This document shows, in pieces, positions 1 through 64,000 of a stretch of 64,000 nt of DNA; the stretch's first letter is position 1; each line of letters starts with the position of its first letter. The stretch is from Patiria pectinifera. Taxonomy: Eukaryota > Echinodermata > Asteroidea > Valvatida > Asterinidae. The stretch is taken from assembly GCA_029964075.1 (NCBI GenBank), contig CM057135.1:12364863-12428862 (forward strand). The letters run 5' to 3'. A program made the position numbers and the translations under genes. The notes under the pieces were generated by a model. The model saw only the letters and a program-made list of their open reading frames with translations. It made no database searches and was not told the origin of the DNA.

Positions 1-528
1 GATTAAATCTTTCTACGATACCCTCCGATCGGTGGTTTCCGTGTTCGCCGACGATAATCTGGACGTTTTTTGAGGTCATCCATTTTTTAAAAGCGCCTTT
101 AAATTCGGTACCGGCGTCTACTCTCAACGTTTTAGGGTAACTCAAGGCGATCTCGCGTAAATCTTGACAATAGCATCCTGGGTGGAATCCGCCGTTTTAG
201 AAACCAAGGGTTCTGCTTCGTGGTATCGACTCGCAACGTCGACAACCGTCAAAGCGTATTTATAAGTCTTGCGTTTTACTTTATCCCAGGGTAGGTATAG
301 CACATCCATTTGGTGAAAGTCGTTTGGTGTTTCAAACTCTCGCGATGTACTCGTAGGCCTGGGTACATACGCAGGACCCGGTAGATAAATTTGCCATATC
401 GCTTGTTTTTTAAGCCAATCTCTGATTACCTTCTTATCGATTTTTGTTTTATCGTGTAAATGGTCGACGGCACCTTTCCCTCTTCAATAACCGCTCGGGC
501 TATAATACAGTTTAGATAATGTTTGCAT
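1..528 (-). pseudogene. Polinton-type integrase (rve/DDE), broken and cut by the window edge
   Basis: Read on the minus strand from an ATG at 526-528 this is a retroviral-type integrase of the Polinton/Maverick kind; it would join the linear element DNA to the host chromosome. Visible: an N-terminal part ending QAIWQIYLPGP, then the catalytic core with a first Asp in HQMDVLYLP (codon 301-303), a second Asp in VDAGTEF (116-118) and a Glu in HRSEGIVERFN (23-25). Two lesions are seen: an in-frame TGA at 484-486, where the context suggests Trp, and a 1-nt frameshift somewhere in about 150-175. The C-terminus lies outside the window. It is divergent from the gene at 560. The family call is from motifs and is strong; whether the lesions are real or base-calling errors is open. 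Confidence 0.85.
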
Positions 529-559
529 ATTATTTAATATAAAAGACGTTTATAATAAT
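529..559. promoter_or_regulatory. Divergent AT-rich promoter of the Polinton
   Basis: Only about 31 bp separate the integrase ATG (minus) from the ATG at 560 (plus). The gap is almost wholly A/T and nearly symmetrical, with AATATAAAAGAC in the middle. Similar TATA-like strings lie just before other genes of the element. Promoter function is inferred. Confidence 0.45.
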
Positions 560-984
560 ATGGCTAGCGTTGCTATGATGTTAGGAGGCGCGATCGTCAA
601 CGCCTTAGCTTTTACTGGTTCAAACTTTTTATTTTCAAGTTTTTGAAACAGAGTGACGAGGAGCGTAAGAGACACGATTTAGCGATAGAACAACTCTCAG
701 CCGCCAAAGATAAATGGCAACGAGAACGAACGAAATATCTAGATTTTCTAAACGAACGTATCAGAAAACAAAATGCCTGTAAAGAAACATTTTCTAACGT
801 AGACCGAGCGTTGCGTTACTACAACGAGGTGAGTGGTCAATCTACCGAACTACCCGTAGGACTGCAACGCGAACCCAAACTCGAAGATTTTTACGAACCT
901 AGCGACCAACAAATAGAAAGAGAACTGGCGTTTATCGCGGGAGGAACGCTATTGGTGGGTCTATTGGCTTACAAATATATTTAA
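560..984 (+). pseudogene. Polinton-conserved membrane/coiled-coil protein, frameshifted
   Basis: The reading starts at ATG 560 with a hydrophobic N-terminus (MASVAMMLGGAIVNALAF...). It hits TGA after about 28 codons and continues in another frame from about 643 to the stop at 982-984. The second part is charged and probably helical (SDEERKRHDL...), then ends in a hydrophobic segment (FIAGGTLLVGLLAYKYI). The break is a 1-nt slip near the T run at 641-644. I recognise the layout as a small protein that recurs in invertebrate Polintons, placed between integrase and capsid; its function is not known to me. It may be a minor virion or membrane protein. Confidence 0.6.
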
Positions 985-1006
985 ATTTAAAACTCGTATA
1001 AATAAA

Positions 1007-2153
1007 ATGAATGCGTATGGAAAAAAGCTCAATCCCAGCAGGCTATTAAAAAAGAGGTGGTCATTACCCACAATCCCAGTAGTATATCGGCGGGGCAAAC
1101 GCTGAGGGTCAAGTTTCCTCAATTGGGTGTAGACGACGTGATCGTACCCGGCACTTGTAAACTAGCTTTCAATTTAGAACTCGAAGGTGGAAGCGACAAC
1201 AATAGAACCATTTTTGGTAATTTAGCCAGAAATTTAGTCAGCGAAATCAGCGTCAGGCTTCAAGGTCACGAAATTGTAAGTTATCGTCACGCCGACGTGT
1301 ATCACAACTTTAAAGACAATTGGATCAACAGCTCGACGACTCGAAACATGTCGTACTCGGGCATAGAAAAAGGAAACGTGTCTAAACTAAGAACTGGGGC
1401 TGAAGATGCTAACGCGGGCGCCAACAACGGTAAGGATCAAGCTATCGCGGATGCCTATGGTAACAGATATTGTATTCCCCTAGACATTGACATACTGACT
1501 TCGCATCACCCTTTTTACCCCAGCGGTTTAAAACAACCTCTGACGTACGAGATAAAGTTTAACGATCACGAAAAAGTAGTCAACAGTTCAGATACGGCGG
1601 CGATGTATTCTATCTCAGACTTGTCTCTCGAATACGAAGTGGTGACCAACAGAGACTTAGCTATCACCATCAGGAATAAACACAAGGGGTTAATGCAATA
1701 TATGGGTATTTTGTTTTTGTTTAAAGATCCCGCGGTCCAAAATCCGCAGCGATTTTACAATCCAAAACTAACCAAAACATCGGTGACCGTAGAAGGTAAA
1801 CCCAATCAACTCTACAGTCAAGGCATGTTTCCGTATCAACACTGGAATGAAATCAACAAGTTCTTTGGAGACAGCGATACCGAAAGCGGGCGCGGAGTAG
1901 CTAAAGACTTAAATTTGACGGGTTTTGACCTCGGAGACTACCTAAAAGACAAGTACGGTCTGTGGCTCGATTTAAGAAGTAACGACGACAATTCCGCTCA
2001 CGGATCCGTTAGGAAACTCGGAGGCGGAGGAGGCATCAACATTCAATTTAACAGAGAAGCGAAGGTCAAGGTGACCTCACGATGTACGTATTTTTAGTCA
2101 TGGATGCTCAATTGAACTTGGAAGACGGGAATTTTAAAACTCTGTTAAGTTAA
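1007..2153 (+). pseudogene. Polinton major capsid protein (double jelly-roll type), two frameshifts
   Basis: A long beta-rich reading frame (clean from 1057 to 2097) resembles the Polinton major capsid protein family, which builds the icosahedral shell. Recognisable stretches are GNLARNLVSEISVRL, RYCIPLDIDIL and SQGMFPYQHWNEI. The likely start is ATG 1007, joined to the main frame only if the A run at 1021-1026 is one base longer. At the 3' end the frame runs into TAG at 2095-2097, but the family-like tail (VMDAQLNLEDGNF) continues in the next frame to TAA 2151-2153, again across a homopolymer (T5 near 2091-2096). Both lesions are single-base slips. From memory, relatives have a longer segment between the two jelly rolls than the short stretch here near 1690-1700; that is uncertain. 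The packaging ATPase starts 1 nt after the stop. Confidence 0.75.
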
Positions 2154-2568
2154 AATGACACAACCGCATTGCGCTTTAATCGTCGGCAGAACAAATTCGG
2201 GCAAAACCAAATGGATTTTGGATCTGTTAGAGTCACACTATAAAAACACATTTGAAGCGATAGTCATCATTTGCCCTACCATATTTAAAAACAAAACGTA
2301 CATCGAAAGAAAGTGGATTCAAGCAGATCCCGAGGTATACCTCTGCGATCCGGAATTGTACAAGATGACGCCCAACGAAGCGATCGATTTTTACAGGAAA
2401 ATATTTGAAGGTGTTGCCACGCTGTTTATCGTGGACGATTGCTCTTCAGATCAAGAGATTAAATATCGTAAAAAGACGTGTGCGCTAAGCAAGATGGCAT
2501 TTAGCGGTAGACACGTAAATCACAGCTGTTGGTTACTGACCCAAAAGTACAACAGCGTTTTAAAAGAT

Positions 2569-4496
2569 TGTCACAAGTGACTGTGTATATTTTCCTTAGT
2601 TTCATTTATTCATTGAACTGATTTATTTGGTTGAGTGGTTTTGAGTGTTTGTATATGTGTGTGTGTGGATTCAGTGATAGGTTGTAAGTTCCAGTGATGA
2701 ATATTCAGTATTGTTGAATAAGCTATTCATGGTATGTGGGTGTGCCAAGGAAAGTGCTTTGTTACCCGTGTGTGCCATAGTTAGCAGTATGAGTGATTAG
2801 TAGAGTACGAACATTTGCCAAATGCCTTCCAAAATTCCTTGCATGGGAGCGGCTTGGGGTTTTGCCTATGCTAAGCTGCTGCAGGCACTTGCTCGCCAGA
2901 CACACGTGAGAGAGGACCTATTTTGTCCTGAAGCTAGTCATACAGCTAGTCATACAGCTAGTCTGATTTATTGCCAGCTTTAGCCTGAACAGCCAACAAC
3001 CACATCTTCATTGCAATTATGTGGTCTGCATAAAAAAGCTGACATTGTATGCAACTCCGAGAGAGTTTCGAAGATGCTAACTATGGCACAAAGAATTGGG
3101 AGATGTTTCTACCGAGCACAGTGAGCCTCGCACTACCCTGAGGAACTGAAGCTCTTGTCCAGGACCCCTACCTCTACCGGACCCCTTGGACCGAAATCTG
3201 AGTGATGCTGCATAGACAGTTGGCAGGCTGACAAGGACCTGGCGGCAGTCACCTTTATGATTGTATAAAATAACTGGCATAATAACATAAACTTGATTTG
3301 GATTTTGAATGTGAGAATGTAAATATTTTAAATCAACAAGATTGAAAGAAGGATTAATAATTATTCAATTTTCCCGAAGATAATATTTGATGTGGTATTG
3401 GTAATCTAAATGACTTGAGATTAGTACAGAAAGAAAAGAAGGTTGACCTAAAATTGAAGAAGTGTTTGAACCAAAATTGAAGAAGTGTTTGAACCAAAAT
3501 AGAAGAAGTGTTTGAACCAAAATTGAAGAAGTGTTTGAACAAAAATTAAAGAAGTATTTGAACAAAAATTAAAGAAGTGTTATTGAAAGAGTAAATTGTG
3601 ATAGAAACAGAAAGGTTTCAACTTAAACAGAAGAGAAAATTGATAAACTTGAAGTGAATTACGATTTGTGAATTTTGAGGTCAAATTGAAGATACGGTGA
3701 TTAATAAGTGAATCTAAGAAACGAATTGAGAATTTTTGAGATTGAACAAAGATTTTGTGATTGAAGTTTAAGAAGTGAAAGTTTGAAACTTCACGGGTTA
3801 ATTGGTGATTTGAAGTTGTGAATTGTTACAAGTTGAGAATTAAGGTTATTAGAATTAATTGTGGTGATAAAACACTAAGTGTCAAACAAGGAGTGGTTGA
3901 GTTAAAGATTCACAAAATTTGAAGGAATGTGCAGAAATTGAAAATTAGAGAATAATTAAGAGGTGAAGATTTGAGAATTGAAAATTTGAAGAATTGATAG
4001 ATTTGATAGAATTGATTGATACATTTGACTTAAGTGATCAACCTAGATTGGAATATGCCATTTTGTGGAATTGAATAATTGGATTACGGGTACAACTCAT
4101 CTAGATATCGTGAGCTATTTTACTGATTAGATTTCTGAATGCATTAATTACTGAATTTTAGAAGCTCAAATAATTTTAGTGTAGCTCATGTAAAATCCTC
4201 TTTCTAATTGTGACGTCCATTTTATAACTTTGAAATTGTAAATTTGGAGACGAAAACTTGAGATTTTAAAACTTGTCTGGGCCCAAATTTCCGTTCGATT
4301 ATTTGAGTGTAATTTCATATCATAGTTTTGGAATTGGTAAATTTTGATAGTGAATAAGAGACAGTTTAAGTGAATAAGTTTGAGAACCCAAGATTGAGTT
4401 GACCGTGTTTTTATTTGTCTGTGTCCCCATGTACTTAGCGTGTTCAGTTCCCTCTAAAATAATGTCCGTAGAAAACCTCTAAGAGGTAGTGTGACA
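2569..4496. mobile_element. Solo-LTR-like insertion in the ATPase gene
   Basis: The 1,928-bp insert begins TGTCACA and ends TGTGACA, an inverted 7-bp terminus with TG...CA ends. It is flanked by a 5-bp direct repeat AAGAT (2564-2568 and 4497-4501). These are hallmarks of an LTR retrotransposon; with no gag, pol or second LTR inside, a solo LTR left by recombination is the simplest reading. The interior is A-rich on the plus strand with a 23-bp tandem array. The ORFs inside, such as 3077-3280 minus, look incidental. A non-autonomous DNA transposon with short TIRs is the alternative. Confidence 0.65.
3457..3595. repeat. 23-bp tandem repeat (about 6 copies)
   Basis: The unit is close to GAAGAAGTGTTTGAACCAAA plus a few bases, repeated with a 23-bp period and growing divergence to the right. 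It lies inside the LTR-like insert and creates overlapping spurious minus-strand ORFs. Confidence 0.75.
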
Positions 4497-4707
4497 AAGA
4501 TTATAGAGAAAACACTGCTTGGTTGGCGTTATTTTACTGCAAAGATAAAACATCGTTTGATCAAGCGTTAGACGAAAATGACGTCGTACCCATTGAAGAA
4601 CGAGATTATATAAAACGACGTTTGAGAGATGTGAAATATAGTAAATTGGTCGTATACACTAAACCTCCAGTTAGTTACAAGCTACTTGAGTAGGGGTAAA
4701 AAATAAA

Positions 4708-4763
4708 TTAACGCAAAATGCTCTTCATAACGTTTTATTGTTATGAAGAGCTTTTTGCGTTAA
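4708..4763. terminator. Hairpin between convergent Polinton genes
   Basis: The arms 4708-4731 and 4740-4763 are 24 bp each, complementary with one mismatch, around an 8-nt loop. The hairpin lies 14 bp after the ATPase stop and 14 bp before the end of the HNH gene on the other strand. Position and symmetry suggest a two-way transcription-end signal; the function is inferred. Confidence 0.6.
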
Positions 4764-4777
4764 GAGTAAAAAATGTG

Positions 4778-5477
4778 TTAGTTTTTGATTGATTTTCTTT
4801 TAACGTTACAACTTTTACAAGCCAACACGCAATTACTTTTAACGTGTCCGATTGAGTTATCTAAGCGTTCTATCGTTGCCATATCGTCTCCAAAACTATG
4901 GTACTGTAGAACGACTCGGCAATCATCGTAATAGCAATGTTTGTAGTCTTCTGTAAGACCTCTTAAAAAATCGGTATCGACGAAAAGTTCTGGATTAAAT
5001 CTATTTTTCTCTTTATCCTTTTTCCGACAACCCAAGATCCATCTCGAAATAGTAAAGTCCACAGCCTTACCATCATCACTCTTACATTCTCGACATTGCC
5101 CTTGGATGCGGTTGTGATAACATATATCAGAACCGACGCAATCTTTACATATCTTGTGTTGTCGATTATGTGGACAGATACCAGAACCACCGCAATCTTT
5201 ACATATGTTGCGTTGACGACCATGTGGACATTTTGTTTTTTTAATTTTACTTCTACACTCATCACAGGTTTTATACTTTTCACCGTTTGGTTTGGTGCTT
5301 AGATCGTCACTTTTACAAAACTTACAAACGTTTGATTTCGAGTAATATTTTTGTTTTATTTTATCCCTACACATATTACATATTACACGTCTTGTAAGTT
5401 TGACCGTTTGATTTCATACCGAATTGTTCAAGCTTGTAGGATTTATGGCACTGAACACAAAAGTTTAATATTGTCAT
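4778..5477 (-). pseudogene. HNH endonuclease with N-terminal zinc-ribbon repeats, 7-bp duplication
   Basis: The C-terminal domain has the HNH pattern: a CYYDDC knuckle, then ATIERLDNSIGHVKSNC and ACKSCNVKRK. Ahead of it are repeated Cys-rich units of the form CPHxRQxxICKDC, known from phage and large DNA virus proteins, and more CxxC ribbons (VCKFCKS, CDECRS). The long frame covers 4778-5374. A further ribbon in another frame extends to an ATG at 5475-5477. The two are separated by a tandem 7-bp duplication (TAATATG) near 5382-5395, which shifts the frame. Expected role: nicking or cutting DNA, in viral replication or homing-like spread. It is convergent with the ATPase gene. Confidence 0.75.
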
Positions 5478-5679
5478 TCTTTCTATTTATTATATGATAA
5501 TAAAAATTTCTCATTTTTTTATTAGCGATTTTGTTACAACAAAATCAGCAAAAATATTAGTTTACTGCTCAAGTTAAATAAGCTAGGTGCTCAAGTTAAA
5601 TAAGCTAGGTGCTCAAGTTAAATTACCTAGCTGCTTGTTAATCAACAAACGTCAACAAAATACATTTTGTTGTAAGTAA
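5478..5679. repeat. AT-rich spacer with a 22-bp triple repeat
   Basis: Three tandem copies of a 22-bp unit, TGCTCAAGTTAAATAAGCTA plus two bases, lie at 5566-5631, the third diverged. A short palindrome CAACAAAA/TTTTGTTG follows near 5653-5672. The spacer separates two divergent gene blocks, so it could hold promoters or an origin; that is a guess. Confidence 0.6.
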
Positions 5680-5832
5680 ATGATAGCAATATTTGAGTAT
5701 TTGCAGTTTTTGGCTATTATCATCATATCGCTTAATCTATCGTTTTACACCTACGAATACCTTTGCTTTTGTAACAAAGTTGCAAAAGCTACAACAAAAT
5801 TAAATTCGTTTCTAATTAAATGGAGGACCTAA
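5680..5832 (+). CDS. Small single-pass membrane protein (50 aa)
   Basis: An ATG at 5680 opens 50 codons ending TAA 5830-5832. Residues about 5-25 are strongly hydrophobic (EYLQFLAIIIISLNLSFY), so one membrane span is likely, with a basic C-terminus. It overlaps the next ATG (5820) by 13 nt, as is common in compact viral gene blocks. I do not recognise a family. Confidence 0.45.
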   Translation: MIAIFEYLQFLAIIIISLNLSFYTYEYLCFCNKVAKATTKLNSFLIKWRT

Positions 5833-6356
5833 AACTTACTTTAACGAACGAACAAGATCACAACGCAGAACATAAAGATCGTTTGTGCGGTGTCGTAGCA
5901 GCCGGAAACTCTAGAAAGTACTTGGGAAAGGAATACACCGTTAAACATATCGAAGCTCTTGACAGTAAAGAACTCGACAAGCTGTATCATCTGTACGAAA
6001 CTAAATTTGGAAATGAAATTGTTCAAACCGTTGGTAAATACACTTTAAGTCTATTTTCGAGAGTGTTAGCTGTGGTTACACCCGTGCAAGTTTTAGGATA
6101 TAACGTCACTATAGATTCTGAAGAAGAACTCACCAACGACTTGAGTTCTGATCCTATTATAAGCGCGAGTATGGCTGGTATGTTGAGCGACGTTTGTTAC
6201 AAGTACGGAACTTTAATATCACCCCTAGTTGCTACGATTATCACAACAAAACATTTGAAATTTAATAAACCTTATATAATAAATGGAAGATCAGAAAGCA
6301 GCGACGGCAACGCCTGCAGCTCAACCAGCAGAGACAGAAACGCCCCAACCGATTAA
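5820..6356 (+). CDS. Polinton hypothetical protein (178 aa)
   Basis: An open frame from ATG 5820, the first gene of the plus-strand block 5.8-8.2 kb. The N-terminal half is charged and mostly helical. A hydrophobic stretch lies in the middle (about residues 72-95, TLSLFSRVLAVVTPVQVLGY) and another near 130-150. The last 25 residues, low-complexity Ser/Arg/Asp, overlap the following gene by 74 nt and read its DNA in another frame. The natural end may therefore be near 6280 with a small 3' frameshift. Function unknown; a structural or membrane role is likely from context. Confidence 0.6.
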   Translation: MEDLKLTLTNEQDHNAEHKDRLCGVVAAGNSRKYLGKEYTVKHIEALDSKELDKLYHLYETKFGNEIVQTVGKYTLSLFSRVLAVVTPVQVLGYNVTIDSEEELTNDLSSDPIISASMAGMLSDVCYKYGTLISPLVATIITTKHLKFNKPYIINGRSESSDGNACSSTSRDRNAPTD

Positions 6357-6666
6357 AACAACGTCGTCACCGACGGTAACGAGAGTGACCAAGACTAAAA
6401 ATCCTAAACGAATACAGCTGGGTAAAGCTTCAGCCGAGCACAATAGACAGATGAAATTAAAATTAGCAAAAATAGACATAGCATCGGACGAAGCTACGAG
6501 CTCACCAGACTACAACTCTTGGGCGATGTGGGGGGTTATAGCGTCTATAATAGGGGTGGGGCTGCTGGTACTAAAAACTAAGGCAACTGCGCCGGTAATA
6601 CAGCCAGTGCCGGTAGTCACGCAACCCACTACACCCAGCGTCCCCAAAACGCTAGACATGGAATAA
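6283..6666 (+). CDS. Single-span membrane protein with Pro/Thr-rich ends (127 aa)
   Basis: ATG 6283 follows TTATATAATAA, a box like those before other genes of this element. The N-terminal 45 residues are Ala/Thr/Pro-rich and a Lys-rich helix follows. Residues about 80-98 (WAMWGVIASIIGVGLLVL) form a clear membrane span, then a Pro/Val/Thr-rich tail. No family recognised beyond being a typical small Polinton membrane protein. Confidence 0.6.
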   Translation: MEDQKAATATPAAQPAETETPQPIKTTSSPTVTRVTKTKNPKRIQLGKASAEHNRQMKLKLAKIDIASDEATSSPDYNSWAMWGVIASIIGVGLLVLKTKATAPVIQPVPVVTQPTTPSVPKTLDME

Positions 6667-6699
6667 ACCAGCAATTTAAAAATTGTTATATTAAAAACG

Positions 6700-6942
6700 A
6701 TGAGTAACTTTGACACCAACGGAATAGCTAATACGATTTACCACGGAGCCGTCATATCGGGTCTTTCGATGGGATACGCTATGGTAGGAGCTAAACTATT
6801 CAAAATGAAAGTGCCGGATTTAAACAAACTAAGCGTAGAAGATGCGGCTAAATTGACGGGCATTATAAGTGGAGCTCTCACCACGCAAAATTGGTTGGTC
6901 ACCCAGGGTATACTACCGGGCAGTATCATGAAAACGGCATAA
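6700..6942 (+). CDS. Small Polinton membrane protein (80 aa)
   Basis: An intact 80-codon frame behind TATATTAAAAACG. It has two weakly hydrophobic helices (GAVISGLSMGYAMVGAKLF and LTGIISGALTTQNWLVTQG) with a short charged link. I recognise the IxNTIYHGxVISGL opening as recurrent in invertebrate Polintons; function unknown. Spacing to its neighbours is about 20-35 bp, consistent with one transcribed block. Confidence 0.6.
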   Translation: MSNFDTNGIANTIYHGAVISGLSMGYAMVGAKLFKMKVPDLNKLSVEDAAKLTGIISGALTTQNWLVTQGILPGSIMKTA

Positions 6943-6964
6943 TTTAAATAGGTTTATTAAATAA

Positions 6965-8236
6965 ATGGCTGAAGGAGGATTCGACTTTGACCATACCACC
7001 GAATACGAGGATCCACCTGACATTAACTTAGATGATGATGTAACAGAGACCAATCTGGACGACAACTTTGATACTCTTGATAATACCCAACTTTCACCGG
7101 TAGACACAGAAAGCGTCCTCGGCACGGGTACAATAAGCTGTTTATCTATAGAACTAATAAGAGAAGATGTTGATTCATTTTACAAACAAAATAATATAGA
7201 CCCCGCGTTTATCGACCCCAACGATTTTGAAATTGGTAAAGACAGAAATCTATACGTTAAAACATATAAAGGTTGAGAACCATTATCTTATAGACGAGGT
7301 GGTCAAAAAATATATTACAAATTAAGTACCTTACAAAGTAAATATGGTACCGCATTTATTCGCGACACCCTCAAAATCGCTGACTATAAACCAACACTAC
7401 TTGCCAAACTAAAAGATAAACTCGAAAAAGTACAACCCGAGAGTATCCCCATGACAGAACTACCAAGCGTCACCGATGAGGTAACCGAGATTATAGACGA
7501 TTTACAACGCGACACTGGCGCTCAAACAGAAGGATTAAATTACAGAGAACTCCAGGGTTTAGACAAAAGTCTTCAGACGTTGAGAGGTAACCTAGAACTT
7601 AATTTAGCGCGTCTCGCAGAACTAGACCAAGAGATATTTGATGCCGAACATGAATTAGGTGATCATAGGATCAGCGAAGAAGAACGACGAGAGTTAAACG
7701 ATAAATTGAGCGACTTGAACGTTGAAAGATCTGCCAGATTAGAAGCCGCAAAAGCCAACGAACGAGGGCTCAAAAGTCAGATCGCTAGAATCAAAGAAAC
7801 GATTAATAAAACATTATGCGACGACACGACTCTGGCGGAAAAGATCAGAACTCTGTTTAGAGAACAAGGTGTGACCGTAGTGAGTATTTTAGCCGCTTTG
7901 AGTTTAGCCATCAGCACGATAGTGAGTAGTATCGTCGCTAGCGTGAGAGGTGCAGGTGCCCCACCCGCGCCATCGCCAACACCTGCACCAACACCAACAC
8001 CAACACCAAAAGGTGGTATCAAAGAGTGGATTTCAAAACAACTCGCTAATTTTGCATCTGCTCTTCAAAAACTGGGAGTGAGCGCGTTGGGTGCTCTGCC
8101 GGGTATCATAGGCAGCGTACTCAGTTGGATATTTAACGCGCTGAGTAAATCCGTATCGTGGTTGGCCGAACACGTGTGGGCTTCGTTTTTGGGTGTGGGA
8201 GCCTTGGTGTTTGCGTACCTGCAAAAACGATGGTAG
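6965..8236 (+). pseudogene. Large Polinton virion-type protein with one in-frame TGA
   Basis: The frame opens at ATG 6965 with an acidic N-terminus and stops at TGA 7274-7276. It then continues open in the same frame through 7451 to TAG 8234-8236, about 423 codons in all. The TGA follows Lys-Gly where context suggests Trp (TGG). Downstream are long coiled-coil helices (about codons 180-280, LNxNLARLAELDQEIFDAEH), a hydrophobic segment (VVSILAALSLAISTIVSSIV), a low-complexity Pro/Thr repeat (PAPTPTPTPT near 7975-8010) and two C-terminal hydrophobic helices. A minor virion, membrane or tape-measure-like role is plausible but unproven. It ends 25-35 bp before the second hairpin. Confidence 0.6.
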
Positions 8237-8260
8237 TAATAGTTGTAATCAAGTTTAAAC

Positions 8261-8309
8261 AAAAAAAAATAAGCCTTACCACCTTTGTGCTGGTAAGGCT
8301 TTTTTTTTG
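8261..8309. terminator. Hairpin with A/T tracts between convergent genes
   Basis: The arms AAGCCTTACCA (8271-8281) and TGGTAAGGCTT (8291-8301) pair perfectly around a 9-nt loop. An A run (8261-8269) precedes the hairpin and a T run follows, so it resembles a two-way intrinsic terminator. It lies between genes converging from 8236 and about 8300. Confidence 0.6.
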
Positions 8310-8688
8310 TCTTGTGAGATTAGAGTGTGCCTCGTAAGCTAAACTACCCATACCAACGATAGCCAACGTTCCTACCGTCAACGATAATTTTTCGTCTTGG
8401 TGAGTTTGTAGTTTCGTGGGCTCTTGGGTTAAAACTGTAGGTGAGGGTGCTGGTGCTGGTGCTGGCGATGGCGCTGGTGTTGGTGCTGGTGCAGGTGTTG
8501 GTGATACAACATTGTTCGTCATAGGCTCTGGGGGTGTTGGTGGCGCGACGTCAACGGTGTCATCAAAAGAGTCGTCTGGTTGAGGTTGTGCGTTTAAATC
8601 TGGCACCAAACCAGTGTTCATACTCTGGGTAGCGAAGATTTTGAAGATTGTTGTTATAGCCGTCGTGCGTTCCAACCCTCAAGTTCAT
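8276..8688 (-). pseudogene. Pro/Ala-rich membrane protein of the Polinton, frameshifted
   Basis: ATG 8686-8688 begins 12 nt after the stop of the upstream minus-strand gene. The first about 20 codons are in one frame and the rest (from about 8630) in another, so a 1-nt slip near 8620-8640 is likely. The main part is acidic, then a long Pro/Ala/Thr/Ser repeat (8430-8520), then a hydrophobic helix (LTVGTLAIVGMGSLAYEA). The open frame runs on through the hairpin into 8133, which is unlikely to be real; a different length of the A tract would give a stop at 8276-8278. The Pro-rich tract mirrors that of the convergent gene. Confidence 0.5.
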
Positions 8689-8699
8689 ATCCGATGGAA

Positions 8700-9710
8700 T
8701 TAATACAACCCCGATTTTACGACAAAATTTAAAGGCGTTCTGGCATACTGCAAAGAGTCTTGAAATTGATCGATACTCGTTTCCATGTCGTCTGCTGCAT
8801 TGATGATATCTTCAACGATGACGTTAAATTGTCTCTGAGCGTCTAATCCGGTTCCCGGTGATAATACGCTCGTTTTTGTTTGAGCCTGCGCACCGAGTAA
8901 AACGTACTCGGGTATAAAATCTAACCAAGCCTTTTTTACCGATTCATTTTGTTCGATAAAGGCTACGGTGTAATCGCTGTAACGCCCCGAACCCTTGGGT
9001 GGATCGTCCAAACCAAACCCCATTTTAGTTCCACCCATCATATTTTTACGATACTGAAAATACTCGTGATTAAGGTCGGTTGTATCATAATCGTTTCCGG
9101 GTACGGGTACGTAAGACGTGTCCCAGTAATAAGCTGTACCTAAACTGTTAGAATTTGTGTCTCTCGTCTGTTGAAAAGACTTGTTTTGATCTATTCCAAA
9201 CAACAAACAGGTATCGGTAAAAGCTCTGAGATTATAATTGTTGTCTAGAGCATTAAATGCGTCATCTCCCAGTAAAGGAGCGGCAATGTCGTACAGGATC
9301 TTTCTAACCGTAAAATATAAATGAAAGTTAAAGATGGCCCAAACGTAACGGTTGCTCGCGTTTCAAAGATCGAATCCAATACCGCAGCCCGTAGTAGCGC
9401 AGTAGATCGCAAAATTTAACTGATTTTGATAAAACGACATGGGGTGTGATTTCCAACGATCTACATCCTCATCCGTTTTGATGCGAAGCAATTTATAGTC
9501 CGAGGTTAAGTCGGGAAACATGGTTAAAAACCCGTTGGTATTATTAACTATGACCTCCAGTTCACTGGGTTTAGTGCTGTTTAAAAACTTTGCTTGGGGT
9601 GCAGCTTGATGTTTTAGCTCGTTTGCCTTGGCTACATTTTGATTTACTTGTCTCGTTACCTGATCGGCTATCGATTGTATCTGCTTTTTTAACGACTTAA
9701 AATCACTCAT
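8700..9710 (-). pseudogene. Polinton structural protein (about 336 codons) with one in-frame TGA
   Basis: The minus-strand frame opens at ATG 9710 and stops at TGA 9363-9365. It then continues in the same frame to TAA 8700-8702. The N-terminus is helical (KSLKKQIQSIADQVTRQVNQNV). The middle has FAIYCATTGCGIG and, beyond the stop, YVWAIFNFHLYFTVRK. The related copy at 27,821 reads through this site with Leu (TTA), so the TGA is a lesion rather than a normal end. I do not recognise a fold; its place in the virion gene block and its conservation in a second element suggest a minor capsid or core protein. A 400-bp part (9087-9486), TGA included, is duplicated at 13,961-14,360. Confidence 0.65.
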
Positions 9711-9751
9711 TATTTTAGTTTCAGTTTTAATATAAAAAGACTTTAAAATGA
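9711..9751. promoter_or_regulatory. Divergent promoter conserved between two Polinton copies
   Basis: The 41-bp gap between two divergent ATGs holds AATATAAAAAGACTTTAAAA. The equivalent gap at 27,781-27,820 in the second element, in inverted orientation, keeps the same AT box and Pu/Py pattern although the flanking genes have diverged. This supports promoter function. Confidence 0.5.
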
Positions 9752-10432
9752 ATGCATTCGTTTCACTTGTTTCAAAATGAGCAGACGTTTAAATTAGAAG
9801 ACGTTGTAGATAATTTAAACGGTCAAAAATCTATACGCGTAAAAAGGGTGTTGTTTAACGCCGGATATTTTAATATTTCCAGCGCCACGGAGATTGATTG
9901 GTTTACGCAAATAGATGGGAGACCCGCGTTTACCACAGATAAACCTCCCCTCATACCCGAGGAGTTTCTTTCAGATGTACACATAACAACGCCGGATAGA
10001 GATTTTATAGAGCGATTGTTACCCGATATACCATACCACTATTTATTTAACGATGAAAATGTGTTACAAAAAACTATAAACGATCTTATAAAAGCGTACG
10101 AAGACGATAGACTAGAATCCGTTTTAGAATCAAACAAAAGAAAAAGAGCTATTTTAGCTGAACGGCGAGGGTTGATTTTAGCCGCCATGAATTCAGAAAT
10201 ACCAAAAACTGAATTAGAACTTAATACGCTTCAATCTTTAGTAAGAATATTATTTGTTAGAGAAAGAAAAATCTTTGAAGGTGAGGAATTGGCTTTAAAG
10301 TTTATTGAAGGAGAAATGGGTGCGAGCGAGTTGAGAGATAGTAGAGAAGCAGGGGTGATTATAAGAGGAAGTCTTATCGTGACGGGATGTCTTATCGTGA
10401 TGATTTCGATTTTATTCCTCCGAGTCATTTAG
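9752..10432 (+). CDS. Polinton protein with C-terminal membrane anchor (226 aa)
   Basis: The start at ATG 9752 is supported by the second copy, which shares the same opening (MHSFHLFQNxQTFKLEDV). The N-terminal 80 residues look beta-rich. A highly charged helical region follows (about residues 110-190, ESNKRKRAILAERRG). The end is a single membrane span (IIRGSLIVTGCLIVMISILFL). It overlaps the next gene by 46 nt, with a 12-bp internal repeat (GTCTTATCGTGA) at the overlap. No lesion seen. Function unknown; probably structural. Confidence 0.65.
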   Translation: MHSFHLFQNEQTFKLEDVVDNLNGQKSIRVKRVLFNAGYFNISSATEIDWFTQIDGRPAFTTDKPPLIPEEFLSDVHITTPDRDFIERLLPDIPYHYLFNDENVLQKTINDLIKAYEDDRLESVLESNKRKRAILAERRGLILAAMNSEIPKTELELNTLQSLVRILFVRERKIFEGEELALKFIEGEMGASELRDSREAGVIIRGSLIVTGCLIVMISILFLRVI

Positions 10433-10935
10433 AGCCGTTACCACTCGGAGTCACCGGTTCGGTCATCATACCGCCGGAGTGGTACGACGTCGATTGGTTC
10501 AATTTCATTTTAAATTCTATACCCGGGGTAAGTTTTCAAATATTTAGAGAATCTAAAAAGGTGACGTTGGTGATAACCGACGTAAATCTCAAATTGCGCT
10601 TGAACAGAGAAGTATCTCGATTACTCAATTTACCCAAAGGAAGACTGGTACCCAAAATGGTGTACACGGGGTATTACGACGTTAATCCGTTTAAATTTTT
10701 GTTTATTCGCTGCCCGCAATTAAGTACGAGTGAAAACTTTTTTAATGGTCGTCCTTCTGACATCTTAAAAATCGTACCCGTGGGTACGCGCAAACCCGAG
10801 CCCGATAGAGTCGGGGATTTCAAAAAACTTAAAAACGGTATAATCGACAAACTGACATTTTCTATCAGCGGTGAAAAAGGACAGGTATTCAACAATAAGG
10901 GTGAGGGTATCATTATCGAGTTGGAGATCTTTTAA
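10387..10935 (+). CDS. Polinton beta-rich protein (182 aa), possible minor capsid
   Basis: An intact frame with a mostly beta-strand composition: PLGVTGSVIIPPEWYDVDWFN near the start, VTLVITDVNLKLRL in the middle and KLTFSISGEKGQVF at the end. I recognise the opening as recurrent in invertebrate Polintons. The size and beta content would suit a single jelly-roll penton-like protein, but I cannot show that. It starts inside the end of the previous gene. Confidence 0.6.
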   Translation: MSYRDDFDFIPPSHLEPLPLGVTGSVIIPPEWYDVDWFNFILNSIPGVSFQIFRESKKVTLVITDVNLKLRLNREVSRLLNLPKGRLVPKMVYTGYYDVNPFKFLFIRCPQLSTSENFFNGRPSDILKIVPVGTRKPEPDRVGDFKKLKNGIIDKLTFSISGEKGQVFNNKGEGIIIELEIF

Positions 10936-10961
10936 TTTTAAAATTTTTTTATATAAAAAAC

Positions 10962-11609
10962 ATGAGTAATAATGTATTATACCCCGATATTTCTGGAGAT
11001 GTACTCCGATTAAATAGTAACGAAGAAACAAAAGTGTACAGACTTAAAAAGATTGAAGAGATTCGATCTTTAATCTTAAAAGAGAGAGACCACCGAGAGC
11101 GCACTTATAAAAAAATTAAGAGAATGATCGACACTATTAATTACGTAGAGATAGGATTAGAAGGATTGGGGGCTATAGCGGGGGCTGTCAGTATTCCCGC
11201 TCTCTTGGGTGTTATATCAGCCCCCGTTGGATTGGTGCTAGAAGGAACCTTTATAGGCGCTTTTGGTGTAGATATTCTGCTTAGAATCGCGTCTAGGCGA
11301 TTATCCACCAAGCTGAAAAAGCACGACCAGATTAAAATATTAGCAGACTCCAAACTTAACACGATTGAAGAATACGTGTCTCAAGCCATCAACGACGGAG
11401 ATAAATCGCACGAAGAGTTCTTACTGATTACGAGAGAGCTCGCAAAATTTAACGAGCTTAAGCAAAAAATAAGAACAAAGACCAGCACAATGCTTCAAAA
11501 AATTAAAAACGATACGGACTTTGGAAAAGAAGTTAAAAAACGGGTAGACGAATGGCTGGCAAAAGAAAAAAAAATCTCTTATCGAAAAACTTACAAGTTC
11601 AAATTCTAG
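10962..11609 (+). CDS. Polinton helical membrane protein (215 aa)
   Basis: It starts at ATG 10962 behind TATATAAAAAAC. Residues 20-60 are a charged helix. Residues about 62-105 are hydrophobic and Gly-rich (GLGAIAGAVSIPALLGVISA). The rest is a long charged coiled-coil region (LADSKLNTIEEYVSQAINDGD). I recognise this type (a helix, a Gly-rich membrane patch, then SKLNxIExxISQAL and SHEEF) as very common near Polintons in invertebrate genomes; its role is unknown to me. No lesion seen. Confidence 0.7.
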   Translation: MSNNVLYPDISGDVLRLNSNEETKVYRLKKIEEIRSLILKERDHRERTYKKIKRMIDTINYVEIGLEGLGAIAGAVSIPALLGVISAPVGLVLEGTFIGAFGVDILLRIASRRLSTKLKKHDQIKILADSKLNTIEEYVSQAINDGDKSHEEFLLITRELAKFNELKQKIRTKTSTMLQKIKNDTDFGKEVKKRVDEWLAKEKKISYRKTYKFKF

Positions 11610-11641
11610 GTAAATAAACGTTATGAAAGCGATCCGCCGAG

Positions 11642-12055
11642 TTATACCTCTATTTCACCTCTTAGGGCTACACCCTCGGCCCCGCCTTTATTGTAGTGGT
11701 CATCGTATCTTTTTAGTGCCTTATTAAATTGATTTTGAGTCACTTTAAATACATCTCTAACTCGTTCTTTGTTCCATCCAACGACGTGATGGTAACACGC
11801 CGCTATTAACGACCGTTTAACGCAACCATTTCCCCTCAATGTTTTGTAATTAACGAGCTCGTTATATTTGTTGATTGTTTTTTTAGACATCTTCTACGTC
11901 TTGCTCTGGACAAACAGAAAAAACAAGTTTCTCCACAGTTTTTCTTTTCTTTTTAAAGTTGACCAATTTTTACGATCTTCTTGCGCATTTTCTGCCGAAA
12001 AATCAAAGTAACGTGAGACTATTTCACCGCACGTTTCACAAACTAAAAAAAACAT
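11642..12055 (-). pseudogene. TFIIB-like transcription factor, possibly two overlapping ORFs
   Basis: The 82-aa frame 11642-11890 contains VKRSLIAACYHHVVGWNKER and a following helix, a pattern like the cyclin repeat of TFIIB-like factors of large DNA viruses. Upstream, a 53-codon frame from ATG 12053-12055 begins with a zinc knuckle (LVCETCGEIV) and stops at TAG two codons before ATG 11890, in the same frame. This is either one zinc-ribbon plus cyclin protein broken by the TAG, or a short protein whose reading shifts near an A-rich run (about 11935-11945) and ends CPEQDVEDV with its stop overlapping the next ATG. A viral transcription factor would fit the TATA-like boxes of this element. Confidence 0.45.
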
Positions 12056-12420
12056 TCTAGATGATTATATGGTGATCGCACTTATCCCCAAGTTGCGGCG
12101 TCTCAAAGTATTCCATCTATTTAATAAACTTAAATAAAAATGATTGCATTTTTAATAAAAAAATTAAATAGCGCCCTCTGTTTATAATTGATATCCTCAT
12201 ACCCACAAATGGCGCCCTCTATAGGATAAACAATACTTAGACACAACTGACAAAAAACCTTAAAGAAACAAATTATATTTACAACCATTTATTTTTAAAA
12301 ATTTTACAAGATTTACAAACAATGATAAACTTTAAAACAACAATATCAAAGTCTTTTTAAAAAGTATTTACGTTGCTAGGCACCACACTTAATAAATCAT
12401 GTACAAATAGACTCTGATTG
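12056..12420. other. AT-rich spacer, no gene seen
   Basis: About 75 percent A/T, with two copies of GGCGCCCTCT-like sequence near 12170 and 12210. The right edge of the Polinton may lie in or after this stretch; no terminal inverted repeat can be checked because the left end is outside the window. Confidence 0.5.
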
Positions 12421-12833
12421 TTAATGGTCATAGTCGGACCAAATACAATAAAAATCAGTTGTCATAAACTACTTTGATGATTCAATTAACGATCAGCTTG
12501 TACAAAATACAATAAAACCACAGTCCATTATTAAATGGTCATACACGTACCAAATACAATAAAAATCACTTGTCATAAACTACTTTGATGATTCATTTAA
12601 CGATCAGCTTGTACAAAATACAATAAAACCACAGTCCATTATGAAATGGTCATGGCCGGACCAAATACAATAAAAATCACTTGTCATGTAAACTACTTTG
12701 ATGAATCATTTAACGATCAGCTTGTACCAAATACAATAAAACCACAGTCCATTATTAAATGGTCATAGTCGTACCAAATACAATAAAAATCAGTTGTCAT
12801 GTAAACTACTTTGATGAATCATTTAACGATCAG
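12421..12833. repeat. 111-113-bp tandem repeat, about 3.7 copies
   Basis: The units begin ATGGTCAT at 12424, 12535, 12646 and 12759. Each contains CCAAATACAATAAAAATCA, AAACTACTTTGATGA and AACGATCAGCTTGTAC. The copies differ by a few bases, mostly in the first 20. The array sits just beyond the last Polinton gene. Confidence 0.8.
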
Positions 12834-13829
12834 CCTTATCGTGACAAGTAGTGCCTTTGTACACATTTTGTACCCGATGGGTTATATACAAAACCATATC
12901 GACTATCGTCATGATAAAACAATGTATAATCAGGTAGTCCTATATGTACTTTGTTTCCAAATATTGGCGATATGTGAGACTTGCAACATAAGTTTAATTT
13001 CTTTTCTCAGGCTGCAAAGTTTGTAAAATGGTAGTCCTAATAGCCTAATTCTGTAGTCCTCTCTGCCAGAATTCCTCTTGTCAGAGTTCTTCTTCAGTTC
13101 TGCAAAATATATTTAAAAAATAATAAGTTTAAGAGTAAAAACCTACTGTAGAGTTTATCACTCTCTTACTTTAAACTAAAAATATACTCAAATCAGTTTA
13201 CCTTTCAACAGTAAAGTAACTTGATTTCTTGGGTCTGCTTCAAAAGCTTGAGACACGTTCTGTCGATTCACAACATAGATTCTAAAAAGGGGTAAACAAA
13301 ATCAAGAATTAAGTTTAAAAAAATGACCAGAGTTCTCCCTACGGGTAGTAAACCCAATCAAACAATTTGCATAAATAAGGATATTTATCGTATACCTTTT
13401 CACGTCGGCGCCAGGCGCCAGTTTGATTCTTGAATCATAATTCACGTACACACACTGAATGTTAACAAAATACACAGCGATCGGACAGAGTTTTATTTTA
13501 ACTTGACATAATTAAATAAAACATACCTTTTAGCAAAGATGGAGTTGGTCCTCTGTTCAGTTCTGTAGAGGCACTGCCCACTAAACTCTGTCGTATATGC
13601 TTCTGGCAGTGCTGTAAGGCCCATCTCACTTATATAGGAACTACCACTGTGTGCTTCTGAGAATGCTGACGGATGCACACCCTTTTTTCTAAACCATTGT
13701 TTGCTTCTTACGTATGGGGTGAGTCATATACATGCGGCCCCAACTAACAAAAGCAATTCACGACTCATTGAATTTGAATAGGTGCACCTTTACCTGAACG
13801 GAAGTGCAAAAGTTCAGCGAAGTGCAAGA
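12834..13829. other. No gene recognised
   Basis: Only short ORFs on both strands. A microsatellite-free AT-rich stretch is followed by sequence with G/C patches near 13400-13430 (GTCGGCGCCAGGCGCCAG, a small palindrome). Nothing coding can be supported. Confidence 0.4.
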
Positions 13830-14493
13830 GTTCATATATTTGCAAGTCAAGGTTGAAGTAGACTTGTATGAGTTGTATTTTTTTTTTTAACACAAGTTCA
13901 AAAATAAAAAATGCATCTTAAAAAATTGAGCCCGGTTTTGGCCGATTCCGAGACTGAGATATAATCGTTTCCGGGTACGGGTACGTAAGACGTGTCCCAG
14001 TAATAAGCTGTACCTAAACTGTTAGAATTTGTGTCTCTCGTCTGTTGAAAAGACTTGTTTTGATCTATTCCAAACAACAAACAGGTATCGGTAAAAGCTC
14101 TGAGATTATAATTGTTGTCTAGAGCATTAAATGCGTCATCTCCCAGTAAAGGAGCGGCAATGTCGTACAGGATCTTTCTAACCGTAAAATATAAATGAAA
14201 GTTAAAGATGGCCCAAACGTAACGGTTGCTCGCGTTTCAAAGATCGAATCCAATACCGCAGCCCGTAGTAGCGCAGTAGATCGCAAAATTTAACTGATTT
14301 TGATAAAACGACATGGGGTGTGATTTCCAACGATCTACATCCTCATCCGTTTTGATGCGAGTTCATATATTTGCAAGTCAAGGTTGAAGTAGACTTGTAT
14401 GAGTTGTATTTTTTTTTTTAACACAAGTTCAAAAATAAAAAATACATCTTAAAAAATTGAGCCCGGTTTTGGCCGATTCCGAGACTGAGATAT
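13830..14493. repeat. 133-bp direct duplication flanking a 400-bp copy of Polinton DNA
   Basis: Copy A (13830-13962) and copy B (14361-14493) are the same 133 bp except for one G/A difference near the ATGCAT/ATACAT site. Between them, 13961-14360 repeats 9087-9486, with no difference seen on reading both. The insert is a piece of the minus-strand structural gene, in the same orientation as the source and including its TGA. The structure looks like a break repaired with a templated insert and a long target duplication, or an assembly artefact. Confidence 0.9.
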
Positions 14494-14579
14494 TGGGAGA
14501 TCATGGGGAGGGGCGGGAGCAGATATCATAGGAGAGAGGGGACAGAGATCAAGGGGAGGGGCGGGGCTAGGGGGTGTGG

Positions 14580-15490
14580 CCAGTGGGTGGGGCTATGGGC
14601 GAGAACACTGGAGAGAGGGGGGCAGATAATGGGATTTGTCGCCGTACCCTCCCCCTTCTTCTACTGCTGGGGCTGTGTCGGCTGACATCAGCAGAACGGC
14701 ATATTCCACCAGGTTCCCCAGTCGTTCCCGAGTGGGACAGGCTATGTCGCAGGATAGATCCAGTTCCGCCCCAGAAAGGTTGGTTAAATTGATGGTATTG
14801 GATGTGACTTTTCGTTGTTGATGAGAAATCCCAGACTTCCTGCAATTTCCATTGTGGTGGTGACTGCTTGACATGCCTGACGTTCGGACATGCCCGCAAT
14901 CAACCGGTCGTCCAGATAAACGAAGATCAACATGCTTCTTTGTCTGAGGACGGCTGCCACAACCTTCGCTTACCGCGTGAAAACCCTTGGTGCGGTTGCG
15001 AGCCCCGAATGGGTACGAATGGTTACGTGGAGGTAGCCGTCCTTTAGATCTAAAGTCGCCGCCCATGACTGAATGGGTAGGGAATCCAACACCGTGCGAA
15101 GTGTTTCCATCCGGAATCGTTTTGGTAGGATAAACCTGTGGAGTGGACGAAGATTCAGGATGGGACGCCACTCTCCGGGGTCCTTCTTTGGAGTTAAAAA
15201 TAACTTGGAGAAGAACCCTATGTTGGACTCTTCCTGAGGAACTATTCGTATTGCGCGTTTCTGGAGGAGCGATACAATTTAGCACCCACCTGTCGGAACC
15301 AAAACGGGCCAAAGTCTCTGAGAAAAACTGCGAAAAACGAGCCCGAGATCGGGGGCCGAAACGGTGAGTCTGTCATTTATGCCAAGGTCCTCCTCTAAAA
15401 CCCCTTCCAGAGCGAGGGGTAAAGGAGAAACAGCTGTAGTGGTTGTGGTTGTGGCTGCAGCAGCTTGGCTTGTTCGGGGACGAAAAGGCC
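14580..15490 (-). pseudogene. DIRS-like retrotransposon reverse transcriptase remnant
   Basis: Read in changing minus-strand frames, this shows the DIRS-type RT series: a lead-in GFFSKLFLTPKKD and GEWRPILNLRPLHRFI, then METLRTVLDSL, SWAATLDLKDGYLHV, GLATAPRVFTR, MLIFVYLDDRLIAGMS, and a tail near LVEYAVLLMSADTAPA. The YLDD box is present. A segment between the YLHV and GLATAPRVF boxes is missing and there are several frameshifts, so it is dead. The 239-aa ORF at 14593-15312 is mainly a wrong-frame shadow of this gene. No YR domain or terminal repeats found. Confidence 0.8.
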
Positions 15491-15499
15491 GTAGTGGTT

Positions 15500-15790
15500 T
15501 AATAATAATATGATAATAGTAAAGTGCTTATATAGCGCTTTATACCAAAGGTCTCAAAGCGCTTCACAATTATTACCCCTGTTCATCAAGCCATGAGACC
15601 AGTTTCTGCAGCAGCTCAAGATCAGCGCAATCTGGTCTCTACCTTCACAGGTACCCATTTATACTCCTTGGTGGAGAGAGGCAATTGTAGTAAAGTGTCT
15701 TGCCCAAGAACACAAGCACCATGTTCCCCGTTCGGGTTCCAACCCACGGACCGCGGCAAGTGAGCCGAACACCGTAATCAATGGAAGAGA
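15500..15790. repeat. Interspersed SINE-like repeat
   Basis: The stretch starts AAAGTGCTTATATAGCGCTT, contains TCTTGCCCAAGAACACAAG and GTTCGGGTTCCAACCCACGG, which resembles a pol III B box, and reads like a repeat widely dispersed in aquatic animal genomes. I recognise the pattern but not a named family; the boundaries are approximate. Confidence 0.45.
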
Positions 15791-16649
15791 AGATGATTTG
15801 TTTCCGCCCCAAGCAGGCCGAGATCCTTTCACCTCTGATGACTTTCGGAGGTTTATCTTTTCGGTGGACTCAATCCGTTTGCACCATTGTAGCGAAAATA
15901 GAGATTCGTGTAAACTGTTCCATGCACAGCTGTAAACACTCATCCATACATCGGAAAGCCATTTCAGTGGACTCTGGGGAAACATGAGAGTCAGCTTCAC
16001 AAGAACAGACCAAAATTCGGAAAGCAGCTGTGAAAGCAACTGACTTTCAACCCAAAACGTAAGGCTGTATCCACCTTTGCCAGGGTATCTTCCAATTTGC
16101 CTGTGCTTTAATACTGTCTTTGGGCCGCCATTTTTTATGTGCCGCCAAAGCTCCGATGCGGTCACGGCAGTTTCACTGATAAAAAAGTACGCCCTCTTTT
16201 GGCGAGTTATAGTTAGTGGTAAAGTCACGTGACGACGCTTCACAACAGAGCGCGATGCATAATGCATGCCCGCGTGAAGATCCTTTCTTTGCGTTGGTGG
16301 ATTTAAATACCCCGCGGATAATGTAAAATATGATTGGTTTGAGGACATGAATATGCAAAAGCTACCAAATAAGGCTTCGATAAGCATCAATGAAGCTATG
16401 TGCAATCGACTCTCCCCATCCTTTGTGCTCAATTTCTGACTAGCATGCTTTTACGTACGCGACATGTACGCGTTATTCGCGTTCGGTATGATTTTGTAGT
16501 TTCATGTTGTCATTTCAGCTACGAATAAAGCATCATTTTTTAAATTGAAAAGCAGTTTTGTGAATTATTTTGGTCGATATATGAATTAATGAGTAATCTT
16601 TGTTCACATTAATGTGAACGACAGCACTTGGACAAGTCGCTTTCGTGAA
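15791..16649. other. No gene supported; possible CpG-containing promoter region
   Basis: A 257-aa minus-strand ORF (15659-16432) spans the SINE-like repeat and non-repetitive sequence, with no recognisable domain. 16,100-16,300 contains GGCCGCCAT, CACGTGACGACG and other CpGs, which could be promoter sequence. Confidence 0.3.
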
Positions 16650-16796
16650 ATTTCAGTCAAACTTTAGGGTACATAAACAGGAGTCCGTCGAGAACCGCCG
16701 CCATGACCGCCATGTCTGCATGCGCGTCACGGCCGAGACAGTATTTGGGTGGCGGTGTTTGGCACGATTTGAGGGTTTCCGGCGGGAATCTCTAAG
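16650..16796 (+). other. Candidate first exon with splice donor
   Basis: A GC-richer block containing CCGCCGCCATGACCGCCATG ends with CTAAG|GTGAGT, a strong donor with GT at 16797. The open reading from the ATG at about 16702 is only about 30 codons. It could be a 5' UTR exon of a plus-strand gene or non-coding RNA; no following exon was identified. Confidence 0.3.
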
Positions 16797-18074
16797 GTGA
16801 GTACACAGGTTATGTATCTTTTGTACTAGGAAGCAATTTTTGTAATCTTACGTTTTGAAATGCCATGGAGGAAGGCAAGCATAGGCTACCCACTCAAGTT
16901 TTTTCAACGCCTGTACACGGACATATTATCGTACATAAAACAGTCGTAGGGTAGGCGCATTGACTGATCCCCGAATGCACGTATTTTGAAACTACACAAC
17001 GACTCATGTATGTATGAACATGTCACAGTTATACATTATACTGCCCAGAAAAAAAATCGTAACCAACTGAAACATTTGCTATCAAAGAGTCAATGCAAAT
17101 ATATTCAATACCATCACTAGTCTGATTTTTCAAAAGTAACTGCACAATTTTCCATATAGTGATTTACTAAAAGTGGTACATTTTATTTAGGCCTTGCCCT
17201 AGGCCAACATTAAAATACATCATACTACTAGACCCTATTTTAGATAGACCTGGACTCAGACTCGACGTAAAGACTCAGACTTTGAGTATAAAGATTTCAA
17301 CTCGGAGACTTGACCTGCATAAAGCCGAAGTGGGACTTAATTCACATAACAAATCACTTATTAAATATCTCTTTCAACAATATCATTACATACATTGTGT
17401 AGCAATTTTGAAAATCAATATCAAAAACATGAACCCCATCGTCTTCACTCAATATTGGGTAAATCATGCAAGCTTGATAGTGTTCGGTACGATATTCATT
17501 TCCAAACACTGGCTTGCCTGCATGTACATGTACATGTATTTATTAGAGAGTGGCTGTGAAAATATTGGAAGCATTTATATACTGTGAGATTTTCCAGTAC
17601 AGTAGTAGGCCTACCTCCAAATTTATTTTCAATATTAAACATGACTTGGACGCGACTCTGACTCGGACTCACATTCGCCCCACATGACTTGGCACTCAGA
17701 CTCGGGAGCAATGACTCTGACTCGATTCTTGATGATTTAAATACAAGTCTGATTTGACGTGACAATTTTTGACATGCACACTTGGCGTACAACGCCATAC
17801 GTGCTGAAATACATCTACATGTATGTACAAAACAAAACACGTTAACATATACAGTACCGGTAGTACATGTGTGGAGCCTACATTTCTTCTGATGTGTTTT
17901 GTCGTGTCGCGTGTACATTTTGTACATGCACATGTATGGATGCATACATGTTTTGATGCATATACATGTACATGTTATGTACATGTACATGCACATAATA
18001 CATTAAGATGTGGCAAATTATAACATTATGGCAAATCCCCCCTGCCTTGCGCAAAGGTAATAGTTTTAATAACA
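16797..18074. repeat. Simple and short-period repeats, no gene
   Basis: 17,230-17,760 holds scattered GACTC/CAGACTCG-type short repeats, and 17,500-17,530 and 17,930-18,000 hold ACATGTACATGTA tracts. ORFs here are driven by these repeats. Confidence 0.5.
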
Positions 18075-18841
18075 TTAAACCAGTCCATGTAAAAATAAAC
18101 CTACCCCAGTTACACAGTAATTACTTTTGGCAAGGTCAGGCGTTAACTGTAATAAATTAACTAACTTTGTTGGCATAGACGATGGTTGGACTACTCTAGT
18201 AACTACTTCTATTTGTAGTTTCCTTGTTGTGGTTTCATATTTTGGTACATGCAGCTTTCTTCCTATTTCTGGCGTGGTGGCGACATGATGGCGGCGCATG
18301 ATGGCCATGAGTTTGGCAAGTTCTCCCCGCATTCCCTGGACTACCCTGCCGGTACGGTTGAACTCCGAGTGTATTAGTTCCCCGCCTTGTTCGTTCAACA
18401 GACCAAAGCCCACTCTGAATCTTTGTAACTGTTCTACGGCATAGTCCTCCAGCAGGTGCAGTTTGGGTGTTATTTGGGCTGGGATCAGTCGCCTGTATGC
18501 TGCCATCAAGTCCCGGATGCATGTATATGTTGAAACAGGGTCGACATAAAATATTTGTACTGTTATAATTCGGGGGGGGGGGGGGTCTGCAGTGGGAAAG
18601 GGTTCACTACAGTTACAACATTAAGATATGTTGAATGCTGCATATCTTTGTATGTGTTTTTATTTTTCTATTTCAAGTCAAAACAATTTTGTTTGAATTA
18701 TGTACATACCAATGCGATAAATTTGATCTTGTGTCACTGCAGATGTGTGGTTTATACCCTTGTGAACATCGGCAAACTTGAAGAAAAGCTCCTGGAAGTT
18801 TACTCTAATTTGAGCAGCTTCACGTCGCAGTCCGTCATGTG
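18075..18841 (-). CDS. RAG1L: RAG1-like exons 11-12: C-terminal core with candidate catalytic Glu
   Basis: Exon 11 (18841-18710) reads GLRREAAQIRVNFQELFFKF and ends ATTG|GTATGT. Exon 12 (from 18499) continues in phase with YRRLIPAQITPKLHLLEDYA and GFGLLNEQGGELIHSEFNR, then a basic tail to the stop near 18075. The Glu in NEQGGE lies 21 residues after the Tyr of LHLLEDY, close to the 20-residue spacing between a zinc His and the catalytic Glu in RAG1. The second zinc His is Tyr here. A donor from exon 9 (GAG T|GTTTAA) would fit the phase of exon 11 but is weak. Confidence 0.65.
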
Positions 18842-20862
18842 CTGCCAAGGGGATGTCGTCAGACCAATTTTTGTAATAAATCAAGAGACAGTAAACTAAT
18901 GGCAAGTTGACTCTGTAACGGTGATGATTAATTAAATGATTGTTACATGGTATACAGTTTTTTTAAGGCAACACTAAGGGACAGTCAACAAAAATGTACC
19001 ATGTCCTTGTCGATGAGCAAGCAAAAATCAATTCCAAGAAATTTCCAGATATTGTAAGATATTCGGTTGCAGAAAAAAAAATCCTTGATGCATTATTGAA
19101 AACAAACGATTACATACCGGACCTAACAAACTACTCAGGAAAAATTAATCAGCAACCAACACTTCGTGACAAATATTTCTGTAAGAAAACACGTATATGA
19201 TAAGTCTCATAAAAAAAACAAAGAAAAGTACATGTAAATCAAAACAGTCCAAGACTGTTTTAAATTTGAGTAAAATAAAATACTTGTTTCAACATTAAGA
19301 TTGAAAGGCTAATGTAAAAATGTTTTTTTTTTAAACATCATTTAAGTACTCGCAAGGTTTCATTCCCTGAACAAGCAAAGTTATTTCGCAAAGAGTATTC
19401 AGGGCTCTCTAATATTGAAGAACACATATGTGACATGATCAAGGGGAATGAGTCACATGTCGACCCTGGTCAAAAAATGAGTTCTATATACAGTGTTAAA
19501 GAGGGTAATCAGAGCTTTCATAAACTGAAAACCCCATGTTGATATGACATTTTGTTCCGAGGTTACGTAAAATTATGCAAATGACGACGAAAAACAGAGT
19601 TCTGAGAAAAACGCCTTTTAAGTTTCTGTTTATATTTCAACAATTTCACAACACTGAAAAAACAAGTTACATGACTTAACTCCATAGCAACGGTAACTTT
19701 GTTAAGTCCGATTACCTTTAAACTTGGCCAGATGGCAGTGGTAAGTTTGTAAAATTACATGATATGAAAAAAAATGTTATTGTGACATTGAAAAAAAATA
19801 TTTATATTTTAAGGATTTTCCCGAAAATTGGGAAAAACCAGGAAAAAACGTGCTTTTTTTTTAATTCAAACTGTAAAACTTCAATTAAAAAATTACATCA
19901 AATTGGCGGTTTTACCCACTCTGGAATGTTTATAGATTTTATTTACAGCAAAATAAAACAATAAGACATAAATTACATTGCCATGACCTTTGACCTAAAA
20001 ATGTCCAAATGTACAAGAAAATCGGGGGAAAACGTGTTTTGTCCCCATTTTGCGTAAAATATCTGAACCAACCTGGTCCGATTACCTTCAAACTTTAAAA
20101 AACAGATGAATGTTAGACCAAAAGTTATTGTGATGTAGAAACAGTATTTTGTAACCTTTGAAGCCACTAGAAAATTTAAGGATAAAAACACCCTTTTTTT
20201 CGAACTTGAAAAATTTAAATTTAATACCGTGAATTGATGAATTGACCAGTTTTACCTACTATTGGATGTATTATTGCTTTAATCTAAGATAAAATACAAT
20301 TTCGAGTAATTCTCATTACAAAGCCATGACCTTTTTGGCCAATTTACGAGAAAATCAGCGAAAAGCGTGTGTTTTTCCCCCATCTGTAAAACATCTACTT
20401 AAACCTTATAACACATTCTTGACGACATAAACTACAATTCAAGCTTCTTAAGCATGACATTTTTTAGCAATAAGAGTTGTAATTTCATTGTCAATTATTC
20501 AGATTCAAATTCAACATTGCACACAATAGTGTGGGTGACATTTGCAGCTGTAACTCAATTCCATAATAAGTGAACTTTTTGAATCTATTTTATAACAAAT
20601 CCTTCTGAAATTGAGCTACAATAGCAAAGGTGACCAACAAAAATAATACTACCCATAATGTCCATTTTGTCATTCCTCTTCTATATGTAGCACCATAAGT
20701 ATACACATGCTTAAAAAAAAATACAAAATAAAAAAGATTCAACATTCCTTTTGAAAGTAAAATTTGAAGTTTTCAGCAATTTAACTTCAAGCACACAAGT
20801 AACCAAGCGGCAAGTCCAGGTAGCATGTCCTGTTTAGAAACCTTCCAATGCCTGCATCAGCC
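18842..20862. other. Intron or intergenic sequence within the RAG1-like locus
   Basis: AT-rich; short ORFs only, none with a recognisable motif. A loose repeat of GACCTTTGACC/GGGGAAAACGTG-like segments (19,800-20,400) suggests old duplications. Confidence 0.4.
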
Positions 20863-21154
20863 TCATTTCTCATCAGCTGGCGGCATTTCCTCTATAAGCC
20901 GGCGCTGTGCCGGTGGGAGTTCCTCAAGCGTATCATCATCTGGACGGGGGCAAACTAGATCCCTCAAATCAGGCTTGACGTATGATCTGATTCTTTCGTA
21001 GAGGTAGCCTTTACGAGCTGCTGGGAGTCCGGGTGGTCTTTGTATTGCTGGAAGCCTAGATTTGTCAGGCATAGACTTCAGGATGTAGTGACGTGTCTCC
21101 GGTCCTGTCGCCTTCTCCCTCACATACACTGCACCAGGATCATCTGATGTTATC
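20863..21154 (-). CDS. RAG1L: RAG1-like exon 10 candidate with its own stop
   Basis: After acceptor CTGTAG an open frame reads ITSDDPGAVYVREKATGPET, stays open for about 96 codons and ends TGA 20863-20865. The join from exon 9 (donor AT|GTAATT) is in phase. If used, it would end the protein before the KLHLLED/NEQGGE exons and drop the last catalytic acid. It may be an alternative 3' exon, or a piece of an unrelated gene. Confidence 0.45.
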
Positions 21155-22637
21155 CTACAGGATAAAATAAAGAAAGCAAAACATTACCAACAAGTTACCA
21201 GCTGAAGGAATTACATTAAACACTCGCAGCTGTCAATAATTGTATCTGATTTGAACATCTGTTGTCTTGAGGCAACATGCATACAATGCAGTGCATCTAA
21301 GGTAGTCAGGCTTTTGTCGACCATCTCAAGGGGAACTGCAGTAAGTGCTTTTATAATGGAGGGCTGTTAAACAAAACAAAAAAGGAAATGGTGATTTACT
21401 ATTTCCTTGCATTTTTTTTTCCAGCCGTGACATGCCTGCGTAGCATATGCTGCTCTTGTATTTTGTTTACAAAAATGTTGTGTACCAAGTTTAAGAATAT
21501 GCAACTTTATGTTTACCTCGCAGCACTTGTGGACATGATTTCCGACAAAAGCCTTGCCATGATAAGCCTGTCTCTGCACTCGATGTTGCTGAAGGACGAT
21601 CTCCAGAGAGCTTGCAACAGGTCCAGTGGCAAATGGAAGTTGCACTGTTTCAGCTTCTCTCTCCTGTTGAAAATGACACGGCATGGTAATGTAAAAACTA
21701 GACATTTCCGTTAAAAATAATTAAGTGAAGGGTATGATTTCTATAATGCTGTTATAAATGTAATTACCAATTTCGATATTTCATCGCGGAGTTTGAAGGC
21801 CTTGTTTGCTATTTCGAGAAACGCGTCGTCCATATTTGCCGCAGCAGTACGTAGAACGTGCAAAGGGAGCTCATCCTCTACATCACTGAGCTCGGCACGC
21901 TTCTCCTCCAGGTCTTTCTGGATCTGCTGTTGGCGCCTGCTTTCGTTGTTGATGCGGGATTCGAAGTTGTTCCCCTGCTCCGTGTCATCCGCAGCGACAC
22001 GGAGCTGGAACAACTGCACGTCGATCCCGTGACATGCACTTTCGAAGGCATCGAATAACTTCTTGTATACGCCAAGCGATATGTGAAGTGTTGGCAGGGC
22101 GACCTATATGTGATTAGAAAAAAAGGTTGATTATTCATCAAACAGTTCAATGTTCCAAGTATATTCTCTTACAAAAATCCTATTTAGCTATGCAAGAACT
22201 TACATGGCTGATCTCAACAGGCATAAGTGGTCGATGGACGATGCTGTTTGAGACATCCTTTGCTCTTTGCTGGAGCCCTCCATCTTGTACAAAGCGTTGG
22301 TAATTGTCCTCGATGGTTTGCATTGTACGTGAGGGATATGCCCCTCTCTCGGATCGAGGCTCCTGCATTTGGGCTTTGGTAGCTGTGCAATACAAGCAGC
22401 AGTAGCGAGCTGCAAGATATAAATGTTGGCGTTATAATTTCGAATAATGTGAAGTTTTTGTATTCCACAGATTTGCTTCTGACAAGCAATGGAAATGAAC
22501 AACCACATCACACCTCAAATCTGGAAGTGATGAATGCCTTCAACATTCAAGCATCTGGTGAGTTCATCATACAATTTATATCTTTGGTAATAAAATATGG
22601 GCTATATTACATCTTGATGTCTCATGTGAAACCTTAC

Positions 22638-23145
22638 CATTGCATCCACATATGCCATATAACTTGGTCAGTAACTCGTAGTCGCCGAAGCAAAACAAAC
22701 GAATCGACTCCTCTCTAGAAATTGGGGGGAAAAAATAAAAAAATATTAAAATAGTTATTGTTATATGTACATGTATGTGTGGCGGATGTTGGCACTTGGC
22801 AGGGACCACAACCTGAATATGATGCGGCTGTGTATGTTTCTATAACTCTTATCTTCTTTTTTTATGCCACCATTTATATAGAAAGTAAAACCTGCTTACT
22901 GCCACTTCGCAGATCCCAGCTTCGCGATTTGTTGGAAGATTGGTGGAAGGACCCGTAGGATGTTTGCAAGAGAATCCTTCGCTTCGAAGCATGCAAACAC
23001 CACCGTGCTACACAGGGAGTTTGGATGTTCGATGTTTGCAATCTGGAAGGCCATCTTGAACGAAGAACCGCCCTTGTCCCCTCCCACCTTCACCCATACC
23101 TCATCTTCAGGAATAACTCCTTGATGCCAAGTCAAGGTGTCATTT
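22638..23145 (-). CDS. RAG1L: RAG1-like exons 4-5: first two candidate catalytic Asp residues
   Basis: Exon 4 (23145-22900) carries VWVKVGGDKGGSSFKMAFQ and NSLCSTVVFACFEAKDS. Exon 5 (22714-22638) carries RLFCFGDYELLTKLYG. The Asp in GGDKGG and the Asp in FGDYEL are the best candidates for the first two metal-binding acids, judged from their order in the RAG1/Transib core. The phases join cleanly (carry 2, then carry 1). No stop or frameshift in this part. Confidence 0.7.
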
Positions 23146-24072
23146 CTTTGGAAAGAGAAGTTAAAAGTATTACTCGGATACACGTACATGTAATATTTTA
23201 TCATGAAAGACTAAAGTGTCTGGCATAAATGTGCAGAGTTATTTGTAAACTCTCACCTTTGGTGTCGAGCCAAGTAATCTAATACCATCTCTGTGAGGTC
23301 TCCAACAAATGCAAATGGCACAGATCTAGTTGTGAAACCCTTAATCCTCTCAGCTTTTTCGCTGTTGAAAACAAGGTCAGTCATCTCGCCTTGAAGGTAA
23401 TCCTTGAGCAGCAGTTTCTGTTGCGTCCTCAATGCTCGCTCAGATGGGATGTTGTTCTTGTCGCTCATGTATCTGTCATTTTTAAAGCAAACTTCCAATA
23501 TTTGAATTGCAATCACCACAACTGAATTTAAAGTTGTCAATTGAAAAGCACCACCATCCCTAATTCATATTTTTGATTATATTGAACAACAAGACTAATA
23601 CTTCACCTTCTTAACTTCCTCAGCTGATTCCATGCAAGTTTGCAGTCTCGCATCATTATGAGCGACTCTTCTGTTGTCAATTGACGGCTGTGTTTGCCTG
23701 CTTCAGGAGATGTAGTAGATGGTTTCTCAGACATAACTTGTCGCCGTATGTATGCAGGCTGTTAACAAAGAAATGAACCTGAATTACGATATGTTCTGAA
23801 ATGTACTTAAATTATGCATTCAATAGCCATAATTTTAGAGCTGCTTGTGATTTTAACATGTTTATTTATGTAAAGACAGTAATAAATTTTTTTAATGTAC
23901 AGCTTTAGAAATTTAAAGTATTCCCGATTTCCAGAGAAATGCCATTTTCTTTTTTAAAAATAAATGATAGTGAGAAATGGTTGTTGTGAGTTTTACTATC
24001 CATTGTATAGAAGTATTTTAATTGGTAGACATTAATGTAAACACCTGATTTGTTGTCAAAACAAAGTCTTAC

Positions 24073-25125
24073 CCGACCACCAGTTTTGATAGCTGCTACA
24101 TTATTGTCGCGTTTCAGCTTCAGCCAAATCCACTTGTCAGCTACATCCTCCACAATAGGGGGTATAGGGTCTCCATGGTGATACTGATTAGCCAAGTCTT
24201 GGAGAATTTTGGCTGCTGAACTTATTTTTTGCCTCTCTGTGTCTGCTTCTTGTTTTGATGGCGATTTTGCAGCTCGAACTATTTTGAATTTGGGAGTTTG
24301 TTGATGGGTTGGCTCACATGCGTGACTGATGATCCGTTCCAATTTCCCAATTGTTTGACACTTGCAGCAAGTGACCAGCACGTTGTCTAGCTGTACAGTT
24401 AATACGCGTGGACTTCTTGTGATTTGCCCATAACTGATCATGTTATTACATACTGGGCACTTCACAGATGGGCTCTTCGAATGTTAGAAATATTCTGTGA
24501 GACAGACTGCACAAAAATTGTGCTCGCAAGGTGTTTGCACACTGGGTTGGCTTAAGATGCACTGGCATATTGCGCAGGCAAAAATACTCCCCTCTCCCCT
24601 GTCATTTAGCAAGTCCAAACTTGTGGGCACTTGTACGCTAGGCCTACTTGATACTCCGTCCAAATGCTCAAAAATGTTGATATCTGTGTAGCTGAATGGG
24701 GATAGTGTCGCTTGCACCGTTTCACGAGAAGCTCCTGAAGTATACAACCGTCTTATTTTGCGGCCTCTGGCTCTACCCCCTTTCCCCTGTTTAGTAGCAA
24801 GCTCACACACAAAGCATTCACCTGTTCGTTTGTGGGGAGGCCACTCGGATTGTATTTTCTGGTTCACGAGCAATGTGTCGACATCGATATCCCGGGTGCC
24901 TCCAGTAAAGTGTCTGATGTTTCTTGCACACCTCTCACACAGGAAGGCTGGATGCTGGTCGGGTCTATCGTTCCACGTACTGACTCCAAATACATGCGCT
25001 ATTTCCTTGCGAGCACTGATGCAGGAAAGTGGTTTTCGTTTCTGTTTTACTACTCTCGGATGAAGCCTTTCGGTACAAATTCTACAGATTTTCCCCAGCG
25101 ATATTTCATGAAATCGGAAACTCAT
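24073..25125 (-). CDS. RAG1L: RAG1-like exon 1: zinc dimerisation region, RING and second zinc motif
   Basis: From ATG 25123-25125: CRIC near residue 14, an FLCERC knuckle near 75, then WPPHKRTGECFVCE, the order seen in the RAG1 zinc-binding region. A RING of the C3HC4 kind follows (CAICQCILSQ...CEHNFCAVC). Then come TAA (24484-24486) and, in the same frame, VKCPVCNNMI and a CCKCQTIGKLERIISHAC zinc motif. The exon ends TGGTCGG|GTAAGA. In vertebrate RAG1 this region has ubiquitin-ligase activity and helps dimerise; here that is inference. The single stop in an otherwise open 351-codon exon suggests a recent mutation or error. Confidence 0.8.
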
Positions 25126-25849
25126 AATGAAGTAAATGACAAATGAGGGTTAACTGTTTTATTTTTCATAAACCGAACCCTCCAATACATATGTACATGT
25201 ATGTCAACAAATTTGAGTAGCGCGCAAAAGTCGCTAGGCCACCTGGTACCCGCGCGCCAGTTTGTATGTACAAGTGGCATGCTAAACCGTGAACCAGCGA
25301 TCCAGCAGTCCAAATTCTCCGCGAAGTGCGGGAAATGAAGCTTTACTTTCAGCGTCTGTATTTCAATTAAAACTGTCGACCCAACAAAGAACAAGTATGT
25401 ATTGTTTGGTTTATTTATATATTTATCAAATAAGCATTAAGATTTCTTGTGAAAATGTGTTTTTACTTTTCTGTAAGGATTTTTGAAAGTCCTCGATGCT
25501 TGAACAAAATTCACCGCGCACGGCAAAAACTTAAGCGAAAATTCCCCGAAATGAACAATTGGATGTAAATTATAGCCCCTTTTTCATTCATTTCTTAAAG
25601 AAAACATCACTCCAAGTTGGTGTCTGTCATTAATTTTTGTAACGGGTATCCTTAAAGTGTCTAATTTTGACAATTATTGGGACGAAACATATACGCCTTT
25701 TCTCGGTACATGTAAGGCGCCATGTTGTGTGACGTCACAGGCATCATAATCCATCATTGGAGTTAACAAAACCCGAACCAACACATTACAGACCCTTTTT
25801 TTACGTGCGCGCTATGCAATGTGGAACTGCCGTGCGGTCCGTACAAACG
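25126..25849. other. Upstream region of the RAG1-like gene, no gene seen
   Basis: It holds ACATATGTACATGTATGT near 25,190 and a CpG-containing patch with GTGACGTCACAGG (a CRE-like palindrome) near 25,730. It could include the RAG1-like promoter; not shown. Confidence 0.35.
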
Positions 25850-26801
25850 TTATCTATAGGGAACGCCGAGAACGTTTGTCCCCGGCACCGGGACTCGGAC
25901 GGGGCGGTTCGGCGTTTGAAAGACTGCCGTTATCCTGCCCGTCTGTGGTTGTTCTTCTGCCGGTATGTTGAGTATTCGGACCATATCTTTCATGACTGTC
26001 CGAAATCGGAGGTCAGCCGCTGAAAGGGGGATGACGTTAGCCGATTCTTTGCTGGAAGAATGATCATCACCGGATAACGGGTCGCTGCCTATCTGGGCCG
26101 CGTTGGGGCCGTGCCCGGGGACGCGGGTGGTCTGTCCGAACACGATGCATGGACCCCGAGACGGTCGGAAACTTCGGCCGACGTCGGAGTTGCAGTCCGA
26201 GAAATGTTCCGATAGGCAAATCGACAATTCATCCCTGCGTTTCCGGGACGTGGGTTCACGCGGGGGAGGAGTCGATAAATTAACAGGATGGTGGCGATAG
26301 TGCCGGACGATGGGGGACCAGAGACACCAGCGTAGCTGACAATTCCTGAAACCCTCGGAGCAATAGCGCTTTCGTGCTACCGTATTGCCAGCCGAATATT
26401 TCTCGGCACTAGGCCCCGAGGACAGAGGCCTAGCAGGCATGTCTTTTGGGGCCGATTTGGCAGATATACTTGCTCGTTTAGTCTTAGTAGTAGCTGGAGG
26501 CCTACCAGGCACAGCTCTACCTCTACTCTTGGCTGCAGTGCTGGACAGCGGCCTATCAGGCACCGCTCCGTACCAAATTACCACCGGGAGAATGGCTGCG
26601 CAGCCACGCTGAGACTCCATTCCAATTATCGGAAGCCCATCCTTCGCATATCTCGCACGGGTGAGCCCGTGAACAAACCCTACACTTGGGGCATAAATCA
26701 TGCGCATCCTTCCTGGATCGCGGTTTAATAATTCTACACTTTGTGCAAGTAACAACATTTGGCGGGGTGAGACCACGCCGCGTGCTACTTGCGTCCGCCA
26801 T
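25850..26801 (-). pseudogene. DIRS-like ORF1 (gag-type) remnant
   Basis: From ATG 26799-26801 a short frame has a Cys-rich module: CTKCRIIKP, then HDLCPKCRVCSRAHPCEICE and WASDNW, a pattern I associate with gag-like ORF1 of DIRS retrotransposons. The reading then shifts frame near 26,600 to a long basic Ser/Pro/Arg-rich part (RGRAVPGRPPATTKTKR) and an end with RFRTVMKDMVRILNIPAEE. The 373-aa ORF listed over this region joins unrelated upstream codons to it. No RT found adjacent. Confidence 0.5.
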
Positions 26802-27129
26802 CTTGAAAAATACACGAAAACGAGAAACGTTTGCAAAAAGTTAACTCGGAACACTGAATTTAATAACAGAACTCGGTAGTAAACCAACAGTAAGTTTAAA
26901 GGAGAATAAACACTTCTAGAGCTAGCAAAAATCGTATATTGAGAGAGCTTCAATAGAATACGACTACACAAGATCAGCGCTAGAAGAAAAGAGGACGATT
27001 TGGCATCATGGGTATCGGGTATTGGCCCAGAGGGCGCTGTGGTTGACGTAAAATCTAGCGGGTATAGCCTACGGCCTATAAGGAATAATGCATATGTAGG
27101 AATTAGAAGGTAAGAGAGGGCCCGAAGTG

Positions 27130-27780
27130 GACATCTAAATTATCACCCGTCACTATAAGACTTCCTCCTATTATCGCTCCGCTTCTCTGCTATCTCTCAA
27201 CTTACTCAACTCGTTCGTACCCATTTCTCCTTCAATAAACTTTAAAGCCAGTTCCTCACTTTTAAATATTTTTCTTTCTCTAAGAAATAATACTCTTTTA
27301 AATATTGAAGCGTTAAAGTTCTAATTCAGTTTTTGCTGAAAACATTACGGCTAAAATTAGCCCTCGTCGTTCAGCTAAAAGCCCTCTTTTTCTTTTATTT
27401 GATTCTAAAACAAATTCTATTCTATCGTCTTCGTACGCTTTTATAAGATCGTTAATAGTTTTGTGTAAAACATTTTCGTCGTTAAATATTTAGTCGTATG
27501 GTATATCAGGTAACAGTCGCTCTATAAAATCTATATCCGGCGTTCTTATGTGTACATCTGAAAGAAACTCCGCGGGTATGACTTGAGGTTCATCTGCAGT
27601 AAACGCGGGTCTCGCGTCTATTTGCGTAAACCAATCGACCTCCGTTGCGCTGGAAATATTAAACTATCCGACGTTAAACAACACCCTTTTTACGCGTACA
27701 GATTTTTGACCGTTTAGATTATCTACGACGTCTTCTAATTTAAACGTCTGCACATTTTGAAACAAGTGAAACGAATGCAT
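27130..27780 (-). pseudogene. Second-copy homologue of the 9752 Polinton gene, degraded
   Basis: Read on the minus strand from ATG 27778-27780, it aligns over its whole length with the gene at 9752-10432 but has several stops (for example in the DNA near 27,490 and 27,660) and small indels. It is divergent from the structural gene at 27,821, in the same arrangement as the first copy but inverted. It is clearly older or less constrained than the copy at 9.7 kb. Confidence 0.85.
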
Positions 27781-27820
27781 TTATTTTAAAGTCCTTTTAT
27801 ATTGAAACTGAGACTAAATA
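27781..27820. promoter_or_regulatory. Divergent promoter of the second Polinton fragment
   Basis: TTTTAAAGTCCTTTTATATT is almost the reverse complement of the gap at 9711-9751. Conservation between two diverged elements supports a real regulatory site. Confidence 0.5.
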
Positions 27821-28327
27821 ATGAGTGATTTTATGTTGAAAAAAAAGAAGATGCAATCTTTAGCTGATAAGATAATAAGACAAGTGAATCAAAATGTGGT
27901 TAAGGCAACCAGACAAGCGCATCAAGCTGCAACCCCTGCGCCAGTAAAGAGATTAGACAGACCTGTACTCACTGGCGAACTCGAGATTTCGCTAAACGAT
28001 ACCAACGGGTTTTTGGCCTCGTTTCCCGACTTAATCGCGGACTATAAATTACATCACCTCAATACCAACGATGCTTTAATTCGTTGGAAAATAGACCCTA
28101 TGTCTTTTTATCAAAATCAGTTAAACTTTGCGATCTATTGCGCTGCTACGGGGTGTGGTGTTGGAATCGATATTTTAAACTCGAACAACAGTTACGTTTG
28201 GGCCGTCTATAAATTTCACCTGTATTTTACAGTGAGGATATTAAACGAAATGGCCGTAGCACTACCAGGAGAAGACGCGTTTGACGCTCTAGACAACAAC
28301 TATAATCAAGGATGTTACAACCGATAA
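27821..28327 (+). pseudogene. Truncated homologue of the Polinton structural gene at 8700-9710
   Basis: 168 codons, open from ATG 27821. The first about 165 codons match the N-terminal half of the 8700-9710 gene (KIIRQVNQNV, LISLNDTNGFL-like, FAIYCAATGCGVG, YVWAVYKFHLYFTV). At the site where the first copy has TGA this copy has Leu. Homology stops near 28,316, where a repetitive sequence begins, so the 3' half is gone. Confidence 0.8.
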
Positions 28328-28530
28328 TGTATCACAAATTGACCGATATTGTATCCGTAATCGATAATGTAGCAAAAATTAACTGATAGTGTAGTAAAAT
28401 ATGTATCCGATAAAGTATCACGTGTCGACGGATAATGTAATTACAAAATAACTGTATCTGATAATGTATCACCACGGAACGAATACTGTATCAACCGATA
28501 ATGTATCAAAAATCAACCGATAATGTACGG
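28319..28530. repeat. Degenerate ACCGATAATGTATC repeats
   Basis: About eight irregular copies of a roughly 20-30-bp unit built on CCGATAATGTATCAnAAAT and TGACCGATA. It starts exactly where Polinton homology ends. A perfect 12-bp inverted repeat (CCATTGATCTCC / GGAGATCAATGG, 28542-28569) follows shortly after. Confidence 0.7.
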
Positions 28531-28569
28531 GACGTACGGTACCATTGATCTCCGTATGGAGATCAATGG

Positions 28570-28978
28570 ACGGGACAGCATATGCGTTCTGTACTGTACT
28601 GGTTCGCGCGCAAAGTTCCACACTACTTCCAGAATGTGCCAAGGCTATTAGCCGCAGCGTCTTCGCATGATCGTCAGGCAACGTCGGCGCGCGCATACGT
28701 TCAATTTAACTTGCAATGGTCTGTGTTGTAAATTTGCAATTCCCGTCATTCGCTCAGGCTCCGTTTCGAATCACGAACGGTCGGATTGCATTATGCGATG
28801 CTCAAAATTGTGTCCACATGGTCCGCAATGAAACAGAAATCACATCCGGTATGGAATGTGCGCAACTCTATTGGAAGTTTTCGGATAGCATTTGCGCACA
28901 GTGTTTAAATGTGGTCTTGAACAGCTGCAGCCAGATGCTTTATACAAAATGTATCATTTAGTGTGGACAAAGATAGAC
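28570..28978. other. No gene seen
   Basis: CpG-containing sequence with short ORFs on both strands; nothing recognisable. Confidence 0.4.
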
Positions 28979-29457
28979 CATAGAGCTATATTAAATTACT
29001 AGAGCGCGAACTCCTCTCATTCTTACGCGCGGATATATTTTGAAGCTGTCCTGGGCACAAACATTTTGAATTAATGTGAGTGTTTGTAGAACAATGAAAT
29101 TAAATGGAGTGAATTTTGGAAGTGTACTCTAAATGCAACGTGCAAGTACAACATACGCGCGGCGCGTCATGATAGTGAAATAGCGTCACGGCATAATTAT
29201 CTGCAGCAGATCCGTACACGTGTTCGCGTTGTTTGCGCAGAACAAAATGAAACGCTCACTTACTGATTTTGTGTTTCTGTTTTGGGCGTATCGGTTTTGA
29301 TAACGCACTAGTATAGAATAAAAACGCAGATATGCACTTAGCCATTAAAAAGCTGTACAAAATTTCGAGTTTTCCATAGATTTGTGCACAAACATGGATG
29401 CGCCCAGCAGCTTTGTACATCGAGTTAGCGCTCTAGTAATTTAATATAGCTTTATGG
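28979..29457. mobile_element. MITE with about 33-bp terminal inverted repeats
   Basis: The left end CATAGAGCTATATTAAATTA and the right end, as reverse complement CATAAAGCTATATTAAATTA, match with few differences over about 33 bp. The element is about 480 bp and has no ORF of note. The superfamily and target duplication are not clear. Confidence 0.7.
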
Positions 29458-31753
29458 GGACAGACTCAGATTCATCAGTGGTGTAAACTTTGGAAATGGA
29501 TAATAAAGCTCCCCAAATTTTCCAATATACAGTGAAACACTAATATAACGGGGTCCTTCAGACTTTACAAAATTCCTTGTTATAACAGATACCTTGTATT
29601 AACAGTATTGAAAACAAAGAAAAACACAGACTTGGGACCTAAAATTGTCTTTGTTATAAGCATGATGTTGTATTAAAAGTGCTTTTCTTATCAGTCTTCA
29701 ACTGTATTGGTTTTTTCTTGTTAGTGTTTTTTTTCCACACACAAATCTGTAAGTCTTTTCAAAAGGGTAAAATATATCAACTTGAAAACTGGCATTATCA
29801 TCAACCTTTATACCCAGTAACTTGTGCATGCAAGTGTGATGTCATGATGACACCATCAGTCATCAAGTTACAAAAAAGTTTAACTCAAACAATGACCAAT
29901 TTCTTATAACTGTATTTGAGGGAACATGATACTCCTTATATCGGATCTGACAGATCTTGAGTGGGGGCTACATTTTGTGTGGAAAAATAATGTTGTCTGA
30001 CCCTTACATATACTTCCATGGTTAAACTCAAAGTTAGATGAATTTAAACTACTGAAAAGTTTGTATTCAAATAAGCAAATGTCTTTAAACCGGTCATGGT
30101 GTAAACTTTAAATCTGGTAGAGACCCAAAATTTGGTGTGCATAATTTTGTGATATCACCGTGACATTATCAAATGTCAAATTACATTGTCAAAATTAAAA
30201 GAAACAATTTCAGCTATAACTATCAAACTGAATGAGACATCACTTCATATTTTCCGATCTGTTAAGCCAAATCTTAGGCAACATAGTTGATTCACAGACA
30301 CATCAGATAACCTTTATGTCCATGATTACTGAAGTGCAACGATATTTGAAAAAAACATTCAAAATGGAGGTGAATTTGCCATACATTTACCAAAGTGGAG
30401 CTTGAACGCTTGAGAAAAAGTGTAAATTTGGAAAATGATGTGCTTTCCCTTGTTTTTACGCCGTCATTTAGTAAACATGCAGAAGTATTATTTTACACAA
30501 ATAATTGCACTACACTAGACTTTCCAGTCATTGGTGTGCAAATGCTAGAACGTCATCAAATCAGAAGTTACGTGCAAATTCATATGTAACATGTACGTTT
30601 TCATAGTTCTGATTTTCAGGAAGTTGCTGTTTGTCATATTTTATATCCAAAATAGTGTCCTTGAAAATTTAAATTGTATCTGGATATTATACTCGTGTTG
30701 ACAAACAGAGACCTGGTATATGAGAAAAGTTAGCAAATTTCTTACCAAATTCTTGGGTTTTTTTAAGGTTAATACCAACTTTAACAAGGCCAAAAACAGT
30801 TAATACAACTTCAGTTTGTAATAAACGTACATTTATTGTATTTAAAATAAATTCAGTTTGTAATCAACGCACATTAATTTTTTTTTGAAAATTAATACCA
30901 ACTCTAACAAGGCCACAAACGGTTAATACAACTTCAGTTTGTAATAAACAATTTTTTCACTATTACTGTAGGAGATCAATGTAGGGAAACTTTTGACTGA
31001 TACAATTAATAAAAATTAATTTATTATGTTATCTTGGTAAGGCAGCTAAAAGTATTTGTTATTTGTTATTTATTTTTTAATTGTCTTTTGTTTTGACTGC
31101 TTTTATCTGTATTTCTTAATAACTTATGGAATTTTAATTGTACAGCGCTTTGTGATGTCTGTGTGACATAGAATGGATTTTTTAAATAATATATTTTATT
31201 ATTAGGCCTATTTATTGTTATTTATTGTTACCCAAATTTGATGAACTTGTTAAAGGCTCAAAGCCAAATACCCTATATGTAAGTATACAAGCATATTAAA
31301 GAACCAGAACAAAAAAATTAACAGATAACATTTGTCTGTGTCCAAATGATTGATTCACAGAATTACTTGCCCCAAAGTAATAACTCAGAACCTATCAAAA
31401 AATGCAGTTATATGTTTTCTTTGGCTGAGCAAAAAACTAGGAGAAAAACTTTACCACCTACATTTTACAGGAAACACAACATCTTGTGAGACTACAGCAA
31501 TAAACCTACTTTATAACAATACACAATTCATTTGACCAAGGGCAAAGGTACAAACGTACTGATAGAATTGTATATTTTGAATAATGTTATAATTTTCAAA
31601 GATGGAAAGGGAACATATATTCATATGAAACTATACAAGCTCTGCCATATTTATTATATGAAATTTAATTATTTTTATATTTATATTTGCAGAGTATTTA
31701 ACAAAAAAGGAACACAACAACACAGAACTTTTAGCCTGATCAATCGAGAATGT
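29458..31753. other. AT-rich intergenic sequence with one direct repeat
   Basis: No gene is recognised. A roughly 60-bp segment (TTAATACCAACTTTAACAAG...) occurs at about 30,771-30,830 and again at 30,893-30,950 with small changes. Confidence 0.5.
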
Positions 31754-32041
31754 TCAATCCTCTTTTTTGGATTTAGCAAGTATATCGAGAAGTCTGTCAA
31801 ATTTCTGTTGATTGTGTTCTCTTACCATTTCTTCTTGCCGTTTGTCTCTCTCTCTTTGTTCGTTATGAAACTCATTAAGCCAGTCTACTACATTGGGCAA
31901 TTTTGTTGGCTTACGACTTTTTCGTAAGGTTCCTCCGTTTCATCAAGGTTACCTGTAGTAGATGGCACACTACAACTAAGTGTCATGGATGGTCTGGCAC
32001 TCTCTTTGTTGCCATATAATTCATCTAATTCGGTGTAAAAT
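31754..32041 (-). pseudogene. C-terminal part of a Myb/SANT-like DNA-binding protein
   Basis: The minus strand reads LPNVVDWLNEFHNEQRERD and QQKFDRLLDILAKSKKED before TGA 31754-31756, a charged helical tail like that of Myb/SANT-type proteins of Harbinger-related elements. Upstream, GNKESARPSMTLSCSVPSTT lies in another frame, so a frameshift separates them near 31,930. The plus-strand 131-aa ORF here is the shadow. The N-terminal DNA-binding domain was not found. Confidence 0.35.
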
Positions 32042-32810
32042 TAACAGATCTTCCTATTGGCCCCTGTTTGGGAATTACCCATACTGTGTATCTGCGTCTG
32101 TACCATATTGTAAAATAGTAACAATGAAGGCACTTTGACTTTTATCCATTATCAACGACCTCTGAACAAAAGAAATGGATTTTTTTTAGACTTTGCGTAT
32201 GATCAGCTCTTGCAAGAGTCGCTTCTCATTGACATTGCATTGGAACGATCGGCTTTTAATAGCAGTCGTTTCTGAAAAGAGGGTGCTTATCTGTTTTATT
32301 ATTCACGACATGTACACAATATTTTTAAACTAAATCTTCACGATACATCAATAGAGAGTATTTGTTACGGTGATTGCATCTAGAAACACGGACATAAGCG
32401 AACTTTGCTACCATCAACAACAAACGCCGACGACACGTCACCATCGTCAAACTACGGATTTTGCCTAGTCACTGGGAGTTGCCTCATCTATGGACAGAAG
32501 TTGTTTACCAGTCATCTGCTTACATCAGCAATATAACAATAGATCGTGCGTTAGACTATGGCAGTTGAGTCATCGGCTCTTGCAAGAGTCGCTTCTCATT
32601 GTCATTGCCCTGGAACGATCGGCTTTTAATAACAGTCGTATCTCATAGGCATAACATTAGAACGATCGGCTAGGCCGATAAGAGCCTTGTCGTTTTGTTT
32701 ACCCTATTCCAATAGCTTGAAACACGTGGGAAAAAAAAGGAGAATTCTAACTGCAGTCGAGTAAAAGTCTAATTGTTTATAAATATTCATGGTCTGTCCT
32801 AAAAAAAAAA
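32042..32810. repeat. Direct repeat of about 65 bp in otherwise empty sequence
   Basis: GCTCTTGCAAGAGTCGCTTC and the following GGAACGATCGGCTTTTAATA occur at about 32,203-32,270 and 32,575-32,640; a partial third copy of AACGATCGGC follows near 32,661. GCTCTTGCAAGAGTC is itself a palindrome (CTCTTGCAAGAG). No gene seen. Confidence 0.55.
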
Positions 32811-33014
32811 ATGGAAACAATTATATTGACGTATAATAAAATGGAGAGACATATAATCAGACCGACCCTTAAAGGATTTTCTCGATGGAATAAACCAACG
32901 CTGCGTGATTATGTGCAGCGATATAATATACCGTACAATGAACATGTTTCACTTACTCGTAAAGTCTATATTGTGGGGATAAAAAATTATGAGTCAATTA
33001 AAAAACTTGAATAA
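32811..33014 (+). CDS. Small viral-type ORF with SAP-like motif (67 aa)
   Basis: From ATG 32811: KGFSRWNKPTLRDYVQRYNI followed by TRKVYIVGIKNY. The helix pattern (LRDYVxxYNIP...TRKxYIVxI) resembles SAP/HeH-type DNA-binding domains in DNA virus proteins. The upstream flank is A-rich. It overlaps the next ORF by 26 nt, as in compact viral blocks. The family call is weak. Confidence 0.4.
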   Translation: METIILTYNKMERHIIRPTLKGFSRWNKPTLRDYVQRYNIPYNEHVSLTRKVYIVGIKNYESIKKLE

Positions 33015-33236
33015 AAAGACGCTACGTCAACTTAAAACAATTGTTGACGATCATAATCTAGAATTTGTACCGACGGGTTATGAAGGCCGGTTTAAAAAAA
33101 AAAAGATTTAATCTCGGCGATTAAAACATACAGACAACCCGAAGACTTTACACAGTCAGCTTTTAGAGAAACGAGAAGGTTTAAACATTACTATAGAAAC
33201 TGGGAATTAAATCCTAGACATTATAACAACGATTAA
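32989..33236 (+). pseudogene. Second SAP-like viral-type ORF, homopolymer frameshift
   Basis: From ATG 32989: LNKKTLRQLKTIVDDHNLEF, which again looks like a SAP-type helix pair. The frame closes at TAA after an 11-A run (33094-33104). One more A, or two fewer, would keep it open to TAA 33234-33236, reading DLISAIKTYRQPEDF. Same lesion type as in the 0-12 kb Polinton. Probably part of a third viral fragment. Confidence 0.4.
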
Positions 33237-33689
33237 GTCAAGTTTTTTTATTCTCACAAGGGACAAATAGTTTCTCAAATGGAATTTTATGCATCATTCG
33301 TACGATAACGTGAAATTTAAGAACCATTCATGTTTCTTATATAGCATGCTACACCGTTTCTCAAATAGAATTTTATGCATTTTCTTATACAATTTCTTAG
33401 TGTTAAGGCGAAAGTCAAGAACCATTTTTTTCTTGTACAGAATGTTCGTATATAGTAATGTTACATGCAACAATATAAACGTTTCAACGATATAAATGTT
33501 TCACAGTTAAAGCAAATGTTTTGACAAGGTTCGCGGTACAATTTATATCTCAAACTTGTTCCTGGGTTTCAATGCCTAGCATGCAGTCCTAGAAATTCTT
33601 GATCGGCAAGAACTCAACATCCTGAAAAAAATCACAAGTTCGTGCAGTGTAAACCCGGCCTGGAAGACTTATAGCCGTTTTGCTAAAAA
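33237..33689. other. No gene seen
   Basis: AT-rich, with two diverged copies of a short segment (CTCAAATGGAATTTTATGCAT and CTCAAATAGAATTTTATGCAT near 33,273 and 33,360). Confidence 0.4.
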
Positions 33690-34915
33690 AAAAAGGCACC
33701 AAAATCTTAATCTTGCAATTTTGCAACCTTGGAGTGTTTGATCTGAGCGGACTGGCCCTTGGGGTTTCGGTATGAGTTTAATTGTCTGCAGAGATGACGT
33801 ACTGTCGACGGAATTGGCCTCTGCCTCGTCCTCTGAACCTTTTCCCCCGAGCCCATGCTCTCGCACGGCTTGCACCTCTGTGTTGCCATGTTCCAATTGA
33901 GTGTCCTGCTTTGTTCACCTCTTGGATGTCTTTCACCCTCTTTGTGATGTCATCACCAAATTATCTGTGAATGGCACTGTTGTGGAGCACAGATAGAGGA
34001 ACTCTTGCTTAAGATCATTCTTCATGCAGTCTCGTCTTCTCAAGTTTAAAAGACAATTGGCATTCCTAGCAGCGCTAAGGCATCAGTACCAAGGTCAAGT
34101 ACTTTTTGAAGGTCAACATTGCCCGAACCACTCATTAACTCAGCCAGTTCACCCACAAGACACGTAAGTGCGGTTGCACCTTTAACGAGAGAAGTTTGAA
34201 TTGTCTGAAACTTAGAGTCCAATGATCTAGTTTCAGAGCGAATAATGTCTCAAACTAGTTGGTTCACTCGGACATTTGCAAGTCCTGAACAGTTCTCGGG
34301 TCTGTTTTAATTTTTGTAATCAACTCATTGATTTTTTCTTCAGAGACAGCGTCTCTGAACAGTATCGATTGCCTTGCCACATTGTTCCTTACTGGTGAAG
34401 TTGTTGGCCATATCCTTGAACATACTTGCGGACTTGTCATTCTCGCTTGCTTTTTCCGGCTTCTCGGCCGTGTTTGCATGTTCAGCTGCCTTGTTTGTGC
34501 TTGGCTTATCAGGGTCACGTCCTTCAGCATGTTCAGCTTGCGGAGCAGAACCAGTTCTTTGTGGTTCTTCAACCACCTTCTCTCCGCTTTCGTCCTCATA
34601 CTCATAACTGTTCTCCAGACTGGTCACTGTCTCTGCAAAGAGTCCCTTGATTGTCTTATCTCGATGAGCATGTTCAAAATGGCTGCCAAGGATGAGCATG
34701 TTCAAAATGGCTGCCAACTGTGCGCCATTGTCTTTGTTACTGCTGCATTCCGGCATATTTGAGCCGGGCGTGGCAGTGGCCTCGCCACTACGAACAGCGT
34801 GTGTGTCTTTCAATCTTTTTGATTCAGTTGAATAACCAGAACTTTCTCTTCGTCTTTTCTCTGGAAGTTTGTCCTTCCCTGAGGAGGGTTTCGGTAAAGG
34901 CGTTGTTGAGGCCAT
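33690..34915 (-). pseudogene. DIRS-like gag (ORF1) remnant
   Basis: The minus strand starts MASTTPLPKPSSGKDKLPEK and continues with a Glu/Lys/Ser-rich part to about 34,340. After frameshifts it shows INELITKIKTDPRTVQDL, then DITKRVKDIQEVNKAG and an Arg/Gly-rich end (RGKRFRGRGRGQFRRQ near 33,820-33,850). This order, ending with an RG-rich tail, fits gag-like ORF1 of DIRS retrotransposons. Several frameshifts and stops are present. The Crypton-type gene next to it upstream on the same strand is unrelated in type. Confidence 0.5.
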
Positions 34916-35491
34916 TTCTCTCAGATAGGCCTAAATCACACCACGTGTGATTTTTCACCAAACAACTTATAGAGCCAACGGCCTTACAACGTGTAATACT
35001 ATGTACTAGCTACACAACTAGCAACACTACGTGTACTAGCAACACTACGTGTTGCTCTGTTGGGGGTATTACGGTACACTGAAGCTACACGGAATGTGGT
35101 GCAATCTAATGTGGTCACTGAAGTGTGACTGATGACTTAATAGAAATATAAGTGCGTGTAGAGAAGTGACTTAAACTACTCTTGTGACGTACGTCACTCT
35201 ATTCAGTAAAGTGTTGATTATTTCTAAGATGTACAGTTAACTGTACATTCTATATAAAAAAAAAATCGAAACAGAAAAAGACACAATCTACTCAGAAATT
35301 GCGATTTTTATATTTATTACAACTGCATGCATGGCAAAAAAAAATCAACTTTATCATTATGGCTGGGCATTTTAATGGTTGATATTAACAGTGAGAGCTG
35401 TGTTGACAGTCTTTCCAGAGCTGCGCTCAACCGTTGTCTTCGATGTCTCAGCAGTGCACTGTTTGCTGTGCCCACGCGCACTTCAGCCTGC
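34916..35491. other. No gene seen
   Basis: Short ORFs only. Near 35,010-35,060 a small repeat AGCAACACTACGTGT occurs twice. Confidence 0.4.
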
Positions 35492-36966
35492 TCAGTGTAG
35501 TTCCCCATACAGGGCCCCGCTAACGGCTTTTTTCTGGTCCTTGCTTGTCCTCTTGTACACCCGTATGGCGTTCAACCGGTGGCCTGTAGTCTCGGCGATA
35601 AGCTGCTCATCGAAGCCCTTGTTGTAGAGGCGAGATGCTGCGGACGCTCATAGGGAGTGGGTTCGTCCGAAAGCCCTGGAAACCAGCTTTGTTGCACAGC
35701 ATTGCCAAAACCAGGGATATTAACATCAACAATAAATTAAACTATCGTAATAAGCGTCGAGCTGTAACGGAGGAAAACAAGTGCAATATGTCTGGTTTCA
35801 AAAGGGGGAAGGGCAAGGGGCTCCCCGGACAAGCAAAAATATTAAGAGAAAAAGCGAAATCATGTTGTTGCTAATTTAATGGGTGGGGGGGGGGGGGCAA
35901 ATGTCCATACCCACCCTCGAAAAAAAATGGTTCATCGGGAAAATGCTGAAAAATAATTGGGATTTTTTGGGGGAAATGCGCTTTGCCCCTCCAGAAAAAA
36001 TCTTGGCGACGCCCATGAAGAAGGGATGCGTTTGCTCTTTAAAATATGAAATAAGTTTCAGAATACTGAATTTCAGTGGGAAATATATTTCATAGTTTAG
36101 GAGCCCAGATGAGAAGGATTTTAAACTTTTTCAAGAGGCAGTGCACATGTATTTTACCTTCGCTAACTTATGTTGTCCCCTCGGTTGGCAGGAGTACCAT
36201 ACGTCAGTGTCGGGATTTGTCAGTGGCCGGAGGTAAAACGCTGGAGAGCACTTGATAGACGTTGGTTGATGTCTGATGTAGGTCTCGTAGATGTTGACGA
36301 TACATCGCGAGAGGTCATTCTGTTGGTAAGCATCGATAACTTTTGGTTGCACTCTCCTTTGGCGTAGCCCTCCTTGGCGGTTGCCATGACCGTCGGTGTG
36401 GAGAGACAGTTGCGAGTCAACAAAGCGAAGTGAGCGGTGCTCCTTTCCTGCTCTGAGAGCAAAATGCAGGCCGACCATGTACAAGACAGTGTCCACCAGT
36501 TTTCCGGGTGTGTCGGTGCCAAGGAGTCCTCTGGACCACAGCTTGGCCTCCTCGTCCTCCTCGATAGCTCGATCATGCGGGTGTCCAGAGTGTTCTCGAG
36601 AGGCTTGAAAATCTCCTCATTAAGGAGCTACATGCTTCTCCCCTTTGTTTCCAGATACAGCTGTAACGAAATGACAAGTTCGTACAAAGTTTCGGCTGGA
36701 TAATCCTGTCCGTTTTCCTTCTTGGCCTCCACGATGAAGCGGCACAACGAGTAACATAATTCATCTTTCGACATCTTGACCAGCTCAACGCGTATCGCAC
36801 TTATGACTAATTCCGGGTTCATTATGGCCATCTTGTTTCTCTCCGCTTTCCACTCATCGAAAAGCCTGGCGTCCCACGCACATTTCTTCTCGGTAGCTGG
36901 TGAAAATCTGTGCAAAATACAAAAACGGGAAATGTTTATCAAAAGAGTACTAAATTTCGAATACAC
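35492..36966 (-). pseudogene. Crypton-type tyrosine recombinase (KIAA1958-like) remnant
   Basis: In minus-strand order: FDEWKAERNKMAIMNPELV, SKDELCYSLCRFIVEAKKEN and DYPAETLYELVISLQLYLET (36,900-36,640), the N-terminal domain of Crypton-derived proteins. Then VGLHFALRAGKEHRSLRF and FYLRPLTNPDTDVWYSCQPR (36,490-36,150). After a gap come GFDEQLIAETTGHRLNAIRV and YKRTSKDQKKAVSG (35,600-35,500). The TGHR box and the following Tyr (RVYKR) are the recombinase active-site region. Frameshifts and a 430-bp interruption (about 35,700-36,130, with a 14-G run) make it inactive. A functional copy would cut and rejoin DNA through a covalent Tyr link. Confidence 0.7.
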
Positions 36967-38650
36967 CTCGTTTGGAGCTCTGGTTTGAAATAATGAACCT
37001 GTTCAGGGTTTTAACAAATTGTTAATCTTGGGTTTATTTTGAACACGGAATACAGTAATACACCGATGCCTAAAATACTGAGCCAAATAAGTAACTGAGA
37101 GCTAGGTTAGCCAAATTTTGCAAGGAAAACAATGGAGCTCCAAATCTGCTGGGGCCTTGCACAAGTTGCAATTAATTCATTATAGGATATGTCCACAAAT
37201 ACAGGTACTGGCTTGAATCTCCAACGAATTCTTATAAATTGGCCGCTGTCTCAGTTGAGTCAGTGCTTGAGGTTCACGCAACTTTATCTTAAAACGTATT
37301 CTGAGTCAGGAACATGAACGAATCGTCATCACTACTGGAAGACATTTTGCCAGAGCTAGAAACACGTACGATGCACAACAATGTATGGCAGCAAATGATA
37401 TGGCATGGCGGGTGCACTGCGCATTTAAAACGCCCTTATTTAATTCGATTGAGCGTATTCAAGAACTGAACCTTTTATTCCACTGTTTCGTTACGTAATA
37501 TAAGGTACGTTTCTTAATTCTCCTGTTTGTTATCTTCTCAGTGATTGCCCAATTCCCTGTCACGTGGCATAGCTATAAGTTCCTTTTACGTTCAGGTTAT
37601 GAATAGGAGGCGGGCACAATATAAAGAGCCTAATACCTTGAATGAATAACTTACGCCACGGCCTTTTCAATTCATTGGCCGGGGCATAGTGTCACAACAC
37701 AGACAATAGAAGGAAGGCCCACCGCTCCACCCTAATTCTATAGAAATATCTCACAGCGTTAAAGCAATGATAGTTTCGTTCGCACCTGTTGGTTTACCGC
37801 ATTTGAAAAGAGCAGCATTTCGTTCAGGTATTGAACCCTCTACGCAGATAATGTGCTATAATTATGTAAAACGTCAATCAACCAAAACAAACATGAAAAT
37901 AGAATACACCATTCAAAAATAACCCCCCCCCCGCCCTCCTCCACGCTTTTTGATTTGACGGAGGCCAAGTGTCCGGAGAAAAAAACCTGTTTACATTTCA
38001 CAACGGATGTGCAAGTGCCTTTTTCAAAAAAAAATTACCCCCAATAAAAATGTGTCAGGGCAAGTGTTGGGAGAAAAAAAACCATGTATACATTTCGGCG
38101 CGGATGTGCAGTTGCCCCCCCCCCCCCCACATCAAAAGCTGGATACGCTGCTGCCTAAGCTTCCAGCTATCACGTGGAAAATCAATGTATACCATGTAGA
38201 CGCGATGTCTGGTCAACCATACCATCACGTCTCAGCCAAAAGGCACGCACGTCAATCACGAGTCGCTCAGTGAACTGCGATCATTATCATGTTAATGGTC
38301 TTATACGGTGCATAGTCACAGCCAATCACAGGGAGGCCGCAAGCGTTAGGTTCGCTGCTCTTGTCCTACGTTCCCAGATCAGTGCTGCCCATGGTGGCAT
38401 ACTCCGGCATAACCAATCAGATCCACGGTTACAGCGCTGAACGTAGCCTTAGGGTCATTTCAGGTTTTCGTTCGGGAATTAAGAAACGTACCTATGGGGA
38501 CCTTCGGAGGCAAATCTTTAGCTCACCTGTAAACGATGGGACTTAATTCAGTTAATTCATCTCATACCTTAGAGCATTAGAAAGAACGGACACTTTGTGT
38601 TGTCTTAAAATCTTGACAATGGTTGTGAAAGGGACGTAATTTAAGTCGGA
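36967..38650. other. No gene; C-homopolymer patches
   Basis: No coding sequence supported. C runs at 37,922-37,931 and 38,116-38,128 sit in two related segments (CCGGAGAAAAAAACC and GGGAGAAAAAAAACC with GGATGTGCA), so a short unit has been duplicated. Confidence 0.4.
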
Positions 38651-38998
38651 GAAACGACTCAAAAGGTGGAGATTCTTTCAATTCAATTCAAAGACATTTA
38701 CTTCCATTTTACCGATTTACAACAAGCAGAATAAACAAACTATTAAAACATTAGGTAAGTATGTAATAACAGAATAATAATGGTGAAAATGGAGGCAGGC
38801 CCCGGTAAGCATGTGCTTGTGTTGGGGAAGCCTTAGGACAAAGATTGGACAAAACAGTCAGACAGGACAAAGGAACAAAAATAACACACAAACAAACAGA
38901 TAATTATACATGGTTACGATGTAAAAACAGTAACGTAATAACAGCAAATATATATAAGAACGTCGATATTTCTAATTAATTTAACAGATGCATTTAAG

Positions 38999-40891
38999 TT
39001 AACGTTGGAATGAGCCAAGAGAGGGAGAACGCTTAATAATGTCAGGTAGCATATTCCAATTAATGGCTCCAGAATATTGAATGTTACGATGAAACAGCTG
39101 TGTTCTATGGGGTAGGGATATGTATGTTTGTTGAGGATCTAGTGTTGTGGTTTGTTGTACATTATAATTGAATTGAAAGAAAGTTGAGAAGTGGTTGGGA
39201 AGTTGTTTGTTGCAGTATTTGTACATGAATATGTTCTGTTTGTATTTTCTGATATTAACAAGGTTGAAGAATTTTATGTCCTTGCATAGGGGATCGGTGT
39301 GGGCAATGTAATGAAATTTGGAGATTAGACGGATGGATTTCTTTTGCAGTATGAGCAGTTTGTTGATGTGAGCACGATATGTGTTACCCCACACAATATT
39401 ACAGTACGACAAATAAGGAAGTATGAGTGAACAATAAAGGGTGCGAAGTACTGTGGTTGGATTTGTTTTAACATGTAAATGATCCCAATTGATTTTGCTC
39501 CCTTTCTTGCAACTTCGTCTGTGACATTTCCATGTCAAGAAATTTTGTTTTATCAACTCGTTGAATTGGTTCATTTAGCAGATGAACTTCGAGATTGTTG
39601 GCATTAAATCGTTTATATTTGCTGCTAAATAATATAAAGATACATTTCTTGGTGTTGAGTGATAGACGATAAGCCCTCAACCAATCACAAACGTACATCC
39701 AATGCTGGTTGACATTATTAAACAAAGTTTGGAGGTGCTTATCAGAGAGGAAAATATTTGTGTCGTCTGCATAAAGATTAAATGAGAACAGGTCAGATGT
39801 TTGGGAAATATCATTTATGTACAGGATGAAAAGTAAAGGGCCTAGTAATGATCTCTGCGGCACTCCATATGTAATATAATTGAACCTAGACACAGAGGAA
39901 TCATATTTAACACACTGGGAGCGGCCATCCAGATAGCTTGCGAACCAATCATGTGCAAGACCACGGATACCATAATATTCAAGGTTTTGCAACAGGATGT
40001 CATGGTTGATGGTATCAATTGCTTTCGATAAATCGAGGAATATTCCCATGGCATATGCATTTTCCTCAAAGGCATTGATTATTTTGCGGTTCAAATCAAT
40101 CAGTGCAGTTGAGGTCGAGTGATTGCTTCGGAATCCATACTGATTATTACAGATTAAATTGTATTTGTCTAAGAAAATCACAGTTCTGTCATAGACGATT
40201 TTTTCAAGAATTTTTGAGAAACACGACAGAACAGAGATTGGCCTGTAGTTATTCAGCTGGGTTCGATCACCACTTTTGTAGATCGGAGTAACTTTGGCAA
40301 CTTTTAATTTACTTGGGAAAAACCTGCACACATTGATTGGTTGAAAATGTGACACAGTGGCTTATTTATCTCATCCACGACAGATTTGACAACTCCTGGG
40401 TTAATATCATCTACACCCGCAGCTTTGTTGTTTTGAAATGACCTAGCAATTGTGTTGATTTCAAGCTGACAAGTAGGTTTAAGGTACAACGACTGCCCAA
40501 TTGGGTCTTTAACATAGTCTTGAAAGTTTGCATTAGCTTTGGGGATTGTCCTGTCCAAGGAAGGTGCAATTTGAATGAAGTAGTCGTTAAACGCATTGGC
40601 GATTTCATTGTGGTCACTGGATTGCTTCCTGTTATAGTTAAACGTACAATCAACATTCTTTTCTGCACCTGGCTTCAGAAGAGTATTGATTATTTTCCAA
40701 GTTTCCTTTACATTAGACTGTGCTTTGACGAATTTGCTATGATAAAAGTTGATTTTAGCTTGTTTGATCACAGCAGTGAGTCTATTGCGAAACAATTTGT
40801 ACCGTTTCTCATTCTCTGAATTTGGGCGTTTCAGATAATTTTTGTACAACTTGTTTTTGCACTTGATAGACTGTAAAATGCCATTCGTCAT
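38999..40891 (-). pseudogene. LINE reverse transcriptase domain
   Basis: Boxes in order: NNKAAGVDDINPGVVK (about 40,420), YRPISVLSCFSKILEK (about 40,230), GFRSNHSTSTALIDL, MGIFLDLSKAIDTINHDIL (about 40,040), GVPQRSLLGPLLFILYINDI (about 39,820) and FNLYADDTNIF (about 39,770). The catalytic YADD is intact. GVPQRSLLGP has Arg where Gly is usual. The C-terminal part (ILQKKSIRLISKFHY) is in another frame from 39,574. Frameshifts near 40,330 and 39,540 inactivate it. It copies LINE RNA into DNA at a nicked target. Confidence 0.85.
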
Positions 40892-40926
40892 CCATGATTT
40901 TAATGTATGGCTAGACTCGGCTTTCT

Positions 40927-41932
40927 TCAGTGGAAAATGCTATCATAGAGTGCTGAAAAATGAGAAATGAACTCATCAAACGCATCGTTTGGATTCTCGG
41001 TTGAATATACTTCATCCCAATTTACATTCGCCAAGTCCTGTCGGAAGCCTGATGTACTTAGTTGCGTTATGTTCCTGTAAAAGTACCGGCGATTGTTTTC
41101 TTTGGAAGGCTCATTACTCAGTTGAGTAATTTGGAAGATGGGTAAATGATCACTTGAGTCATCAAACAATATTCCTGTTTGTGTCTCCAGGTGATTTCCA
41201 TTAGTGATTATATTATCGATTAGGGTAGCAGTAGGCTTGTTAATAAGAGGTAAATGAGAGTTGCTAAAGAGAGAATTGATAAAGTTTTGAGTTGGATTGT
41301 GCTGTTCATGCTTCAGAAGATCAATATTGAAATCGCCCATAATGAAGGACACCTTATTGTCTTTGCCTATTTTAGTGAGCAAGATATGAAAAGCATCGAC
41401 AAATAAATTCGTATTGAACACAACACCGGCAATGATATTTTTTTCTGTTATCTCTATAAACAGAGAGTCGCAGAGAGCTTTGTCTAACTTAAGGTCCTCA
41501 CGCTCTTTAACAGCAAGGGAATTATGGGCAAACATGGCAACAATGACCTCCAGCCTTTTTACCTTGTCTGTTGCTTTGAATGCACCTGTAGTGTGGGATA
41601 TTGAAGGCGGGACTATCATCATTGAGCCAAGTTTCAGAGATTCCAATAATATCAAACTAAAGTTTAAGCAGCTTAATAAAGTCGGTAATATGGTCGAAAT
41701 GTTTTGAGAGGCTTCTGGAATTGAAATGGATACATGAGCAATGTGAATGAGGCATACATCCGCTATCAACATATTTGGTAACAAACTGATCAGAGAGTAG
41801 ATAGTCGGATTCTGAAAATGTATTAGAGTAAAAGTTTTTGTCCGGATCTAAATCAGAACTGCCTGCAAACTTGTCGTTGAAAATGAACGGGTTGAGTTTC
41901 ATTATCAATTCTAGCGCTGCTTTGTAATTCAA
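40927..41932 (-). pseudogene. LINE AP-type endonuclease domain
   Basis: CIHFNSRSLSKHFDHITDFI opens the domain near 41,720 in one frame. After a shift near 41,660 the rest shows FIMGDFNIDLLKHE (about 41,330) and DDSSDHLPIFQITQLS (about 41,140), the Asp-Asn and SDH boxes of APE-type nucleases. The middle of the domain is in a poor frame, so it is dead. Confidence 0.75.
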
Positions 41933-42346
41933 ATAATGCTAGATGGAAATCTTCCTGTTCAAGATGATTGAAAGGCAGTACACAATTGTAGCAGTTCTAA
42001 TAATTCTCGGGCACTTGCTGATTGCATGCCGGACAAATCATGGTCACCCGTGCAGACGCCGGATTCCTGTTGACAGCTGAAATAAGGGCGCATGAGGAGA
42101 CATGTATTGAAGCCCTCGGCCCTGTTCTGATATTCAAACGAATCATTACGTTTGTTGAATAAGCATTGTTGTAACCATGAAAACGACGGACAGATACGGA
42201 CAAAGACATACAACAAGACTGGGAAGGTAAACACAAATGGTACATAATTGACGATCACTTGACAAAGAAACAAAGAAAAACATTAATAGCTGTGTGCATT
42301 CGAATGCCGGCATCACCGGTCAATACAAGACAAAAACAATACACAA

Positions 42347-42842
42347 TTACATATTGATAAAGGTATTAAATAAATTACAGCATGTTATGCAATTGTGACG
42401 CTGGGCCTCAGGGTTGTTTTGGTTTGGGCATGTTTTACGGCAATTGTTTGTTAAGTTCGATGTCGAGGGGCCCTTCTCTAAGATGGACGGTATTCCTTGC
42501 TTGATGAACAGACGGCCATTTCGAAAACTTGGTTTCTGTCCCTTGTTATAGGCAGCCTTCATGACTCCCTTCAGCGCTTGCTTGGTCTTGAAATCAGCCG
42601 CTGGCAGATCCTGCATGATGAAGATGCCGGTTCCTTCTAGGGCTTTCTTGGCTTGCTGCAATACAGCTTGTCGCCGGGGTCGATACAAAAACTTTGCATT
42701 GATATGGCGTGGGGCGGTCGGGCCTGATGACGGGGTAGCGTTGCGTCGGGAGCCGGTCCGTTGGGCGTTCTCTACTGTGACACCGGGCAGTTGAAACCGT
42801 TCGGTCAAGATTCTTTGATTCGAATTTGATTCGCGTCCTCAC
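42347..42842 (-). pseudogene. LINE ORF1 C-terminal remnant
   Basis: HINAKFLYRPRRQAVLQQAK, then GTGIFIMQDLPAADFKTKQA and FRNGRLFIKQG, the end of an RNA-binding ORF1 protein of the L1/CR1 transposase_22-like kind. It lies directly upstream of the endonuclease part with about 400 bp between. The N-terminus is lost at about 42,840, where an inverted repeat begins. Confidence 0.6.
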
Positions 42843-42862
42843 CCATTCGAATCAAAGAATCT
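42808..42862. repeat. Perfect 18-bp inverted repeat
   Basis: AGATTCTTTGATTCGAAT (42808-42825) and its reverse complement (42845-42862) flank a 19-bp spacer. It marks the 5' edge of the LINE remnant. Origin unclear. Confidence 0.8.
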
Positions 42863-44325
42863 CCACTTTTTCGTTATTTCCACTTTACTTAACCTATTTC
42901 TGTGACGTCACACTATTGTTAAAAGTGTAGATTATTTTCACGAATGTACACTTGACTGTAGATTATTTTAAGAATCTACACCTAATTATTTTAAGAATCT
43001 ATAGTTTTTGTTGTGAATAGCCTCGGCAAACAACTCCATTTATAAACGGCACTTACTAGATTTTTTTTTAAGTTTCATTCCATTATAATGATAAGAAAAA
43101 GAAATGTTAATGGTACTCAAAAATGTACGAAGTTTGTAGGGGGGTTTTCCGAAAGAATTTGACGTGTACCTGATTTTAATAAATATCCTAGTTTTTTAAT
43201 TCTTTAAAGGGAATGTACAACAGTTGCTTTTGCTGCAACTTGCAGAAATAAATAGATTTGGAGGATTAGTATGTTACAGCAAATATTTTTAAACTGACTT
43301 GTTTTACTTTTTGGGCTTGTAGATGATGGTAAAACCAAGAAAACCAATCATGTTCTTGAATTCTGGTTCCCTGACCCCACTTAAGAGAAACAACAATTAA
43401 TATTTTTTGGGGATTTGCAAGGTCAGAGAGTCAGTCTAGCAGGCTTGTACCCCTTCACAGGGGCGTAATCATTTGCAAAGAAAATGCGGAACAACTAAAT
43501 ATGAAGAATTAGGATCAGTTTTTGAGAGAAAAAAAGACCAGCGTTGGAAAAATGTTTTCTTTCTTGAAAATGTCAACACACCAGGAGCTACGATTTCACA
43601 GCATGCTTTTAGACTGTCATTCCCTATTAATCCAGTAAGGTATTTCGTGATAATTTGATCATTTCGTTTTTTTATGTTTGACTTTTGATTTGCCGTGCTG
43701 ATATTTTTAATTTAATATACGGTCGCGATTATAAATTTTAACCTAAAGTGCAGTGTAAAATATTCCTCTTTATCTTAGTTTTATCATTATTTCGTCTATT
43801 ATTGAATTACTCGCTTGTGCAAAAAATACATTATCAAACTGACAATCATAAATAGATTGGACGAATAACTAACGAAATCAAAGGAAACTTACCGAATCAT
43901 ATACGTCTCAGAATATATTCCCAAACTAATGTATTTTCCAAACAAAAGTATTTCCTGTGGAGATGGTCATATTCCGATGTGTAGCCTACTCCACAAATAT
44001 CAAGGTGAACTATTTGGTTCCACAAATCAAAGAGCTCTATGCACAAGTTAGTTGCTGGCCAGCGTATTCTCTTGTGGTTGGTAAAAACTCCTCAGATCAA
44101 TCCCGTAAAAGACAGCATCAAAGTAGTTTCCAGTATAATCCCCAAGCTGTAACATACAAGCGCGAACTCCACTTGGCTTTGGGAGTATAAGGGAAGACAG
44201 TGTGTTCGCACTAAACATGTGTGGATGCATGCGTGTACAAACACTGCCTTGTGGGGTACCGGAACAATTGGAGATACCCAACAAGGAATGCCCACCGACT
44301 TGCGGGGTACCGTTTTGGTACACCA
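42863..44325. other. No gene recognised
   Basis: A short repeat TAGATTATTTTAAGAATCTA is seen near 42,958-43,006. The ORFs at 43,473 and 43,957 show no known motif. Confidence 0.4.
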
Positions 44326-44525
44326 CAGGTTTTTCACGAAATAGATATATGGATTTTAGTCAATAACTAGGAATTTCCAACCTGGGTTGATTTGTCGCAA
44401 ACGGAAGAGTTTTAGAAAAGGGATATTAAGTCCGAATTTCAGCCCAGGAAATTAACTATGGTTAAAATAAGAGCATTTTGACATACGTGTTCGACGTTGC
44501 AAAATTTTAGTACACAAGAACAAAG
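44326..44525. repeat. Dispersed repeat, copy 1
   Basis: It shares GTTTTTCACGAAATAGATAT, AACTAGGAATTTCCAA and TTTAGAAAAGGGATATTAA in the same order with 50,004-50,200. The identity is high but not perfect. Type unknown. Confidence 0.7.
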
Positions 44526-45229
44526 GAAGTAGCCCACTCAGGGTTGTAGCCACGCCGGGCGGCGGCGGGCGGGGCCGCCCAGCTCTCAAAATCTCCGCCC
44601 GGCACTCTGGTAATTTTGAGCCTGACCGCCCTGCACATATTTCAGTCCCAGAGTTGGTAGAATTTCCGAAACATCTAAAAAAAAAATCTAATGTATGTCC
44701 ATATCTTTAGCAATCATATGGTATTTTCTGTGTTTAATTCCTTGTTTTAAACCGCAAAAACACCGAAGTGAGCATACAATTACGCACCAAGCCGGGCCTT
44801 GAAATGAACGACGGCGGCAATATTACCCCATATCCCAAACATGTGCGGCCAGCTAGCTTCGCATGCAGTCTTCTCTCTGTACTAGTACAGTGTACAAGTA
44901 ATACACAAACGTACGTACGTACACACACACGCACGATGCATGCAACGCCGCACCAAAGGCTCAGCTCCAGAGTGCGCCCATACTTCAAGCAGTGACACCC
45001 CCGCTGCACAAATAAATGTCTTTATTCGTACAGTCACATTCTAGCAGGAGTAGGTATGGCATATTTTACGCGTAGTATCAACTGACTTGCTCCTTCTCAG
45101 AATGTGTATGCGCCGTACACAATTGCCATTGAAGTCTGTGTACGAGGCAAACGATGACAGTCATACATACTCTTCGCGCGCGTGCTCTCATATTTTTGCG
45201 CCGATTGTCCAAACGTTTTTGTAGTCAGG
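44526..45229. other. No gene; GC-rich patch
   Basis: It begins CAGGGTTGTAGCCACGCC with a GC-rich palindromic stretch (GGGCGGGGCCGCCCAGC) at about 44,556-44,586. CAGGG could be a hAT-like terminus but no matching end was found. Confidence 0.35.
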
Positions 45230-45345
45230 GATGTTAGGGCGTTATAGGGGCTGTTTGGTTCAGATTCTTCCAAAAGCACCAAATTCGGCACAGATGTCGT
45301 CCATACCATACTATTTCGATTTTTGACGGGCGCCAAGACGGGCAC
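45230..45345 (-). repeat. Dispersed repeat, inverted copy
   Basis: This is the reverse complement of the segments at about 47,055-47,170 and 49,050-49,165 (GTCAAAAATCGAAATAG, CTGTGCCGAATTTGGTGCTT). Three copies within 4 kb, one inverted. Confidence 0.8.
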
Positions 45346-45359
45346 CCAACGGGGCCGCC

Positions 45360-46480
45360 ATGTAGAGCTCCAATAGGCCGATCGAGGATCTCCAACACAA
45401 GCTTGAAATGATCTCGGAAGTGATCGCAGTGACTCTCAATCCTTCAGGCTCAGTGGGTCGCATATAAAAATACTCCGGTGTGCCCATTACATTCTTACAA
45501 TGCTCTGAGTAGGCGGTCTGCTTGTCCAGGTAAAAAGACGTGAGAGAGACTTAATGGGCGTACCTCCTGCGGCTGATGTGATGCTCATTGAGTTCAGACT
45601 GTGAGCGAATGTCAGGACCTCAACCTTTAAAGGACAGTGGCCCTGCCATCCTCCATGTCTAGAGTGAGGCAGGTGCTCCCCTATCACATTGATGAATGTC
45701 TTCAATGTGCAGCACGCTGCACGCCAATCATAGGTACAAACTAGTCTTCTCCTAAAAATCGGTGGTATTGACTTTTGAGAGCAGCTTGGTGATATCATAC
45801 AGTGACTGATCCAAACACGCCGGTCTGGCCTGGATTGAGGAATTCAGTGCTCTGCATCGTCAGTTCCATCACGTGCTTGAACATTGAATATGAGGATGTG
45901 GCCTTGTGTAGGAATAGGGCCTAGATGCCGATTTTGGCAAGGGGCTTCGCTGACTCGTTTGCTAGCACTGAGTTAATTGTGTCCCAATCAGGTGATGATG
46001 TCACCATTTGCAGGCCTGCGTTGCTTCAGTAAGCTGGTATATGTGCCATCCAAGCCTCATCCTTTCTTGACCTTGTCAACTTGCACATCAAGGGATGGCC
46101 TAACTTCGTTTGTCAAGTCTGGGTGCAAAGACATGAGTTCAATTTTGGGGAGGCTGGATCATGTAGGAGTCAGGTAGCTTTTGAGTTTATGTGTCGGCGA
46201 GGTCAAGCTTGATAAGCCCGCTTCACTGCAGGGTTTCATGCGAGAAATTGATATTTACGGTTTGTGCATATCACTGGAACTCACCAAGTGAGAGGTTGCC
46301 CTGAGCCTCGATTATCTGTGATCAACATCTTGGGTGGTGAAGACAATGAAACAACCGTTGGATAGCACCACCCATCCTCAGCATGGCGGGCACACACCAC
46401 ACGCGCCTGTACATCCTTACAATAGCTTTGGACAATTTTCTCGCTCCAATTTAAGATTGTTTCTGTGGTGAGTGTAGAGA
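45360..46480 (-). other. Degenerate coding-like segment, family unclear
   Basis: In minus-strand frames there are short protein-like runs: ELTMQSTEFLNPGQTGVF, CCTLKTFINVIGEHLPHSRH, VEVLTFAHSLNSMSITSAAG, and further upstream SYCKDVQARVVCARHAEDGW. The NPGQT stretch recalls a family of uncharacterised transposon-like animal proteins, but I cannot name it. Many stops and shifts. Confidence 0.3.
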
Positions 46481-46639
46481 TGTCAAACTTGCCGACATGT
46501 ACAGCTAATAGGAAAGGTTTTTGTTTTTTTTATATGGAATAACGCACCAGAAACACCAGGTTTTACCCAAACGATCTCGAGTGGTAAACTTGACCTCAAA
46601 TAATTAGAATAACATCAGAATCAGATATTTTGATCCCCC

Positions 46640-47060
46640 CAAACCCCTGTAGTTGTATTGTTTTAACTGCGAGTACCTCCAAACTGGTTGGCGGCCATAT
46701 TGTTTTTTTTTCCCAATATGGCGGCCCCTAGGGCATCTGTCTTGCCTCGAATCATTAAAATGACATCAGATTCAGATTCTGTGACCCCGAAAACCATTAC
46801 AGTTGGTATAATTTAAGATTTTAGCTCGTTATTTGTTTAACTGTGATATATATGTGGCGGCCATTTTGGATTCTGCCAATGTGGCGGTCCCTTGGGCGTC
46901 TGTCTTGCTTAACTCGTTTCATAACATCAGATTCAGATTGCTCGACCCCGAAAATACCTGAAAAGTGTTATTAAGTATGATTCTAGCTCATTTAGTTTAA
47001 TTGACCTTCGACACGGTTGGCGGCCATATTGGATTTTGCCAATATGGCAGCCCCGTGGGG
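46640..47060. repeat. Tandem repeats with GGCGGCCATATTGG palindromic cores
   Basis: Three diverged units of roughly 150-180 bp. Each has GGCGGCCATATTGG, a short spacer, CCAATATGGCGGCC, then GGGCG/ATCTGTCTTG and ACATCAGATTCAGATT. The palindromes can form hairpins of up to about 14 bp. One more unit occurs at about 48,950-49,050. Confidence 0.75.
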
Positions 47061-47340
47061 CGCCTGTCTTGGCGCCCGTCAAAAATCGAAATAGCATGGT
47101 ATGGTCGACATCTGTGCCGAATTTGGTGCTTTTGGAAGAATCTGAACCAAAATATCCCTAAGACCCCCGACTTATAAGGGTATCGAAAGTTCTCCTCGTC
47201 TCAATACAGTCATGATGTCATAAGGGTACCATGAGTTCTCCTCGTCTTAATATAATCATGATGTCATAAGGGTACCAAGAGTTCTCCTCGTATAAATATA
47301 ATTATGTCATAAGGGTACCAAGAGTTCTCCTCGTCTAAAT
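47055..47340. repeat. Dispersed repeat copy followed by a roughly 58-bp tandem array
   Basis: 47,055-47,170 is the direct copy of the GTCAAAAATCGAAATAG repeat. From 47,173 to 47,340 the unit GTCATAAGGGTACCAAGAGT followed by TCTCCTCGT recurs about four times, with a period of about 50-60 bp. Confidence 0.75.
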
Positions 47341-47579
47341 CTCTGTTTATATCTACTAATATTTTGTTAAAGTAACATGTTTTTAACAAAGTTAAAACTT
47401 TGATTTGTAAACCTAAGAGAACGTTGTTTATTTTTTTTATAAGTGACTGTATACTCGCGCACCAGTCGCTGTGAGTCTAGGTAGAGATCTCCAAGACGGC
47501 GACTGATATTAGATAGTAAGAGCTTGGTTTTTGGCGCCGGCCGAGTCCCTATAAAGTCTAGAACCCCCAACAAAAGAGA

Positions 47580-47963
47580 TATATTGGGGGGGGGAGATAT
47601 ATTAGGAGAGAGATATATTTGGAGAGAGATATATTTGGAGAGAGGAAGATACATATTGGGAGAGAGGGAGATATATTGGGAGATATATACTCTAACACAC
47701 AAATGGTACTGCCGATCACACTGCTATACTCTAACGCACAAATGGTACTGGTGATCATACTGCTATACTCTAACGCACAAATGGTACTGCCGATCATACT
47801 GCTATACTCTAACACACAAGTGGTACTGGCGATCATACTGCTATACTCTAATGCACGAATGGTACTGCCGATCATACTGCTACACCCTAACGAAAGAATG
47901 GTACTGCCGATCATACTGCTATACTCTAACGCACAAATGGGACTGGCGATCACACTCCAATAG
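47580..47963. repeat. GA/TA-rich tract and 39-bp minisatellite (about 7 copies)
   Basis: 47,580-47,690 is a GGGAGAGAGATATATT-type purine tract. From 47,690 to 47,963 the unit ACTGCTATACTCTAACGCAC plus 19 bp repeats every 39 bp (ATGGT at 47703, 47742, 47781...). Because 39 is a multiple of 3, frames stay open on both strands and give spurious 13-residue repeat ORFs. Confidence 0.85.
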
Positions 47964-49049
47964 CCTTACACACGATCTATTGTTATATTGCCGACGTCGG
48001 CAGATGACTCATAAACAACTTCAATCAGATGAGGCAACGCCCAGTGACTAATCAAAAATCATTATTGTGCACATGTCGTGTATAATAAAACAGGTATAAG
48101 CACCCTCTTGTAAATTTAAAAACACATTTAAAACAATTTCCAATCTGTCTTTACACCCAATTGGCCCGTGTTTAAACACTGAATTTTAACATAATTACTT
48201 TGCTAGTCACGCATATCAACCACGCCACAAGATTCCATAATCGATACAAACTGGTGGTCAACTGCTGTTCAATACCCTAAACAACATCATGATTTGGAAG
48301 CTTTTCTCGAGTGATAATCTGCAACTAAAGAAACGTCGACTGAATAAGAAGAGTACGCAATGGGAATTTAGAAAAGAACGAGGAAACTCCAAACCACACA
48401 AGACTTTGTACAGTATTTTTTTTCAATTTGTATTGTCATTCATGAGAAGTAAAAAACGAGGAAATCAGCGATCCGAGGAAAAGTTGCATGCCAAAAAATA
48501 TTAACCACCAGCGATTGGAATTTTTTTTTAGTGTTTTAAATATATGACTGTATAATACGAACAACATAAAAGAGGTTGCTTACCTTATTATAAAATTGTT
48601 GATTACAGTCGATATACCGTGAAACGTTAAAAGTGCAGTCTAAATACAAAATACGTCCTTTCAAGCTGAAATCTCGGTTACAGTATGCCTCCGTACAAAC
48701 TACATGTAGTATTGTGCAATCAACAGTCTGTGACTCTGAGTCACAGGCACAGAAGCGTGACGTATTGAAATTTTACCTTGTCAGTGCACTATATATAAGT
48801 CGATTATTCTTTTGTATCAAAAACGAAAGTTCATATATAGCGCTCAAGGTTGACCATGGAAATATTAGACACGTACGAGTCTACTTCATACTTGACACGC
48901 AATTACCGCCTAATTAAGAGTTAGTTCTAAGTAAATGCGTGTCTTTACCTGAAAAGTGTTATTATGTATGATTCTAGCTCATTCAGTTTAATTGACCTCT
49001 GACCCAGTTTGCGGCCATATTGGATTTTGCCAATATGGCGGCCCCGTGT
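47964..49049. other. No gene seen
   Basis: AT-rich sequence with short ORFs. It ends with another GCGGCCATATTGG palindrome unit (about 48,950-49,050). Confidence 0.4.
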
Positions 49050-49165
49050 GGCGCCTGTCTTGGCGCCCGTCAAAAATCGAAATAGTATGGTATGGTCGAC
49101 ATCTGTGCCGAATTTGGTGCTTTTGGAAGAATCTGAAACAAAATATCCCTAAGACCCCCGACTAA
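49050..49165 (+). repeat. Dispersed repeat, direct copy 2
   Basis: The same sequence as 47,055-47,170 (CTTGGCGCCCGTCAAAAATC... CAAAATATCCCTAAGACCCC) with a few changes. Confidence 0.8.
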
Positions 49166-50003
49166 TACTCGACTTGGCCTCCGCCTCAGGCTTCGTCTCC
49201 AATATTAATCCCCGATTGTATGCCTGAAGCGTTCACAGCTAATGGAAGTACTGTAATTTTTTGCTCTTTCACATCTTATTAAATGTTTCTTTGGTACTGT
49301 CAGACTTATTATTGAGCTTACAGCTTCAAAGCAACGTGGTAAAAAGTAGACAAGCCTGAGACGGAGACGACTGGGTATTGGAAAACGGCCAAAGTTTGAT
49401 GAATGAATCTGCCTTCGCCCGGTCACAGGTCATTAAACACGTTTTGTTTTTGACAGCACAGGGTTTTGACAGCTAGACTTGGCGTACGCAGTTAAATAAA
49501 TCCAGCATTATGGCGCAAAAAAGTTAGACTTTTTCTCTGGAAAACAAAATTCTCGGAAGCGACGATTACAAGACGATAAACGACGACAGGGAAGCTACCA
49601 GTACGGCCTATGAAGCTGAACTCGTTGAAGGTAATCTCAATCGTGAAAATCACAGTCGACGTCAAGCTCAGGATGTGACCAGAGCATCTGTAACAGTCCG
49701 TTTCAATTTATTTATTTATTTTTCATTTATTTGATGTGTCCTTTCCTTTCCACCTTACAAGTAAAAGTTCCTATGCAAATGTCTTTTCTTTTCCTGTGTG
49801 AATATTCAATAGCTATGTGCATTCTTACACATTCTTCAGTTGGGTGTAGTTCTTTTGTGTTTGATTAGTTGGGTGTGTATGTGTGTGTGAGTATATATGT
49901 GACCACAAATTCGCTGCCTTGTGGAGACTCACACACAATAGTGAACAAAACATTGTAAATGTCTCCACAGGGCAATTTCTATAGATGAATAGGTCTCCAC
50001 AAG
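49166..50003. other. No gene seen
   Basis: Short ORFs only; a TTTATTTATTTATTTTTCATTTATT tract lies near 49,705-49,735. Confidence 0.35.
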
Positions 50004-50200
50004 GTTTTCACGAAATAGATATATGGGTTTTACTCAAAAACTAGGAATTTCCAAGGTGTGTTTATTTGTCGCAGATGGAAGAGTTTTAGAAAAGGGATAT
50101 TAATTCCAAATTTCAGCCCAGGAAACTTATTCTGGTTAAAATAAGAGCATTTTGAAAATTCACTTTCAAAATTGAACACTTTACTACACGGGAACAAAGA
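50004..50200. repeat. Dispersed repeat, copy 2
   Basis: The partner of 44,326-44,525, same orientation. Confidence 0.7.
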
Positions 50201-51582
50201 AATGTCTCCACAAGGATACAAATTTTGGAATGGGTGTATGGTTAGTGTGACTGCACCCCACTCTATCACATATGAGAGCTCTATAGACACCAAGACAAAT
50301 CTCCTGCTGCCTGCTGCCACACATATTGCTGAGCAGAGTATTCAGACTCTGATACAGAGCAATACGTATTAGCAGAGCCGAGCCGTGTACTGCAGCATTG
50401 CATTGTATAGCTGTTAGCTGGGGCAATTTTGCTCCACTGTCTGCTGGTGAGCTGTTAAACCAGATACGGGGAACCTCGCTGCAAAACCGTGAGTTAGATT
50501 AGTTTATTTTATTCTTCTAATTTTATCTGAAGTGGTTTAATTTCTTGAAATACGTTTATTTGTTTCGAAGGATTATTTTGCCTACAAAATATAGTGACTG
50601 CTTAAACTTGCATGACCTGTGTACATAATTTATGTTGAAGATTTTGGATTATTATTATTGGGGATCGATTATGTTAATTTGACTTTTCCAGAAAGTATTA
50701 CTGGGGATTTCAGCCAGTTTGGGGGTCCTTCCACACCGCATGTGCATCCATTTGAAGTAGATCAGGGCAGTCGCCTACTACTGGTTTGTGTCCAGACCTG
50801 ACCTCGGGTACTACCACAAGAGCCAGACGAGGACTGGAATAACCTGTGACAGTTCGGCTGCTCAACCGGAAACCAGAACTGTATTGGGTTTGCATTGCTT
50901 AATACCCTGAATACATTTATTGTCATCGAGTCAAAGATAGAGTGAAGTCAATAAGTTAATTTGTGTCCAAGAACGAGTGAACTACTATTGTAACAAGAGT
51001 TGTTGTTGGTGGTGGTTTTTAAAAAAAAATACAAATTAAGGAAACCGTTCAGTGTTGATTCATTTTCAAAGAAAACGCAGAAGTGATCCCACTGGTGTAG
51101 CAACTAAAATTTCAGTTTGTTAAAGTCAACAGAAGTGTAAATTGAGTAGTGTACCAAAAACCTAGTGTAATTAAGTCAGTGTATAGTGCACATAAGCGCA
51201 CTGTGTTTCAAGCGTGTACGACTTGAAGATAATCTTGTTAATCCAAGTTAAGTGTAACACCGTTTCCATAAACGGAGGTGTAATAAGGTTTTTGTAAACA
51301 AAAAGAAACTTAAGTAATCAAGCTTGGAAACAGAAGTTCAATTGGAGATTTATTTATTAATTTAATTTTAGTGGTCACAGTCACAGAAGTATCAGTGTAC
51401 ATTTTTATCAATATAATTGGGTAATCCTTCATTGAATGTTTTTAATATTAAAGTTTTTTGTAAATAATTGTCACTGAAAGAAAATTCTCCGTGTTGATTT
51501 ATTTGCGTTGACAACAGTCTGACAGCATCATCAGCTTCAAATGTACCGTCAAAATGTTCGAATATAAATAAAAAGACAAAAC
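50201..51582. other. No gene; possible LTR-like sequence
   Basis: The style (a GC-richer patch around 50,740-50,880, followed by A-rich AAGTG-type sequence) resembles the LTR-like insert at 2.6-4.5 kb, but I could not align them or find ends. Low support. Confidence 0.25.
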
Positions 51583-53215
51583 ATGCTGAGGGCTTCAGGA
51601 GCGACAAATCGGCCGTGGTTAGAATATACTCCGGTTGTTGGTATGTTTTGTAAATACTGCAAAAAGTACAATAAAACACCATGTGGGAGAGCAACGTGGA
51701 ACACGAGTGCATGTGTGCGGGTGAGACAGGAAAGCATACGAGACCACGAGGAAACAAATGAACACCGTGACTCAGTAGCAACTGAATTAGCTGAAGTTTC
51801 TGGACACGTAGGGAACCTTTTATGCAAACCAAAAAAATTCTGTCAAGATGCAATGGTAAGAGCTTTCCAAAGTCTCTATTTTTTGTGCAAGAATGGAATT
51901 GCTCATACAACGAATTTCCCCAAACTTCTAGACCTGCTAAGCTTGTTAGGGTTGGACATAAAGGAAAAGATTTGTAAAGGTTTACATGCAAATTATACAT
52001 CCACAACAGCCATTAAGGAAAAAATAGTTTGCATGAGCGAAGTTATTGAAAATGAGATACTAGAAGACATGCGAAAAAGTGAACACTTTGCCTTGATGTT
52101 TGATGAGACCACAGACTTAACGACTGTAGAACAAATGGTTATCCATGCTCATGTTCTAGACAAAGATGGATATGTGCGTGTGCACTTTCTTAAAACAATG
52201 GATTGCTTAGAAAGGACACCCCATGGACCCCCTACTGTTGAGGCTGTGAATGAGAATGTGGATGTAGTCCACATGGATGCTTCTGAGACCAACAGCGCAA
52301 ATGAGACTGTGGATGGAGATGTGGAGGAACAGTTGATTGACAATGACAAGGAACTTGACTTTACAATTATAACCTTGAACGCTAGTCAAATCGCATCTAA
52401 AGTTACAGAGTTCATCGAAACTAATAACCTGGATTATTCTAAATTACGCGGAATAGGAACAGATGGCGCAGCCGTGATGGTCGGACGTGAGCATGGTGCT
52501 GTTAAAAAAAGTGTGGGCAGACCAAACTTAAAAACAAACTGGATCAGAGCCTAAATGTCAAGCTGTTGGTCAGCACTGTGGTGCACACAAACTCAACCTT
52601 GCTGCTTCAAAGCAGGAAATGCTTTCGCTGTAATTAGGGAGTCAAGCGCATCTTGCATAAGCTCTACGGATTTTACTCCAGAAGTGCAGTGCGCACTAAA
52701 GGACTAGATACTGTACACAATTTGCTTGGTGAAACACTTGAAGCTGCTGGGAAAGTCAAAACCCTGCAGAAACACGTTGGCTAGCCCTAGGAAAGTGTGT
52801 AATTGCTCCGAGGAAAATTCTGCCAAGTGTAATTATAAGATTAGAACGTGAAAGTGAAGAAAGGGGTGACATTCATGCAGGAGGGCTCTACCTTCAGCTG
52901 ATCAAATACAACTTTATTGCAACACTGGAGCTGCTATGTGCAGTATTACCCACAGTGAACCGGCTTTCCACCCAATTTCAGGAGTCAGAAGTAGTCATTA
53001 TTGATGATGAAAAACAGAACAAATACATGACTGAGGTCAAAGAACCTTTCATTGAGCAGTTGGTGGTGAAAATATCTGAAAGATTTGCTAATACAGACAT
53101 AATGTCAGCCTTTACAATGATTGTCATTACGAATTTCTCCCATTTAAAATTCTCTCAAAATCCCACATCCTTTTCAAAGAGAAGATTAATGGGAACATGT
53201 CTCCTATGGGGATAA
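51583..53215 (+). pseudogene. hAT-family transposase remnant with TTF-type zinc finger
   Basis: The N-terminus has a TTF-like zinc finger: RPWLEYTPVVGMFCKYCKKY, then HEETNEHRDS. The transposase core follows: HFALMFDETTDLTTVEQMVI, RGIGTDGAAVMVGREHGAVK, then after frame changes near 52,550 GQHCGAHKLNLAASK, RILHKLYGFYSRSAVRTKG and LERESEERGDIHAGGLYLQL. The layout is that of ZNF862/KIAA1586-like hAT proteins. Frame changes and the absence of a C-terminal dimerisation box show it is dead. No terminal repeats found. Confidence 0.7.
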
Positions 53216-54300
53216 GTATCAGTCTAATCACTCAACGCCTCCTAAAACTTGCCAATTGTGATATGTCCACAGTCAACCTAAGTCACCAACAGGTGGTCTG
53301 GGGGCATGGTAATGCCCAACTGACCATGCACTGACTCTGGGTCAGCTAAGCTCAAGCTAAACAGTTATAAGCACTCCTCTGAGAGTTTCCACACCAGCTG
53401 GAGGGCAAATTATTATAATAAGTGGCCCACACTGTACACAATGTACTAGTATGCACAGATACAGATAGGATTTGTGCATAGGCCTACACAAATTGTTGGT
53501 AGTGTTTGATGCAGGTTTCCCTTCATTGTATACATACCGGTACATATAGTACTGAATCTAGATTCAGAATATGCACTCAAAAAAGTTGCTGAGAAAGTTT
53601 TAACTTCAGGGTTTTTTAACACAGTGAAATGAACGCTAAAAGTAAAAAAAAAAATAGACCTATTTTATACAAGTTCAATCATTTACCATGTAATACTGCA
53701 GAGTCATCATCAAAATTAAACACTTAGAAATTGGCCCAATCGTACGCAGGTCCGGAGGGGAGGGGGTATCCTCCAAGGGGTAAACGTATGCCCCCTTGTT
53801 TTCTTTTCAAAATGTCTGTGTCCCAAAATTTTACAGCCTTCAATGATCCACTTTGATGACAGATACAGCATTCTTCGAATTAGACATCAAGGTATATTTG
53901 ACTCCATAAAAAACAACAAATAATGATGTACAACTGATTAAAGTGCTAAAACAACAACATTTATAAACAAATATTTTGTTCCCATTCAACTGAATGTTTA
54001 AAGAAGTTTTTTTATTTGCAAAGAATAAATTGTTGGCGCACTTTACATAACAAAAAAAAACCAATAACATGTTCATGACCTCAAAAAATTGACTTCTAGA
54101 AATAATAGAGCCAATCAGAACATAAGCAGTCAGAGAGGTGTTGCCAAAAAGACAGTCAAACACGAGTTTTGATTCGTCAATATTGATCACATGACTACTG
54201 CGCAAACTCAGTACACTAGTAAACAACTCGCGATGCGCGGAAGCAGAGATCGCCCCGCAAGCGAGGCGCGTGCGACATAGCAAATTCGCCAGGGGAAATC
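53216..54300. other. No gene seen
   Basis: AT-rich with short ORFs. The last 100 bp (54,200-54,300) is CpG-richer and may belong to the promoter or 5' end of the gene starting at about 54,300. Confidence 0.35.
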
Positions 54301-57300
54301 GTGGCAGTTTTGCAAGGTTTGGACAACGGTATACATGTAGTTGGAAATGAATTCCAAGACCTTATAAATGACTATTTTACTGAGCCGGCCAACGGAAATG
54401 ACAGTGATACTGATAGCGCTTGGGAAGAGGGAGAAGACAATGACAATGATCGTGACCATGCACCAGAAGTGGATGCATCTGGTGATTCAAACAACAGTGT
54501 CCCTATCGACATCGAAAGCGACGGGCATGACGAGAGCGATGGCGAACATGCATATGGCGAACAAGTTCCAAATCAGCCCCATCCCTACCCAGAAATGCCA
54601 GATGCAGAAGGGCCTGATGCTGTTAATTTTATAGAGAGTGAGCGACAGAAAGTTCAGCACTTCACATGTGCCTGCAAACTCGGCAACGGCAGCCCCTGTT
54701 ATCGATCTATAACTGAAGACCAGTTCATGACCAGCAGACTTGACATGATGGCCTTGACACAAGGTTAGCACATTATGCTTTGTTTGTTTTAGTTTATAGG
54801 CCTTTCACTATAAATTGAACTCAACAAAATAATTAAAAAGGAAACACTTTTTTAAAAAGGAAACATTTTTAGGCCTTAACACGTTACATGTGTGCAGGGT
54901 AGGATGTAGAATTATTATTGTCACCGCAATAAATTCTCAAACAGTGCATGTCATTGCATGTCCGATTGATCGCAACATCGCGTGTAAGTGCTGTACAATA
55001 CGCGCAGTAAATACGCATTTATGCGTTGTGTTATTAAATCCACGCAGGGTGCCCAACCAAGTTTCCGACAATCGCACGTGACGCTAGCTGCTGTACACAA
55101 TCAGTCCGACAATCGCACGTGACGCTAGCTGCTGTCAGGGTAAGCCTTAAGGATTTTTTTTTGTATAGCAAAACTGCTATGCAAATTTTGATTTGCATAG
55201 CAGTTTAACAATTTTGCATAGCAGTTTTTTTATACTCAAATTTAGCCTCTGCTTTGCAATTACTATTTACCTGTCAGTGTCAGACTGTACAAATTACAAA
55301 GCAATAAAGAAGTAATTTACGTTAAGCTGTGAACTTAATGACTCATCAGTTGTCTGTTTACTTCAGGAGCTGCATGCTTGCTGGAATAACTTTCGAGTGA
55401 AAAAGAAAGTTAACAAATTATAACAATTTATTTCAGTCTCAGGCCCTGAGCCTCAGCACAACAGTAGCATTTTATTAATCATTATCTCTTAGTGGTCTTT
55501 GTCTCTTTGACTCTTCCTCTTATTCTCTAGACTCTAATGATCTATCTAAATCATTCCAAGTTTCCAACTCTGAGTAATAGGTAAGGTAACCTAAGACTGC
55601 AAATCTACAAGACTTGAGACTACAAGGTGAAGTTGCAACTAATTGAACTAAGTCAACTTTCAATCATAACACAACAAGATCCAACAACTATTAATAACTC
55701 TATGTCAACTTTGGACTAAATTATATGATCATTGATCAAACAACAATTGAGTCAGTCACCAGGACTGAACACTGAACAGTTACAGAAGGGAGTATGAGTG
55801 ATTGAGTGTTGATCATATCACTACTTATAAAGTCTCTTAATCCTAATCCATCAGTTCAGTCAGCATCACTGTGGCAATTTCCATAATGCCATTTCAATTT
55901 GACAATTTAAAGCTAAGACTAAAAGGTGATACTGATACTTCAAAGCGATTATATGATCTATCATCTTATTCTTGTGTGTCTATAATCATAACATCTCTGC
56001 CTGTGCTTGGACCTGGTGGTTGTTCTGCTAATCTACTTGACCTGGGCGCCGACTGCATCTATTGAGGAAACAGGTTGCCGCACTTGATGAATCAAAAATA
56101 TGCTCTGGGGGGCCACTCAGTGTGATACGCATAAGCTCATCTAGGGTGTCAGTTGCCAGCTTATTTCTGTAATCACTCTTAACCCTGTTCATGGCAGAGA
56201 AGCCCCGCTCCACGATGGCATTCGATGCTGCAAAAATAAATAAAGGATCAAATCAAATTTCATGTGATGCCCAGCTCAGTGTCATTGTGTTTAACAGTTG
56301 TAAGTTCTTTATAACTTTGAACCTCTAGGCTAGTAACAAATTATGAAGAAATATAAAATTGTTTACCTGGCACAAGGAGCATCACTCTAATCATATGACA
56401 GAGGTTTGGGTAAGTCGTGTGGTAGCTCACAAGTAGCCTTCTCCATATCTCACTGCTGCACTTCAGGTGTTGCAAACTGGATTTCCACAGTAGTTTCCAG
56501 CTTTCCCATTCATGGAAGAGTTCATCAGTGTTGCAACCTATAGGATTGTGGTAGGTGGGTAAGGGTAAGAAACAAGAAGGATAGAAGGTATTTTCTAAAG
56601 CTACAAATGCAAATAAACAATACTGTTAGTGTTATTAATCATTTTGTAATTTTTGTTTAATAAGTCATTTACAAATAAATAATTACCTTGTTGGGTGACC
56701 AGTTGTCCAAAGTGATCAATGAAAGACTGCACCAAAGGTCTTCCAAATCTAACAAGAGCCTCACGATCAGTTGGCCACGCTTGAGTATCTAGAATCTTGA
56801 GACTTGCATACTGTGCCTCTTCGTGACATTTGCCAAGCCTTATGTGGACGCTTTTTTTCACGTTAGTGATTAGAGTTTTTGATATGGTGTCAACGTCGGA
56901 TGCTGATAGTGCTTGACCTTTGAGTTGAACATCCTTGAAGCTCACTCCACTGTCCGTTTCCATAAGATCATGCAGAATCTTTTGGAAATCTGCCACCATA
57001 TAGTCTTTGGTCAGAGCTGGTCTCTTTGCTGCTGGCTCATCATCACTCTCATTCAGACTTCGACCATCTTCATCCACATCTGTAGAGATAACATCCTCAT
57101 GATCCTCAGGTTCTCGCAGAGCTCTGAGAGCAGAGAGGAGATCATTGATCCTTAGGTAGAAGGTTGTCAGGTAGGTCAGGGCCACATTAAAGTGTGTAAT
57201 ATCCTTCTGCAGAGCAAGTGACAGGTTTGCCAGGGGAGTGATCAATGACTTAAGCAACAGCAAATGAAATACAAAACGAACAGACTTCAGCTTGTTGAGA

Positions 57301-60300
57301 TAGCCCTTCAGTTTTGCCATCTCTGCAGCTGGCTCATTACTGGCTACTTCATTCTCAAGAGAGGCAATTATCACAGCATATGACTTGATGAGGGCTGCCA
57401 CTGCTCTGCTCTTGAAATGTACCCATCTGGTTCCATTAGCTTTCACTGGCTTCAGCAAATCTTCTTTCATAATTTTGGCCAACTGAAATAAAAACAAAAT
57501 ATGATATTACACGTATGTCAATTTATGTGCAATACGGACCCTGTGCAAACAGAAACAGTGCAATAATGTTATTCATTTCATTTTCATACCAAGTGTGCAA
57601 TATAATAATAGTTAAATAATAATTAAAAAAAATGAGTATGTTGTAATAAATTTACTATATGTACATGTTAAGACAAATCACCAAAGTTCAACCTCACCTC
57701 TTCAAGTTTTGCCATACGTTTTGGACTTCTTGAGTAGAGGGCATACAAGGAGTTCAACATAGTAATGACTTCTTCCATACTGGTTCCCTTAAAAGCATCC
57801 TTGGCAGCTAATTCCAGGCGGTGGTTCATGCAATGGATACCTAAGAGGTCTGGATACTCTTGACGAAGGCGGGTGACAACACCTGAGTTGGGTCCAAAGT
57901 TCACTGATGCTCCATCACTGACAAAGGCAACTAAACCATGATTGGATAAGTTGAACTGCCCCATGACAGACTTGATGGCTGCAACAATGCTGCTGGCATT
58001 CGCAGATGCAAGATGTTCAAGCTTCAGGAACTTCACGGTTGGTACTCCCTCATGGATATACAGAATGTACATCAGCTCCCGCTCTGTTGTCGAAACGTCA
58101 GTACTTCCATCAATGAAAATGGTTAAGTACTTGGGGGTGTCTTTGAGATCATTCATCAAATCTTCTTTCAGGACCTACATGAGAAAGGAATAAAGTGAAC
58201 ATCATAATATGACATCATATAATATTTGAATTAATTAAAATGACTTTTCTCGGGCCTACAAAATTTGTTCGAAATATTTTCATTAAGTATTTTAAGAAAA
58301 TGAAAATTTGGCCAGGGGGGACCCTATGGGCGTGAGCCCGTTATCTATCAATTTGCATGAATTAAATAATTTATTTAATTCATTCCAAATTAACATTAAA
58401 GAGTCACAAGACAGTCTATAAAATAGAATACATTAAACAAGGATGATAATAAATTTAGGCATTATGGCATACCGGTAGCGGTAGTAGAATTAATTTTATT
58501 CGATGTTAAAAGTTGATTTATTTTTTTAGGTTTATTTATTTAAAAAAAAAAAAATTCTAAAGAGAAACGCAAAACCATACCTCAGCTACACAAGATGCAA
58601 ATTCTGCGCATTTCTTTTCAGTGTGGTAGCTTGTCCCCAGTTCCACTCCATGGCGAATCTCAAGTTTGCAGATGTATGGAAAGAGTGTGAAGGGTTTTTC
58701 CGTCTTACAAACAACATATGCAATGTCTATAAGCTTCTCGATTCTCATTTGTTCTGCCTCCTCCCCCTTTCTGATGCTCTTGCCAATTATTGTCTGCTTG
58801 AAAAAATCATCAATTGACGCTGGTGCCGACTTGAACCCAGCGGCTCTCTGGTGCATTTCGCTATGCAAATGTTTGAAGGCGGCGTCTTTCTTCATTGTTG
58901 TCACCCCATTTATGAATGCATCGCTGAAATTTCGGCAATATTTCAACCTCTCTTTAAATTTATCACAGAGCGTACAAGACATCTTGGTCACGAAATTCCC
59001 ATTTCTTTCAAATCGTAGCCATTCCTGGCCCGGGTCTAGATCCGCCTGCCAATTATTGCCAGTATTTGCCCTGATACCGGTAGTTTTCGTAGTAGCCATG
59101 TTTTCATCAATATGCTACACGTGCACAGCGCACAAACGTAACGACAACGCAGCTGGGATTTTGACATTTTAGTTCCCACGAATCCCTCGTGCGTATCCGG
59201 TGATTTACTTGAAGGGGTAAACCCGTTTTCCGTGTCGGCAAAAAATGTTAAAGATAAACCGACAAATATCTAAAGAATGGTGATGAGAATGTTTAAACTA
59301 TGTAAATTAATTATCGTCTATGAAATAAACCTATTAGGAATTCAAAACAAATGTATTTAAACCATTAAAATACTCGCTAATAGTCGCTGGACTCTCATAA
59401 TGAATGACCGTCACCCCTAATCATCAGAATGAAACAGTCCATTTAGTGAGGTCACGCTACGAGTGGATTCATTGGCTCATTCTGTGACCTTACCAACATG
59501 TACATGTACTGCATACACACACACACACGTTCGTACACCGTACCCACGTACATGTACATGTACACAAGCTACAGTATAGTACACGATCGAGCAGCATCAT
59601 GTCAGCAGTCACCGAATCGAAAATGGTTTGTTTACAAACTAAACACGTACAGATTTTTTACAGCTTGAACAAAATAGACGTTCTTTTTCAGTATTTAAAT
59701 CAAAACATGATGAATGTTTACCATGTCCGATAGTTGTGGAATTCAGTGGACCGAAATTTGGTGGCAAGTACACTTTGTGTCAACTTTTCATGATCAAAAT
59801 GTTGTATAGCAGTTTTGCAATGCACTTTCAAAATTGCGTCGCAGTCGGCCTCGAATGTGTCGCAAATTGCGATGCGATACCGCTTATTGCGGACCCTGGC
59901 TGCTGTACACAATCAGTCTATAGCCAAGGGAAGAGTTATTGTATTGGATTGGTAGGGAACTCCTCATGTGGCCGAAGGTTACTTATAGTTAATAAATATT
60001 GATGTGAAGCGAGTGGACACAGAGAGATGACTAGATTTGATTAATTGATGATACTTTATTCGGATGAAGATGCAAAATATACAGTTGTGGCTCTCTCGAA
60101 TATATATACAAAAAAACGACAGTCAAATGGGTATACAGTTGCAAGTCTGTGGAATTAAAGAAAACAAAATGAACATCTCATTAGTTTGTTATCATTTAAA
60201 AGTACATGTACATAGCAATTCAATTCAGCATTTACAGCTTAGCTCCGCAATGTAAATACGTTAATTTATATGTAACAATTGTACCATACAATCCTGAAAG

Positions 60301-62865
60301 AGGTTCAATATATTTTCTTATCAAAGTTCCAAGGATATGCAAAAAATGCATTATAAAATCCCAAATCCATCCATTATTAATAGGCCAGTGAATAATTATT
60401 ACTGTCAGAGTCCGTGTCCTTTAAGACACACCGTAGTGTTTATGCAAAACCGTGATTTCATCATGTCTATTTATAACACATGTGATTTGCCATCTTTTAA
60501 TGCGCTGTGCAAAACGGTCCTTTTCGGGTCCGCCACCAAACGTGTAGGTAGTTAGATTAAATTGTGTCCCAAACCCTAACTATTAAGGATAAATTTGCTA
60601 GATATATTACATAATTACTAGGCCATATTCTCTCATTATCATCCCTGTTTCCATTGTGCAAATCTCAAGTCCATGTGCTGAATCGAAAAAGGGTAATTTG
60701 GGATTCATTTATCGTATCAATCTGGTGAAAACGTTTGCGGGTAAAGCACATGGTTGTACACAACGACTGTTTCATGTCGGGTATATAAAACGACTGTTGC
60801 ATGTTTAATCTTAGCTTTTGCTGATAAAATTGGAAAAACTTCAACATCCAGGAATTTAATTATTTAACTGAAGCTATTTGGAATGTGTACATATATTTGT
60901 AAAACTTGCCATCGTGGAAACTGGTTGTCATCCATTTAATTTTACCTTGCTTAACAAAATCCAATCAGTTACAAAACTAGTAAGATAATTCTGACATTTA
61001 AACTAATATTTGGCGGAGCCTCATGGTGCATAATACTGCCCATGGTCTCTGAAACAGTGCTTTAGTTTACTTTAGCATCAGGTTATAAGACAAAACTTGA
61101 AGAAGCACGTTCTACTTTAGTTATTGCTTTACATTTCTTGCTAATTCACCTTACAATTATGGCCAATTGTGCCTAAAGCTAGTGGGAAAAGGTGATATTT
61201 TATAGCATGTATTCCCTTTAATATCGAGAACACTTCTCTTTCAAGCATAATTACAATTGAAGAGAATCAAACCCTTTGTATTATGTGAAAATCCATCCAT
61301 AGTATCTTTACACAAGGCTTCTACAAAATTTACAATAAAAATTGAAAAGAAAGATATAAAAATTAGGTGTGTACTCACCGCCTAGGCTGAACAACGGTCG
61401 TGCCACCACCAAACGAAGGGGAAATTGTCCCCAACTAGATGTAGTTGAGCTATTATCAGAGCACTTCTAAATTGTAGGTGTGGTCCGATCGCAAGCAAGT
61501 GGATGAGTGTCTCTAGCAATGCCTTGTCATTACACGAAAACTAAGTTATGCAGCACGCAATGCAGCTCAGAAAGTGTTAACAATATTCTGGAATGCAAGG
61601 TATGTTGGAATGTTCCTGGCAAATGCAGCTAGTTATGCAAGAATGTGATTGCAGGAAAGTTAAGGAACCAAGCGAGGGCGTTGCAATAAAAAGTTTCTGT
61701 AACTACAGAGGGCGCTAATTATGTTATCAAAATAATGGCTCATCATATTGTACAGCCTATGTACTATGCTTATGATTATATTAGAAATGTTACCGAGACC
61801 TGTCTGTTGTAAAACACGACAGGTCACAAGTCCTAGAAAATTTTGCGGCAACATTAATTAAAACATCATGGCACTAAATAAATTTAGGAATATTTTTAGT
61901 CTGTCGCACAATCTGTGGATTTCATTTTCAAAGTACCCCAACTTTCTGAATGTGAATAATTACGCTACAGTTACCACTATGACGTGTATGAAGAGATGTG
62001 CATTAAGAGATGTATTATGACATCACCATTCTTAAATTGTGACAAAGTTAAATAATGCTTTGCTTTGACTCAGTGTCGTAGCTCATGAAATATTTTTGTT
62101 TTCTTTTTTAAACAGCTGACACAGATCTTGTCATCCAAACAGCTGTCCAGTCCCACATTAATCTATCTGAGACTACATCGCGCAGCCATCATCGGAACAC
62201 TGAAAGAAAGCATCAGCGCATAGAGTACTATTACTATGGTAATAGAATTTGCAGAGATACATTCAAGTTCTTGTATAGGTAAGTTACTTGTATGGTATAG
62301 TATTTTTTTTGCAGATTAAAAATGGGAAAATGGATAAATAAATAGTTTAGTGAAGCTTAAAATTATCATTTTGGTTTGCAGCAAACATTAATTAGTGCCT
62401 AATTAGACCGAAAGCTTAATGTGAGTGTAGGCCTGTCTCTATCAATTCTTAGATTATGGGATCCATATTGCAGAATATTTAAACTAACAGTGTATAAAAT
62501 TTTGAGGTTCTGGATTTAGTTTGAAATAAATATTATGTAATCATTGTGTTTTTAATCATTTTTTTAAATCTTTTTTCCCCAGAATATCACAGATAACGCA
62601 AACATTAAGTGGTACAAGAATGAAGGTTTGTCACACATCTCCAAACAGAACACTGGCCCACGCAACGCGAGAAAGGCGCTTGATTTTGAAGGCCCACGTC
62701 ACTTCAAGCTATATATGACACGCTACGCAGAGGAACATGCGTTAACTCTTCCAGGTCGCATCCCAGGTCTACACAGAGAGGACACAGAAGATTGTATGCT
62801 GCTTCCAAGTAGCACCACAAAGGCTGCTGTGTGTAGACAGTACAATGCTGCACGGAAAGAAGTCG
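54301..62865 (+). CDS. Spliced gene of an uncharacterised transposon-related family (3 exons seen)
   Basis: Exon 1 (open from at least 54,301 to 54,763) is very acidic (NGNDSDTDSAWEEGEDNDND) and ends with a Cys-containing module, FTCACKLGNGSPCYRSITE, then CAAG|GTTAGC. Exon 2 (62,116-62,278) continues in phase: ADTDLVIQTAVQSHINLSET, RIEYYYYGNRICRDTFKFLY, then AG|GTAAGT. Exon 3 (62,583-62,865) has EEHALTLPGRIPGLHRED and LPSSTTKAAVCRQYNAARKE, but needs a 1-nt shift near 62,595-62,610 to join exon 2. I recognise the CxCxxGxPCxxxI, CxxTFxFL and LPGRxPG...LPSSxTK series as a multicopy animal family of unknown function. Intron 1 (7.35 kb) holds a complete hAT transposon. The true start was not found: no in-frame ATG near 54,301. 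Confidence 0.55.
55064..55135. repeat. 41-bp tandem duplication, second copy split by the hAT insertion
   Basis: Unit 1 is 55064-55104 (starting TCCGACAATCGCACGTGACG). Unit 2 starts at 55105 and is interrupted at 55135; its last 10 bp (ACACAATCAG) continue at 59,907-59,916. So the duplication predates the insertion. Confidence 0.85.
55172..55205. repeat. Subterminal 14-bp inverted repeat of the hAT element
   Basis: AACTGCTATGCAAA and TTTGCATAGCAGTT flank 6 bp (55172-55185 and 55192-55205). Another GCATAGCAGTTT follows at about 55,216, and TATAGCAGTTTTGCAATGC lies near the other end (about 59,805). Probable transposase-binding motifs, by analogy with other hAT elements. Confidence 0.65.
56028..59099 (-). 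CDS. hAT transposase, five exons, intact reading frame (about 720 aa)
   Basis: Exons: 59099-58581, 58174-57698, 57482-56687, 56537-56367, 56227-56028. All have GT-AG borders and matching phases; no stop before TAG/TGA at 56028-56030. Exon 1 holds a zinc finger (KMSCTLCDK...HLHSEMHQRA). Exon 2 has FIDGSTDVSTTERELMYILY, GLVAFVSDGASVNFG and IHCMNHRLELAAKDA, the RNase H-like core. Exon 3 has NGTRWVHFKSRAVAAL and a long helical insertion. Exon 5 ends with the dimerisation box SNAIVERGFSAMNRVKSDYR. The protein would bind the element's ends and move it by cut and paste. The layout resembles ZNF862/KIAA1586-like proteins. Intact gene, ends and target duplication together suggest a young, possibly still mobile element. 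Confidence 0.88.
59907..62115. other. Intron sequence right of the hAT element
   Basis: AT-rich with short ORFs. No repeats or genes recognised. Confidence 0.4.
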
Positions 62866-63477
62866 GTAAGATAATTATAATCACTAGCGACCGTGTCGTA
62901 CCATGATTGGTTTATTCATGTGATACGCAGTTGTTGCTTTTAAGTGTACATGTTCGTGGCCGAGAATTTAATCCAGCAACAATAGCAGTCAAATTGTAAC
63001 CAGGTCGGGTTGCAGTACTTACTTTTACCCGACAGGTTCCTTACTCCAGCATTCATTTCGTCACTTTTGTAATTTCGTGTTTGTGTCGATTCACTTGTGA
63101 GCAGCCATTGCGATCATGCTTTTTGCCTAGCGCCCTCTCGCGGCAAACTAACCTTTTTTTTTTATAGCGCGCGCCGCCTAGAATTTTGCTAAACTATGCG
63201 ATGGGCAAAGCGAGCATGCGAGTTTTGCATTCCACCGCGCTTTGTTTAAGAGGAATAGCTGACATTCCGGGCGTTTCGGTATAGTTTTCTTGAAGGGCTA
63301 GCTGCGAAATTACTTTGATTTCGATCCAACACATCGTTGCACTCAGACCATCTTTTACGAGCTCTTACACACTCCAATTGCACTACAATTTTGAGAGAGG
63401 CTCCCTATTCTGCAGCAGAATATTTTCATCCATTTTCACTGCTGATCGTCGATTTTAACATCGGACACGGAGTAAGC
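62866..63477. other. Intergenic or intronic sequence with a CpG-containing patch
   Basis: 63,120-63,260 has CGCCCTCTCGCGG and ATAGCGCGCGCCGCCTAG and may be a promoter for the exon at 63,478. Confidence 0.35.
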
Positions 63478-63500
63478 ATGAGCGTAGATCATCCAAAGTG
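63478..63500 (+). other. Candidate first coding exon with strong donor
   Basis: ATG 63478 reads MSVDHPKW and is cut by AAGTG|GTGAGT (GT at 63501), a near-consensus donor. It sits downstream of a CpG-containing patch. No following exon in the window, so this is tentative. Confidence 0.3.
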
Positions 63501-64000
63501 GTGAGTAAATCCCTTGTCTGATATTTAACCTTTTTATACCTAAAACATTTTTATGCCTGAATCTTTTTATGCCATCATGTATGCAACATTCTGGTCTTTT
63601 GTATGCTTGGTTTACTGCCAGAAATTAAGGCCGTCAAAACGGACACGGCCTGAAATTTGACTTGCGATCACGACTGATTAACTTTTGAAATCAATCTGTT
63701 GTCGTGATTTGCAAGTATTTTTGAGAATTAGTTTTTTCCCTAATGATTCTCTATATAATCCCTGCATGAGATGGCAAAAAGGATTTTCTGTTGACTATAT
63801 TTTATACTTTGAACATTTCGGGTAAACTAGGTCGATTTATTTAAACACAATTTCCTGCTATTTTAATATTTTTTGGCAATTCCGGAAAACAATGTTATCA
63901 TGATCTTTATATTTTGTGAATTTCCATTTTTCCTTTTGAAACAAACACAAATTGGAACTTCTGAGCAATCTGAACATGCAAATAACTTCAACTTAAATTT
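63501..64000. other. No gene seen to the window end
   Basis: AT-rich; would be intron 1 if the exon at 63,478 is real. Confidence 0.35.

Follow-up and report, generated by a model that had tools for sequence, protein, structure and literature searches.

Chapaev transposons that encode a RAG1-type N-terminal domain (Chapa), followed in two subgroups by a RING, have been described by Kapitonov and Koonin 2015 (PMC4411706). In the accessible portions of that paper, the Chapaev core is only distantly related to that of Transib and RAG1, and the joining of Chapa, RING and core is proposed to be ancestral. This was the only paper retrieved by our literature search that describes, in the text available, a RAG1-type N-terminus plus RING in Chapaev; none joining Chapaev, nonamer and RAG1 was found. 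DUF1280 has been equated with Chapaev transposases, which are placed in one clade with RAG1 (excerpts of PMC3985635), and the termini of the wider group are reported as CA..TG, with target-site duplications (TSD) of 2–5 bp (excerpts of PMC12730594). Unlike the gene presented here, Transib elements (HzTransib) are without a RAG1-type N-terminal region, as described in the available text of PMC7204232 and PMC4411706. The Aplysia N-RAG-TP transposon is made up entirely of RAG1 N-terminal-like sequence, according to the accessible part of PMC8355894.

The locus presented here lies in a 64,000-nt stretch of Patiria pectinifera DNA (the window), and all coordinates are positions in it. The segment 16163–25834 (9,672 bp) is very likely a DNA transposon that moved by cut-and-paste, belonging to the Chapaev lineage and by now very probably inactive; the Chapaev label is a putative one, assigned through a Pfam match and published descriptions. 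The transposase gene inside this candidate element is read on the minus strand from 25125 to 18075. Its spliced model contains 11 exons and 1,099 codons in a single frame, with GT...AG borders at all eight of introns 1–8, and tblastn searches using two proteins of Asterias amurensis recovered the same exons. The multi-exon structure given in the preliminary description is therefore borne out, and all the motifs it listed are found on the minus strand within 18075–25125. Its exon numbering, which ran to 12, is not, since 11 exons were counted, the borders of the last three being uncertain.

Exon 1 (24073–25125), for which profiles add to the model and tblastn, encodes a RAG1-type N-terminal zinc region, a RING and a further zinc motif, its last residues being GGR. 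Exon 2 (23607–23758) opens with the P of GGR|P and is followed by exon 3 (23257–23472). The features of exons 4 to 8 were located by alignment to relatives as well. Exon 4 (22900–23145) contains GGDKGG and the first catalytic Asp (codon 23076–23078), exon 5 (22638–22714) FGDYEL and the second catalytic Asp (22681–22683), and exon 6 (22204–22409) the CxxC zinc motif (codons 22396–22398 and 22387–22389). Exon 7 (21768–22103) comprises PTLHISLG and a long insertion, which is helical in the predicted structure of the homologue P0002, and exon 8 (21517–21663) carries YHGKAFVGNH. The 3' part of exon 9 (21215–21363) is uncertain, as relatives depart after about VDKSL. The 5' edges of exons 10 (18710–18912) and 11 (18075–18586) are also uncertain; homology starts at SDDIPL (18863) and TCIRDL (18524), respectively. 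Exon 11, which contains the stop, carries in the alignment a zinc His (18456–18458), a Tyr at the position of the second His (18441–18443) and the catalytic Glu of NEQGGE (18378–18380).

Relatives are present in sea stars and sponges, with weaker ones in a nematode and an alga. Two uncharacterized proteins of A. amurensis (P0001 and P0002) show the same full-length order of parts, with 44–45% identity over residues 1–1036 of the window protein, and in each of them a single chain, colinear with the exons of the window, spans the N-terminal half as well as the core. They share D, D and E with the window protein but differ from it in having no internal stop, both His of H-x4-H and thus two complete zinc sites. 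The RING-region and the core are also joined in one protein in the sponge P0003.

The RAG1 homology of the N-terminal zinc region holds with and without the RING (PF00097 in Pfam) in profile comparisons. A match due to the RING only, or to chance, was rejected because the pre-RING region alone gives an HHalign probability of 97.6% against RAG1 (E 4.3e-12 for one comparison). The vertebrate pre-RING profile scored 24.5 bits (E 2.1e-4) on the pre-RING piece of the window. Conversely, with a pre-RING profile of the family, six of ten RAG1 pieces exceeded the inclusion threshold, the best scoring 41.8 bits against a best of 10.4 bits among 1,000 shuffled pieces; the four that fell below it were all from ray-finned fish. 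When the pre-RING part of the window protein was itself searched against PDB as a single sequence, no RAG1 chain was returned at E<=10. PF12560 (RAG1 importin binding) was not reported by Pfam for the window protein, and among seven relatives tested it appeared in P0013 alone (21.4 bits, below the cut-off of 23.3). With respect to the GGRP region, (G/A)GR is present in all seven sequences and followed by P in six, and comparison of this putative nonamer-binding region with RAG1 gave HHalign probabilities of 0.6% and 0.3%.

The copy in the window shows several kinds of damage. An in-frame TAA (codon 214, 24484–24486, minus strand) falls in the RING loop of exon 1. The preliminary description had proposed a full N-terminal zinc/RING architecture; the zinc region homologous to RAG1 and the RING are there, but the TAA inside the RING interrupts them. 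Of the CxxC and HxxxxH zinc sites that the preliminary description names for RAG1, CxxC is retained together with the catalytic D, D and E, and the second His of H-x4-H is replaced by Tyr, this position being His in five of five aligned relatives. In Chapaev transposases, C(2)C and H(3-4)H motifs are expected between the second D and the E. Introns 9 and 10 lack an AG at the exon start predicted by relatives, the nearest AGs lying 32 and 35 nt upstream. Splicing at these upstream AGs would add residues without closing the frame, and the two acceptors are therefore a doubt rather than a proven lesion. Owing to the stop, the altered zinc site and the doubtful acceptors, the window copy is probably a dead element.

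The ends proposed for the element are inverted repeats of the form CACGGCAGTT[T/C]CAC, a repeat only 14 bp long. The left one, CACGGCAGTTTCAC (16163–16176, plus strand), and the right one, CACGGCAGTTCCAC (25821–25834, minus strand), are identical at 13 of 14 positions and give termini of the CA...TG type (CAC...GTG). They are flanked by CGGT at 16159–16162 and at 25835–25838, and the bases beyond CGGT differ, so the TSD is of 4 bp and not 5 bp. The usual TSD of Chapaev is 4 bp. In the available parts of PMC3630058, PMC9976928, PMC6004678 and PMC4298943, the length of the Chapaev TSD is not given. One such pair was observed in the window and none in 300 shuffles, by a criterion fixed post hoc, after the pair had been noticed. 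A looser scan gave 22 pairs, compared with 3–12 across ten shuffles, and several of the 22 derive from an inverted duplication at 14.1–14.4 and 28.0–28.3 kb. The element ends are absent among the 25 longest of the 62 inverted pairs found by a repeat search of the window, and joining the flanks across the empty site revealed no telling ORF. The candidate ends at 16163 and 25834 had not been indicated in the preliminary description. Searches of the window with Rfam (gathering thresholds) and ARAGORN gave no matches and no genes, respectively.

The preliminary description took the locus for an invertebrate RAG1-like gene (RAG1L), which could be either domesticated or part of a RAGL transposon. 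A distant RAG1/Transib fold of the core is seen by profiles and in the predicted structure of a homologue, and the core fold, D, D, E and CxxC are common to the window family, vertebrate RAG1 and lancelet RAG1L (ProtoRAG). In a Foldseek search with the core model of P0002, the 25 matches at E<=0.001 were 19 RAG1, 1 lancelet RAGL and 5 HzTransib chains. The structural comparison that had been suggested thus bears out the fold of the core; the N-terminal model of P0011 (mean pLDDT 40.2) was too poor for use. However, the core sequence belongs elsewhere. It matches PF06918 (DUF1280) with E 2e-20 and 73.8 bits (cut-off 25), the sole core family that Pfam reports for the window protein and one present in all eight proteins from the first homologue search. 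The RAG1/RAG1L core is PF12940, which Pfam did not report for the window protein, while the control P0095 gives it at 1222.5 bits. The vertebrate RAG1 profile, run with filters off, reported only residues 40–276 and no domain on the core, but scores 309 bits on lancelet RAG1L. A core profile returned no Transib chain at E<=10. In addition, RAGL and Transib generate a 5-bp TSD, in contrast to the 4-bp CGGT seen here if the proposed ends are correct, and RAGL carries a convergent RAG2-like (kelch) gene, whereas Pfam matched nothing at E<=0.1 in three ORFs examined close to the left end. We reject RAG1L membership on account of the core and consider it highly improbable. Chapaev transposons are a distant sister group to RAG1, and by its sequence the core of the window gene is neither RAG1 nor RAG1L.

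That the animal makes use of the locus as a host gene, derived by domestication of a Chapaev transposase, is very unlikely as well. Eleven exons in one frame open save for one stop, which could reflect a sequencing error or a polymorphism, and the retained D, D and E would suit such a gene, but the recognisable inverted repeats and TSD suggest a mobile insertion, and the Tyr at a zinc ligand and the doubtful acceptors also argue against it. Exon 1 is by itself a long open stretch, so the locus could be thought to mix an N-terminal-only element of the N-RAG-TP type, such as that described in Aplysia (PMC8355894, accessible part), with an unrelated neighbouring DUF1280 transposase. This is exceedingly improbable, as the colinear Asterias proteins and the sponge P0003 unite both parts.

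The Chapaev transposon favoured here consists of a single intron-rich transposase gene inside CAC-starting inverted ends with a 4-bp TSD; the gene encodes a Chapa zinc region, a stop-interrupted RING, GGR|P and a DUF1280 core in which D, D, E and CxxC are present as in the RAG1/Transib/CMC group. If intact, such a protein would bind the CAC ends, its RNase H-fold DDE site would excise the element, and joining to target DNA would occur with a 4-bp stagger. By analogy with RAG1, with which it has the N-terminal zinc region and the RING in common, the zinc/RING part may serve in dimerisation, as a ubiquitin ligase or in regulation. Compared by description only, the Chapaevs with Chapa and RING in the available text of PMC4411706 share the zinc domain, the RING and the DUF1280 core with the window copy, which carries a stop in its RING. 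Since this layout was already known from that paper, the window element is a further, probably dead, example, a RAG1 outgroup rather than a RAG1L, with proposed ends and a retained N-terminal half. It also illustrates that motif reading by eye can make a Chapaev gene pass as RAG1L.

The element bears on the origin of the RAG1 N-terminal half, which could be ancestral (PMC4411706) or fused from a separate N-terminal transposon (PMC8355894), as far as the accessible parts of both papers go. We put somewhat short of even chances on the reading that a common ancestor of Chapaev and Transib/RAG already possessed all the parts of RAG1 (zinc region, RING, GGRP and RAG1-fold DDE core) and that elements of the N-RAG-TP type represent the extended exon 1 of Chapaev genes built in this way, in which case no later fusion of N-RAG-TP and Transib would be needed for RAG1. 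The GGRP and N-RAG-TP parts of this reading are an addition of the present analysis. N-RAG-TP, like the element described here, has a RAG1-like N-terminal region in a transposon; as described in the available text of PMC8355894 it is N-terminal only, whereas exon 1 of the window belongs to a gene continuing into a DDE core. This exon ends exactly at GGR, and the predicted relatives P0010–P0013 stop at most about 65 residues past the same point.

The transposase gene runs from 25125 to 18075 on the minus strand, and its spliced model joins 11 exons. Of its 1,099 codons one, codon 214, is an in-frame TAA, and introns 1-8 have GT...AG borders (8/8). With eight DUF1280-bearing homologues as tblastn queries (E≤0.01), the gene exons were matched, and no match to those homologues at that threshold was found in the window outside them. 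PF06918 was present in 8/8 proteins from the initial homologue search. Among full-length homologues the closest are two Asterias amurensis proteins, both uncharacterized, showing 44-45% identity to the window protein. The other relatives include N-terminal pieces with 54% (P0011), 50% (P0012), 41% (P0010) and 31% (P0013) identity, a Patiria miniata piece 49%, and freshwater-sponge proteins 30-36%; weaker matches came from Caenorhabditis remanei and a pelagophyte alga.

The preliminary description had taken the gene for an invertebrate RAG1-like one, a reading that Pfam and a RAG1 profile did not bear out for the core. Pfam assigned residues 375-550 to DUF1280 instead (E 2e-20) and found no RAG1 model in the window protein at E≤10; as a positive control, the RAG1 protein P0095 matched PF12940 with 1222.5 bits. 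With filters off, the only domain that a vertebrate RAG1 profile reported on the window protein was N-terminal, with none on the core; a profile from the same alignment gives lancelet RAG1L 309 bits. The family core profile does reach both proteins, with 31.1 bits for RAG1 (E 7.9e-07) and 22.8 bits for lancelet RAG1L (E 2.6e-04), and a full-length HHalign comparison of the family with RAG1 gave a probability of 99.2% (E 1.8e-19, for one comparison). The window protein keeps Asp 497 (GGDKGG), Asp 567 (FGDYEL), Cys 586, Cys 589, His 972 and Glu 998. In the profile alignment the second Asp and the CxxC of the family face those of RAG1, and its catalytic Glu faces the Glu of RAG1 GNES; HHalign places the first Asp opposite the RAG1 SCDGMGD region.

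The N-terminal half had been described as carrying RAG1-like zinc motifs, and profile searches support this. Residues 40-276 match a profile built from eight vertebrate RAG1s, at 43.7 bits and with an E of 7.6e-11 when scaled to the PDB set. Against PDB, the family profile recovered full-length RAG1 (85.5 bits; family positions 5-266 corresponding to RAG1 101-398) and the 137-residue RAG1 chain 21wb, which is matched before the RING, at family positions 5-102 (E 1.6e-10). With the RING, a PF00097 match in Pfam, removed, the preceding part alone still reached a profile-profile probability of 97.6% against RAG1. Thus, CRIC, FLCERC and WPPH...CFVC align with RAG1 zinc motifs. Some searches on this point came out weaker or negative: the pre-RING part of the window protein by itself recovered no RAG1 chain from PDB at E≤10, and PF12560 was absent from the Pfam output for the window protein, with one sub-threshold match among 7 relatives (P0013, 21.4 bits against a cut-off of 23.3).

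The exon structure is the aspect of the element worth following. The RAG1-like half is a single long exon with GGR at its end; the matching point reads TGGR in P0010, P0011 and P0012 and TGGT in P0013, and all four stop within about 65 residues past it. Such an exon could explain reports of N-terminal-only elements such as N-RAG-TP, described in PMC8355894.

We read this copy as probably inactive, from the stop, two doubtful acceptors and Tyr 977, a position at which 5/5 aligned relatives have the second zinc His. The TAA falls within the RING and, taken alone, may reflect a sequencing error or a polymorphism. By tblastn comparison, exon 9 of the relatives joins directly to SDDIPL and exon 10 directly to the CIRD block; no AG is present at these predicted starts, the nearest lying 32 and 35 nt upstream. 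If those served as acceptors, the frame would stay open and residues would be added. Within intron 9, 20863-21154 (-) is a possible alternative last exon: its acceptor is strong, it keeps the phase of exon 9 and it closes with a stop (GC 51% vs 32% in the remaining intron). It matched no Pfam or NCBIfam family, and its top PDB match had E 0.82.

A scan for inverted ends with equal flanking target duplications gave a candidate pair: a left end at 16163, CGGT|CACGGCAGTTTCAC, and a right end at 25834, CACGGCAGTTCCAC read inward on the opposite strand, with CGGT next outside. The loose scan alone is unspecific, since it returned 22 pairs in the window vs 3-12 in ten shuffles; several pairs stem from an inverted duplication (14.1-14.4 / 28.0-28.3 kb). 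A strict criterion (CAC start, at least 13/14 identical, exact 4-bp TSD), fixed after the pair had been seen, gave one pair and none in 300 shuffles. The terminal repeat has no further site in the window with up to two mismatches. Chapaev TSDs are usually 4 bp long. The pair agrees with what PMC12730594 gives for the wider group, CA..TG termini with a TSD of 2-5 bp. By analogy, a cut-and-paste transposase of RAG1/Transib fold would bind the CAC ends, D, D and E would cleave DNA, and insertion would occur with a 4-bp stagger. Of this scheme, the ends and TSD are read directly from the DNA; how the protein binds and cleaves, and what its RING and zinc region do, we infer from related systems. 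The predicted structure used was a homologue's. Near the left end, a GC-rich segment at 16700-16805 (+) has ATGs followed by a good donor (aag|gtgagt) and, from its sequence, could start a second, convergent gene, for which no further exon was recognised.

The element may be nested in a retroelement. Just to its left, 14784-15278 (-) holds reverse-transcriptase-like pieces by eye, and just to its right lies a 429-aa ORF (25850-27139, -) with no Pfam match. An ORF run at 568-11609 resembles a Polinton/adintovirus-type element; its ORF 2149-2577 (+) matched Pox_A32 in Pfam (E 1.3e-8), three other ORFs tested from the run had no Pfam match, and pieces of its genes, inverted, flank the Chapaev element on both sides (13898-14370, -; 27818-28327, +). 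An ORF at 51568-52554 (+) matched DUF4371 in Pfam (E 8.3e-8), which PMC3985635 assigns to the hAT type; 56601-59114 (-) resembles it by eye, with no Pfam match for 56604-57506. A reverse transcriptase ORF lies at 39471-40361 (-) (RVT_1, E 7.2e-31 in Pfam).
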